Part shown: positions 1-64,000 of the stretch, in pieces
Position numbering within the stretch: position 1 is the stretch's first letter
Layout: each line of letters opens with the position of its first letter
DNA from: Romanomermis culicivorax
Taxonomy: Eukaryota; Nematoda; Enoplea; Mermithida; Mermithidae
Reading direction: 5' to 3'
DNA length: 64,000 nucleotides
NCBI GenBank assembly: GCA_963922205.1
Contig: CAWUHX010000216.1
Location: 496,001 to 560,000, forward strand
Made by a program: the position numbers and the translations under genes
The notes under the pieces: generated by a model
Told to the model about the DNA's origin: nothing
Databases searched by the model: none
Seen by the model: the letters and a program-made list of their open reading frames with translations, nothing else

Positions 1-216
<216 letters not shown>

Positions 217-232
217 AATTAGCTTTCCACAA

Positions 233-899
233 CCAGTAGGTGGTCTTACATCAATAGTATGAAATGTAGCTTCTTGACTATCAATTTAAATTTGCTTATT
301 TGATGTAAGAACAGCCTTAGGAGTATTTACCATCAAATCACCCATTAAAGCATGCTTTGGCCTAAAAAGTATCAAAACACGTCTTTTTGTCAAATCTGGA
401 TGGTCAAAAGAAAACCCATAAGTGCATTATCGTCCACATTCTTTGAAATTTGTTCAACTATATGTTGAAATGTTGGCGCAAGTTGAGCATCCATACATTC
501 AGTATTACGAAAGTTCAAAGAGTACTCACAACCCTCAGTATTTAAACATTCAATATTTACTGTACTAGGTGGACCTAACTCAAAAAAATCATCCGCAACA
601 AAAGATGTATTTGTTATACCCCCACTGCCAATCTGAACTGGTTCCTAAATTTCTTCTTCTTCATCAGAACCGTGTGGTGTATGAGTTTTGTACTGTTCAT
701 TTTCATCATCATCATAATCTAAAATAGTTCCTTCTTCATCTGAAATATCATTATTGAGCATTTTTTCTTCTTTCTCCGAAGTAATATCCTCCAAAGTCTC
801 AACAGCAACCAATTCCTCTTCTTCAGAAGTAATATCCCCTAAAATTTCCATATGTATGATGACCACATCTGAAGTGATATCCTCGTATATAGGTTTCAT
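233..899 (-). pseudogene. Decayed acidic reading frame, unrecognised
   Basis: Read leftward from an ATG at 899, an 84-residue frame is very rich in Glu and Asp and contains three imperfect copies of a motif like EDITSE. It stops at 645. Beyond the stop the same strand keeps protein-like text to about 233 (for example RPKHALMGDLM and DVRPPTGCGKL), broken by at least one frameshift and two further stops. This looks like an exon or mobile-element frame that has lost its reading frame. I recognise no family. The microsatellite abuts its downstream end. An intron-containing gene is an alternative, but no convincing splice sites were seen. Confidence 0.35.
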
Positions 900-1021
900 T
901 ATAAAGATTATTGAAACTAGAAAAAACTAGAAAACACAACTATTTACCAAAATTTATACGGTAATAATGAAAAAGTATTTTATAAATAGCAAAAACTACC
1001 AATTCTACAGTAGAGTTTTAA

Positions 1022-1530
1022 TTATTGTTTATAACCCTGTTGCTGTAGCTTTTCTTTTTACGATGGGCTTTAAAGACCTCTATAACTCATGAACATGTGG
1101 CTGTATCACTTCTTTAGCTTATTTTAATAGCACATATCCAGTTAAAACCAGTTGAAACACCTGTTTTACAGTACAACTCTAGTATTTTTGTTTTGATTCT
1201 TAATATTATGAAAGAACTGTAATAGTTGTTTATAAACCTTTTGTGCCATCTTTTCTTTTTATGGGGAAAAGCTTCAAAGACTGCTATAACTCATGCACAC
1301 TTGGCTATACCATTTTTCTAGCTTTGACCTTGAAGATTACTATAAAGCACAAACACAATTATTTTTTCTAGCTTCTAGATGTAGATGATAAAATAAAGGG
1401 CTACTGTATAACATATAGCCAGAATATTCAGTTTACTAATAACCCTGCTGCTTACGTAGACATTAAAATAACAGACTACTGTAGGATATATGGCTGGAAT
1501 ATTCATTATGCTTATAACCCTGCCTCTTAC
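1022..1530. repeat. Two pairs of imperfect direct repeats
   Basis: A unit of about 100 bp at 1024-1120 (gtttataaccctgttgctg ... tataactcatgaacatgtgg) recurs imperfectly at 1222-1325. A second unit at 1390-1450 (ggctactgtataacatatag ... ataaccctgctgcttac) recurs at 1466-1530, a period of about 76 bp. The region between the flanking broken frames has no coding potential that I can see. Confidence 0.6.
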
Positions 1531-1558
1531 TCTCTAAAATTTTAACCAATCTATACTC

Positions 1559-1903
1559 TTGGTACAAAAGCTACTTGTTTGTTTGTTGTTTTTCTTTCTC
1601 TCTTTAGCATATTCCCTCTATTCAACTCCTGAATACTTATTTTTAAAAATGGAACACCAATTTATGTTGGACAATAAGATGGCCTTATTCGTAGCGGTTG
1701 AGGGAAAATATGTGTTGATTTATTTTCATAACATTGACCCCAAAACAAAGGAGGCCTATGGTCATGGGCTCAAACTCATTCTACTGCAATATGGTATATT
1801 AGGTCGCAATGTCAACATTATCCAAAAGACATTATCCCATGGATGTCAATGCGGCATCAACCTTGGATATATGTTGGTTGAAAGCGATAAGGTTACAGTA
1901 TGA
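1559..1903 (+). pseudogene. Open frame without usable start, unrecognised
   Basis: A 114-codon open frame. It opens with TTG, not ATG; its first ATG is about 30 codons in. The N-terminal 20 residues are hydrophobic (LLVCLLFFFLSLAYSL) and would resemble a signal peptide if translated, but without a start codon this may be chance. The frame contains GCQCGIN and ends in a TGA. It may be an exon or the first piece of the broken coding stretch that continues on the same strand at 2170-2535. Family unknown. Confidence 0.25.
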
Positions 1904-2169
1904 TTTACTAATCTTTGTAATGGACCAATATGGAGTTTATCTAAAGAAGTGAGTTGATAATTTTTCTTTTAACAATTTTGAGGACTAAAATGTTTTTTCT
2001 TTCTTTCTTTCAAAGATTAAAATGTTTTTTCTTTAGCAATTTCATGAGTACAATGCATTAGCAATAAAACATCATACCACAACAACAATGATGAAACGCA
2101 AAACAATCAATGATGGTGACAATGATGATTAAACAAAAATTGCTAGAGAGGGTGGCCATGGAATAAAAA

Positions 2170-2535
2170 TTGTTTATACAAGGGGATGCTATGAAAATCG
2201 TTGGAGAAGGCTGCAATGCTACAAATATTGTTGGTGAAGGTGGCGATGCTACTGTAGATCAAATGGGAGTCAGCACTCAAATGACATTTGTTATTGAGCT
2301 CTTCATCGACTATGTCAAGGATCCAGACAACAATTCATCATGTGATATGAGTTTGCTGGATGCTGAAACCAAACGTATTTGCAAATTACGTGTTCCCGGT
2401 TTATATATTCCGTGGTTTTTTGATGAGCAAGTAGTAAAAGGTGAAAAATTGTTTGTAATTATATGTGCTGAACTGGCTAGACAAAACATTTTTAGGGGGG
2501 TACTGTTGTTGTGCAAAAGATGTAGGAATTGTTGA
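2170..2535 (+). pseudogene. Open frame with GEG-NAT repeats, unrecognised
   Basis: A 121-codon open frame on the same strand as the preceding one. It opens with TTG; an ATG follows 7 codons later. Near the start are two tandem copies of IVGEG-(C/G)-(N/D)AT. The middle part (DAETKRICKLRVPGLYIPW) reads like real protein with balanced composition, and the end has CKRCRNC. Downstream to 2800, protein-like text continues in other frames with many stops. This suggests a decayed gene or transposon frame spanning about 1.5-3.5 kb on the plus strand. I do not recognise the family. Confidence 0.25.
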
Positions 2536-3199
2536 GGATCATCAGTATCTGGGGTGTCATTCCATGTATAATAATGCAATTATATCAACATTTGATCATT
2601 TGTATGAAAAGATGAGGGTTATTATTGACTGTTTTGAGTATGTTATAGGTGAGATTCAAGGTTACTATTGTCTTCACGCTTTTAAATAGAAGATTGATAT
2701 ATTCAGCTGTATTCCACTTACAAGTACTGGTCATAAGATTGTTAAGGATACTGTAGCTTATTTTATTGATGAAGGCTATAGTTATGATTTTCATGATGAT
2801 GTTGTTATCAAAACACTGTGTAAGTGTATTAATTTTAAATTGTAAAGTTTTATATACTCATATTATAGTTTTTGTATGCTTAATTAATTAATTAATTAAC
2901 ATTTGATATATTTCCATATACCTTTGTGTGTATCTTATTATTTTTGCAAACAATAATCATGTGTTACTGTAATACTATTTTGTTTTATTCAATCATCTAG
3001 TTTTAATGCTTCACGCCAGTATGGTGTTCTATGTAACTATTAATGCTTTATTTTATTGTAATTTCTGTAATTATAAATAACAATCCACTTAAATAAAATC
3101 ATTTTAAAAATTGCTCAAGTAAAAGTGGCTGGTTTTTGTTGAGAGAGAGAGAGAAAGAGAAAGTGTATTATATATTTTATATATATACACCCATTTATT

Positions 3200-3514
3200 T
3201 GCATAGTTTCTGCTCCAACAAAATCAGGAGAAACTCAATTTGTTAAAAAATTGGTAATTTTTGTAAAAGAAATAATTCACCCTGCTCCTGTGAAAATTTA
3301 TTGGTGTTATTCGGAATGGCAAGAAGCTTTTGATGATTTAGTTCAAAAATGTTCTTATGTGGGATTTATTGAAGGTTCATCTGACTTCGATGGGGGCTGT
3401 GTAGGGATAGGACAAACTGTAAGAAAAACCCAAGAATTAATTATTCTTTTATTACAATTAATTACACGATTAATTTTAGAGGTTAACCATGCAGAAGACG
3501 TCCAACTTGGCTGA
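3200..3514 (+). pseudogene. P-loop NTPase-like fragment
   Basis: Reading from about 3208 the frame gives APTKSGET followed by a short helix-like stretch and then IYWCYSEWQEAFDDL and GFIEGSSDF. APTKSGET resembles a Walker A loop (GxxxxGK[ST]) whose final Lys has become Glu, so ATP binding would be impaired. A P-loop followed by a Tyr/Trp-rich strand and an F-x-EG turn reminds me of P-loop proteins carried by eukaryotic DNA transposons, but that is recollection and not a match I can run. The frame ends at 3514. It is downstream of, and on the same strand as, the two broken frames at 1.56-2.54 kb, so all three may be relics of one element. Confidence 0.35.
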
Positions 3515-3734
3515 TAAAATGTCTTAAAAATCCGTCAAGCCCCATATCTGTTGTTCACTAGCTTCAAGACAAACATCCGGGACTTTGGCTATATTTTTCT
3601 CATAAATAAAGCAATTTGCATAAAACTTGGCGTGTAGCTTACGGATATGTTAAGTTACAAAATTTAAACATTTCATTAAATTCTCTCAATGTAAAGTAAA
3701 GTTATAGCCTAAAGTGCACTGTACCTTTTTTTGA

Positions 3735-3840
3735 ATCACCATGTATAACATGGTATATATGTTATAACATCGGATGTGTTATAATATGAATATGTTATAA
3801 CATAGGATATGTTATAGCAGATATGATGTTATAATATATG
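3735..3840. repeat. TTATAACA / TGTTATAA palindromic cluster
   Basis: At least five copies of (A)TGTTATAA or its complement TTATAACA within about 100 bases, each embedded in a unit of roughly 25 bp. The unit is itself nearly palindromic, so the tract could form small hairpins. Confidence 0.6.
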
Positions 3841-6312
3841 TATCTCTTTAAAAACATGAGCATGGCCAGCCCCAAAATTGTGTTTTCCTCTAAAGCCTTA
3901 CAGTTTTATGGTTTCAGAATTTTACTTGGAAAATTATGCAAAAAAATTAGCCCATGGCGAACTAAAAGTTGACTGCTTGATAAAAATTTTTTCCTAGACA
4001 ATGAATATCGTGTCCTGAATATAATGCTCAAGCATAGGAAATCCATTAAAAAGTTGACCAGTATGTAAAAATGTAGAAAAAGTTGGCTTATAGTCAACAA
4101 GGAAGTTGAGTGCTTAGAAAAAGTTTCTACACAATAATGAAGGTTGCCTGGATGCAACAAAAAAATTGGTCAGACATAACTTTTGCTCCCTTCACTTTTT
4201 GAGGTTTGTGGAGGGGAGCGTATAAAATTTTAAGCCTTGTTGTTCTGTGACAGAGAATTGGGAGTAAGAAAAACTCATTTATTCACATTTCCCTGCTCAA
4301 TAATATATATTTATTTTACATTATCATTATCAGGACTTATCTTTCTTGTGTTGTGCCTGCTTCAATATGGTTGTTGTTCTTTATATCAACAGAAATTTTT
4401 TTAGATGCAGTTTTCATTCCTTGCAGTAAATGAACAGTTCAAGCATTGAAGTTGAATACATTGAACAACTTGCGAACCTATGCCTATCAATGAAAAAAAA
4501 GAAGAAATTTGAACTGAAAGAAAATGATGTAGACTATGAAAAGTAGCAAAGCAACATGAGTTTTTAGATTAGGCAGATACTGGCTCAGGCACACATCACA
4601 TGAAATGAAAGATAATTAAAAACTCAGGTAAGGTGGGTAAAGCCCTCCATTCAGACTCAGCCTAATGTTATGTTTAGGGGTCTCTCTCTACTTTTGTTCA
4701 AAGACATCAGCAATATGACTAAAGAGTCTTTTGGCTTGTACCAAACTAGCTATCATAGGTCACTAAAATGAGCTTCTTATTGGTAAAGGCTGATACAGTG
4801 CAACAGTTCTTTAGTAGAGCTTAACACAATCTTCAGTTGCAATTCAGAAACTGGAATCCAACAGCTTGCACTTCGAAACATACCAGAGTACTCCAGAAAA
4901 CCTTACCAAATGGCTCTTGTAAAAATTGGCAATACGCTGCAGCAGGAGAATATATGACCTATTAAAAAACTCGATGGACACTAAACAATCAATAAACAAA
5001 CACCAACTGGCTGTTCCACTTTACTGGGGGTAAAATGACAATAACAAAATAAAGGCTGGTGGCTTGCACAAAATACATAAAATGGTGAGAATGATCACCA
5101 CATGTCACATATCGCCTTTTAAAGGCAATCATGTTGGTGTAATGACCCCTTCTCACTACTTCCAAAATTTGCATGGATGGAATGCCCGCTACTGTAAGTG
5201 CATCCCCAAAATCCCCCGGGACTTAAAACTGACCAATCGGAGGTGAGGAAGGAAACTGTGATGAGGAATTTGACCTTCTACGGTGTGACTCACTACTGCA
5301 TCCCAACTTCATAAAAGATTGTGACCAGACCCCAAAAAGTGTATGGGTTGTAATCATCATGACCTGACCCTGAAGCGTGTGCCAGTCATGATAACCCCCA
5401 ATGTCGAGTATTCTTACAAGGTTACACAGGTCTGTCCACTGAGATGCTGTGGCATGATTGATCATTGATCAAGCACCTGATGGATCAATGACTCCACATC
5501 AGCTTGACTTCCTATGGCTCTGCCAGCATGCCTTAGGGCTCCTGGGTACTGTCCTCCACAGTTGAGTGTTTTGTCCCATTAAGTAATGTGGAGTGTCTTT
5601 GGCAGCAGGTCCATGTATCCTGCACAACTGCATTGTTATCACCCTTTCTACCAGCGTAGTGGGTACCATTTTTCAGTTTAAAAAATCTAAATAAAATATA
5701 CAATCCCATAAAAAACAACAATAGTATTTAAGATAATTTGAAATCAAGAATAAATGTATGATATGCACATAAATGAATTTTAAAAGATGAACAGCAAATC
5801 AAAAAGTGTTTTCAAATTTGAATTTGGGAATTTATGAATTTTGAATAAAAATTGAATGAAATTGAAAGAAAATTCGAATTTCTGACCAAAATTGTTGCAG
5901 TTAGATTACTGCTGTTATCCACCATCTTTTAACTGCTACTGTATCCTGGTATCTGTGATGGTATTTTCAGCTTGGTTATGATATTTCTAGCTCCATAGCC
6001 TCTTTTCCAGTGTACACTCTAACCTTTCAACATGAGCCGTTTTTCTGTTCCAGGGATACAAAATTCAATGTGATCTAGACTTCACTCCAAACATCGAGTT
6101 CCCCAAGCAACCATGGTTGCAATGCAGAGTCCTATTGGTTTCATGCCATCATCTGGTCACAAATGGGGTCATTGCTGCTTTGCAGATATACCTGCAGTTA
6201 CAGCTTGACTTACCATAAACATGAATAACTTGTCATTTAGATTTGACTCAAATCTCTATGGAAATATACACATCACATTCCACCATTAGCAACTTCAATG
6301 CACGGTAAAATT
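3841..6312. other. No gene recognised
   Basis: AT-rich sequence with only short open frames whose composition looks random. The sub-region 5200-5650 is less AT-rich and has more complex sequence, but I find no protein family, RNA gene or element terminus in it. Confidence 0.6.
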
Positions 6313-6320
6313 GTTATTAG

Positions 6321-7297
6321 GGCGTATTCCTAAAACAGCATTTCCTAAAACAGCGTTTCCTAAAAGAGCGTTTCCTAAAACAGCGTTTCCTAAAACAGTG
6401 GATTCCTAAAACAGCGATTCCTAAAACAGCGGATTCCTAAAACAGCGTTTCCTAAAACAGCGGATTCCTAAAACAGTGTTTCCTAAAACAGCGGATTCCT
6501 AAAACAGCGTTTCCTAAAACAGCAGATTCCTAAAACAGCATTTTCCTACACTAAAAAGATATGGGTTAAATCACAATGATGTGTTTCCCAAGGTATGCAT
6601 TGCAAAGCTACCTCCAGAAGTGCTGTAAAGTGAAGTGTGTACATATTGTGCAAGTGTTAGTCACTTTTTCATTTATTAATAACTGTTTTTTGAAAATGGA
6701 CGTGTTTAAGACTCAGAAAAATAGTGAATGTTTAAGCTTAGCTGGCTATTGTTATAGAATTGATTACCGAAAGCCTGAAAAAATAAAAAGCTACTAAAAT
6801 TTTGCTTGCATCAATTGACACTTTTCCATTTTGAATGAAAAATAGCGAATTTTGCAGTGATTAAACCTCCATGCATTTGCATATGGATAAGACACATCGT
6901 TGGAGAACAATTGCAAAGATAGTGGATATACGCCAATGACTACATATTTACTAAGTTAATGGTTAGTCAATGTTCGTTTATTATGTAACAAAAACAGACA
7001 CTCTTCATTTATAAAAGCACGATCTGAGCAAAATAAACTTTTTCAACAGCGATCTAGTGTAAAGAAACTGAATGACAAATTGTGCCCATATATCATATAC
7101 TAGGAAAGGCTGTTTTAGGACAATGCTGTTTTAGGAAACACTGTTTTAGGAGAACGCTGTTTTAGGAAACGCTGTTTTAGGAATCCGCTGTTTTAGGAAA
7201 CGCTGTTTTAGGAATCCACTGTTTTAGGAAACGCTGTTTTAGGAATCCGCTGTTTTAGGAAACACTGTTTTAGGAACTGCTGTTTTAGACCTAAACC
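6321..7297. mobile_element. Foldback-type DNA element, 977 bp
   Basis: The left arm (6321 to about 6547) is a tandem array of 13-16 bp units, mostly TTCCTAAAACAGCG. The right arm (about 7110 to 7297) is the inverted array, GCTGTTTTAGGAA. The spacer of about 560 bp has no repeat and no convincing gene. The element is flanked on both sides by gttattag (6313-6320 and 7298-7305), an 8-bp target site duplication. Termini are GGCGTATTCC-TAAAACAGCA on the left and GG-TTTAGGTC-TAAAACAGCA on the reverse complement of the right. Inverted arms made of direct repeats are the hallmark of foldback elements. No transposase is present, so it is non-autonomous. The superfamily cannot be set; 8-bp duplications occur in hAT and Merlin groups among others. 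Confidence 0.8.
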
Positions 7298-7392
7298 GTT
7301 ATTAGTAGGTGCCATAGTAACAGATATTGGTTGACCAGTAAGACAGAGAGGAGAATTCCACCTTTACAGATACCCGCACTCCATTCAAACTA

Positions 7393-8759
7393 TCATACCA
7401 CTCGACCCTGCATTGTCTCTGTCCAATTATCTATTGACAACTCCATGCCTCGGAACCCCAAAAATTGATTTAGATAGATTCCCTCCATGTTCAATTTTGA
7501 AAATAGAAAAATTGAAACCGAGGGCTTTAAATATGTAGCATCAATGCAAATAGTTTGGTCGTTGACAAATTTCAAAGTTCTGGCATTTCTGCCATGACAC
7601 TGTAATTTTACCTTGACTTCTACATAGCATACTCGGTCTGACACATTTTGGTTCTCATTTGCATTTTGGTTGCCCATTAAGCAGTATGAGCATGAAGTCA
7701 TCATTCCCATAGCACCAAGAATGGACTGGCTTTTCCCACTAAAAAAATTAAAAAAATTAACCCACCGTCAGCATAGAAGAGAAAATTTCATTCATTGCTG
7801 ACATCCTAACTGACATGCCTGATGTGATCGTCCAACACACTCATGATCGAGCACAAATTGTTCACTCATTTTCTTAGTTTGGAAAAAATCTAAATGTCTT
7901 AAAATTTCTAATGACAAGATTAGAGTAGTGAGACAAGCTTGAAAATTCGAGAGTAGAAGAAGAAAATATAAAAATTTGATTTTGGGTACACAAATGTTTC
8001 AAAACTTGAATTGTAACTATACAGAAATAAAAACTAAAGTTCTGAACCTCTATGTCAATGGCACGAACTGCTATAAAGTGCTTTTCCTTTTTTTGGACAA
8101 TTATGGCATCTTTGGCATTCATATCACCTTTCTCCATCGAACCTCCTCTTGAACATGAATACCTCATTGACCTTGAGGTGACTCATTTCCAAATTACAAT
8201 TCTCAGTTCTTTCAAAAATCATCTGGTCTTGTAACTTCTGAGGCTGTTTTACCATATTCAGGTGTTCAACTTCCTCTGTTTGAGTCCAATCTGACCTGAA
8301 GTGAAATTTGAATTCAAACATCTCTTTCTTTAACAATTCTCCATTCATTTTCTTCACTTTCACTTCAACCCTCTGTGGCATTTTATCCTGTACAATGATG
8401 TTGCTCATTATTTCTGATCCCTTCTTTCCACTTTTGTTTTCTTTCCTAGCTATCATATTTTCTCCACAATTAGCTTTCAGATCTGTCCCAGTAGACATGA
8501 CTGATTGCTTCTGTTGTTCAGATAACAGCCTTGAAATAGGAATGATGAAATAAAACTTTTGACTCAAAGGTAGTAATTGCTGGATATGCTGAATATTAAG
8601 GTTCTCTATTCTGATAAATTCCTGAAAATTTGCAGACCATTGATATCCATCCTGATTTGCAGTGTTGTTAGGCTGCTGTGGGTGAAGATTGATGTAACTG
8701 GCCTTTGGGTTTAGACAAAGGAAGTTGCAACAGTTCTGACCAAAGGCTAACAAAAACAA
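7393..8759 (-). pseudogene. Decayed reading frames downstream of gag relic
   Basis: Three successive minus-strand frames (8759-8124, 8167-7874, 7710-7393) contain protein-like sequence but are in different phases. The largest (211 codons) is rich in Lys and Glu in its middle, the usual look of a retroelement linker. The last one carries GMMTSCSYC and LGFRGMELSIDNW. They lie downstream of the minus-strand gag relic at 9297-10703 and may be the post-gag part of the same dead element. I see no aspartic protease triad, no reverse transcriptase motif and no integrase finger here, so assignment rests on position only. Confidence 0.35.
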
Positions 8760-9296
8760 TAAACTAAGAACTCTCCCAGACGTTTCACCAGATACTCGCC
8801 ATAACCTTCACCAAACCTCAGGCAGAACACCTTGGCACATAACCTCAGGAGATCCTACCCAAGTCTCCACACCTAATCTTAAAAGAGCCTCTACTACGCT
8901 CACAAAACAAAACAATTACCGGCTCAATTTGTTTTGGGTGACGATGATCGACGCCAAAAGAAAAAAACAATAATAAAAAATATTATAATCAAAGGCGATG
9001 GCGGCGACGCTCCACGAAACCATAATATTTTAACACTGATCAACAAACACAAAAAACGTGAAATAGTGGCAGCATTTATCTATGCAAATATTCTTTTTCT
9101 TTTCGCCACTTTTCGCTGCGTCCAACCACCTGCGCACCAATGCCGGAAGCTGAACACATTTACCTGAGGCAACCCCAACAGTATTTCCAAGGTATCTGAT
9201 GAAATTGGCCCTATCAACATTTGCTGCATCACTACCTACAGTGTATCTAGACTGTCCACTAAGACCAAATCTACTGTCTCCACCATATTCATTTTC
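8760..9296. other. Spacer between relic frames
   Basis: Between the zinc-knuckle frame and the downstream frames. It contains a short GC-richer patch at 8990-9020 (ggcgatggcggcgacgctcc) unlike its surroundings. A 77-codon plus-strand open frame here starts with TTG and is Lys/Arg-rich; I do not consider it a gene. Confidence 0.4.
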
Positions 9297-10703
9297 TCAC
9301 TTTGTCTCTTGTCTGTTCCTAATGAAATTCAGGCTTTGACAGTCCAAGGTATCATGGGTGTAATTCCTATGGTAATTACAGTATGGCTTCTTGACCTTTC
9401 TACCTTGTTGATTCAAGATTTTTCCCTCTTCAACAGTTGCAGTCAAGTCTTTTAAAGCTTGGCTGTTAGCTATAGTCCTTTCACACAAACACTTGAAGCT
9501 TTGCATCATCTCGGCAAGCATTATATCTTCAGTATGAGGGATTAACTATGAGGTTCATCTAAGTTCATTCCTGATTCAGAAATATGCTTTTGAATCGCCT
9601 GTAAAGCCATATTCTCATTTGAAGTATCAGCTGTAGGGCATAAAGTGAAATGTTTCTGTCAGCATCAGCTGGACGTTCTTGCCTCTTCTCCTTTACCACA
9701 CTTGAAACGTTCTTTCCTTCATAAATTTTGGAAGCAAGAAAGTTCCACTTTTCAATCTTATATACTTCCTCAGCAAGATCATGCCAAAGGTTTCAAACTC
9801 ATTAGTCTGATCTTGCAACTCCATCTGTAGCTCTTCTGAACTCTTATACATGAGTGTCTCAATGATCAAGCCATTTCTAAAGTCTTCTGACTGGTTAGCA
9901 TAAATTACTTCTAGCAACTCACTAATTCTCATGAGATATTGAACTGGATGCTCATCAGGTTTCATTTCAATATCGGACAGTTTTCTCTTCTGCATCCAAT
10001 ATTGAATCATGATGCATACACTTGAATGATTTTCTTTTTAGTGATACTGTAAGTAGTACAGCGTTTGAGTATACTCTTTGGTACACCTTTGGAAAGTCTT
10101 CATAGTGCCACAATTTCGATCCTGTCTAGAGTATTCAGCAGAGATTCTCCTTCTAGCTCCTTGAGAAAAGTGACTACTGGTGGCTCTGTCATGTCATCTA
10201 GAACTAACTTTGGCTGAAACAGTAAACTCAAGTCTATTAAAGGAGGAATCAGATCGATCAGAATCTGACATATCACTTTTGATCTTCCTTGATCTATGCT
10301 TTCTCTTTCCAGCTTTTTTGTTACTGACTTGATCACTTTCTGTTGCTGCATCACTTATTTCTTGAAAATTTTCTCTCACTGTATGGCATTCAGCTTTTGG
10401 GCTGATTTGCCTTTTAGCTTGAGATTTTTTCGTGACAACAGTGGATGAAGCAATATTAGACAACACCATGATTTTTTGCACTGACTCATCTACTCTGGAC
10501 TGCTGCAACATTTGGTCATCAGCAATTGTCTTTGCAGACATCATTGGCAAATTTTCTCCCACACTACTGATTAGCAGGTCATCCTGACTCAAAACTACTG
10601 ATCTCAGATGTTCACCACTCACCATTGATTCCTGATATTTGTCACCATTGATCTTGGACAATATGGCAAATAATGAAGTGATCATTGACTGCATCCTCTC
10701 CAT
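9297..10703 (-). pseudogene. Decayed Ty3/Gypsy-type gag
   Basis: Four minus-strand frames in succession (10703-10194, 10354-10100, 10010-9693, 9521-9297) form one broken gag. The first is Ser/Lys-rich with a basic KRKHRSRK run. The third reads like capsid (PVQYLMRISELLEVIYANQ). The last ends in a zinc knuckle of the CX2HX4HX4C type at 9339-9380 (Cys48, His51, His56, Cys61 of that frame), preceded by KKPYCNYH. The same knuckle form is present in elements E and P of this window, so this is a distant relative. The gag is split by several frameshifts and stops. No LTR was recognised on either side. The element is older than E, M and P, judging by how broken it is. Confidence 0.6.
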
Positions 10704-10854
10704 ATTTTGATTGATTTTCTGGCATCAATCATAATCAAATCCATGGTACATTGGCAAATTTTGATGACAATAATTATCGTAATTTGATGGCAGTTATTTC
10801 ATAAAATTGTGTGAAACCTCCTAGAATATTTTGAAACAATGACTCAAGGATTTA

Positions 10855-10915
10855 CCTACTTACCTACCTACCTATCCACTTACCTACCTACATACCTACC
10901 TACATACATACATGC
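10855..10915. repeat. (TACC/TACT)n simple repeat
   Basis: Imperfect tetranucleotide repeat, ctacctac with some ctac-ttac and atacatac variants, about 60 bp. Confidence 0.85.
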
Positions 10916-13900
10916 AATACAAATTTGATTATACAGTGATTAAAACCTGTTCTTCGTTACATTTTAGGAAAGTTAACTATCTCTTTTAATAATAGCCATT
11001 ATTTACTGTACAATTCTACTCTTTCTTTTCCTTCTTCTTCTTCTACTATACATTAAACCTGCCCCTTTTTTGTAACTAGATAGTAGAAATCTGTACTGTA
11101 GTTTGTTTTTTACTACAATTTACCCTTTTCTTGTCTTGTTGTATTTGAAGATGAGATGGGTGTTTGGGGCGTCTCTGACCGATTTCTTGCCTCCTTGATC
11201 CGTCAGGTCGGAGGAAAGAGTGTAAAATCGGCAAGGGGAATTGATGTGCAGGAGAGATAGCCAGGGATCGACCTTAACGCCAATGCTTCCCTGCCCCTGC
11301 CCTAAACCTCGGAATGACTCCTCACTCAGGGGCGAGAAGTCCAGTACAAGAATACTACCTGCCTAAGAAATGCCTGACTAAAACTAGTCAGACAAGGTAA
11401 CACACTTTTGGACACAAATAAAACACTTTTCTAACTAAACATTTATTTATATAACTTACCTAAAAATCTCCCCTTTCAAAAAACATGACGTCTTACCAAT
11501 ATAAAAACCAGGTGAGTAATGTACAGGCGAAATGATAATTATAATATGAGAGGCGAGACGCATGAAAAGAATCAATAATATACACTGACTAATTCACCAA
11601 AACCTTCTTCTACAGTAACCGTTGCGCTGGGCAGGGTCGGGCATGGTTGGATGTGTTGTACTTGTGGGCGTTTTTACAAATTGACAAATCTATTAGAAAA
11701 TCTTGAATAATCGGCAGAAACACACTATAACAGTCTTATTCCAAAATGTTGCAGTAAAATGTCATACCATTTTTACCCTCATTGGCTATAACTCTATAGA
11801 AGTAAAGCAACTCAACTATCCCTATATGAACACATCATAACATAAGTATCATAACATCAAAAACTTACTAGAAACATGGTAATGATAAGCAACACCGTAG
11901 TGGATATATTTTTGATCAACCCCGATCCATTGAGCCCTTGCACCTGTTGGGAGGATGTTCCACAGGTGTGAGGCTAGATGCCTATCATCCAGCATAGCGT
12001 TTTGGAATATCCGGTGTAGGCACTTCATGAAATCCCAAAAGGGGGTTCATCCTAGCTGATTACAGCTCCCTGCACTGGCTTTTCCACCATAGCTTGAAAT
12101 CAACTGATGCCCCCTCCCAAAATGTTGACCTCAGTGCATCCATGCCAGTCGTCCTCCAAAATGGTGTTGAAATTGATAATATTTTCTCATTGTTCAACTT
12201 ATAGCTGTATTAATTTGAATGTAAAATCTTGTTGTAATATTCACCTACTGTACACCTCGTAAGCAGCCCTCAAGGTGCTGATAAATGTAATAAAAATAAT
12301 TTTCATTTTTGTCGTCATCATTGTCAAAAAAACTGAAAAAAGCAGCGTGATAGAAATCAGAAAGCAATTTTTCCTCACTTATTCCCTATTTATACCTCTT
12401 TTTCCTCATTAAAGCTTTTCCAGTTTTTTCTGCCTTTTTTGGTTGAAGATTTTCGGTTTTTCTCCTCTTTTTCTTTGAAGCTTCTAGGTTATCCTACAAA
12501 GCTATAAAAAAATCACCACCTTAATTGTTTTGGTAAGGCATCTTTTGCTGCCTGCTTTTTTATAGAACCTTTGACATTTTTCAGCATTTATAATTGATTT
12601 TATGAGCTAAATGGGCTTCAGCAGTCTAGCCTCTTTATGTTTGTTTTGGAAAACAGCCAGTATACAAAATCAGCCATTTACCTGTATAAATCAGTATGTG
12701 TTATAAGATGTATCAGTTTCCATACACAGACTACCCTGTATGTCTAGCATCAATGTTTTTGTAGACCTTCAACCTCTGGCACAGTTTTCTTCATGTATAT
12801 GCACACTGTGTTCTCTTTCTTTTCTTCATCTATTTTTCTGTAGGATCAATTATTGTTTCTACACCAAGGACAATTCCTTTTTGACCTCTAAACTGTCTAC
12901 CATTTTTTACATGTTTTTCTATACTAGGCTCACTCTGACCATTTTTTCTATAACAGACCCTTTTTTGGTCATTTTTCCACAAGCAATCGACTTTATACAT
13001 ATGAACTCATAGGAATGATGTTTCATCACTTATAGGCTTTTTGGTTATTTTACTTATGGAACTGAGAATTACTGACATATGACCGTTCCAATTTGGATGA
13101 TCATTTAGAAGCGCAGGGCTTCTGATTAGCCACTTTGAATACCTGCTGGCCAGGCACCTCTCATTTTGGAGCCGGAAGGTGCATTCTTTGAGAGCCTTTC
13201 TCCATGGGTGGTGGAAGTTATTTGTATGCATATTTACTTTTTTGTTTTTTATTTCTTTTCCATTTTTTGTTCCACATTAGTTTTTCTTTTTCCATTTTTT
13301 TGTTCAATTTAGTTTTTGTTTTTCACCTACAGTAACACAACTATTACCCTAACTCTACTATTACCATAATCCAAATATTACCGCAATTCTACTATTATGG
13401 TAACTCCAGAACATGCATGCTTAACCATTCCCCCTATAAATCGACCAAAAATGGTATGTATATGTTTACCATACCCTCTATAAATTGACCCAAAATGACA
13501 GATTATAGTTGGTACACAAAAGATAGTGATATGCTTAATCATTCGCCTATAGTGTCTGGCCTGACTACTTTCATGTCCCCCCTCTGAAGCCAAAACGGTA
13601 AGAGCTAGAACCTTCGGGTCTTTTTCATAATTTGGGCATAATGGCAAACTATAGGGTGCCTTTTGTCACTTGGCATCTATCTGCCAACTATCCGCAAAAA
13701 ATGCACTTTTTAAGGTCCCCCAGTTCCTCCATGCTCAGCAATGGGCGTATCATATCCAACTTCCTTACTTCTGCCTAAGCATCTTAGGTATGCAATCTCA
13801 AATGTGATTTCTTATTGTTTTAAAATATGGCCTTCATTCAATTATATGCTCGTTGAGAGTCTTGAGAAACACCAAATTTAACAATTTTGTTATCTAAACT

Positions 13901-13989
13901 TACAGCTGCAAAAAAATTTTTTTTCCAGCATCATGCACTAGGGTGCTGAATTTTTTGCAGTTTTAATTGAACCAATTGTGTTGTTAAGA
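10916..13989. other. No gene recognised
   Basis: AT-rich intergenic DNA. Short open frames (for example 12740-13012, 13007-13231, 13378-13647) have low-complexity or random composition and no family resemblance. Around 11150-11400 the sequence is less AT-rich, possibly an old element. Around 13420-13520 a short motif (ccctataaattgacc) occurs twice. Nothing else could be supported. Confidence 0.55.
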
Positions 13990-15240
13990 TTTTTTTGGTT
14001 TAAGGGTTTTTGACCAAAGCAAAATGAATGCATGCAGTCACTTTATGCAAAAAATCATCATTGATGTAAATGAGTTCACTCCTATGAATTTTTTGGGGAA
14101 AGGGTTTTTGGACCATTTAAAATTTGATGGATGCAGTCACTTTACACTAAAAATTATTCCCGATGTGAATACACATATTTTCAAAATTTTTTGGTGGGAA
14201 GGGGTTTTCGACTGTGGGGAATTCATTGGATGCATCACTCTACACAAAAAAAGTTATCTTGGGTGTAAGCAAGCATATTTTCATGATTTTTTCGTGGAAT
14301 AGGCTTTCGACCACAGGGTATTTAATGAGTGTGATAACTTTACACAAAAAGTTATCCTGAGTGTAACCAAGTGTATTTCCCTGATTTTTTGGTATAAGAG
14401 GCTTTCGACCGAAGCAAATTCAATTGATGTGGTCACTTTACACAAAAAATCATTAATGCAAATGAAGGTACTCCATGGAGTTTTTGGAGGAAGAGGTTTT
14501 TGACCATTGGGAATTCCATGGACATGTCAGTTTACACAAAAAATTATCTGGGGTGCAAACAAGCATAGTTTCATGATAATTTTGACAAAGGACTCTTCGA
14601 CCATGGGGAATTTAATGAATGTGATTACCTTCTGCAAAAAATTATCCGGGATGTAAACAAACAAATTTGTGTGATTTTTTGGAGGAAGGGATTTTCAACC
14701 AAAGTGAATTCAATGGATGCAGACACTTTACACAAAAAACTATAATTAATCTAAATGAAGGTACTTCCATGACTTTTTGGAGGAAGGGGTTTTTGACCAT
14801 TGGGAAGTCAATGGAGGCAGTCAGTTAACACAAAAAATTATCTGGAATGTAAACAAGCATATTCTTGTGATAATTTTGTGGAAGAGGTTTTTGACCGTTG
14901 GGAATTCAATGGATGCAGTCATTCTACATAAAAAATCATCTCATATATAAACAAGCTTATTTTCTTTTCTTTTTTTGGAAAGGGGTTTTTGACCATGGGG
15001 AATATGTTGAATGTGATCACTTTACACACAAAATTATAGTGAGTGTATACAAATGTATTTCTACGATTTTTGGGGAGAGAGGTTTCTGACGATAGGGAAT
15101 TCAATGGACACAGTCATTTCACAAAAAAATTGTTCGGTGTTTAAACAAATGTATTTCCCTATTTTTTTTGAGTTGACAGAATCTTGATCATGGGGAGTTC
15201 AATGTAAATGGTCACTTTACACTATGTTTACAATGTGTTT
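13990..15240. repeat. ~98-bp tandem array (13 units)
   Basis: A unit of 97-100 bp beginning gaccatggggaattcaatgg and continuing with cactttacacaaaaaattat, a variable part, then a Phe-codon-like ttttttggaggaaggggttt tail. Unit starts are near 14012, 14112, 14209, 14309, 14407, 14500, 14599, 14697, 14796, 14894, 14991, 15088 and 15187. The units fall into classes: those starting gaccaaag (1, 5, 8), gaccattggg (6, 9, 10) and ccatgggg followed by gaatgtgat (4, 7, 11), which suggests a higher-order repeat of three to four units. The last seven units recur inverted at 59293-59969. Confidence 0.85.
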
Positions 15241-15406
15241 CAAGTTCTATAAAGTTTACACATCTTTTACTTTTAATTAAAATGATAATTCTTAGCTTGA
15301 AGATTGTTTTTTATTGTTTCTTTAATGTGAAGATGACCAAATTTAAAACTTCAATGTGCCCCAATGAAGGTTTTCATGCATGAGGCCCACTAAAATGAGG
15401 TGGACT

Positions 15407-17116
15407 AGTTTGTTAGAAAATGCCCCATTAGGGCAGAAAGAAGAAGAATATACTTGCTTGTATAGTTATCAAGCTAGAAAAAGAAGTGAACCAGATTTTT
15501 GTGAACTTAGGTAAAAGTTGAAAAAAATTCACTTTTGTTATATTGAATTTTCATTCTCTCTCAAAAAAAATTTTTCATGTCTGTGAAAAAGTGTATTCTG
15601 CAGCTGAGTGCATCAACACACTTTCCAACCAAACATGTACATCTTAAGAAATTTGAGGAGGGTACAGGGGTGAAATTTGGTTTTTTGGCATTTTTTGAGA
15701 CAAAAAATTCAGAAAAGTTAACCAAAAATGTTTTCGTAACAAATTTTCCAGTTTCAAAACCCTTGGGATAGTTTGTACCCCCGATGTCCTTCCTGATATG
15801 CGTGTGCTTCTAACTGTATTGAACTTTTTGCTATATTTAGTGTCAAGAAAACAGGAATCAACTCTGGGAAAGTGACCCTTGAAATCCAACTCAGTTTTTT
15901 AGAAAATGCTACAGCACAAAGTCTTCTTACAACTAAATCGATTTTGCAACATTTTTTTAATTCACTCATTTTATATAACATATCGTATAGAATTTACTCT
16001 GTAAGTTCTACTGATTTCAAGCTTTTAACAAATTTATTCTCCTCCATTTAAATATTCAACAAAATAAAACATTCACAGTTTTTAGATTTAAACTGAAATT
16101 TGCAGAAAGAGGACTTTTAGTAGGATGGCAGATGGGAAACAATTTCTCCTATCCCTGTCCCTCCTATCCTGTTTTCAAATAAAAACGTACTGTCTCCATG
16201 GGAGCGCAAGCATAGTGGGGAGAACTTGCTATAGGATTTGGGGCACACCCCTAGTATAGGCATGACTGAACCAGGAGCCTTTTCGTATGCTTTACTCTGC
16301 TCTCTCATTTGCAGATTGATGCCCAATGACTGTAACCAAGGCTCAGTTGCACTAAGGGGGTCTAAGCTCGAGCTGAAGATAATCTCAAACAAAAAAGTGA
16401 CTTGGTTTGATCTCATGTTTGGTATAGTTTCAATGTCATCAGGACTATGATGAGCTCAATATTGAGATTATCCCCAGCTCCAGCTGTCTGGTTCCACTAA
16501 CATGTTCACATAATTTTCTTATCCCTAAAGCAAATAAATATAAAAATTTGTGCAATTCCCATTCTCGAACTTTAATCTTAGCATTGGTTTATCCTGGAGT
16601 GAGTATTATTATTACACTGGAAGAATATAATTTGGACATTGCTATTAGCTCAAACTCAGGATCATCAATTTAGTTCAGATGTTGAGATTATCCTCATGTT
16701 GGATTAGTGCAACCAACCATAGGTTTATTCATAGTTCTGAAAATGACTATAATATGCCTGCCTTACTAATTTCAGCTAGTGTGAGAGGTAGTAGTTTGTA
16801 ATCCGTGGGGAGTTAGAAAGCAATAGGTTTGCCATTTCTTTACATTTGAAATCATGTGCGTATAATTTTCATATGGAAAAATTTCACTGTATGATGCTAG
16901 GGGAAGGAAAAAATGCACAATGCTGCAGAATATACTATGTCACAGACATATAAATTTTCTTTGAGAAAGAATTAAAATCCAATATAACGAAAGTGATTTT
17001 TTTCCAACTCCAACCCAAGTTCTCAAAAAACTAGTTCAATCCTTTTTCTAGCTTGGCAACTATCCAAGCAACTAAGTTCTTTTTTTCTGCCTTATTGGGT
17101 CATTTTCTAATAAACT
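15407..17116. mobile_element. 1.7-kb element with ~205-bp terminal inverted repeats
   Basis: The segment 15407-15612 (agtttgttagaaaatg ... ctgcagctgagtgcat) recurs inverted at 16914-17116 (tgcacaatgctgcag ... cattttctaataaact) with roughly three quarters identity or better by eye. The inner 1.3 kb has no recognisable transposase; open frames at 15577-15771 and 16238-16450 look accidental. It is probably a non-autonomous DNA element with long inverted ends. I could not define a target duplication, so the exact ends and superfamily are open. The same element lies in the inverted arm at 57417-59126. Confidence 0.6.
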
Positions 17117-19013
17117 TGTGATAAGAATAATCAACATGGTGTGCATGATCTTTTAAGTTTCTTTCTTACCATGTTTAACCTGTTTACTTACAATGTTCTT
17201 GGTTTCTTTTTGGGAATGTTTAAGTTGCTAACATGAGGTTAGCTATTTGTTTCTATTGTTTGCTCAGTTGTTGGCTAGCAGTGGCTAGCTAGATGAAGTA
17301 TGCTCAGTGCTTATCAATGATCAATAATTATTTGACCAGGCTTTTCAAGTTTTGATCAAGAACATCAATAAATAACATGCGTCAACATGGTTGCTAGTAC
17401 ATATTAAAGTTTTCAAATACACAATTAATATGAATATATGACAGCAGGTTTTCTCTACAAAATGATACGTACAGAATTAATAAAAAGGTCTTTACTTCAC
17501 AAAATGATATTGCTATACGTTCTATTTGACTTTCTCATGAAATAAAAATGAATTTGTCATGAAATTCACATTCAAGTGGTATAGTGAACTGAAATTCAGG
17601 TGTAGTATTTTTTAGCATCAAAGTATAAAACTCAACAAAATGAATATTTTTTGACAGCTTACTACCTGCAATGGTCAATGCACATAAAAAAATCAGCAGC
17701 AAGCAAGTTCAAGCAAACTTGTGGAAGTTTTTTTGTAGTGAAAAATATGCAGACTGTGGTACTCATGCACTTCAGCTGCTCCTGAATTTTTTTCCAAGTT
17801 TTTTTATGATTAAGGTATATATAGGGTGCATGTTATCAGCAACGTACAGGTAGGCATGCTACAAAATCTTTTTGGCATTGTGAGTATCAAAGTGTAAACT
17901 TGGATGTGTAAACTGGTAAATGCAGAAAAAAGCACGCATCCTGATTTCGCCTGCAGCTGTCAAAATGGTGTTAATTTTTGAAGATGCATGACAGGACGGG
18001 TGCTAAGGGCCCATCTACCTAGCACCCCTTTGCTCCACCACAAGCCTAAGCCTAAGAATTAGGTAGGCAAATGAGAATAGTTTTTTATTTTACCTCAGAA
18101 GGAGTTAACACTACTCAAGGCCTACATTTATGCTTGTTCTTGTTCATTTATGTTAATGTTATTAAAAAGTAACATATACTTCTTGTATTGAAATGGGTTA
18201 ATCTTAAACAGCATCCCAAGCCTTCAGGAGTCGTTTCTGCTATTTCAGCATAAATGAAAAATGATCAGCATAATTTCCTGAACAAGGTGAAAGGCAAAAT
18301 TATTGTTTTGGTACTTCATGATGAAACAATAATTAAGCCCTCAAATTCATCAATGAATCAGAGCTATTTAAATGTCAAGCAGTGACCCATTGAATAGAAA
18401 AGCACTTGATGTCCCATAAAATTATCCTAACTGTAAGCAAGTTCAGATGCCATTAAATTTTCAGAGGAATTGTTTTACTTAAATGAAGGAGTGATAAACG
18501 ATATTGTCAGGAAGTATTAGATTTTGTAGATAATTTTTGTGGAAATAAGCATACTGTAATTACTTTCCCCTTTTGTTTCATACTTTGGAAGATTTTCTAG
18601 GCGTGTATTTTCATAAGTTTATTATTTTGCTTGCCTTCTTCTGTACATTCTCAATTGATCATCTCGATTTTCTGATGATAATACAGAAAATTAATGAAAA
18701 TTATCTGCGCAAACATTGTTAATAGACCCTGCACAGCATTGCACCTTCATTGTGATGGATCTTTTTCTTTATAAAATGATTGCACAAGAAATAAGTACCA
18801 TGCTTGAAGCCTTTTACATAAAGCTTTTGCCGTAAGATTTTTTACTAAAAAATTGGTAGGAAGCGTTAGTTGCATGGGCTCACAAATTTCCAATCCCATG
18901 TGACTTATTGTATTAGCAGGAAGTTGTAAAAATGGGAAATACTTCTTGATTTAAACTATTAATTTATTAGCACATTTTCAAGGATGGATCGAGAAATCAG
19001 AAATTTGTTCTCA
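17117..19013. other. Flank A of element E, no gene recognised
   Basis: AT-rich genomic DNA immediately upstream of the 5' LTR of E. No recognisable gene, RNA or element. It is duplicated inverted at 55520-57416. The only open frame (17671-17853) differs between the copies without sign of selection. Confidence 0.6.
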
Positions 19014-19017
19014 CAAT
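19014..19017 (+). repeat. Target site duplication CAAT (forward E)
   Basis: Four bases caat just before the 5' LTR of forward E; the partner caat follows the 3' LTR at 62264-62267. The inverted copy has attg at 26553-26556 and 55516-55519. Confidence 0.85.
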
Positions 19018-19436
19018 TGTTGTAGTGACATTTCCAGTCTCCCACAACTGTTTAAATATCATATTCAAACTGGGTGATGCGATTACTGTAGTCATTGCAT
19101 CATGTGCCAGAATTTGGGTTAGTGAATTAGAGTTTTTTTGTTTTATATTTTATCTAATGTTCTTACCTCTGCCTAATAAACTCCTCATCCTGCAAATTAC
19201 CATCATAGTAGAAATTAGAATATTTATTTGTTGATAAAAATTTTGAGCATTTGTCATCTGAAAGGGAGATCATGCCCCCATCCAGGCCTTGGTAAGTCTT
19301 AGTATTAAGGTCTGAACCTCTTGGAACAAAATCCTGCAATATCATTTTGGATTCAAAATCAAATCTTAATATTTTTTGATGGATCACCATTCAAGAGTCT
19401 CAAATAAAAGAAGAAAATTATTTTAAAAATATACTA
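19018..19436 (+). repeat. 5' LTR of forward element E
   Basis: It starts TGTTGTAGTGACATTTCC and ends at AAAAATATACTA, where the 3' LTR of the same family has AAAAATATAACA, so the terminal CA has decayed. Length is 419 bp against 523 bp for the 3' LTRs; it lacks a segment of about 65 bp after CCCACAACTGTTT and a 27-bp palindrome. It is preceded by the target duplication and followed after one base by a primer-binding site. Confidence 0.9.
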
Positions 19437-19437
19437 C

Positions 19438-19453
19438 TGGTGATCTGTTTAGG
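19438..19453 (+). promoter_or_regulatory. Primer-binding site of E
   Basis: TGGTGATCTGTTTAGG begins with the TGG expected to pair with a tRNA CCA end, one base after the LTR. P and M have TGGTGACC and TGGTGAAC at the same place. The priming tRNA could not be named. Confidence 0.65.
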
Positions 19454-19576
19454 TTTACTAAGTACTTACCTTTCTCTGCATTGAGGCCTAGTTTCCTTTA
19501 CTTCTCATCAAATAGTGGAGGCTAGACCTCGTAGGACATCTGTTATTTTCTAGGTTATTTTCCAAGTTTTAATAAG

Positions 19577-22333
19577 ATGCTAACAAACTCTCAAAGAATT
19601 CCACATACCCCACCAGGGAATAGCACTCTGCTAGTCACTCCCACGACATTTAGCAACTCGCTATTTGCCTCTGAGTCCTCAAGTAATGTAGTTTCCGAGC
19701 AACTGGCGCCAGTTGTGCAGGCAGTTGCTCCATTGACTCTCACTCTACCACAAGTGGGATCTGGTCCTCAGGATTCAGTGGATTATGTGCAAATGTCAGC
19801 TAATTTGGTGCCTAGTAATTATCCTCAGGTACCTCAAAATTTATGGGCTCAGTCACCCTATGTAATTCATCTTCTAAATTCAGCTCAAAATATACCTCTT
19901 AATTCTGTTTCCTTGGCGCCACCGCCTCAGTCTGTTGCAGCTCCAGTTTTGCAATCAGCAACTGCTCCTATTGGGGTCACCGGTTCTCAAGCAAACATAG
20001 CCTCACTAATTCAGCCATCGCTATGGCGCCATGCTATGTCTAGCTCTCAACAAACTTCTTTACAACCTGTTTCTCCTGATTCTGATTCTGTAAATGTTGA
20101 TTACTCCGTAATGTCCTCTTCTTGCCCTCGTCAGAGTAGGATATCTCAGCCTAAAAGCATCAGTGATGCTTGTATGGTGGAGATTGAAAATTTTTGAGTG
20201 AAAGCTTCAGCACAACTAACTGCCCTGGTGGAAGCTACTAAGTCAGTTACACAAAATATTCCATCTACTGCTACTATTAATCGAATTCTCAGTTTTGTCC
20301 ACAACAAAGTCCAAGAAATTGAGGAACAAAATCTGTGACTCCTAAATGAACTTCAGGCAAAGCCCAATAGTCAAACTGCTACCATGTCTGCCACTTCAAC
20401 TAGTTTAATAGATCAGTTTAAGCTTTTCATTTCTGGAACCTCAGGTAATTCCTCTGCTGTAAATCACGTAAGTAATTTAAGTAACCCTCATATTTCTGTA
20501 CCTCAACCTGAGCCTCTTTCTCCTCATAGTGCACCTGTAACTACTACTGTACCAGTAACGTCTCACATACCTGCTATAGCTCCTGTTATTAAGTTGAAAA
20601 CTCCTAATTCTGCTTAATCTAATCCTCCTATTCATTGTGATTCTTCTGTAATTGAAGCAGAGTATATATCTAACTCTAAGATACTTCACAACTCCTTGCA
20701 TACTGCTCCTCCTCCTGTCTTTTCCGACAATCCTCCTGTAAACTTTTCCCATAACTATGGTTATTACAACACTGATATTCACTACCAATCACATTGGTGA
20801 GAAGGAAAGCCCAATTGAGGTAATAGTTAAGAATATGACATCTCTCTGCATTAATGAAGCAACTCAAGATATTTGATTGCTGCACTTTTTCATTGGTCTC
20901 AAAAGTGAGTTCAGTTTTGATTTAATTAATTGTGTCAAGATCAGTGCACTTTGCAGATTAACTCATGATGCTCCTAGTGATACTATTCAGAACATCAAAG
21001 ATTCTGAAGAAGCTGAGCATATGTTAATGGTCTCTCTCACTCCTACCTGTGATAAGATGAGTCTCCAATGCGAGCTAGATTTGATGACGCGGAGCTCAGA
21101 AGAAGACCCTGCTGCTTTTCTCAGCAGAGTCATGACTTACATTCAACTTCTATCTCCTGATAAGGATCAGAAATTCCGCCATCAGAAATTCATCAAGATG
21201 TTTTTGATGAAAATGTCTGTTTTCTACCAAATTTCAATTGGTGAGGATGCGCAGGAATTTACTACTGTTCAACAATTTGCCACTGCTGTCTCTAAAGCTC
21301 GTAAGATTTTGGGAGCTATGAAAGCCAAGATTGGTACTGCAGAATGACCCATTCTCGTCAATCAAGCTGATCCTCAGTCTCAACCTCAACCTCCTACTCC
21401 TCCTTGTCAAAGACGTCATGATAGAAGATGTTTTTCTTACTCACAATCTCCTAATCATAACTCTGATAATTCTACTTCTAATAAACCTAGAGTGTCTTTT
21501 AGTGAAGCTACTGTTCCTGTAGGTAAGATTACTGACCTTCTTCAGCAAATCCTGATGGAGTTCACAATGACAGGCAACCTGAGTTCACTTCTGAGTTTCG
21601 ACTTTCTCCCTCATATAATCAGACTAACAGAAGTTGTGATAATTCTGCTCAGCTTGATTTTTCGGCCTCATGCAGCTGGGATCATTCACGTTCTGATTAT
21701 CTTTCTGATTTTTGTTCTCGTTATGATAGGTCTCAGAGTAGGGATCATAACCCATCTCTATCCATAGAGTCCACCAGTCCCTGGTGTGAGGCTCACAAAA
21801 GCAACACACATAACACTGCAGACTGCAAATGGTTAAAGCACGTTAATCCTCAAACTCAACCTACCTCTGATCATCAAGTAGTCCCTTATAATGATAATAA
21901 GTATCAAGACTGTTACAACCCAAACTTTGGCAATGATGTTCCCATCAACCCAAATTGGAGAAACAACAGATGCAGTTACAGTAATAGAGGAAACTCCTAT
22001 TATTGTGGAAGTCGTAGTCCATGTTTTAAAACATATGGTAACCACGATGCTGATGTTTATAACATTGTCACTTCTGCTCCTCATTATGATTCTGCTAATT
22101 TTCCTATTGAGTATCACACTTACCCCAACGGGACGGCTCTGGCAACCCTTGGGCTGAGTTTTCTGCTAATAATAGGCATCTTACTGAGATAACCTCTAAC
22201 CCTCTTGCACTACCTGCTCCTCAATCTCAAACTTTGATTTCTAGTACTACTGAACCCACTCAACAATCTGAATCAGTTTCTCAACCATGTTCTGGGAATA
22301 TGGTACAAACTGATCCTAAGCCTGATAATTCTG
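19577..22333 (+). pseudogene. gag: gag of forward element E (5' part of element)
   Basis: The gag precursor forms the virus-like particle and packages element RNA. It starts at ATG 19577 (MLTNSQ) after a 140-bp leader. The first 206 codons are Pro/Ser/Gln/Val-rich, then a TGA at 20195. Further pieces are 20384-20617, the capsid-like core 20877-21347 (CRLTHDAPSDTIQNI, PAAFLSRVMTYIQLL, FYQISIGEDAQEFT) and a basic, Tyr/Asn-rich tail. The tail carries a zinc knuckle CX2HX4HX4C at 21785-21826. At least five stops or frameshifts separate these pieces, so it is dead. The homologous inverted gag lies at 52600-54956. The sequence ends abruptly at 22333, before the protease, where it joins a different gag in the opposite direction. 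Confidence 0.85.
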
Positions 22334-23380
22334 TCGTTAATGTCCTGTATAGTGTCACTAGGAGCATCACGAGTTAGCCTTCCAAGTGCACTGATTTTTA
22401 ACATAATTCGATGAATCAAAACCAAAATCGCTTTTGAGGCAGACGAATAAGTGCAATAATTTCTTATTGCAAGTAATCTCATTGATATACAACAGATTCG
22501 TGTTTTCAACAGTCACGTGTATTCAGCTCTTCTCATTGGGATGTGATAGTTAATAAATATTGGTGGTGGGCAAACCAAAATTATTCACAAAATTTACAGG
22601 CGGATAGTCCAAAAAACCAGTTGGGGTGACAGTGTGAGAAGAATTATGAGGAAATTCTGGGGTTGAATGTGCTCTTCTTCCATTACCGAAGAAGCCTGAA
22701 GACTAGTACAGCTAGATTGGTCAGAAACGTGAGTTTTCAACTTAGTTATAGGAGGAAATGGAGGCACAGGAGGTACACTACAAGATATAGTTGGGGTATT
22801 ATGAGATGTGAAATGATCAGTTTGGGGGACAGATGCAGAAGGAAAATTAGAGGTGTTTAATTGACTTATGACTGCAGAATGAGGAGGAGGATTAGAGCCA
22901 AGAAAAAGATCAATTTTTTTCTATCAGTGTTAAGAGTAGCAAACATAGTAGCAGCTTGGAGTTGAACAGTTTCAGAACATTTTGCTTGCTTGTCCTCTAG
23001 TTCTCCGAGGAGTTCCCAGTTATTTTCTTCAATTTCTTGGGTTTTATCTTCAACCAAGCTGAGTATTTGAGTGACAGTGGCAGTAGTAGGGATATTTTGT
23101 TGAACCAACTTAGTCATGTCAGCTAGAGCAGTTAACTGCTGTAATGCTTTGACTAGAAAGTTCTCCAACTCTGCTATGCAAGCATTGTTGATGCTTTGCG
23201 AAAAACCTTTTTACTTCAGTTGGGTCTGGGTATAGGAATAGAAGCAGGATTGCAATAAGAACTGGATTCAGAAGAGTCAGAGTGGTAAGAAGTACTTAGA
23301 GTTTGTTGAGAGTTGTAAATGGCACATGTCATATGCCCAAATTTACATGGCCAGCAGGTCAGAAAAAAAATGCTCAGTGA

Positions 23381-23451
23381 GGGACTTGAACCCCCCACCT
23401 TCTGCATACAAGGCAGATTCACTATCCAGCTGCTCCAACTGAGCCACATGG
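23381..23451 (-). other. tRNA-Thr-like sequence in 3' LTR of TRIM
   Basis: Minus strand: TGGCTCAGTTGG fits the pol III A box, an anticodon arm TCTGC-CTTGTAT-GCAGA has a perfect 5-bp stem and anticodon TGT (Thr), and GGTTCAAGTCC fits the B box. A T8 run follows within about 15 bases, a possible pol III terminator. The acceptor stem is absent and the D arm is partly duplicated, so this is not a working tRNA gene. Confidence 0.7.
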
Positions 23452-23643
23452 ATGGTTCGGAAATTGTGGTTGTAGTGATGCTGGTGGGTGTGGGGCATGC
23501 CACATAATGAATAGCCAGATGCACCACTACGACACCCCTCCTCCACTTCAAGGAGGAAGGGCCCTGGATGGTTACCAATGTCATATGCCCAAATCCACAT
23601 GGCCGATGTGTCAGAAAAATAACACTCAGTGAGGGGCTCAATT

Positions 23644-23711
23644 GCTCGAACCCTTCACCTTCTGCATACAAGGCAGATGCGCTATCCAACTGCACTAACC
23701 AAGCCACATGG
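23644..23711 (-). other. tRNA-like sequence in 5' LTR of TRIM
   Basis: Same element as in the other LTR: CATCTGCCTTGTATGCAG anticodon arm and GGGTTCGAGC B-box core, followed by a small duplication (gctcaatt-gctcgaa) and a T5 run. More diverged in the A box (TGGCTTGGTTAG) than the 3' copy. Confidence 0.6.
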
Positions 23712-24234
23712 ACAGTTCAGAAATTTTGGTTGTAGTGGTGGTGGTGAGTGCAGGGCATGTGACGTAATGAATAGCCAGATGCATCACTACAACACACGTC
23801 ACAATAACAATCGCTGATTTTGGGAAAGGTTATTTGATTGAAAACTGGTAGGGACAGAAGGAGCAGGTGTAGATTGCATAACTGGACCCCCAACCAACTG
23901 AGGCAGCAGTCCCAGAAAGACATTACTTGCAGCAGGAGTACTTAAAGTTGAATTCAAGATGCTAACTACATGAGGAGACTGTGATGTGGAGTCACAAGTT
24001 GTTTGAGCGAAAGTACTCACTTGACTCATTAATAACTGCCTTTGATTTCCAGTAGCCTGCAAACCTGATCCCACTTGTGATAGAGTAAGGACCGATGGTG
24101 ACAATACTTTCGAACTGTGCACTGGTTGAGAAGAGACAGAAATATTTGCAGATGGAGGTGCTATTTGGGGAGGTGCTATTTGCATGGGGAGTGCGAGGAA
24201 TTTTTTGAGAATTTGTTAGCATTGTTCTAGCCTC

Positions 24235-26552
24235 CAGAATTCATAAAATTTTGGAAACCAAAATTTCACTTCTTTTGCCTTATGAATATTTGAACCAAAA
24301 AGATTTTGTAGCCAAATTTTTGAACAGTTAAATTTTTGGCATCATGAAATTCGAATTTCTACACGAAAAAATTAGTCTTTAGCATTTGAAATTAAGAAAG
24401 AATCAAATTTGAACTGAAAAAAATTGTAATTTTTAAAAATTGAAATTAAATTTTTCGAAAATCGTAAAAAATTTTCACAGAATTATTTGAAAACTTTGGT
24501 TTTTTCAGGTGAAAAATCGCAAAAAGTTGTTTTTTTGGGCATGTAGTGAGTAAATGAACAAAAATTTGTGTCAATCAAATTTAATCAAGATTTCAAATCT
24601 TAATGAATTTCTGAACTAAAAATTGTAATTTTAAGACAAAATGCTACCTTTTTGTTATTCAATTAATATTAGCTTTAATCAGCATTCATTAATTAATTAA
24701 CATTGAACAAAAAATTTTAGACTGAAAAATGTTTAATTTTTGTTTTTTCAATTGAATTTTGATCAGGAAAAATTTCAATTTTTCAGAACACTCAGAAATT
24801 TAAAAAACATTGTTTTCCCCACAAAGATTTAAAAATTTGAATTTTTTCGAGTCAAAAATAACAAAAAATGGGTTTTCTGGGCGTTTGAAATAGAAAATAA
24901 AAATTTAAATCTAGTCTAAGAAATTTTTTTTTGTTTCCAATTCGAACTTGATCATCAAAAAATTTATTCTTGTTTCTTTGAATTTAGAAATTTTAGACTG
25001 GAAAAATTCATATTCACTGCATGTGAAATTCGAATTTTTGTAAAATTGGCAGTTTTTTAAGTCGAATTTAATTACAAAAAACGTACTTTATCATTTAAAA
25101 TTCAAATTTTGTTGGAAAAATTTCACATGAATTCAGATTCAAATTTTTTTATTTGTAAAATTTAGAATTAGAAAAAATATCAAATTTTTATGATCAAAAT
25201 TTTTATTTTCATCTCTTATAATTCCAATTTGACATTGTTTTTTAACTACAATACAAATTTAGAAAGGGAAAAATTGAATTTTTCTCAATTTCTTAAAAAT
25301 TTCAGTTTGAGTTAAAAATTTTTGTCTGAATTCAAGAGTTAAAATGTCAACTTGAAAAATATTGATTAAAATTAAATTTCAATTGATTTTAATTTAAATT
25401 AAAATTATGCAAGATTTAAATTTTGTTTGGAACAATCAAAAGTTTTACTTGTGCAGAATTCAAACACATTCAACTTTAAATCGTGAAATCGAAGATTTCA
25501 CGATTTAAAATATTTAAATATTGATGGCGAGCAGAATTCCTAAGCTACTTTATTTGGCGAAAGGCCAGAGAAGTCAAGTAACTAATTTTTAACAAAACAA
25601 TAATAGGTGAATCACTGACCGAGTTCCATGCACACAACTCAATTACTACAGAAATTGCATCAACTTGATGTATCATGCCATCGCCTGGTGGAACAAACGT
25701 ATCTGTGGTTGCAAAGTGGGCGAGAATGTGAAATAAAGATTAAAAGAGAAATGACAATCAAAAAGGCACTACAACAATACCTCTAACAACTGAATATATT
25801 CTAAAGCTCAATTCAGAAGTTAAATCACGTATTGTCACCCATTAAATCATAGGAATCTGCAACAGTCGCCAATTGTCGCCGATTGTAGGCAACAAAAATT
25901 ATAGTATTTTTCACTTCTGAATTGGGCTTAAGGATAGAACTTACCTTTAGGGTTGTAATGAGCGAATGATCACTCATTACAGACATCCATATCACAACCA
26001 GATGTTGGAACGTATTTGTGGGGGACCTAACAGAAGTCCCATCTTTCTAAGTCTTGAAGCTAACATTTTTTGATTAAAAAAAACGTCAAATTAAGTTTAA
26101 GAATTTGATTCAGTTCGAAAAAAGCATTTCATTTTCAAAAAATCCACATTTCAGGCATTCAGCTGATGGCAAACACAGATCGGCAAATCCACATTCCAGT
26201 AGTTCGAAATCAGTGGTTGGGCGCCAAAGTTCAAAAAATTTGCATCTGCATGCCAAAAAAATCCGCCTTCCACTTCCGCCTTTCAGTTCTCCAATCCGTC
26301 AAAATCCCTCAAAGGCTGCAGATTTTTCAGAAAAATTAGCATATGCCTTCTCCACCTGTCTTTCAGTAACACAAAACAGGCCTTTCAGACATACTCAATA
26401 GCACTTGCTTTCCATTTTCATCATATACAAGCATTTCAAGAAAGACGATCCATGGTAAAGCTTTGTGTAGAGGACTTTAAAAAAGGTATTTATTTTTCTA
26501 TTTGCAAGCATTTCATGAAAACCTGACTGTCATGCTATTATTCCTTTTGAGG
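24235..26552. other. Flank B of element E, no gene recognised
   Basis: Extremely AT-rich DNA with many runs of aaattttt and frequent TTGAATTT/AAATTCAA. No gene supported; the 98-codon open frame at 26105-26401 opens with TTG and is Ser/Pro/His-rich by accident. It is repeated inverted at 62264-64000 as far as the window goes. Confidence 0.6.
25475..25509. other. Perfect 16-bp hairpin
   Basis: tttaaatcgtgaaatc, a 3-base loop gaa, then gatttcacgatttaaa. Present also in the other arm at 63311-63345. No T-run or gene context, so its role is unknown. Confidence 0.8.
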
Positions 26553-26556
26553 ATTG

Positions 26557-27079
26557 TGTTATATTTTTAAAATAACTTTCTTCTTTTATTTGAGACTCTT
26601 GAATGGTGATCCACCAAAAATAATTAAGATTTGATTTTGAATCCAAAATGACTTTGCAGGAGTTTTGTTCCAAGAGGTTCAGACCTTAATATTACGACTT
26701 AGACCTTAATACTAAGACTCGGCCGGGGCAGGATCTCCCTTTCACATGACAAACACTCAAAATTTTTATCAACAAATAAATATTATAAATTGAGAAATCG
26801 CTGATTTCTCAATTTCAAATATTGCTGATGACGATGAGGGAATTTGCGCGGCAAGGAATTTATTGGCAGAGCTACGCCAGACGTTAAAAATACAAAACGA
26901 AAAAACTCTATCAGTGGCCAAAATCCTGGCACGCAATGCAATGACTGCAGTAATTGCATTGCCAGGTTTGAATATCATCCATGAGGTGCTTGAGACATGC
27001 ACATCTTTAGTTGTAAGATGCAAGAAGTTGTAAAGTGACATCAAAACAGTTGTGGGAGACTGGAAATGTCACTACAACA
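26557..27079 (-). repeat. 3' LTR of inverted element E
   Basis: Minus strand: TGTTGTAGTGACATTTCC at 27079 downward to AAAAATATAACA at 26557, 523 bp. It holds a 29-bp palindrome near 26787-26816 (aaattgagaaatc-gct-gatttctcaattt) and a segment of about 65 bp that the 5' LTR lacks. Flanked outside by attg (26553-26556), matching attg at 55516-55519 beyond the 5' LTR. Confidence 0.92.
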
Positions 27080-27092
27080 CCCCTCCCCCCTT
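27080..27092 (-). promoter_or_regulatory. Polypurine tract of inverted E
   Basis: AAGGGGGGAGGGG directly before the 3' LTR on the minus strand; the plus-strand primer site of reverse transcription. P has AAGGGGGGAGATG in the same place. Confidence 0.8.
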
Positions 27093-27419
27093 GCAGCAGG
27101 TCGCCTTAAGTGATCAAGACTACAAGGTTTGGCTGAGTAATTGCAGTGGGAGAATTTCCAAACCTCATTTGTGGAAGAATGAGGGCAAGTCGTAACAAAA
27201 TTCAAACTGGTGAGAAAGTGAGCTCATAGATACTTACTTAACTAGGCAAGACACGGCAACAGCAAATGGGTTGTGGGAATTTAGTCATCACAAATGAAAA
27301 TATGCACAAAAGAAAAATTTTCACAGGTTTGCTCCAAAACTGTACAAAAGCTCTTAAAATTTGAAGCAAAAACGAAAGCACTGAGGTTAAAACTTTTTGA
27401 GCAGAGAAATTAAAGAAAA

Positions 27420-28070
27420 CTAACCAAACAAATGCAGATAAACTAAAATTATCAGTAGTAGCGATAGAGTACTGATTAAAGGACGAGTGGTGTGGGAACC
27501 AGAACATTGACACGATGATTGAGAAGAATGCGGCCTAGAGTCAGGTAGTACATTTGCATCAGGTACTATTTGAGGACAGTCAGATGGTGTAGAGTTGCAA
27601 GGTAGTGGCATTGGAGGTAAATCAGAAAGTTACAATACAGAGAACTGACCAAGGACATGGCGTGTGACTTGATGTTCAGCTTGAGTATTGGCACAAACAA
27701 TGGCCAACACATGTAGCCTATGAGGGTCATGGACGCCTACCTCTTGAGGTTTCTCAAGAATAGCCTCAATCATCTCAACTGACAAGGTATAGGCAGTTAG
27801 ATAATGTGATGTTTTGTTCAACGATCGACATTTCTGTAAGAAGAGGGTGAGCTCAGCTGTCTGGATGCCAGTGGCAGCACCATTCATGGTAGCCCAGTTG
27901 CGTAACCAGTCAAGAATGGTACGCAACAAGGTATCAGGAATGGTGTGCTCCATAGCCCTATTGACAGAGATCCTATAGGTGTCTTAATACAATTGGTAAA
28001 GAGACATAGTTGCATCATTTGCCTTTTGAGAGGCGCCAGACAGCAAGTACACATTAAGGCGAGATAAGAA
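27420..28070 (-). pseudogene. E 3' terminal frame
   Basis: The last coding part of E. Minus-strand text begins near 28070 (EPDISNFLSRLNVYLL), passes a TAA, and continues as a 107-codon frame 27953-27630 (TLLRTILDWLRNWATMNG, ELTLFLQKCRSLNK). A Ser/Pro/Cys-rich tail 27611-27420 ends in a hydrophobic run (LSLLLIILVYLHLF) that could span a membrane. The 27630-28070 part aligns by eye with the last frame of P (48361-49290: [24 protein letters not shown]), so it is a conserved element protein. The fold looks all-helical. No known family was recognised. An identical copy lies at 60750-61400. Confidence 0.6.
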
Positions 28071-28418
28071 ATTAGAGATATCGGGCTCAGTCACCGCTCT
28101 AGGCATGAAATGAGTTTCAGCCAGATTGGCATGTTGCGCCAATGGAGGAGCAGACTGTGATGTTGTAGCAGTCTTGGAAATAGTTGATGGTACTCTAGAT
28201 GACTGACCCTGATTGCGGTAGACGAGGTTGATTGCTGAACCACTGGATCTTGCTGAACAGATGGTGGAGGTGGTGGAGGCAGGATACTGATACTGAGGGA
28301 CAACAGCCGGTTGGTACTGTTGCTGAACGTAAGGCTGGCAGATGGGTGCAACAGCAGCGGGAGGCTGTTGTGATGCACTGAAACCAGGTGGAAAAGAGAT
28401 TGAAAACAGTGATGGAAG

Positions 28419-29359
28419 CTACTCTCTAGGCACCTTAGGAACTGTTTGTCGCCTGGGGTGTGTCTTAGCTATGGGTTTGGCAGAGGCCTGAGGTGGTGTG
28501 AAACACTGAGGCCTGACATGAGAATGGTGAGGTTCATATTGCTTAGATGTAGAAGGTTTCTTAGATTCCGCTTTGGTCTTTGAAGCATTGGTGCCATTTT
28601 GAGCCACTGGGGAAGACTTTGCCATAGGTTTGTGAGATTTACCAGATTTGTCCTGCAGATCTATCTCTCCTTTCTTGAGTTGAGAACAGAGATAGTGAAG
28701 AACCACTTTCACAGGTTTGCCAGAAATGTCAAGGTTGTGGAAATCATTGACAGTCATGGCACCAGCTTGGAATTGAGATAAAGCTTCAGCTTGATCTTCA
28801 TGTGTGAGCATAGGACCAGAAATTGGAGTAGCAGAAGTGGAAAGTGAAGGTTTTGGGACCACTGAGGCTGCAGCAATGTTTGGAATAGGATAAGATTGCT
28901 TAGACTTAGCAGGTGAGCTTGACTGAGCTGCAGAAGTGGATGGTTGACGCTGAGCAGCAACTTGAGGTTGTGGTGCGGCACTCTGAGGTGAAGGCCTAAC
29001 AGAAACAGATGGTTGTATGGCTACTGTTGTTGGAATCGTCCCTGGCTGACCCAAGGATGGGGCAGGATTCCAAAAATCATCTCATACAGAAATAGGAATT
29101 CATGGTCCAGCAAGAGGCTAAGCTCTCCTTGGGAAGGTGAAAAATCCATAGTAGGAGGAGTGGGTAAGTTATTACATTTCAGAATATTAGCTGCTATGCG
29201 AAACAATTCCCAGTCAATAGTAACACGCTGATGGAGGTCAAGCGTGGGCATATTTATTAACACAAGAATTGTTGAAGGTTGAACAGAACGTGTGGCAGAA
29301 GTGGAGGCTACAGTAAACAGATTATAAAGTGAGGTACATCGGAATAGAATAGAAAGCAT
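28419..29359 (-). pseudogene. E Pro/Ser/Gln-rich 3' frame
   Basis: Two overlapping frames, 29359-29021 and 29054-28419, with a further piece 28378-28091. The first contains IDWELFRIAANIL followed by LPTPPTMDF, which matches the P segment near 47105-47200 ([16 protein letters not shown]). The second is a low-complexity Ser/Pro/Ala/Gln-rich chain of 211 codons with a compact insert (HEDQAEALSQFQAGAMTVND) and a basic tail. It corresponds to the proline-rich frame of P (46974-48353). No known domain recognised. Its 3' portion (28419-28851) is copied inverted at 59969-60401. Confidence 0.55.
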
Positions 29360-30089
29360 CTAGTCCCACATATATTAGCTTATTACCCGAAAATTTGTGT
29401 TTGGATGGTGTGGCGTAATACATGGAGTTTTTAGAAAAGTCATGGTTTAAAGAAACCGTATCCCAAGCTCACATGCATTCTATGCATGCTTTGAGAGTGT
29501 GGCATTCAGGGAAAAAGTCGATAAGCCCGGCTTTCTCGAAAATATCTGGAGTTTTCTCAATCTGTTTCACGCTTCCGAAAATGTCGACCATTGGTATCTT
29601 GGGGATGACCATTGGTTCAGCCTTTTGACTTGCAGTGCGGAAAGAAGGACCTACCAGAGTATACGGTGCATGCCAGTCATTGTCAGCATCAAATGTTGCA
29701 ATGATGGCATGGGTGTTATCAAAATGCTTAAAGAAGGCAGTCCAATCTTCCTCCGTGGCTATAAGAGCTTCAAAAATGAGAGCCCTGCCGTCTGGATAGG
29801 CGAGTTGCATTTACCTGGGTACAGTCTTGGTATTAGAATTAAACGGTATAAAAGAAGAATGTGAAAGCTTTGACAAGTCCGATGTGTTAATTGATTCAGT
29901 GTCAAAGCTGATCAGAGTGTATCCACGAAAGTTGGACATCTGCACTGTGGACAATGCTGAATGCAGATGGCCTGGGAGTATAAACTCTGGCCAAGAAATG
30001 AAACTAGGATGATGCTGGAACAGTGACATGTACCACTGCTCGAGCTTTCTTACTCTAACGAGCCCCTTGACGATGAACTCTAAAATCAT
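29355..30089 (-). pseudogene. DEDDy 3'-5' exonuclease-like protein of E
   Basis: The frame runs leftward from an ATG at 30089 in one phase to at least 29355, with two internal stops (TAA at 29811-29813, TGA at 29469-29471). Residues 1-60 form a helical N-terminal region shared with P. Then comes GYTLISFDTE (FDTE at 29895-29906), fitting exonuclease motif I (D-x-E). Motif II follows as AIIATFDADND (29676-29693), after a hydrophobic strand PDGRALIFEALIAT. A region PMVDIFGSVKQIE and HTLKACIECM corresponds to the inter-motif helices. Motif III is YVGLDAF (Tyr at 29370-29372, Asp at 29358-29360). The order D-E, D, Y-x3-D is that of RNase D/WRN-type exonucleases, which remove nucleotides from 3' ends. 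It sits downstream of integrase where some retroelements have env. Confidence 0.62.
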
Positions 30090-31432
30090 TTAAAATAAAT
30101 TATACACATTTCTTGAGAGAAGATGACAGAGAACAGGTACTCAGAGATACTTAAACAGACATGGAAGTTAGAAAATAGAGTTTCGACCAAAATAGTAGGA
30201 AATAAGAAACGAAATTTTGAAAATTTGAAGTAAAGTTATTTGAAAATATGATGCTGAGAATATTTTGAGTTTTAGAAAATCAGTTGTAGTTTTGTGTGAT
30301 AGTTTGAAAAGTTTTAAGTTTGGAATTTGAAAATTCTGAAAAGTTTTGATTTTTGAAAATTTTAATGTTTGAAAATGAAGTTTCATTTCAGGCAGACAGC
30401 TTTCTCATTTATGAACTTGAGCAAGACCTTCACAACCAAACTTAACTTGAGATTAACTTCAGAAGCAGCCTCCAGCCTCAGCATCAGAATGTGCCCAAGC
30501 TAGGCCAACGCATAACCGTTGATCAGATTGGCAGAAACTGACCATTGTGAGTCTTTTGGCACTTAAACAGTGGGAAAGTAAGCACAGAGGGAAACTCAAA
30601 CCAGAAAGATCAAGGAAGAAAAGGACATGCACATAAAGCTTATAAAAATGCATGCAACCTACCATCCGCAAAAAATGAAATGTCATTTTGACATCACAAA
30701 GTATGGGCCCAAGCAGCATACTACTCCCAAGTGTTGATGCCGCTGCTAAAGATAGGTGGTGGCTGGTAAACTAAAGGTGGCGGTGAAGGCGGTGGCCCTG
30801 TATCAACTGAAATGGTGGGTTGGGCCATGGGCTAATCTCAATTTTTTGAAGTGCGAAAAAAGGGACAACTTCAGAAATAAAATAATTTCTAAGCTAAAGA
30901 GAGAAACCAAAATAAAGCATTTGCAACAGATAAAAACAAAGCAAGCATCATGCATGAAGTGAAATCCTGAAGGTCATCCAAGGTCTGCTCTCAGAGCTTT
31001 GAGGGCCTGTTTCAATCAAAACTGAGCTGGATGACCGCTCACTAATCTGAACCTACAGCTACAGGTAGGTCCTTCTACCTATATCCATAGGGTAGATGCA
31101 GGAGTTTACACCAGAAATGCAGATGTAAAGAGACATGTATATATGTCATGTTTAGCATGCATAATATATACATCAAGATTATAAATGAGATTTTCCCACA
31201 CAGAGGAAAACACATGACAACAGACATGGAAAACTCAGACTACGTTTGAGAAAGTAGCCAGAGCTGAAAAAATTTACTTGTTGGGGGGGGGGGGGGGACA
31301 ATACACATAAATAAATACATAACAATGCGGAAGTGAGGTTTCAAAATTTATGAGTTTTAGGACTTTTGATAATTGGTAAAATTTGTTATTACTACAGATG
31401 ATAAATACAGATATGTGACAAAATTAACTCAA
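30090..31432 (-). other. Gap between pol and 3' frame of E
   Basis: No coding text. Contains a monotone stretch 30165-30390 of repeated gttttgaaaattt-like words and a G15 run at 31283-31297. P has a comparable gap at 43560-44636, so the spacing is a shared trait; it may carry a promoter or splice acceptor for the 3' frame, which I cannot show. Confidence 0.5.
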
Positions 31433-32330
31433 TTATTTAGTGAGAGCTGATGGCTGAGGAGGACCACCAGCTTCAGCAAAAAAGATTTCCCTAGCAGATC
31501 GTCGAATATAATTTTTCAGGTGAGAGATGGATACAATTTGAGGTCTACCAGGAGAATCTGGTGCATCAATAGTGATGACATTATGCTCAAGAGTAGAGGT
31601 GTCAGTAACAATGTACAGGCTGATGTAGTCGGGCTGTATCTAATTACCTTTCTTAGAGTTAACCAGTAACATGAGATCATGTATGGCAATCCCACGATGT
31701 TCAACTTTTTCTTATTGTAATAGGATTTGCTGACTGTTGCAGCTCTTTCCAGGTTTTCGCTAATGTTTTTATAAAGATTCAGATGAGATTGAGTGAGGAT
31801 ATGCTGATAGGCATCATAGTTTAAAGGTAAGGTCAAACATTTCACACATTCCTAATCAAACCTAATTTGATGCTCGTGGCCTATCAACAATTTGAAAACA
31901 GAATGGCATGTAGCAGTGTGATGAGTAGCATTATAAGTGAAGACTGCGTAGGGTAGGTAACATTCCCAATTATTGGAGTCTTCCATGGCATACCTTTTTG
32001 GTTGAGAAATTAATGTTTGATTGAATCTCTCAACCATCCCATTGCACTGAGGGTGATAGGCAGTAGTTTGAACTTTCCTAATCTTGAGTAGCTCACAAAC
32101 GTCTTGCATGAGTTTTGAGGTGAAACAGCTACCTTGATCAGAAAGCAGAAATTGAGGAGTTTGCATGGCGTCTTCCATTCTGGGCCACCAGAAGTGAAGC
32201 TTGATGGCATCAAGGGTATGGTTGTGCCATTGATGGTACATAATTTTTGCATCATGGAATTGGTGAAGAACGGTATCAACAAGTGCAGTAGGAACAACGA
32301 GTTGTCTCAGTGCCTTAAACTGTCTGTAAA
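31433..32330 (-). pseudogene. pol: Integrase of inverted E, internally deleted
   Basis: Integrase inserts the cDNA copy into the genome. The N-terminal finger shows its His pair (HQFHDAKIMYHQWHNH) and the WWPRMED end, but the two finger Cys and the first catalytic Asp are missing. At about 32163 the text jumps from EDAM to TPQFLLSDQGSCF, which holds the second Asp. About 100 residues present in P are absent, in frame. The third acidic residue is intact in NGMVERFNQTL, preceded by TTAYHPQC. The C-terminal part (31845-31433) ends at a TAA with PPQPSALTK. The deletion alone makes it inactive. Confidence 0.85.
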
Positions 32331-33130
32331 GTATACCATCTTCAATCAAAAAACAGGTAAGAGACTTAAGATGATTACCAGAGTTAAGAGCAGTTATAAT
32401 TTTAGTTAAAACAGGATCCTCATTTTGAAGTCGAGTAATTTCAGCTGGAGAGGCAATAGAAGGTTGTTCTACTGCTGGTAACTGGAAATAATCTTTTAAC
32501 AAAGCTTGAGGATTGGACACAGTAGTTTGAGGTGTGTCAGAGGTTTTAGCCATAGAGCAAGTAACTGGGTCTATGATAGGAATATCGAACTCAGTAGCAG
32601 TAGGTAAAATAGTGTATGCCGCTGTGATGGAGGAAAAAATTTCCTTAGAAAAAGTTTGAGATTGTTCAGAAGAGCGAAATTCAGATCTGAAGATTTCAGA
32701 AGGGAGTTGTTCAGTCGGAGGGATAGGAGCCCATTTGTGAAGATCTTTATGAGACAGAAAATCTGCGCAGGCATTATCCTTTCCTCTGACATACTCTACC
32801 TTATAGTCATAGTCCTGCAAGCTAATTGCAAAGCGTTGAAGTCTAGAGTTCCTATGTTTCTCATCTTTTAACAATTGTAAAGGTTTATGGTCAGTACACC
32901 CTAAGACACATTGTCCATAAACAGAATGTGGGTACTTTCAGAAACCATAAACAATTGCAAGACATTCACCTTCAGTAGTACTATAGCGAGTTTCTGCATC
33001 AGTTAAGACACCACTATTATAAGCGATTATCCACTTATCGTCACCAGATTCTTGATGCAAAACTGCACCTACTGCCATAGACTGGCATCTGTTTGAATGA
33101 TAAATTAAGCTTTACCATCGTAAACAGGGT
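32331..33130 (-). pseudogene. pol: RNase H domain and spacer of inverted E
   Basis: The Ty3-type RNase H removes the RNA strand during reverse transcription. Seen in order on the minus strand: YDGKANFIIQTDAS (start, first acidic residue), IIAYNSGVLTDAE, STTEGECLAIVYG, TDHKPL and YVRGKDNACADFLS. It is broken by a frameshift near 33075 and a stop near 32929. The remaining 32331-32740 is a variable Ser/Thr/Pro-rich spacer to the integrase, open in the frame 32874-31852. Confidence 0.85.
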
Positions 33131-34110
33131 AACCCAGCAAAGGACTAGATGTGAGAGCAATTTTGATCTCATCAAATGCTTGTCTTTGAAGATCAGTAAT
33201 AGTGTAGGTTGCATCTTTTCCAAGCAGCTCATAGAGTGGTGCGGATAAGGTAATGAGTTTAGGAGTAAAGCACCTGCATCATTGTACAAGGCCAAGAAAG
33301 CTTTGCATCTACTTTTTGGTACTCAGAAACTGGTAATCGCAAATAGCTTTTACCTTATCTGGATCAGTAGAGATGTGGTCAGAATTCAGAAGGTGACCAA
33401 GAAATTTGACCCTAGGAGGTAGAAATTCACGCTTATCAGGTCTAAGAGTGAGAATAGCATCTCTGAGCACTTTGAAGATCATCTGGATGTGTTTCAGATG
33501 CTCTTCACAAGTTTAAAAAAAATGATGATATCATCTATGTAAAGTAAACAGATTTTCGAGATATAGGGCTAAAGAATTCCTTCCATCAGATGTTGAAATT
33601 CTGCAGGAGCATTTTTCAAGCCAAAGGGTAAAACCTTGAACCAAAAAAGTCCTTCCTGGCAGATGAAAGTAGTTTTGTCACGAGATTCAGAGTCAAGAGG
33701 TACTTGCCAAAAGTCTGCTTTAAATTTGAGAATTCTGAAAAACTTTGCATTTCCCATTACATCTAGGTAATCATCAGTTCTAGGAATTGGAAAATGATCA
33801 CTAGGTGTAACTTCCTTAATGCCTCGATAGTCAACCACTGGATGCTGAGAATGGTCCTTCTTCTTCACTAGAAAAAGAGGAGCAGCCCAAGGGGGCTGTG
33901 AAGGTCCAATGAAGTCTTTATCGAGCATTTCCCGAATGTGAGACCTAACTACAGGACCTTGTTCAATGGGAGCACAATAGTAGTGTCTAGGGATGGGTTG
34001 AGCATCGCCATTATCCAGCTTCACCATGAGGTAATGAGTAAAAGTAGGAAGATCACCAGGTAAGCTGAAAACATCCCAATACCTTTTGAGTATCTTAATG
34101 GCTTCAGCCT
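33131..34110 (-). pseudogene. pol: Reverse transcriptase of inverted E
   Basis: Copies element RNA into DNA. The fingers and palm are read from 34100 to 33572: [38 protein letters not shown] and LPFGLKNAPAEF. An in-frame TAG at 33569-33571 precedes PYISKICLLYIDDIIIF; the catalytic YIDD is intact at 33530-33541. The thumb ([20 protein letters not shown]) continues to 33131 with more stops. The typical LDLxxGY motif reads LKFKADFW, itself decayed. This is a Ty3/Gypsy RT by motif order and by the following RNase H and integrase. Confidence 0.9.
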
Positions 34111-34801
34111 TCTGAGTGGGTGAGACAAAGGTATTTTGAGTCATTTTTTGAAGAGCTAAGTAAAGTTTTTGAGAATCGGAGGTATTAGGCAGAGAGTGAT
34201 CTAATGCAGCAGGTTGGTGATCAGCTGGATCAGGCTCTGATGCAGCTACAGCAACATGAGAAAGAGAATCTTGTGAGCCAGTGTGGGACTTTTCCAGAGG
34301 GTGCTTTACAACAGCAGCTACTTGGTTAGTGCTAAGCTTAAGGCAGTTTCCAGAGTTATATATTGACAAACAGAAGTGGACAAGTTTCATTACTGATATT
34401 AATCATTGAAGTTTCTACCGGAAATTCTTTCCCATTAGAAGTGTTATGTGCAGGTTTAACTATTAGATCAGGTATGGATGTTTCTGTATGTGGAAAAACA
34501 TGACCAGGAATCCAGTGTTGAGAATAAGGTTGAATCTTAACAGTAGCAGCAGCAATAATAAAGATAGGTATGGCAAGTTCAGTGACAACTAGATTGTTGG
34601 AATCAACAACTGTGGAAGTGTCAGTTTGAACAGGTCGATCAGAGGATTCAGCTTCAACCTCCTCCACTGGCTCATCACTCTCGAATGATGGATAGTCTGA
34701 AGATTGGGCATGAATCAGAATTTCTTCTAGAATTGGTCCTTCAAGACTGGTGAGAGTTGAAATTTCTTCAGGTGAGTTAGGTAGATGTCTAGGAATTATG
34801 G
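34032..34801 (-). repeat. Protease-RT linker segment, left copy of direct repeat
   Basis: Repeats 51462-52227 in the same orientation, with a visible number of substitutions and one 4-bp difference (tatata against tata near 34363). Both encode the acidic linker between protease and RT of E ([35 protein letters not shown]). The two copies flank the M/P insertion, and they differ more from each other than the inverted arms do. Confidence 0.9.
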
Positions 34802-36192
34802 GAAGACGTTGCCGTTTATTGGAGGGCTGCGGCAATCTTGGTTGATGCGATTCCTGATCAGCTTGGTTGACAAGTATTAGTCGCTCTGCGGTTCCCATTT
34901 CGGCTTTAGTTGCGTTGGGGAGGCTACAGACTTTGGCCACATCGTTAGCCAATTGTTTGACATTTGTGAAACTTTTCCCTTGTTCACCGATTGTTAATTG
35001 GTAGAAAACAGGCATTTCAGTCAAAAAGGTGTCAATTACTTGTTTGTGCCGAAAAGTTTGATCCTCATCTTGGTATAACAATTGTACATAAGTCATTACC
35101 TTACTCAAAAACGCGGCTGGTTCTTCTCCGGCTTGGGGGGTGATTGACGCAAGCTCCCATTCGAGGGTCATTTGGTTGCAATCTGGGGTTAATTGGAACA
35201 TAAGGAAATTTTTTGCATCTTCATAGCCTGTCATATCCTGAAACATGTCGCTCGGCTTATCGTGGGTAAGTCGGCGGAGTGGGCTCATCTTGACCTGGTT
35301 GGAAGCATCATATCCAAACTCATTTTTTAAGCGAATGAAAAAGCATAGGAGGCGTTTGTTTGTGGGGGCTCCGTCAATGGCTAGCGGGTGCATATTGTCG
35401 ACAATAGTTTTGATTCAGCTATCTTCTTCATGATGAGACATGCATGGCAAATCATACCGAGGTTGCGGGTGGTCATAATAATCGTCAGCCAGGTAATTCG
35501 AGAAACCAAATGGGTTGGCCGCGGGCTGGGGGTGTCATTGACGTGTGGAACGGGATGTTCCCTCTTCTCCGCCTGCATTACGAGAAAATTAGTTATTGTA
35601 CAGGGTGTTGGTGGACGGCCCTTTAGGTTTGACAGGCACTGGTGGCCGACCATAGGCCAAAACTGGTTCAGTTTCATGGAGAGTCTCGTTCGGGATATAA
35701 ATATTGCGCGTTTCCTCACCATGAAACCATGAGGTCACAGTGGTGGTCTTGGTGTAGGGGGGTTCCCTGCTACTGCTGCGGCCGTGGTCATTGAAATTAA
35801 TTGTTGCAATTGTTCTGCTAGGGCCGCGAAGTGCGCTTTTGTGGATTTTGCTTGCTCTTGGATTTCGTGTTGAACACGTAATTGCTGGGCCTGAAATTGG
35901 TTGGAAATGGTGCCGATGATTTGATCAATTGTTTGGATGGTTGGGACATTGTTCGTTATCTGTGCGGCCGCGGTGCTGAGCTGTTCTAGAGCCTCCCATG
36001 CTTCGATTCAGAAATTGTGAACTTCGTTTGCTACTGCTGCGGTGATTGGTTACTGGAGTGGGGGTGGCAGCTGGGGCCTGCAGTGGGTCAATATTAATGA
36101 AGGAGTCCCAGGAATCAGTTCGGGCGACAGTTGTGTCGTTGTTGACTTGCCCCGTGGTGCTGGGCGGCATTATTTGTGATACGGCCGGTGTG
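34802..36192 (-). pseudogene. gag: gag of element M, 3' portion
   Basis: Continuation of the M gag that begins at 50780 and was split by insertion of P. Pieces in order: 36192-35925 ([16 protein letters not shown], close to the P gag), a broken stretch, then 35393-34802 ([44 protein letters not shown]). These give the capsid core and a basic KRQRLP. At 34801 the text changes in phase into the linker of E (IIPRHLPN), so the nucleocapsid, protease and everything else of M are missing. The M gag is visibly GC-richer than the E part it is joined to. Confidence 0.82.
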
Positions 36193-36196
36193 CTAG
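36193..36196. repeat. Target site duplication CTAG of P (left)
   Basis: ctag before the 5' LTR of P; the partner is ctag at 50456-50459 after the 3' LTR. Joining the M gag at this 4-mer gives a continuous gag. Confidence 0.85.
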
Positions 36197-36781
36197 TGTT
36201 GTAATGTGTTTTCCGCCAATTTTGTTGTTTTGTTAAAGAAAGCAAGTGGCCCGCAGGGCTATGCCGACCATGATGCCCGCTGAGCAACGCGGACCATCAA
36301 CAGTCATCTTACCGTAGTGCATGTCAGTACGCATGCACTGGGTTCTCTCTCAGTATTTCCATTCTTTTTATTATTGATATATACTTTTTACTAAACATGT
36401 GCCCCGCTGGCCGCCATTGCATTATTCTTCGCCTCCCCGCATGCAACTGTCTATTTTTTTTCATGTCCCAGTGCATGGAAGTGGATTGTTTATTTTTCAT
36501 TTCTCGTTTGTCCTCGCCCTGTACGTAAGTATTTGTTTTTCTTTCGATTGCATAACATCAAAAGGTAGAAAACTCACTTCCCTCAGTTTTACGCAATTAG
36601 GGAGACAATTAAGGAAACACCTTTTCCTTATATGGTGGGATAGTTGGTGTCCGGTTTAAGCACAAGCAATTAAGTTAATCGGGTAAACCTGGGCATGGGA
36701 AACACGTATATTAAGGACCAATCCAGGAATCCCAATCCCGCCTGTGACTCATCAGCGCAGGACACAAAACCAAATACAACA
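36197..36781 (+). repeat. 5' LTR of element P
   Basis: TGTTGTAATGTG ... AAATACAACA, 585 bp, with the perfect short terminal inverted repeat TGTTGTA/TACAACA. It contains the pyrimidine-rich ttctctctcagtatt, a T-rich stretch and the sequence tgattgcataacat. The 3' LTR (49882-50455) is 574 bp; the two differ at scattered sites and by a small block near 36256-36282. Confidence 0.95.
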
Positions 36782-36782
36782 C

Positions 36783-36800
36783 TGGTGACCATTTGGATTG
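36783..36800 (+). promoter_or_regulatory. Primer-binding site of P
   Basis: TGGTGACCATTTGGATTG, one base after the LTR. M has TGGTGAACACTTGGATTG at the equivalent place. The cognate tRNA cannot be named with confidence. Confidence 0.7.
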
Positions 36801-36918
36801 TACGCTTCCTTTCCCCGCCGTTGCTTTGCAACAGACTACACCAGCAAGCCTCAAAATTTGACCATGCCGTAGCTGCGCCCAAGGTTACAAGAAAGGTTAT
36901 TATACCATCCAGAAAAAG

Positions 36919-39023
36919 ATGCCGAAAGTAAGCCATACGCGGCCGGACCTCACATGCCTCCCATCGTGATCCAGTTCTCCCAATGCCGCCACAGCCACGC
37001 GCCGCGCCTTGAGTTTTGATCAGATGTTACTGCCGCAACCCACAAATATTGCGCAATCATCAGCGGTACCCACGGTGAGCCTCCCGCCTCATAATCCACC
37101 CTTGTCTACTTTCAGTACCCCTGCGTTGGACGGGACCCCACAACCGCAGGCAAAGCTCATTTCCGCAACCACAGTGATAGCCAGTTCACACACACCACCG
37201 TCTCTGAATCAAAACCCTCTCACTGGGGCCATTATTTGTCCTAATGCGCTAGCCATATCACAAATACCGCTGCCAAGCACCGCTGCCCAAGTTAACAATG
37301 ATCAAACCATCACCAGAACGGACTCTTCGGATTCCTTTATCAATATTGACCCACCGCAGGCCCCAGCCGCCACCCGCCCTTCGACAATCAACCACTGCAG
37401 CAGCCTAGCAATCGCAAACGCCAAAAAAGTCCATAATTTTCGAATCGAAGCACGCGATGCATTGGACCAACTCAGCACCGCCGCCGCACGCATAACCAAC
37501 AATGTTCCCATGGTACAAACGATTGATCAAATTATCGGTGCCATTTCCAATCAATTTTAGGCCCAACAATTACATGTTCAATGCCAAATTCAAGAACAAA
37601 CTAAGGCTACAAACACATGCTTCGCCACCCTCGCAGAACAAAAGCAACAATTAATTTTGACGACTGCGGCCGCAACCAATGCATGTAATCCGCCCACACC
37701 AAGACCACCACCAGTGTCCTCACAGTTTCACCGCGAGGAAACGCAAGATATTTACATCCCAAACAAAACTCTCCATGAAACCAAACCAGCTCAGGTCTTC
37801 GGTCAGCCGCCGATCCAGGTAAAACCTAAAGCGCCATCCACGGATACACTATATAATAACAAATTTTCCCATACCGCACCTGGTGAAGAAGAATTACCCC
37901 GTTCTGCGCCTCAAAGACGCTTCCCGTTCGCGGCAAACCCCTTTGGCTTCTCTGATTACCCGCCCAATGAGTATTATGACCACCTGCAACCACGGTATGA
38001 AATGCTGCGCACATCTCACCGCGAAGAAGATAGCCACATTAAAACAATTGTCGACAATATGCACCCGTTGATTATCCACAGGGCCGTGACAAATAAACGC
38101 CTCTTATGCTTCTTCATTCATCTGGAAACGAGTTCCATTATGACGCTTCCAACCACGTGAAGATGAGTGCACTCCGCCGACACACGAAGATGCCAAAAAT
38201 TTCCACATGTTGTAATTAGCCCCGGATTGCAATCAAATGACTCTCAAATGCGAGCTCGCATCAATCACCCCTGAAGTTGGAGAGGAACCCGCCACGTTTT
38301 TAAGTAAGGTGATGACTTATGTACAATTATTGTATCAGCATGAGGACCAAACCTTTCGGCATAAACAAGTAATTGACACCTTGTTGACAAAAATGCCTGT
38401 TTTCTATCAATTAACCATCAGGGAACAAGCGAAAAGTTTTACGAACATCCAACAATTGGCCGACGACATAGCTAAAGCCCATGGTGTGCTCAATGCAACG
38501 AAAGCCAAAATCAGAACTGCAGAGCGACCCATCCTCGTAAACCAAGCCGACCCGGAAGCGCAACCACCGGGGTCTCCGCAACCTTTTGTTCGCCGTTTCA
38601 AACGCCACCCTAGCATGGATCGCTCGCAGAAATGCTATCGCGACCGCTCCCTTTCAACCGACCGCTGTCCTCAAAATTCAGTGCTGCCACCCACTAAGTT
38701 CCTCTCTTTCCAACCGAATCCACTAGAACAACCTCCGCAACCGCCACCGCACACAGAGATGCTTCTAGAACAACTAATTCAACGATATGATCGTGACTAC
38801 GAAGAACGTAAATCCCGCCAAGGCCCAGAGGAAACTTTACCCAGTAATGGGCAACAAAGCCCTCGCCACCAATCTCAACCCCGAGAGACATACGCAAATC
38901 ACTTGGACCGCTCCGCCAGCGGAGATCGCTCTCGCACCGGGCAATCTTTGGTGCGACGCCCACAAATCCTGCACCCACAATACCGAAGATTGCATCTGGC
39001 TCAAGCAACAAAACACTCAGTAA
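36919..39023 (+). pseudogene. gag: gag of element P
   Basis: Starts at ATG 36919 (MPKVSHT), the same start as the M gag at 50780. Order: Pro/Thr/Ser-rich N-terminus ([26 protein letters not shown]), a helical part ([12 protein letters not shown]), the capsid core ([28 protein letters not shown]), a basic Arg-rich tail and a zinc knuckle CX2HX4HX4C ([16 protein letters not shown]) near 38950-38990. Breaks: TGA at 36967 where M has Arg, TAG at 37558, a one-base frameshift near 38125, loss of a few codons near 38190, and a frameshift before the knuckle. Gag assembles the particle and binds RNA. Confidence 0.9.
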
Positions 39024-39629
39024 ACAACGCGGCAAGAGTTCAACCGTCCAACCTATGCCGCCCACTCACAGCAAACCCACTTTCGGATCAATTCCAACAA
39101 TATCCATGGCCAACGCGATTGGAGACCCCATCCCAGAGCACTGCCCCAGAGAGGTTCAAACCACCTGCGCGGCGCGCGAAATTATTTTTATGAAGGTAAC
39201 TCTATACAACGCCCCAATGAGTTTGTTCAGAACACCTACGCCGTCTACCCAAATCAGCAATTCCGGGCACCCTGGGAACAACACATTCCCTACAACGCCA
39301 TGCCGGCCCCATATGTTACAACGCCTACAGATTCCTCGTGCGCTAGTTCTCAATCCTCCGAGCTACACCTAGCCCTACCGGCGTTACCACCATTCACTAC
39401 CCTATCAAGGACTGCCCTCGATACATGTGCTATCAATCAATCAACTTCTGCCACCAATATGGTCATCCCGTCGAAGGAAATAGTGTCCGCCGCACTGATT
39501 GTGAGCCCCGGGTTAGTCTGTTGGAATGCAACCGGCCGCGCTTTTCAAGACCCTTGTCACATCGGCTCGTCCGTCTGCTAAATCAATAATCTTACGCCGT
39601 CCTCGAAGACTTTTGTTTGCAAATACGCC
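39024..39629 (+). pseudogene. Region between nucleocapsid and protease of P
   Basis: Frames change several times (39055-39372, 39300-39581). Text such as [13 protein letters not shown] and YPNQQFRAPW is Asn/Gln/Tyr-rich, like the same region of E after its knuckle ([16 protein letters not shown]). This is probably the C-terminal gag tail plus a spacer that is not conserved at residue level. Confidence 0.5.
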
Positions 39630-40304
39630 TCTACAAGAGCTTTCCAAATCTCTATTAAACTCGGAGCCCTTAAAGCGCACGCGCTTATCGACACAGGTGC
39701 CCAATGCTCCATATTGTCATCAGGATTAGTCGAACACGCCTTCAACAAACAATCACTCCAACTCCCAATATGTGGTAAAATCAAAGTAGCCGATGGCGCC
39801 ATCGTCAACGCCCACGGCCCAGTAGTAGTCACTATGGAATCCGCTTTTGGTGAACATATGATCAAGTGGGTGATTCTCGAGGATGACAGAAATGATCAAT
39901 GTATCATCGGCACCGATTTTCTGGCACACCTGGATATCCATGCGATTTTGAACTTCAAAGAAAACTATATCGAAATACAAGACAAGAAGTTGCCGCTCAA
40001 AGTAATCGCCTCCGTCCGCCCTCAAACGGAATTGTTTCTAAATGCCGTGAATGATAACATTCTCAAAGAAATTCCCGAAGAGGATCGAGTAAGCTTCTAT
40101 GATGATAAATCCAATATTTTCAGTCAACCCGAAGAAATCGAGGCCGAACAACCAATCGGGCAAGCTCAACCTAGTCCACACCAACCGCCATCCTGGCAGT
40201 TGGAGGTTACCGAGCTGGCCGAGCCAATTTCCTTGTGGCCCAAGTATCTATTTCGATATCCCCGCATTGCCAACAATGGGTCAACAGCACCGTCTTCCCC
40301 ATGA
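39630..40304 (+). pseudogene. pol: Aspartic protease of P
   Basis: Retropepsin that cuts the polyprotein. The frame gives HALIDTGAQCSILSSGLV with the catalytic DTGA at 39690-39701, then GKIKVADGAIV (flap region) and CIIGTDFLAHLDI, the second conserved strand. After about 110 residues an acidic linker follows (EEIEAEQPIGQAQP). The frame ends at 40304 and the reading moves to the RT frame near 40235, so one frameshift separates protease and RT. The protease itself looks intact. Confidence 0.88.
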
Positions 40305-41644
40305 CAACGGCAACCATTCCAGACGTCATCATCCAACTGTTAGCCACATACAATAAAGCCGCCGAGCTCCCAATTGAAACTGCAATGATCAACATTACGA
40401 AAGGTCACTGCCCACTACTTTTCATCAATAATATGCCAAATAGCATCAAACTCTGCCAGAACCAGCTTATCGCAATGGCAAAACACACGCTAGGTTACGC
40501 CGAATCCTATGCCGATTGCCAGGTAGCGACCGCCTCCACTGACCACGATTTGACCGATCTCGATAAGTCATTCCCTTGTCATACTGTGCAGCAAAAATTG
40601 GAGTTCGCCTTGAACAAGATGACCGAAAAAACTTATGTTTCCGCCGCACAAAAAACAAAGGCTCTTTGCATGCTACGACAAAATTGCGACGTTTTCAGCT
40701 TGCCCAGGGACAAACCAACTATCACCAGTGAATTGACTGTCAGCATTGACACAGGCACCGCAAAGCCCGTATCATGCCATTACTACCGCGCTGCAATGAA
40801 GCAAAGACCAATTGTATGCCGCCATATCCAAGAAATGCTTGACAATGATTTTATCAAACAATCCCCCTGGCCCTGGGCTGCGCCGCTATTCCTCGTAAGG
40901 GAGAAAGATGGCTCTTGGCGACCCGTTGTCGACCACCGCGGAATAAATGATGTTACACCAAGCGACAAATTTCCAATCCCGCGCATTGATGATTACTTGG
41001 ATGCCATGGGACAAGCAAAATTTTTCACCACACTCGATCTCAAGGCAGGGTACTGGCAAGTACCCCTCGACAAAGACTCTCGCGACAAAACAACCTTCAT
41101 CTGCCAAGAAGTTTTGTTCCGATTTAAAGTTTTGCCATTCAGTTTGAAGAACGCGCCAGCCAAATTCCAACGCCTAATGGAAAGAATCCTCCGCCCATAC
41201 ATCTGGAAGATTTGCCTCATTTATATCCATGATATTATCATTTTCTTGAATTTGTTTGAAGAACATTTGGAGCATTTACAAATCGTTTTTGACGTCCTCC
41301 GCACAGCCAACCTCGCCCTTCGGCCAGACAAATGTGAATTCCTGCCGCTGCAAGTCAAATTCCTGGGACATCTTCTTAGTGCCCGCAGAATCGCTGCCGA
41401 TCGGGAGAAAGTCAAAGCTATTGTCAAGTATGAATTCCCCAAGACCAAAAAATGTATGCAAAGTTTTCTAGGTTTAGTCCAATGGTGCAAACGATTTATC
41501 CTGAATTTGGCGACATGGTCCAGTCCTTTGTACCGACTCCTATGCAAAGACGCCCAATATATTGCCACGGACGAACACCACGCCGCATTTGAAGGTATCA
41601 AAGCAGCACTCACGTCATCCCCATTTATCCACTACCCAGTCTAG
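40235..41644 (+). pseudogene. pol: Reverse transcriptase of P, active-site change
   Basis: A 469-codon open frame. Linker, then RT motifs in order: [81 protein letters not shown], and [11 protein letters not shown] at 41223-41234 where YxDD is expected. The first Asp of the pair is His (codon CAT), which should abolish polymerisation; E keeps YIDD. The thumb follows ([20 protein letters not shown]) and the frame ends at TAG 41642 (E has Tyr at this codon). The family is Ty3/Gypsy by motif set and domain order. Confidence 0.93.
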
Positions 41645-42462
41645 GATGGAAAAGCTCAATTCGTAATTCAAACTGACGCCAGTACGACCGCCATCGGAGC
41701 AATCTTGTACCAAGAAAACTGAAACGATCAATGGGTCATCGCCTACAATAGCCGTGTACTCACTGATGCCGAAACCTGCTACAGTATGACTGAGCGCGAA
41801 TGCCTCCTCATTGTCTACGGCTTCAGAATGTATGGCCACTATGTTTATGGCCAAAAAGTAATTGTTCGCACCAATCACAAGCCTCTCGAATGGCTCAAAG
41901 ATGAAAAGCAACGAAATTTGCGCCTTCAACGTTTCGCGATAAACCTCCAAGATTATGACTACAAGGTTGAATACGTCAAAGGCAAAGACAATGATTGTGC
42001 CAATTTTTTGTCCAGAAAAGACGACCACGATAAAACGCCGATCCCGAATACCGAAAATTTAACCGCCAAAATTTTCCATAAAGATTTTCACCCTGCTGGT
42101 GCAATATCGACGGCCAACTTAACAGTACCCGATATATTCCCAGCAGCAGCCTCGCCGCCCACCGAGGTCGATGCAAACGTTAACGCCATCACCCATGCAA
42201 TGACCAAAAAGACCATCAGTCAACCCACACTCTCGGATTCAATGCCATTGATCGCCGACTATGCACCGCCTCCAGCCGGAGCCATAACAATCGCCTCCCA
42301 CGATGAAGTTTTACAAGCACAGGCCGCGGACCCCCCTATCATAGCAATCGTCACCTCTCTCCAAAGCCCCAACATTGCAAAGCGCCCACTGATTTTCTTC
42401 ACTGAAGACGGACTTTTGTACTGCCAGATCAATTAAACCAAGCAATTAGTTGTCCCGCATCC
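41645..42462 (+). pseudogene. pol: RNase H domain and spacer of P
   Basis: FVIQTDASTTAIGAILYQ, then a TGA at 41719-41721, [37 protein letters not shown] and [16 protein letters not shown], the usual Ty3 RNase H series including its acidic residues. From about 42040 there is a Pro/Ala-rich spacer to the integrase with a TAA at 42434-42436. The spacer resembles that of E only weakly. Confidence 0.9.
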
Positions 42463-43559
42463 ATGGTTGATCAAATGCTACACCAATTCCACTGTGCAAA
42501 AATTCTGAACCACCAAGGGTCAAACCGCACACTAGCAGTGATCAAAGCTCATTTTTGGTGGCCCCAACTGGAAGAAAACGTCCGTGATTGGATCAAAACC
42601 TGCAAGATTTGTCAACTGACCACACCCCGTACATCACCGCCACCGCCGCTGTTGCCGATTCAACCAAAACATCCTTTTGAGATCGTGGCCACCGATATTG
42701 TCAATATTTCGCCGGTAGAAGAGAAACGCCCATACGTTATTGTTTTTCAGGATTATTTTATGAAATGGGTTTCCGCACATCCAATACCCGACCAAAAGGC
42801 TTCAACAATCGTGGAATGTTTCGTGAACAAGGTCATCCTAACGCATGGTAGCCCGCTTGTTCTCCTTTTGGATCAAGGTGGATGTTTCACATCAAAGCTT
42901 ATGCAAGATATTTGCGACCTACTCAAGATACGAAAAGTCAAAACGAACGGAATGGTCGAGCATTTCAATTGAACGTTAATCGCCCAACTAAAAAAGTACA
43001 CCGTGGATGACCCGGACAACTGGGAGCGATACTTGCCATATGCCGTATTTGCTTACAACGCCACGCCCCATACAGCTACGCGCCACTTGCCTTTCAGCTT
43101 ATTAAGAGGCTACGAACCTTGCATAACCTTCGACTATGACTGTGCACGCCGACTCATGTTGCCGCTCAATTACAACGCTTATCAGCATATTCTCAGGCAA
43201 GCGCAATTCAAGATGCACGAGAAGATAAAAGCTAACCTCGATGCCGCCGCCGCGGTCAGCAAAGAATATTTCGACTGAAAGGCCCACAAACGCGACTTCG
43301 CCATCAAGGACCTTGTCCTTTTGACCAATATGCCCAAGGCAAAAACAAAATCCAACCAGACTTCGTTGGACCTTTTCTAATCACAAATGCATCACGTGCA
43401 ACGGAAAACATTGTCACCATCAATTCACTCGATGCCCCAGGCCACCTGCAAACCGTTTCCACGACGCAATTGAAACCATTCATACCGCGCCCCGCCAAAG
43501 AAGCTTTTGAACTCGAAGTCGGTGGTCCCCGCTTGCCTCACACTTCACGCCGCCAATAG
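42463..43559 (+). pseudogene. pol: Integrase of P
   Basis: The finger is complete: [17 protein letters not shown] with two His and CKICQ with two Cys, separated by [13 protein letters not shown]. Core: VATDIV (first Asp), [14 protein letters not shown] (second Asp), [12 protein letters not shown] (Glu). The residues TAYHPQC found in E between KVQT and NGMVE are missing, an in-frame 21-bp loss beside the catalytic Glu. TGA codons at 42970 and 43276 and a frameshift near 43335 follow. The C-terminal domain (KNKIQPDFVGPFLI, a GPY/F-type motif) ends at TAG 43557. No chromodomain was seen. Confidence 0.9.
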
Positions 43560-44636
43560 TTTGCATCAAAATTATTTCTTTTGTGATATGGCGCTCATCA
43601 CGCCAAGTTGTACATAATTTTCGCATCTGTTTAATTTAGATCATGGCGACCATGTTGACGAGACAACAAGGCAGTTCAAGCGTACCACGAGCAGTAGTCT
43701 CCCTTCACACCATTCACAATCAGTACAGGACTCACCGACTTTACAACATCGCATTACACACCTCCCCCATCCCCACACTTTTGCCGTAGAAGGGGGTTTC
43801 TTCTTTAATGTTAGGTTCTGTTCAGCGCGAGGCCATTCGGTATATTTCCGCCTGACCCTGTCCGCATTCACTCTCATAAGATCAATTGAGAAAGGTTGAT
43901 TTTAGTCCCAATTAACATAGTGGTGTTTGTGTTGCTTTTTGTAACCGTAGTTTTGCATTTTTCTTACTTCACACTTTCTTCACCTTTCAGCGGCTTATTC
44001 TTTTACTATTTCATTTCTACTTTTCGCTTCCAACCACAATAGTAGCATTTTCCAGCCGCTCTCCAAAAATATTTTTCGAAAGGACGACACCCTCGACCTC
44101 GTCCGCTTCTGCAGCCGATGAGCCTCCACCGTACTGCGAATCGATCAACATCATGAATGCTATGTATGATGGGCGGAACAGCAGCCCCATCAAAACGATT
44201 TGAGCTTCCCCTGTGATGGTACTTTTATTTTCATGCTTTCCTTGCTTCTATTTTTTGCATGCTCTTTTGCTTGGGACCCCATGGGAACCCCCACTCTGTA
44301 GCCCCGCCCCAGAACCCATGGTCAGCTGCCGGGATCACTTCATCATCAAGTTGTGGCGCCTACTGCACCACAACCGGCCGCTGCTTTGACTTCTGCATAC
44401 GACAACTCTCATTATCTTGCTATCATAGCCTGTCCCAGTTGCCAAAATGCCCCCGTCAAAGTGACATCACCGCCCAAGCCACCATTTCCCTAGAGCGTGC
44501 TTCCTCCTTTCAAATTGCAAGCAACACCACATCTTTTCTTGGTTCTACTTTAAAGTCACCCTCCTGACTCCATTTCGCTCCCTTGATTTGGTGCCTAATG
44601 TGTCATATGCCAAATATCACGCTCGCTCTTGTTTAA
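43560..44636 (+). other. Gap between pol and 3' frame of P
   Basis: Largely non-coding; a short possible frame starts at ATG 43643 (MATMLTRQQGSSS) but meets a stop after about 50 codons. T-rich pyrimidine stretches at 43960-44030 and 44225-44270 could be splice acceptors or promoter elements for the downstream frame; this is conjecture. E has a gap of similar length. Confidence 0.45.
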
Positions 44637-46040
44637 GAAAACAATGTCAAACGATTGATCCCTGCCGGCGATTTGGAATCCTGGCATGTCTCCATGTATG
44701 CCAGGCCTTGGAATGTGCTACCGCTGCCGATTTTTCTCTCACTTGGAAGTTTGGGGCAGGCCTTGGCCGCCCAACCCACACCAAACTTCCATGGTTACAC
44801 TTTGGTCGGTTTTGACACCGAATAGATCATGGCCGCAGACATGACGAATTTTCAATTTACCGTGCCTATGCCAGCCGATTCCACGGCGTCTAGCTATCCA
44901 CAATATGTTCAACTCACGTTTCCCAACGGCACGATGTTTGTTTTCGAAACTTTCACCGCTACCCCAGAAGACTGGACCGGACTTTTCTCCCTAGTCGACG
45001 GGGAGGACACCATCATCGTTTCCTTTGATGGAGCCGACCATCGAAAATTCCGGACTGACCATCGAAAGAAGAACAAAGATCCCATCATCAAAGCAATCCA
45101 TTTCGATGCGTACTGCGTAATCGGCAACATCGACATCTCCCCGCAGCTATAGGAGCTGGCTCGAAGAATCAGATTCTTTCCCAAAAAACGCACTTTGAAA
45201 GCTACCGTTTCCGCCATGTGGGCACTGGACATTTCCAAACTCACCCTAGGATTCATAGCTGCTTTGCGATTTTTCAACAATCCGTCAACATCATTCCTGC
45301 AATCCGACATTCTTGCGTACGCGGCCCTCGACGCCTACTATCTGCTTTTATTGTTTTTGGCTTTCCCCTGTTAGGGCTTCATCCCCAAGGTCTACAACGC
45401 CCCCGCGTTGTTTCCCCACCACTCCTTTGATGATGGCGAAATTGACCATCTTACCCAGACAATCATCACCCCCTTTCACAACGTTGCGTTGTCAGATGTT
45501 CTATCCCCCGACTCCACCGATCGAATCTACACCACTATTTCGCAAGTCGCCCTACCTGCGATCATGCAAGACGAGGTTCTTTCAGCTTATAAACTTTTCA
45601 TGTACGATTGCATATCGGCGGACCACGGTCGGTCTTTTTGTTTAGGAACGGTGCCAAATGGTTTCCCCAACGTCAAAGTTTTGACGCGTACGACTCATCC
45701 AAGGCTGCTCACCACCCCGAAGGTGCCCAAGAAGAAGAAAAAGAAACAAAAGGATGAGTGGAACAAATCGCCAGATGTCTCCGATGACGAAGATCCGGCC
45801 CTCCAACCACGATTGATATTCGACGATGCGAAACGCCTTCAAGCAGCCATCACCTCGGCCATGAAGAGTAACCTTACCGACCGGATCATTGAACTTCTCA
45901 ACTTCCCAGTTTTGCTGATGTACAAATTGGCTATTCGAGATCGACTTCAATATGATGACCCCACCTTGCCACTGATTCCGCACGAAGTTGACGACCTACT
46001 GATTGAACACCTTGCCGCCCATCAACCACTTCGGCAATGA
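44637..46040 (+). pseudogene. DEDDy 3'-5' exonuclease-like protein of P
   Basis: One phase is protein-like from 44637 to 46040, interrupted only by three TAG stops (44823, 45150, 45372). The N-terminal 60 residues match the E homologue (VKRLIPAGDLESW). Motif I is GYTLVGFDTE (44796-44822), then a strand-rich part VQLTFPNGTMFVFE. Motif II is DTIIVSFDGAD, then FDAYCVIGNID and KKRTLKATVSAMW. Motif III is DILAYAALDAYYLLLL with Tyr at 45318 and Asp at 45330. YAALDAYxLL is very like the third motif of RNase D/WRN exonucleases, and spacing of about 170 residues from motif I to III fits the family. A C-terminal extension of 210 residues with a KKKKKKQK cluster follows. No signal peptide or membrane segment, so not an env. 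Expected role, inferred: trimming nucleic-acid 3' ends. Confidence 0.68.
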
Positions 46041-46757
46041 ACCTATCAGGGTACCCATTACCATTATCACCCTTCCACCATTCTTAACTTTTTACAGGTG
46101 GATGGCGATTGGTTCCGATGGCTGACTTCTTTCATGCCATTGGCCGCACTTTTGGCTTCTCCGTGTTCTGCTGCCGGATATGCCTATGTTAACTATTTGT
46201 TGCTTCGCCACTCCCAAAATATGGATTCCGCAACACGCACTGCATTCTATGATTGTATGTGGTACCGCACTGACAGCAACCCCAAATCGCGCCTCACCGA
46301 TTGGATGAATCGCATCCTGGAGAGAGAGCCGTCTTTTGCCAGCGACCCTGGAACATACGTCTGCAACCGGTTCGCCCTACGCCTGATCATCTTCAACGAG
46401 GAATTCCACATGGAAACGTCCGTTGAACAGGTCGACATTGACAAATCCGACTATACGGCCAATCCGCACAGCCGTTTTCACTTCTATTCAACGTTCCTCG
46501 CAATTATCGACTATCAAAATCGATTTTCGTTCCCCGCACCCGTGTATGCGTACCCCATGCCGACTATGGCTTCGGTGCACACGCTCATCGCCGAGGAACT
46601 GCTTGACCGCCCTACTGGTGTTGAAGTGGAACCCGCCAATGAGGAACTTCTGGACACGCCAATTTTTGATTTGAACATAGTGAAGCTGCTGCCGTCAACC
46701 GACGCATCGGCCCTTCCACCAATGATTAACTTCTGGACATGCCAATTTTTGATTTGA
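46041..46757 (+). pseudogene. Continuation of P 3' frame, unrecognised
   Basis: After the TGA at 46038 the same phase stays open to 46757, so it may once have been one protein with the exonuclease. It reads [48 protein letters not shown] and [16 protein letters not shown]; globular, helix-rich and without a recognised family. Element E lacks this part: its text goes from exonuclease motif III straight to the proline-rich frame. At the end, an 83-bp tandem duplication (46645-46727 and 46728-46801) shifts the phase. Confidence 0.5.
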
Positions 46758-46801
46758 ACATAGCGAAGCTGCTGCCATCAACCGACACGTCTGCCCTTCC
46801 T
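46645..46801 (+). repeat. 83-bp tandem duplication in P
   Basis: aacttctggacacgccaatt at 46645 recurs as aacttctggacatgccaatt at 46728, with about 70 bp of close similarity. As 83 is not a multiple of three it breaks the frame. Confidence 0.85.
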
Positions 46802-48353
46802 ATGCACACTGCCCCATCCGATATTACGGCGACTGCTACGCAAATCACCGATTTTTTGAAACTGACACTCGACCAAATTTCAGACATCGCCCCGGTGCCG
46901 ATGGACGAATCTACCCCCATCCAGTCCGCCACAATGGATACCGAAACGACGACCACCACTGACCAAGCCTGCAATGGTACCTGCCGTAGACCTGCGAATC
47001 TATTTGGCCACTCCGGCAATTCTTCCCGGACCTCTGATCATAGCCACCGTTGCGGCTGCCAGGTATAGTGCCCCTGTCCGTTTCTCGCAACATATAATTT
47101 CAGATACTCAATGGAACACACTGGCCGCAGCACTTACCGCATATCACTTTCCTCCGCCGCCGTATATGTTGTTCCCCAAACACCACTGGATGGACTACCC
47201 TGATGCGCTTAAGGAAGAGATACAGCGCATTTTGTTGCCACAAATGATGCCCACAGCCCCGGTTCCTCAAATTGCTCAAATGGCTCCAGTTATTCCTCAA
47301 GCAGCCGTACAACTGCCGATCCCATTACCACTGCCGATTGCCTTACCGCTGCCACGGGTGCCACAACCACCGCAGCCCGCGACTCTATTGCCGCTGACAG
47401 CACCTGTGGATGTTCAAACCCCACAGGCACCCAGCACGTCCACGCCCGCTCTAGATCACCATGGCCAGCCTATTCGAAAGCCCAGACGTTATGAACACTC
47501 AGTCAAGCACAAACAACACCTTCACGAAGAGGCCGAATATCCCAAATCCCACAAAACATGCATGACGGACGAACCCCGCACCAGGCAAATGTGGCCACCC
47601 AGTACCTCGCGTACTGAGCGCTGCAAAACGCCTAGCGAACAAACAACCCATCGCTGCAAGCAAGGCGAAAAACAGAAGACCCGTGAAGAGGCTCGTAAAT
47701 CTTCACAGACAACTTCGAGGCCGTTACTGAAACCCACGTCCACGAAAACCCCAGCGCCAGCAAAACAACCGCCGCCTGCCGACCAAGCCGATAGACACTG
47801 CTCACGCCATGAGTCACACTCTCATGATGATCGCCACCGTAAAGAAACTCTGCAAACTCACGCCACCAGCCACGATAGCCATCAACATAAACGCTGCAAT
47901 GATGCACCGCAGCATAGCACTCAGAGTGAGCAAACGGGCCAGGTGCACTCAACCAGATTTCATGAAGAAGCGTACTGGCGCGGTTTCCGCCAGTCACCAC
48001 CAAAGTTGACAGATTACATCAGCCCGTTGCATAGAGACGCCGAAATTCAAAGACGTATGGAAGCCTTGAAAAACCTGCAGAAAGACGTTTTCAAGGCTCC
48101 GCTACCGCTGCCGCCTCCGATGGATGTGGAACCTGCCACGTCATCCGCAACTTCCCTTACGCCTACAGCCACGTCGCAGCCACCCATGGCTCCAACATCC
48201 ACTATGATGACTATGGTAACTCACACCATGTCGCTGCCGCCTACAGTCCCGATGTCGGCTCAGAGTACCCCACAAACCCAACCGCAATTGGTTATAACAA
48301 CTAGGCCAGTCCTCGGAGTCGCTCGGCCAACCAGTTCTGCACCCAACTGTTGA
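46739..48353 (+). pseudogene. P proline/His-rich 3' frame
   Basis: Frames 46739-47068 and 46974-48353 (459 codons), joined by a frameshift near 46980. Opens with [16 protein letters not shown] and [13 protein letters not shown], shared with E (29359-29021). A long stretch of [17 protein letters not shown] type follows, then a Lys/Arg/His/Thr-rich low-complexity part ([17 protein letters not shown]), then a short ordered part ([30 protein letters not shown]). It looks like a disordered scaffold or nucleic-acid-binding protein. No known domain. It ends at TGA 48351. Confidence 0.55.
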
Positions 48354-48360
48354 ACTGCAA

Positions 48361-49290
48361 TTGCCCAGCGAAGCAACCCGACTGCCCAACTATATGCATT
48401 TCCCAACCGTGGATTCACCGCATTGTGTTACACTATTGACGCCTCGCCATCCACGGTGTACCGATCCATCCGTTGAGTTTTTCACACCGCGTATGTTGCC
48501 CGAAATGGTTTTGATCAACTTCTTCAGCCACCTTGGTATTCACATCACTATGGCCGTTCACATTCGCGCAACAAATGCTTCACTCCCATTGTACCAATAT
48601 TTTCGCGAACACTATCGGCCCACGTACCGAGAACAACAACCCCCCGTTTCGCATGACGTGGCCGCACTAATTCTGCGATGGGTTGCTGGCCTGTGGGCTG
48701 AGGAGCTCAGCGTCGTTGACGCCATTCACACCGCCCATTTGGCCCTCTTTCTCTACAAAGCTCGAGGTTTGGATAACCTGTTGTGCTTATTGCAGGCCTA
48801 CAACACCACTGTCCGCTTGATCAACAGCTGGATGGCATACCCGCAATATGCGCCATTCCTGCAACCGCCCGAAATTGCCCATATTCAACGAATTTACCTA
48901 CAGTACCATAGTGAAACCGATCGCCCCGTACCTCTGTTGCGCCGGCACGATTTTTCCGCCTGGTGGAATTTGTTGCCACCGCGACTGCTGCCGCCAACAG
49001 GTTTGCTATCAGACTGCCCGTCCTTGATCGCTACACAATTGCCGCCCCGCGGTGTGAATCCTCTTTCACCGCTCGGATCGCAAACATACACTTCATCATC
49101 TCGCCGCCGCGATAACACCCATTATGGTCATAATCACAACCCTTGCTCTGTTCGCTTTGATAGCCATGACGATCCCCGCGACCCCCATGGTTATCACAAC
49201 AACCGCTACCGCCAAGAAAATTGCAACCGCCGCGACTATCAACATCAATCTCGATCTGCCTCCGATACTTGCCACCATCACCGCCATTGA
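48361..49290 (+). pseudogene. P 3' terminal frame
   Basis: A 309-codon open frame, entered by frameshift (first codon TTG). It holds [57 protein letters not shown] and [12 protein letters not shown], all helix-like, which match the E frame at 28070-27630. The last 80 residues are Arg/His/Asn/Tyr-rich and end CHHHRH. Intact in itself. No known family; conservation in two diverged elements says it was under selection. Low-complexity basic C-terminus suggests nucleic-acid binding. Confidence 0.6.
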
Positions 49291-49863
49291 CTCAAATTTT
49301 TGTACAGTAATATTCGTTTTTTCTTTTCATTTTTTGTTTTTGTCCTCATTTAACCTCGTCTAATACTGGTTGTTTTCTTTTTCTAATCTCTTTTTGTGTG
49401 CTTTATTTGTACTAGTTTCCCCAGCGCACGTGCAGCCGATGCTAAGACCACGCAGTGAGATGACTCAAAATGTTCTACCGCCACAGGCCCCCACTTGGGC
49501 CGTTTTTTGTCCTTTCCGCCTCCAATGCTGTGTTCACGTTTTGTTATGGCCGCCATCGTAGTGGCCGGCCTCACCCTCCCATCTGCATGGTGTCGTATGC
49601 TGGTGCGCTCCAGTATATCGGTGTGGACGGAGTGACAACGCGAGCTGCAGCGTTGCTGAACTTATGGCCTTGCTAATTGCAACTTGGGTTGAGAGGTCAC
49701 ACCCTACGCGCCGCCCAAAATCGGCTCAAACAACCCCAACAAACCATCGGCCCCACTGTGTGATACTGAAGATTCCTTCGGCGACCCCGATGACGGCCTG
49801 TAGTGGCGGTTCCCTTCCCCTTGCATCTTTTCGTTTTTTCTTGACAATCGCTTAGGGCAATCT
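49291..49863 (+). other. P 3' untranslated region
   Basis: Between the last stop and the PPT. T-rich at 49315-49400, then a less AT-rich part. Short open frames overlap here but show no resemblance between P and E. Confidence 0.5.
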
Positions 49864-49881
49864 ACGGCAAGGGGGGAGATG
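49864..49881 (+). promoter_or_regulatory. Polypurine tract of P
   Basis: gcaaggggggagatg immediately before the 3' LTR; the plus-strand primer. Confidence 0.8.
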
Positions 49882-50455
49882 TGTTGTAGTGTGTTTTCCG
49901 CCGATTTTGTTGTTTTGTTAAAGAAACCAAGAGGCCCGCAGGTAGCAAGTGGAGTGAGCAACACAGACCATCAACAGTCGTCTTACTGCAGCGCATGTCG
50001 GTATACGTGCACAGGGTTCTCTCTCAGTATTTTCATTCTTTTTATTATTGATATATTTTTTTTACTAAACCTGTGCCCCGCTGGCCGCCATTGCATTATT
50101 CGTCGCCTCCCCACACACAACTGTCTATTTTTTTTCTCGTCCCAGTGGGTGGGAGTGGATTGTTTATTTTTCTTTTCTCGTTTGTCCTCGCCCTGTACGT
50201 AAGTATTTGTTTTTCTTTCGATTGCATAACATTAAAAGGTAGAAAACTCACTTCCCTCAGTTTTACGCAATGAGGGAGACAATTAAGGAAACACCTTTTC
50301 CTTCATTGGTGGGATAGTTAGTGTCGGGTTTAAGCACAAGCAATTAAGTTAATCGGGTAAACGTGGGCCTGGGAAACACGTACATTAAGGATGAATCCTG
50401 GAATCCCAATCCTGCCTGTGACTCATCAGCTCCCGACACAAAACCAAATACAACA
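49882..50455 (+). repeat. 3' LTR of element P
   Basis: TGTTGTAGTGTG ... AAATACAACA, 574 bp, followed by target duplication ctag (50456-50459). Partner of 36197-36781; similarity is high but with many single differences and short indels. Confidence 0.95.
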
Positions 50456-50459
50456 CTAG

Positions 50460-50780
50460 CACATATGACGGCCGCGATGACTGGATCTTGACTCAAGGTG
50501 GTGTTGCATGTGAATTGACTATTGCGGGGTTCACGGAAATGAGGGGTACTTGAGTCTGTACAATCCCGTCCAACCCGGAGCTACTGAAAGTAGACAAGGG
50601 CAGAATAGGGGGCAGGAAGCTTACAGTGGGTACCACTGATGATTGGGTAATATTTGTTGGCTGTGGCTGTAATATGTGGTCAAAACTCAGGGCACGGCGT
50701 GCGTCCATGGCAGCGTTAGGCGAGCTTGATCGCGACGGGAGGTGTGTGAGATCCCGCAGTGTGTGGCTCACTTTGGGCAT
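50460..50780 (-). pseudogene. gag: gag of element M, 5' portion
   Basis: Reads leftward from ATG 50780 (MPKVSHTLRDLTHLPSRSSS), closely matching the start of the P gag, through SFDHILQPQPTNITQSS and STFSSSGLDG. It is cut at 50460 by the insertion of P; the gag resumes at 36192. In-frame Arg codon where P has TGA. The stretch 50781-50900 is the leader; it stays open but is probably untranslated. Confidence 0.85.
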
Positions 50781-50899
50781 CTTTTTCTGAAGGGTATAAT
50801 AACCTTTTTTGTAACCTTGGGCACAAGTAAGGCATGGTCGAATTTTGAGACTTGGGGTCCTATTCGGATGCAGTGCAATGGCGGGGAAAGGAAGCCTAC

Positions 50900-50917
50900 A
50901 ATCCAAGTGTTCACCAG
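50900..50917 (-). promoter_or_regulatory. Primer-binding site of M
   Basis: On the minus strand, TGGTGAACACTTGGATTG one base after the LTR, nearly the P sequence. Confidence 0.7.
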
Positions 50918-51461
50918 TGTTGTATTTTAAGAATGTGGTCGGGAATCGATGAGTTAGGCAGGAGTGGGATCCCAGGGTTCGTCCTTAATGTATGTATTTC
51001 ACACGCCAACGCTTACCCAATAAACTTAAATAAATGTACCTAAACCCGACACTAATTACCCTACAAACTAAGGAAAGATACTTCCTTAATTTGTCTCCCC
51101 AATTAGAATAAACACAAGCAAGGAAACCTTTCTTCAATTTTTTACCTTCATGCAATAATACACTTACTGACAAAATGGGGCTGGGTGAGAGCACAACAAA
51201 ATCACTCCCACGCACTACTGAGAAAAGACAATGTAGAATAGGCATGCAGGGAGGCAGCGAGTAGGACATAAAACTAATAATAAACGCACATTATAAGAAC
51301 AGCATTATGGCACACTGAGAGAGAGAGCCAGCCCACACATACTGATGTGGGCTACAGTAAGACAGCTGTTGATGGTCCCCGTCGCTCACTCTACTTGGTA
51401 CTTGGGGGCCTCATGCGCAGTTTGACAAAAATGATAAAATCGGGGGAAACACACTACAACA
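50918..51461 (-). repeat. 5' LTR of element M
   Basis: Minus strand: TGTTGTAGTGTGTTTCCCCC at 51461 to TACAACA at 50918, 544 bp. It shares with the P LTR the pattern CCATCAACAG-(C/T)-GTCTTACTG and the tail with GGAT-TC...CC but is clearly a different subfamily. Outside it lies taat (51462-51465), the likely target site in E, since the uninterrupted E sequence is seen at 34020-34045. No second M LTR is in the window. Confidence 0.88.
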
Positions 51462-52258
51462 TAATGAGTAAAAGTAGGAGGATCAATAGGTAAGCTGAAA
51501 ACATCCCAATATCTTTTGAGTATCTTAATGGCTTCAGTCTTCTGAGTGGGTGAGACAAAGGTATTTTGAGTCATTTTTTAAAGAGCTAAGTAAAGTTTTT
51601 GAGAATCGGAGGTATTAGGCAGAGAGTGATCTAATGCAGCAGGTTGGTGATCAGCTGGATCAGGCTCTGATGCAGCTACAGCAACATGAGAAAGAGAATC
51701 TTGTGAGCTGGTGTTGGACTTTTCCAGAGGGTGCTTTACAACAGCAGCTACTTGGTTAGTGCTAAGCTCAAGGCAGTTTCCAGAGTTATTGACAAACAGA
51801 AGTGGACAAGTTCCATTACTGATATTAATCATTGAAGTTTCTACGGAAAATTCTTTCCTGTTAGAAGTGTTATGAGCAGGTTTAACTATTAGATCAAGTA
51901 TGGATGTTTCTGTATGTGGAAAAACATGACCACGAATCCAGTGTTGAGAATAAGGTTGAATCTTAACAGTAGCAGCAGCAATGATAAAGATAGGTATGGC
52001 AAGTTCAGGGACAACTAGATTGTTGGAATCAACGACTGTGGAAGTGTCAGTTTGAACAGGTCGATCAGAGGATTCAGCTTCAACCTCCTCCACTGGCTCA
52101 TCACTCTCGAATGATGGATAGTCTGAAGATTGGGCATGAATCGGAATTGCTTCTAGAATTGGTCCTTCAAGACTGGTGAGAGTTGAAATTTCTTCAGGTG
52201 GGTTAGGTAGATGTCTAGGAATTATGGTAAGAGGTATCCTCAACATATCCTTGCTCAA
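51462..52258 (-). pseudogene. pol: E protease-RT linker, right copy, cut by M
   Basis: Acidic linker ([45 protein letters not shown]) from the protease to the start of RT (MTQNTFVSPTQKTEAIK, RYWDVFSLP), interrupted at 51462 by the LTR of M. It is the same sequence as 34032-34801. The frame has one stop near 51575. Confidence 0.85.
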
Positions 52259-52599
52259 AGTTCAGAATGGCTTGGACATCAGGATGAGCCAGGAAGTGGG
52301 TACCAATGATGCACTGGTTACCAGTGTCATCATCAAGAATGGCACATTTCACAAGATGTTGGCCACAATCAGACTCCATAGTGAACAGAACCGGTCTTTA
52401 CCACTGCTCCATCTGTGACATATATATGGCCACAGACAGGTAGAGGGGTATCAATCTTCTCAAAGGCTCATCTAACAAGACCAGAGGATAACACAGGACA
52501 CTGAGCACCAGTATCCATGAGAGCGTTTGCAGTAATGCGCCCAATTTTGATAGGAATGAGGAAGGCATTAGTAGGTAGATAGTTTTTTATATAATTATC
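52259..52599 (-). pseudogene. pol: Aspartic protease of inverted E
   Basis: Minus strand: ALMDTGAQCPVLSSGLV with DTGA at 52504-52515, then a TGA, GHIYVTDGAVV, a frameshift near 52385, and AILDDDTGNQCIIGTHFLAH. All match the P protease in order. At least one stop and one frameshift make it dead. Confidence 0.85.
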
Positions 52600-54956
52600 A
52601 GAAAGAGGAGTCCAGTTACCTGTTTTGCATATTGCTGGGTATGCAATCCAAGGATCATTCCCTGAGATGTCTTCTGCATCTCAACTAATAATACCAGGAG
52701 AGAACAGAGTTGCATTAGCAGAATTATTATCATTAGCAGAATCATTAGCAGAAAGCAGAATTAGCAGATTAGCAGAATTATCAGGCTTAAGATCAGTTTG
52801 TACCATATTCCCAGAACATGGTTGAGAAACTGATTCAGATTCTTGAGTGGGTTCAGTAGTACTAGAAATCAGAATTTGAGATTGAGGAGCAGGTAGTGCA
52901 CGAGGGTTAGAGGTTATCTCAGTAAGATGCCTATTATTAGCAGAAAACTCAGCCCAAGGGTTGCCAGAGCCGTCCCGTTGGGGTAAGTGTGATACTCAAT
53001 AGGAAAATTAGCAGAATCATAATGAGGAGCAGAAGTGACAATGTTATAAACATCAGCATCGTGGTTACCATATGTTTTAAAACATGGACTACCACTTCCA
53101 CAATAATAAGAGTTTCCTCTATTACTGTAACTGCCTCTGTTGTTTCTCCAATTTGGGTTGATGGGAACATCATTGCCAAAGTTTGGGTTGTAACAGTTTT
53201 GATACTTATTATCATTATAAGGGACTACTTGATGATCAGAGGTAGGTTGAGTTTGAGGATTAACGTGCTTTAACCATTTGCAGTCTGCAATGTTATGTGT
53301 GTTGCTTTTGTGAGCCTCACACCAGGGACTGGTGGACTGTATGGATAGAGATGGGTTATGATCCCTACTCTGAGACCTATCATAACGAGAACAAAAATCA
53401 GAAAGATAATCAGAACGTGAATGATCCCAGCTGCATGAGGCCGAAAAATCAAGCTGAGCAGAATTATCACAACTTCTGTTAGTCTGATTATATGAGGGAG
53501 AAAGTCGAAACTCAGAAGTGAACTCAGGTTGCCTGTCATTGTGAACTCCATCAGGATTTGCTGAAGAAGGTCAGTAATCTTACTTACAGGAACAGTAGCT
53601 TCACTAAAAGACACTCTAGGTTTATTAGAAGTAGAATTATCAGAGTTATGATTAGGAGATTGTGAGTAAGAAAAACATCTTCTATCATGACGTCTTTGAG
53701 AAGGAGGAGTAGGAGGTTGAGGTTGAGACTGAGGATCAGCTTGATTGACGAGAATGGGTCATTCTGCAGTACCAATCTTGGCTTTCATAGCTCCCAAAAT
53801 CTTACGAGCTTTAGAGACAGCAGTGGCAAATTGTTGAACAGTAGTAAATTCCTGCGCATCCTCACCAATTGAAATTTGGTAGAAAACAGACATTTTCATC
53901 AAAAACATCTTGATGAATTTCTGATGGCGGAATTTCTGATCCTTATCAGGAGATAGAAGTTGAATGTAAGTCATGACTCTGCTGAGAAAAGCAGCAGGGT
54001 CTTCTTCTGAGCTCCGCGTCATCAAATCTAGCTCGCATTGGAGACTCATCTTATCACAGGTAGGAGTGAGAGAGACCATTAACATATGCTCAGCTTCTTC
54101 AGAATCTTTGATGTTCTGAATAGTATCACTAGGAGCATCATGAGTTAATCTGCAAAGTGCACTGATCTTGACACAATTAATTAAATAAACTGAACTCACT
54201 TTTGAGACCAATGAAAAAGTGCAGCAATCAAATATCTTGAGTTGCTTCATTAATGCAGAGAGATGTCATATTCTTAACTATTACCTCAATTGGGCTTTCC
54301 TTCTCACCAATGTGATTGGTAGTGAATATCAGTGTTGTAATAACCATAGTTATGGGAAAAGTTTACAGGAGGATTGTCGGAAAAGACAGGAGGAGGAGCA
54401 GTATGCAAGGAGTTGTGAAGTATCTTAGAGTTAGATATATACTCTGCTTCAATTACAGAAGAATCACAATGAATAGGAGGATTAGATTAAGCAGAATTAG
54501 GAGTTTTCAACTTAATAACAGGAGCTATAGCAGGTATGTGAGACGTTACTGGTACAGTAGTAGTTACAGGTGCACTATGAGGAGAAAGAGGCTCAGGTTG
54601 AGGTACAGAAATATGAGGGTTACTTAAATTACTTATGTGATTTACAGCAGAGGAATTACCTGAGGTTCCAGAAATGAAAAGCTTAAACTGATCTATTAAA
54701 CTAGTTGAAGTGCTGACATTTGCACATAATTAGCTGAAATTTGCACATAATCCACTGAATCCTGAGGACCAGATCCCACTTGTGGTAGAGTGAGAGGCAA
54801 TGGAGCAACTGCCTGCACAACTGGCGCCAGTTGCTCGGAAACTACATTACTTGAGGACTCAGAGGCAAATAGCGAGTTGCTAAATGTCGTGGGAGTGACT
54901 AGCAGAGTGCTATTCCCTGGTGGGGTATGTGGAATTTCTTGAGAGTTTGTTAGCAT
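52600..54956 (-). pseudogene. gag: gag of inverted element E
   Basis: Counterpart of 19577-22333. It starts at ATG 54956 (MLTNSQEIPHTPP). After about 75 codons a 571-bp deletion (near 54712) removes most of the N-terminal region, with a 19-bp duplicated scar. A 2-bp deletion near 54185 shifts the capsid frame that follows (54250-53759). The knuckle and Tyr/Asn-rich tail are kept (53270-52949). At 52690-52770 short AGCAGAATTAGC-like repeats lie between gag and protease, absent from the forward copy because that ends at the same point. Confidence 0.85.
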
Positions 54957-55096
54957 CTTATTAAAACTTGGAAAATAACCTAGAAAATAACAGATGTCCT
55001 ACGAGGTCTAGCCTCCACTATTTGATGAGAAGTAAAGGAAACTAGGCCTCAATGCAGAGAAAGGTAAGTACTTAGTAAACCTAAACAGATCACCAG

Positions 55097-55515
55097 TAGT
55101 ATATTTTTAAAATAATTTTCTTCTTTTATTTGAGACTCTTGAATGGTGATCCATCAAAAAATATTAAGATTTGATTTTGAATCCAAAATGATATTGCAGG
55201 ATTTTGTTCCAAGAGGTTCAGACCTTAATACTAAGACTTACCAAGGCCTGGATGGGGGCATGATCTCCCTTTCAGATGACAAATGCTCAAAATTTTTATC
55301 AACAAATAAATATTCTAATTTCTACTATGATGGTAATTTGCAGGATGAGGAGTTTATTAGGCAGAGGTGAGAACATTAGATAAAATATAAAACAAAAAAA
55401 CTCTAATTCACTAACCCAAATTCTGGCACATGATGCAATGACTACAGTAATCGCATCACCCAGTTTGAATATGATATTTAAACAGTTGTGGGAGACTGGA
55501 AATGTCACTACAACA
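55097..55515 (-). repeat. 5' LTR of inverted element E
   Basis: Reverse complement of 19018-19436, 419 bp, flanked outside by attg (55516-55519). Confidence 0.92.
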
Positions 55516-55519
55516 ATTG

Positions 55520-58500
55520 TGAGAACAAATTTCTGATTTCTCGATCCATCCTTGAAAATGTGCTAATAAATTAATAGTTTAAATCAAGAAGTATTTCCCA
55601 TTTTTACAACTTCCTGCTAATACAATAAGTCACATGGGATTGGAAATTTGTGAGCCCATGCAACTAACGCTTCCTACCAATTTTTTAGTAAAAAATCTTA
55701 CGGCAAAAGCTTTATGTAAAAGGCTTCAAGCATGGTACTTATTTCTTGTGCAATCATTTTATAAAGAAAAAGATCCATCACAATGAAGGTGCAATGCTGT
55801 GCAGGGTCTATTAACAATGTTTGCGCAGATAATTTTCATTAATTTTCTGTATTATCATCAGAAAATCGAGATGATCAATTGAGAATGTACAGAAGAAGGC
55901 AAGCAAAATAATAAACTTATGAAAATACACGCCTAGAAAATCTTCCAAAGTATGAAACAAAAGGGGAAAGTAATTACAGTATGCTTATTTCCACAAAAAT
56001 TATCTACAAAATCTAATACTTCCTGACAATATCGTTTATCACTCCTTCATTTAAGTAAAACAATTCCTCTGAAAATTTAATGGCATCTGAACTTGCTTAC
56101 AGTTAGGATAATTTTATGGGACATCAAGTGCTTTTCTATTCAATGGGTCACTGCTTGACATTTAAATAGCTCTGATTCATTGATGAATTTGAGGGCTTAA
56201 TTATTGTTTCATCATGAAGTACCAAAACAATAATTTTGCCTTTCACCTTGTTCAGAAAATTATGCTGATCATTTTTCATTTATGCTGAAATAGCAGAAAC
56301 GACTCCTGAAGGCTTGGGATGCTGTTTAAGATTAACCCATTTCAATACAAGAAGTATATGTTACTTTTTAATAACATTAACATAAATGAACAAGAACAAG
56401 CATAAATGTAGGCCTTGAGTAGTGTTAACTCCTTCTAAGGTAAAATAAAAAACTATTCTCATTTGCCTACCTAATTCTTAGGCTTAGGCTTGTGGTGGAG
56501 CAAAGGGGTGCTAGGTAGATGGGCCCTTAGCACCCGTCCTGTCATGCATCTTCAAAAATTAACACCATTTTGACAGCTGCAGGCGAAATCAGGATGTGTG
56601 CTTTTTTCTGCATTTACCGGTTTACACATCCAAGTTTACACTTTGATACTCACAATGCCAAAAAGATTTTGTAGCATGCCTACATGTACGTTGCTGATAA
56701 CATGCACCCTATATATACCTTAATCATAAAAAAACTTGGAAAAAAATTCAGGAGCAGCTGAAGTGCATGAGTACCACAGTCTGCATATTTTTCACTACAA
56801 AAAAACTTCCACAAGTTTGCTTGAACTTGCTTGCTGCTGATTTTTTTATGTGCTTTGACCATTGCAGGTAGTAAGCTGTCAAAAAATATTCATTTTGTTG
56901 AGTTTTATACTTTGTTGCTAAAAAATACTACACCTGAATTTCAGTTCACTATACCACTTGAATGTGAATTTCATGACAAATTCATTTTTATTTCATGAGA
57001 AAGTCAAATAGAACGTATAGCAATATCATTTTGTGAAGTAAAGACCTTTTTATTAATTCTGTACGTATCATTTTGTAGAGAAAACCTGCTGTCATATATT
57101 CATATTAATTGTGTATTTGAAAACTTTAATATGTACTAGCAACCATGTTGACGCATGTTATTTATTGATGTTCTTGATCAAAACTTGAAAAGCCTGGTCA
57201 AATAATTATTGATCATTGATAAGCACTGAGCATACTTCATCTAGCTAGCCACTGCTAGCCAACAACTGAGCAAACAATAGAAACAAATAGCTAACCTCAT
57301 GTTAGCAACTTAAACATTCCCAAAAAGAAACCAAGAACATTGTAAGTAAACAGGTTAAACATGGTAAGAAAGAAACTTAAAAGATCATGCACACCATGTT
57401 GATTATTCTTATCACAAGTTTATTAGAAAATGACCCAATAAGGCAGAAAAAAAGAACTTAGTTGCTTGGATAGTTGCCAAGCTAGAAAAAGGATTGAACT
57501 AGTTTTTTGAGAACTTGGGTTGGAGTTGGAAAAAAATCACTTTCGTTATATTGGATTTTAATTCTTTCTCAAAGAAAATTTATATGTCTGTGACATAGTA
57601 TATTCTGCAGCATTGTGCATTTTTTCCTTCCCCTAGCATCATACAGTGAAATTTTTCCATATGAAAATTATACGCACATGATTTCAAATGTAAAGAAATG
57701 GCAAACCAATTGCTTTCTAACTCCCCACGGATTACAAACTACTACCTCTCACACTAGCTGAAATTAGTAAGGCAGGCATATTATAGTCATTTTCAGAACT
57801 ATGAATAAACCTATGGTTGGTTGCACTAATCCAACATGAGGATAATCTCAACATCTGAACTAAATTGATGATCCTGAGTTTGAGCTAATAGCAATGTCCA
57901 AATTATATTCTTCCAGTGTAATAATAATACTCACTCCAGGATAAACCAATGCTAAGATTAAAGTTCGAGAATGGGAATTGCACAAATTTTTATATTTATT
58001 TGCTTTAGGGATAAGAAAATTATGTGAACATGTTAGTGGAACCAGACAGCTGGAGCTGGGGATAATCTCAATATTGAGCTCATCATAGTCCTGATGACAT
58101 TGAAACTATACCAAACATGAGATCAAACCAAGTCACTTTTTTGTTTGAGATTATCTTCAGCTCGAGCTTAGACCCCCTTAGTGCAACTGAGCCTTGGTTA
58201 CAGTCATTGGGCATCAATCTGCAAATGAGAGAGCAGAGTAAAGCATACGAAAAGGCTCCTGGTTCAGTCATGCCTATACTAGGGGTGTGCCCCAAATCCT
58301 ATAGCAAGTTCTCCCCACTATGCTTGCGCTCCCATGGAGACAGTACGTTTTTATTTGAAAACAGGATAGGAGGGACAGGGATAGGAGAAATTGTTTCCCA
58401 TCTGCCATCCTACTAAAAGTCCTCTTTCTGCAAATTTCAGTTTAAATCTAAAAACTGTGAATGTTTTATTTTGTTGAATATTTAAATGGAGGAGAATAAA

Positions 58501-59292
58501 TTTGTTAAAAGCTTGAAATCAGTAGAACTTACAGAGTAAATTCTATACGATATGTTATATAAAATGAGTGAATTGAAAAAATGTTGCAAAATCGATTTAG
58601 TTGTAAGAAGACTTTGTGCTGTAGCATTTTCTAAAAAACTGAGTTGGATTTCAAGGGTCACTTTCCCAGAGTTGATTCCTGTTTTCTTGACACTAAATAT
58701 AGCAAAAAGTTCAATACAGTTAGAAGCACACGCATATCAGGAAGGACATCGGGGGTACAAACTATCCCAAGGGTTTTGAAACTGGAAAATTTGTTACGAA
58801 AACATTTTTGGTTAACTTTTCTGAATTTTTTGTCTCAAAAAATGCCAAAAAACCAAATTTCACCCCTGTACCCTCCTCAAATTTCTTAAGATGTACATGT
58901 TTGGTTGGAAAGTGTGTTGATGCACTCAGCTGCAGAATACACTTTTTCACAGACATGAAAAATTTTTTTTGAGAGAGAATGAAAATTCAATATAACAAAA
59001 GTGAATTTTTTTCAACTTTTACCTAAGTTCACAAAAATCTGGTTCACTTCTTTTTCTAGCTTGATAACTATACAAGCAAGTATATTCTTCTTCTTTCTGC
59101 CCTAATGGGGCATTTTCTAACAAACTAGTCCACCTCATTTTAGTGGGCCTCATGCATGAAAACCTTCATTGGGGCACATTGAAGTTTTAAATTTGGTCAT
59201 CTTCACATTAAAGAAACAATAAAAAACAATCTTCAAGCTAAGAATTATCATTTTAATTAAAAGTAAAAGATGTGTAAACTTTATAGAACTTG
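55520..59292. other. Flank A, inverted copy
   Basis: Same content as 15241-19013 in reverse: no gene recognised; contains the TIR element at 57417-59126. Only isolated base differences from the left copy. Confidence 0.6.
57417..59126. mobile_element. 1.7-kb TIR element, inverted copy
   Basis: Reverse complement of 15407-17116 as part of the duplicated arm, not an independent insertion. Confidence 0.6.
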
Positions 59293-59969
59293 AAACACAT
59301 TGTAAACATAGTGTAAAGTGACCATTTACATTGAACTCCCCATGATCAAGATTCTGTCAACTCAAAAAAAATAGGGAAATACATTTGTTTAAACACCGAA
59401 CAATTTTTTTGTGAAATGACTGTGTCCATTGAATTCCCTATGGTCAGAAACCTCTCTCCCCAAAAATCGTAGAAATACATTTGTATACACTCACTATAAT
59501 TTTGTGTGTAAAGTGATCACATTCAACATATTCCCCATGGTCAAAAACCCCTTTCCAAAAAAAGAAAAGAAAATAAGCTTGTTTATATATGAGATGATTT
59601 TTTATGTAGAATGACTGCATCCATTGAATTCCCAACGGTCAGAAACCTCTTCCACAAAATTATCACAAGAATATGCTTGTTTACATTCCAGATAATTTTT
59701 TGTGTTAACTGACTGCCTCCATTGACTTCCCAATGGTCAAAAACCCCTTCCTCCAAAAAGTCATGGAAGTACCTTCATTTAGATTAATTGTAGATTTTTG
59801 TGTAAAGTGTCTGCATCCATTGAATTCACTTTGGTTGAAAATCCCTTCCTCCAAAAAATCACACAAATTTGTTTGTTTACATCCTGGATAATTTTTTGCA
59901 GAAGGTAATCACATTCATTAAATTCCCCATGGTCGAAAAGTCCTCTGTCAAAATTATCATGAAACAAAA
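59293..59969. repeat. ~98-bp tandem array, inverted partial copy
   Basis: Seven units, reverse complement of 14564-15240. The junction to E sequence at 59969 lies within a unit. Confidence 0.85.
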
Positions 59970-61400
59970 CTTTCTCTTTCCACCTCTGCTACTCCAATTT
60001 CTGGTCCTATGCTCACACATGAAGATCAAGCTGAAGCTTTATCTCAATTCCAAGCTGGTGCCATGACTGTCAATGATTTCCACAACCTTGACATTTCTGG
60101 CAAACCTGTGAAAGTGGTTCTTCACTATCTCTGTTCTCAACTCAAGAAAGGAGAGATAGATCTGCAGGACAAATCTGGTAAATCTCACAAACCTATGGCA
60201 AAGTCTTCCCCAGTGGCTCAAAATGGCACCAATGCTTCAAAGACCAAAGCGGAATCTAAGAAACCTTCTACATCTAAGCAATATGAACCTCACCATTCTC
60301 ATGTCAGGCCTCAGTGTTTCACACCACCTCAGGCCTCTGCCAAACCCATAGCTAAGACACACCCCAGGCGACAAACAGTTCCTAAGGTGCCTAGAGAGTA
60401 GCTTCCATCACTGTTTTCAATCTCTTTTCCACCTGGTTTCAGTGCATCACAACAGCCTCCCGCTGCTGTTGCACCCATCTGCCAGCCTTACGTTCAGCAA
60501 CAGTACCAACCGGCTGTTGTCCCTCAGTATCAGTATCCTGCCTCCACCACCTCCACCATCTGTTCAGCAAGATCCAGTGGTTCAGCAATCAACCTCGTCT
60601 ACCGCAATCAGGGTCAGTCATCTAGAGTACCATCAACTATTTCCAAGACTGCTACAACATCACAGTCTGCTCCTCCATTGGCGCAACATGCCAATCTGGC
60701 TGAAACTCATTTCATGCCTAGAGCGGTGACTGAGCCCGATATCTCTAATTTCTTATCTCGCCTTAATGTGTACTTGCTGTCTGGCGCCTCTCAAAAGGCA
60801 AATGATGCAACTATGTCTCTTTACCAATTGTATTAAGACACCTATAGGATCTCTGTCAATAGGGCTATGGAGCACACCATTCCTGATACCTTGTTGCGTA
60901 CCATTCTTGACTGGTTACGCAACTGGGCTACCATGAATGGTGCTGCCACTGGCATCCAGACAGCTGAGCTCACCCTCTTCTTACAGAAATGTCGATCGTT
61001 GAACAAAACATCACATTATCTAACTGCCTATACCTTGTCAGTTGAGATGATTGAGGCTATTCTTGAGAAACCTCAAGAGGTAGGCGTCCATGACCCTCAT
61101 AGGCTACATGTGTTGGCCATTGTTTGTGCCAATGCTCAAGCTGAACATCAAGTCACACGCCATGTCCTTGGTCAGTTCTCTGTATTGTAACTTTCTGATT
61201 TACCTCCAATGCCACTACCTTGCAACTCTACACCATCTGACTGTCCTCAAATAGTACCTGATGCAAATGTACTACCTGACTCTAGGCCACATTCTTCTCA
61301 ATCATCGTGTCAATGTTCTGGTTCCCACACCACTCGTCCTTTAATCAGTACTCTATCGCTACTACTGATAATTTTAGTTTATCTGCATTTGTTTGGTTAG
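59969..61400 (+). pseudogene. 3' frames of forward element E
   Basis: Forward copy of the E 3' region: Pro/Ser-rich frame from the junction to 60401 (HEDQAEALSQFQ), a second piece 60442-60729, then the terminal frame (about 60720-61190, DWLRNWATMNG) and tail 61209-61400. It lacks the first part of the proline-rich frame, the exonuclease and all of pol, which the rearrangement at 59969 removed. Same stops as the inverted copy. Confidence 0.75.
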
Positions 61401-61727
61401 TTTTCTTTAATTTCTCTGCTCAAAAAGTTTTAACCTCAGTGCTTTCGTTTTTGCTTCAAATTTTAAGAGCTTTTGTACAGTTTTGGAGCAAACCTGTGAA
61501 AATTTTTCTTTTGTGCATATTTTCATTTGTGATGACTAAATTCCCACAACCCATTTGCTGTTGCCGTGTCTTGCCTAGTTAAGTAAGTATCTATGAGCTC
61601 ACTTTCTCACCAGTTTGAATTTTGTTACGACTTGCCCTCATTCTTCCACAAATGAGGTTTGGAAATTCTCCCACTGCAATTACTCAGCCAAACCTTGTAG
61701 TCTTGATCACTTAAGGCGACCTGCTGC

Positions 61728-61740
61728 AAGGGGGGAGGGG
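61728..61740 (+). promoter_or_regulatory. Polypurine tract of forward E
   Basis: aaggggggagggg directly before the 3' LTR. Confidence 0.8.
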
Positions 61741-62263
61741 TGTTGTAGTGACATTTCCAGTCTCCCACAACTGTTTTGATGTCACTTTACAACTTCTTGC
61801 ATCTTACAACTAAAGATGTGCATGTCTCAAGCACCTCATGGATGATATTCAAACCTGGCAATGCAATTACTGCAGTCATTGCATTGCGTGCCAGGATTTT
61901 GGCCACTGATAGAGTTTTTTCGTTTTGTATTTTTAACGTCTGGCGTAGCTCTGCCAATAAATTCCTTGCCGCGCAAATTCCCTCATCGTCATCAGCAATA
62001 TTTGAAATTGAGAAATCAGCGATTTCTCAATTTATAATATTTATTTGTTGATAAAAATTTTGAGTGTTTGTCATGTGAAAGGGAGATCCTGCCCCGGCCG
62101 AGTCTTAGTATTAAGGTCTAAGTCGTAATATTAAGGTCTGAACCTCTTGGAACAAAACTCCTGCAAAGTCATTTTGGATTCAAAATCAAATCTTAATTAT
62201 TTTTGGTGGATCACCATTCAAGAGTCTCAAATAAAAGAAGAAAGTTATTTTAAAAATATAACA
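61741..62263 (+). repeat. 3' LTR of forward element E
   Basis: TGTTGTAGTGACATTTCC ... AAAAATATAACA, 523 bp, with the palindrome at 62004-62033. Followed by caat (62264-62267), pairing with caat at 19014-19017. Confidence 0.92.
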
Positions 62264-62267
62264 CAAT

Positions 62268-64000
62268 CCTCAAAAGGAATAATAGCATGACAGTCAGGTT
62301 TTCATGAAATGCTTGCAAATAGAAAAATAAATACCTTTTTTAAAGTCCTCTACACAAAGCTTTACCATGGATCGTCTTTCTTGAAATGCTTGTATATGAT
62401 GAAAATGGAAAGCAAGTGCTATTGAGTATGTCTGAAAGGCCTGTTTTGTGTTACTGAAAGACAGGTGGAGAAGGCATATGCTAATTTTTCTGAAAAATCT
62501 GCAGCCTTTGAGGGATTTTGACGGATTGGAGAACTGAAAGGCGGAAGTGGAAGGCGGATTTTTTTGGCATGCAGATGCAAATTTTTTGAACTTTGGCGCC
62601 CAACCACTGATTTCGAACTACTGGAATGTGGATTTGCCGATCTGTGTTTGCCATCAGCTGAATGCCTGAAATGTGGATTTTTTGAAAATGAAATGCTTTT
62701 TTCGAACTGAATCAAATTCTTAAACTTAATTTGACGTTTTTTTTAATCAAAAAATGTTAGCTTCAAGACTTAGAAAGATGGGACTTCTGTTAGGTCCCCC
62801 ACAAATACGTTCCAACATCTGGTTGTGATATGGATGTCTGTAATGAGTGATCATTCGCTCATTACAACCCTAAAGGTAAGTTCTATCCTTAAGCCCAATT
62901 CAGAAGTGAAAAATACTATAATTTTTGTTGCCTACAATCGGCGACAATTGGCGACTGTTGCAGATTCCTATGATTTAATGGGTGACAATACGTGATTTAA
63001 CTTCTGAATTGAGCTTTAGAATATATTCAGTTGTTAGAGGTATTGTTGTAGTGCCTTTTTGATTGTCATTTCTCTTTTAATCTTTATTTCACATTCTCGC
63101 CCACTTTGCAACCACAGATACGTTTGTTCCACCAGGCGATGGCATGATACATCAAGTTGATGCAATTTCTGTAGTAATTGAGTTGTGTGCATGGAACTCG
63201 GTCAGTGATTCACCTATTATTGTTTTGTTAAAAATTAGTTACTTGACTTCTCTGGCCTTTCGCCAAATAAAGTAGCTTAGGAATTCTGCTCGCCATCAAT
63301 ATTTAAATATTTTAAATCGTGAAATCTTCGATTTCACGATTTAAAGTTGAATGTGTTTGAATTCTGCACAAGTAAAACTTTTGATTGTTCCAAACAAAAT
63401 TTAAATCTTGCATAATTTTAATTTAAATTAAAATCAATTGAAATTTAATTTTAATCAATATTTTTCAAGTTGACATTTTAACTCTTGAATTCAGACAAAA
63501 ATTTTTAACTCAAACTGAAATTTTTAAGAAATTGAGAAAAATTCAATTTTTCCCTTTCTAAATTTGTATTGTAGTTAAAAAACAATGTCAAATTGGAATT
63601 ATAAGAGATGAAAATAAAAATTTTGATCATAAAAATTTGATATTTTTTCTAATTCTAAATTTTACAAATAAAAAAATTTGAATCTGAATTCATGTGAAAT
63701 TTTTCCAACAAAATTTGAATTTTAAATGATAAAGTACGTTTTTTGTAATTAAATTCGACTTAAAAAACTGCCAATTTTACAAAAATTCGAATTTCACATG
63801 CAGTGAATATGAATTTTTCCAGTCTAAAATTTCTAAATTCAAAGAAACAAGAATAAATTTTTTGATGATCAAGTTCGAATTGGAAACAAAAAAAAATTTC
63901 TTAGACTAGATTTAAATTTTTATTTTCTATTTCAAACGCCCAGAAAACCCATTTTTTGTTATTTTTGACTCGAAAAAATTCAAATTTTTAAATCTTTGTG
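62268..64000. other. Flank B, forward copy
   Basis: AT-rich, no gene recognised; reverse complement of 24820-26552. Contains the 16-bp hairpin at 63311-63345. Confidence 0.6.

What the first reader, a model, noticed from the sequence alone, without database searches (positions are those of the whole stretch)
44637..46040. A Ty3/Gypsy retrotransposon carries a DEDDy 3'-5' exonuclease-like gene in the env position
Downstream of integrase, element P has a frame with FDTE (motif I), SFDGAD (motif II) and YAALDAYYLL (motif III) in the order and spacing of RNase D/WRN-type exonucleases. Typical Ty3/Gypsy elements encode nothing here, an env, or in some plant lineages an extra RNase H. A 3'-5' exonuclease acquired by an LTR element could trim cDNA or tRNA primer ends, proofread, or attack host RNA. 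Motifs are seen; function is inferred.
Basis: partly seen in the sequence, partly recalled or inferred. Interest (0 to 1): 0.88.

Follow-up and report, generated by a model that had tools for sequence, protein, structure and literature searches.

The report
Nematode retrotransposon with exonuclease-like gene
An old, broken copy of a virus-like jumping gene, apparently from a mosquito-parasitic worm, carries an extra gene that looks like an RNA- or DNA-trimming enzyme; similar cargo is already known from rotifers, so this extends a known oddity to another animal group.

Summary
A frame at 44637-46040 (+), downstream of integrase, has FDTE, SFDGAD and YAALDAYYLL in DEDDy order. It lies inside one LTR element (36197-50455; LTRs 89% identical; CTAG target duplication). 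This copy is dead: three in-frame stops, and motif II has lost the position where relatives carry the Asp that aligns with RNase D motif II. A second, diverged element on the minus strand has a homologue after its pol (about 31-35% aa identity) that keeps all five active-site residues. Three database searches gave 115 proteins, all named Romanomermis culicivorax. Homology to RNase D-type exonucleases is supported moderately: profile comparison P=2.1e-4 (HHalign probability only 46%), 0 of 300 column shuffles as good. Pfam gives only sub-threshold PF01612 matches, and two AlphaFold models were too poor to test the fold. The cargo is not unprecedented: DEDDy ORF3s are published for bdelloid rotifer Juno and Vesta LTR elements. 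What appears new is the occurrence in a nematode, within a longer ORF3 with another conserved region. Catalysis is unproven; annotated copies do not preserve the catalytic acids better than other acidic positions. New member of a known kind.

The parts
36197..36781 (+). 5' LTR of element P
   Evidence: 89% identical to 49882-50455; TG...CA ends, CTAG duplication at 36193-36196 and 50456-50459 read
39582..40304 (+). protease frame of element P
   Evidence: PF13650 E=7.1e-6
40175..41644 (+). reverse transcriptase frame of element P
   Evidence: PF00078 E=5.8e-31
41723..42436 (+). RNase H frame of element P
   Evidence: PF17917 E=1.1e-20
42406..43559 (+). integrase frames of element P (broken; H2C2 zinc finger and core)
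   Evidence: PF17921 E=5.8e-17 and PF00665 E=1e-10 in 42406-42969; later frames
44637..46040 (+). exonuclease-like frame (ORF3, first part), three in-frame TAG stops
44811..44822 (+). motif I, FDTE
45021..45038 (+). remnant of motif II, SFDGAD; following D-W-x-GIYALLG of relatives is missing
45318..45347 (+). motif III, YAALDAYYLL (Y-x3-D)
   Evidence: PF01612 profile positions 142-166 of 173
46041..49290 (+). continuation of ORF3, broken; its last frame 48298-49287 has a homologue in element Q
   Evidence: relatives run through 46040; for 48298-49287
49882..50455 (+). 3' LTR of element P, preceded by a purine tract
32020..34544 (-). pol remains of related element Q (RT, RNase H, integrase)
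   Evidence: tblastn with P frames, RT 57.5% over 280 columns
29325..30089 (-). exonuclease-like homologue in element Q, with SFDTES, NDW, YVGLDAFY
27744..28109 (-). homologue of the C-terminal ORF3 frame in element Q
   Evidence: 31% identity, E=1.1e-12

Best explanation
Element P (36197-50455) is an old, dead, 14.3 kb Ty3/Gypsy-type LTR retrotransposon, apparently of the mermithid nematode Romanomermis culicivorax or a close relative. Its lineage carries, downstream of gag-pol, a long ORF3 whose N-terminal domain derives from a DEDDy (RNase D/WRN type) 3'-5' exonuclease. Shown: position, inclusion in one LTR-bounded insertion, recurrence in a second element, profile similarity to RNase D, and protein-level constraint between the two lineages. 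Inferred: intact copies make a metal-dependent 3'-5' exonuclease. A Lys-rich stretch after the domain suggests a nuclear protein, and I think it most likely trims 3' ends of the element's own RNA or cDNA around reverse transcription or integration. Sub-odds: about 0.85 for a DEDDy-derived ORF3 of an LTR element, about 0.5 that intact copies are catalytic, about 0.3 for the trimming role. The confidence below is for the first of these.
For: LTRs, target duplication and PR-RT-RH-IN order. Flanks of P match contiguous stretches of the related element into which it inserted. Homologue after pol in element Q with all five active-site residues. Codon-position identities P against Q: exo 0.50/0.58/0.32, RT 0.68/0.82/0.31, RNase H 0.58/0.73/0.36. 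Profile against 16 RNase D-type sequences: score 34.5, P 2.1e-4, 0 of 300 column shuffles, best 24.4; motif III part P 9.4e-4, 0 of 100 shuffles; motif I+II half P 0.034, 2 of 100 shuffles. PF01612 at E=0.029 with motif III on its own profile end. Gene models joining the domain to protease, RNase H or integrase zinc finger: P0043, P0036, P0031. Lys-rich stretch in 21 of the 31 rows of A1.
Against: No Pfam hit above cut-off in any piece or in the 31 relatives scanned; no PDB sequence hit; HHalign probability only 46% and failure with enterobacterial RNase D alone; motif I falls outside the confident alignment; both fold models poor. Among annotated copies the catalytic acids are not better kept than other acids (D58 22 of 32, E60 24 of 33, D133 61 of 77, D239 45 of 56; median column 0.84), and 5 of the 13 proteins covering all five positions read D-E-D-Y-D.
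Confidence: 0.82

Rival explanations
1. The domain keeps the fold but works without catalysis, as an RNA-binding module in RNP assembly or transport, like Maelstrom and EXD1, which PMC5408684 names as inactive DEDD derivatives.
For: Catalytic acids in the annotated copies are only average among acidic columns; precedent cited in PMC5408684 (passage).
Against: Element Q, about 31-35% identical, keeps D, E, D, Y and D, and 5 of 13 fully covering proteins keep all five.
Confidence: 0.22
2. The enzyme attacks host small RNAs or other silencing factors at their 3' ends (counter-defence).
For: Cellular relatives such as mut-7 act in silencing (named in PMC5408684, passage); nothing in the sequence here points to it directly.
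Against: No direct evidence; the same paper notes that mut-7 itself promotes silencing of transposons.
Confidence: 0.15
3. A captured host gene fragment carried as a neutral passenger.
For: All hits are from one species and many annotated copies are partial or broken.
Against: Shared by two elements whose RTs are 57.5% alike, with codon-position constraint.
Confidence: 0.08
4. Not a DEDD nuclease: an unrelated ORF3 protein with chance motif matches.
For: Sub-threshold Pfam, no PDB sequence hit, poor fold models, HHalign probability 46%.
Against: 0 of 300 shuffles, both halves collinear when tested apart, five residues kept in element Q.
Confidence: 0.13

Closest known systems
DEDDy-type ORF3 of bdelloid rotifer LTR retrotransposons Juno and Vesta (Rodriguez, Kenefick and Arkhipova 2017, PMC5408684; abstract, section 3.1 and search passages seen)
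   Same: LTR retrotransposon; ORF3 downstream of pol; RNase D-like DEDDy domain; present in more than one element lineage; function unknown.
   Different: Other phylum; rotifer ORFs have DEED in place of DEDD, while D-E-D-D with Tyr is kept here in Q and 5 of 13 relatives; rotifer Juno/Vesta have a dUTPase between PR and RT, none seen here by Pfam; here the domain lies in a longer ORF3. No direct sequence comparison was possible.
Terminons/Athena Penelope-like elements with DEDDy ORFs (PMC6431247 and PMC5408684, passages)
   Same: Retroelement carrying a DEDDy exonuclease ORF.
   Different: Penelope-like, no LTR-integrase cycle, telomeric.
Dada DNA transposons with an inserted DEDDy domain (PMC3706591, passages)
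   Same: Mobile element with a DEDDy 3'-5' exonuclease domain.
   Different: DNA transposon; domain inside the transposase.
Bacterial RNase D (E. coli rnd and relatives)
   Same: Motif order and collinear profile alignment.
   Different: Identities of 17-22% in the main aligned stretches and 12-15% in the N half; long insert after motif I; below Pfam's cut-off.

Membership tests
Ty3/Gypsy-type LTR retrotransposon | Two direct LTRs with TG...CA ends and a short target duplication | tested here: met
Ty3/Gypsy-type LTR retrotransposon | PR-RT-RNase H-IN order | tested here: met
DEDDy 3'-5' exonuclease (RNase D/WRN, PF01612) | Motifs I (DxE), II (D) and III (Y-x3-D) in order | tested here: met
   Met in element Q and in 5 of the 13 relatives covering all five positions; not met in the window copy P, whose motif II lost the Asp
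DEDDy 3'-5' exonuclease (RNase D/WRN, PF01612) | Match above Pfam's curated cut-off | tested here: not met
   14.6 bits against 23.6; 2 of 31 relatives, best E 0.13; none for the X-masked whole frame
DEDDy 3'-5' exonuclease (RNase D/WRN, PF01612) | Profile similarity to RNase D beyond shuffled controls | tested here: met
   P 2.1e-4, 0 of 300 shuffles; halves; an earlier try with enterobacterial RNase D alone failed
DEDDy 3'-5' exonuclease (RNase D/WRN, PF01612) | RNase H-like fold | tested here: inconclusive
   models with pLDDT 47.1 and 58.1; searches with the second
DEDDy 3'-5' exonuclease (RNase D/WRN, PF01612) | 3'-5' nuclease activity | not testable with these tools
   needs an assay
Bdelloid Juno/Vesta DEDDy ORF3 group | Common ancestry of the ORF3 domain with the rotifer ones | tested here: inconclusive
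   No rotifer protein among the 58, 2 and 85 listed hits, but these searches need shared 5-residue words, and rotifer ORF3 sequences were not obtained

The most novel reading that the evidence does not exclude
A nematode LTR lineage captured a DEDDy nuclease independently of the rotifer elements, fused it to a long, probably nuclear ORF3, and uses it as an active factor, either for 3'-end processing of its own cDNA or RNA or against the host's small-RNA silencing; capture of such nucleases by LTR elements would then be convergent in animals.
Probability: 0.2. Interest if true: 0.7.

Novelty: new member of a known kind. Interest (0 to 1): 0.38.

Why it matters
Enzymatic ORF3s in place of env were reported for bdelloid rotifer LTR elements. 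Finding the same kind of nuclease-like domain in two diverged elements of what appears to be a mermithid nematode suggests that DEDDy cargo recurs among animal LTR elements, and it gives a multicopy system in which its role (3'-end processing, RNA binding or counter-defence) could be tested. It is not a first of its kind.

Tried and rejected
Stop-codon recoding: all three in-frame stops are TAG, but aligned relatives do not share one residue at the three places, so decay is the better reading. First profile comparison (35 family rows against 81 enterobacterial RNase D sequences) gave P 0.049 over 32 columns in the wrong register. The second changed two things at once, 104 family rows and 16 more diverse RNase D-type sequences, so it is a second attempt at the same question. 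In one search the whole-length alignment put motif II out of register; the split test put it where expected, with weak significance for the N half (P 0.034, 2 of 100 shuffles), and motif I lay outside that alignment. Two AlphaFold jobs gave poor models (pLDDT 47.1, pTM 0.25; 58.1, 0.30); only the second was searched. Foldseek listed 42 rows at E up to 10, none at E 0.001 or below, none a DEDD nuclease; VIA-align listed 32 rows, none a DEDD nuclease. The protein searches need shared words, and searches scored only about 8000 candidates each, so absence outside R. culicivorax is not proof. Frame 48298-49287 has no Pfam hit at E 1 or below and no PDB sequence hit. Rfam: 0 matches at gathering scores in 27000-53000. 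The host genome could not be searched (genome search did not complete), so copy number, intact copies and dN/dS on DNA were not measured. Paper searches: (Romanomermis + retrotransposon + exonuclease) held 0 papers.

Full report
What is there. It is broken by three in-frame TAG stops and ends with TGA. Aligned relatives do not share one residue at the TAG positions, so I read the stops as decay. Most relatives read SFDGA-x-D-W-(V/A)-GIYALLG; the window copy lacks that last part. The Asp that falls on RNase D motif II in the split comparison is the one before W, and this copy has lost it.

Where it lies. blastn found two LTRs, 36197-36781 and 49882-50455, 89% identical. They begin with TG, end with CA, and are flanked by the 4-nt duplication CTAG; a purine tract precedes the 3' LTR. 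[quoted passage not shown] The element sits inside the 5' part of a related minus-strand element: the two flanks (51104-50454 and 36185-34840) match P at 36595-37246 and 37252-38568, that is, nearly contiguous stretches. The exonuclease-like frame is therefore part of one inserted unit, not a neighbour.

A second element. tblastn with relatives finds a homologue at 30089-29331 on the minus strand (P0001: 31.9% identity, E 1.3e-40), downstream of RT, RNase H and integrase remains (RT 57.5% identical), and a homologue of the C-terminal ORF3 frame at 28109-27744 (31%, E 1.1e-12). The homologue reads SFDTES, NDW and YVGLDAFY, keeping D, E, D, Y and D, though its frame too is broken by stops. Over 237 codons the exo frames of P and Q are 34% identical in amino acids, with codon-position identities 0.50/0.58/0.32; RT gives 0.68/0.82/0.31 and RNase H 0.58/0.73/0.36. 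Third positions are about equally diverged while first and second are held, so the domain was under protein-level constraint, weaker than RT. A first RT comparison ran in a partly wrong frame and was replaced. In two shifted-frame controls the alignments were shorter (64 and 167 codons) and the low position moved with the frame, as expected.

Relatives elsewhere. Three searches of about 5.8 billion proteins gave 58 (E up to 1), 2 (E up to 1) and 85 (E up to 10) hits. All are named Romanomermis culicivorax, 115 distinct proteins together; 103 of the 115 align to the exonuclease-domain profile. The best hit to the window frame is 73% identical, so the window is probably from that species or a close relative; this was not proven. 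Gene models joining this domain to protease, RNase H or an integrase zinc finger (P0043, P0036, P0031) fit the same linkage in other copies, with the caution that they are automatic gene models. P0002, P0004, P0006, P0009 and P0018 run through the position of the window's stop at 46038-46040, so ORF3 is longer than the reported interval.

Is it a DEDDy exonuclease? Single-sequence evidence is weak: PF01612 at E 0.029 for the piece with motif III, 2 of 31 relatives at best E 0.13, none for the X-masked frame, no PDB sequence hit. Profile comparison is better. Against 16 RNase D-type sequences from named records the family scored 34.5, P 2.1e-4, HHalign probability 46%. None of 300 column shuffles reached it; the best was 24.4, and the reversed profile gave 12.1. 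Tested apart, the part with motif III gave P 9.4e-4 (0 of 100 shuffles), and the half with motifs I and II gave P 0.034 (2 of 100 shuffles) with VQL on IQL, the W of EEW/EDW on the W of TDW, and the Asp before W on the motif II Asp. Motif I itself lies outside that confident range; it is placed near the RNase D DTE only in the whole-length low-confidence alignment. An earlier comparison with enterobacterial RNase D alone failed. The fold test was inconclusive because both models are poor.

Is it still functional? Not in this copy. Among annotated copies D58 is kept in 22 of 32, E60 in 24 of 33, D133 in 61 of 77, Y235 in 53 of 57 and D239 in 45 of 56; the median column is 0.84. Among 23 columns with Asp or Glu consensus the four catalytic acids rank from 11th down to about 18th. 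Of 13 proteins that cover all five positions, 5 read D-E-D-Y-D. Many copies are partial or decaying, so this neither proves nor excludes catalysis in active copies, but it counts against strong recent selection on the active site.

Mechanism. Shown: an LTR-bounded inserted unit with this domain in ORF3, a related domain in a second element, and protein-level constraint between them. Inferred: metal-dependent 3'-5' trimming. A Lys-rich stretch after the domain is present in 21 of the 31 rows of A1 and looks to me like a nuclear localisation signal; this is untested. I favour trimming of the element's own RNA or cDNA 3' ends, with non-catalytic RNA binding and counter-defence as rivals.

Comparison with what is known. 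Rodriguez, Kenefick and Arkhipova 2017 (PMC5408684; [quoted passage not shown] PMC6338049 and PMC5718144 (passages) mention the LTR case again, PMC6431247 (passages) the Terminons. PMC3706591 (passages) reports a DEDDy domain in Dada DNA transposons. The kind is therefore known. The search for Romanomermis, retrotransposon and exonuclease together held 0 papers, within an open-access library only. Differences from the rotifer cases: host phylum, no dUTPase seen by Pfam, DEDD rather than DEED in Q and 5 of 13 relatives, and a longer ORF3 with a second conserved region. Whether the nematode domain shares an origin with the rotifer ones is open.

Verdict.

Noticed in passing
window 14561-28855 and 52773-64000: The right end is built of inverted copies of pieces of the left region (5251 nt and 4036 nt at 100%, 1417 nt at 99%, 526 nt at 100%) in a changed order: a recent inverted duplication or an assembly artefact.
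   Followed up: no
window 6360-6543 and 7105-7288: Two minisatellite arrays of 15-16 nt units facing each other, 91% complementary over 184 nt with 561 nt between.
   Followed up: no
window 1-268: Head-to-tail 8-nt repeat at the window's left end.
   Followed up: no
window 48298-49287 (+) and 27744-28109 (-): C-terminal ORF3 frame conserved between elements P and Q (31% identity, E 1.1e-12) without a Pfam hit at E 1 or below or PDB sequence hit.
   Followed up: partly
window 46633-46798: Tandem duplication of 83 nt (89% identical) within ORF3 of element P.
   Followed up: no
window 34032-34809 and 51462-52235: 96% identical direct copies of a protease-RT piece on both sides of element P, so the insertion lies in a nest of related elements.
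   Followed up: no
protein P0001 (A0A915K5M7): The closest relative is named DNA-directed DNA polymerase in UniRef, which looks like an automatic misnomer for a transposon ORF.
   Followed up: no
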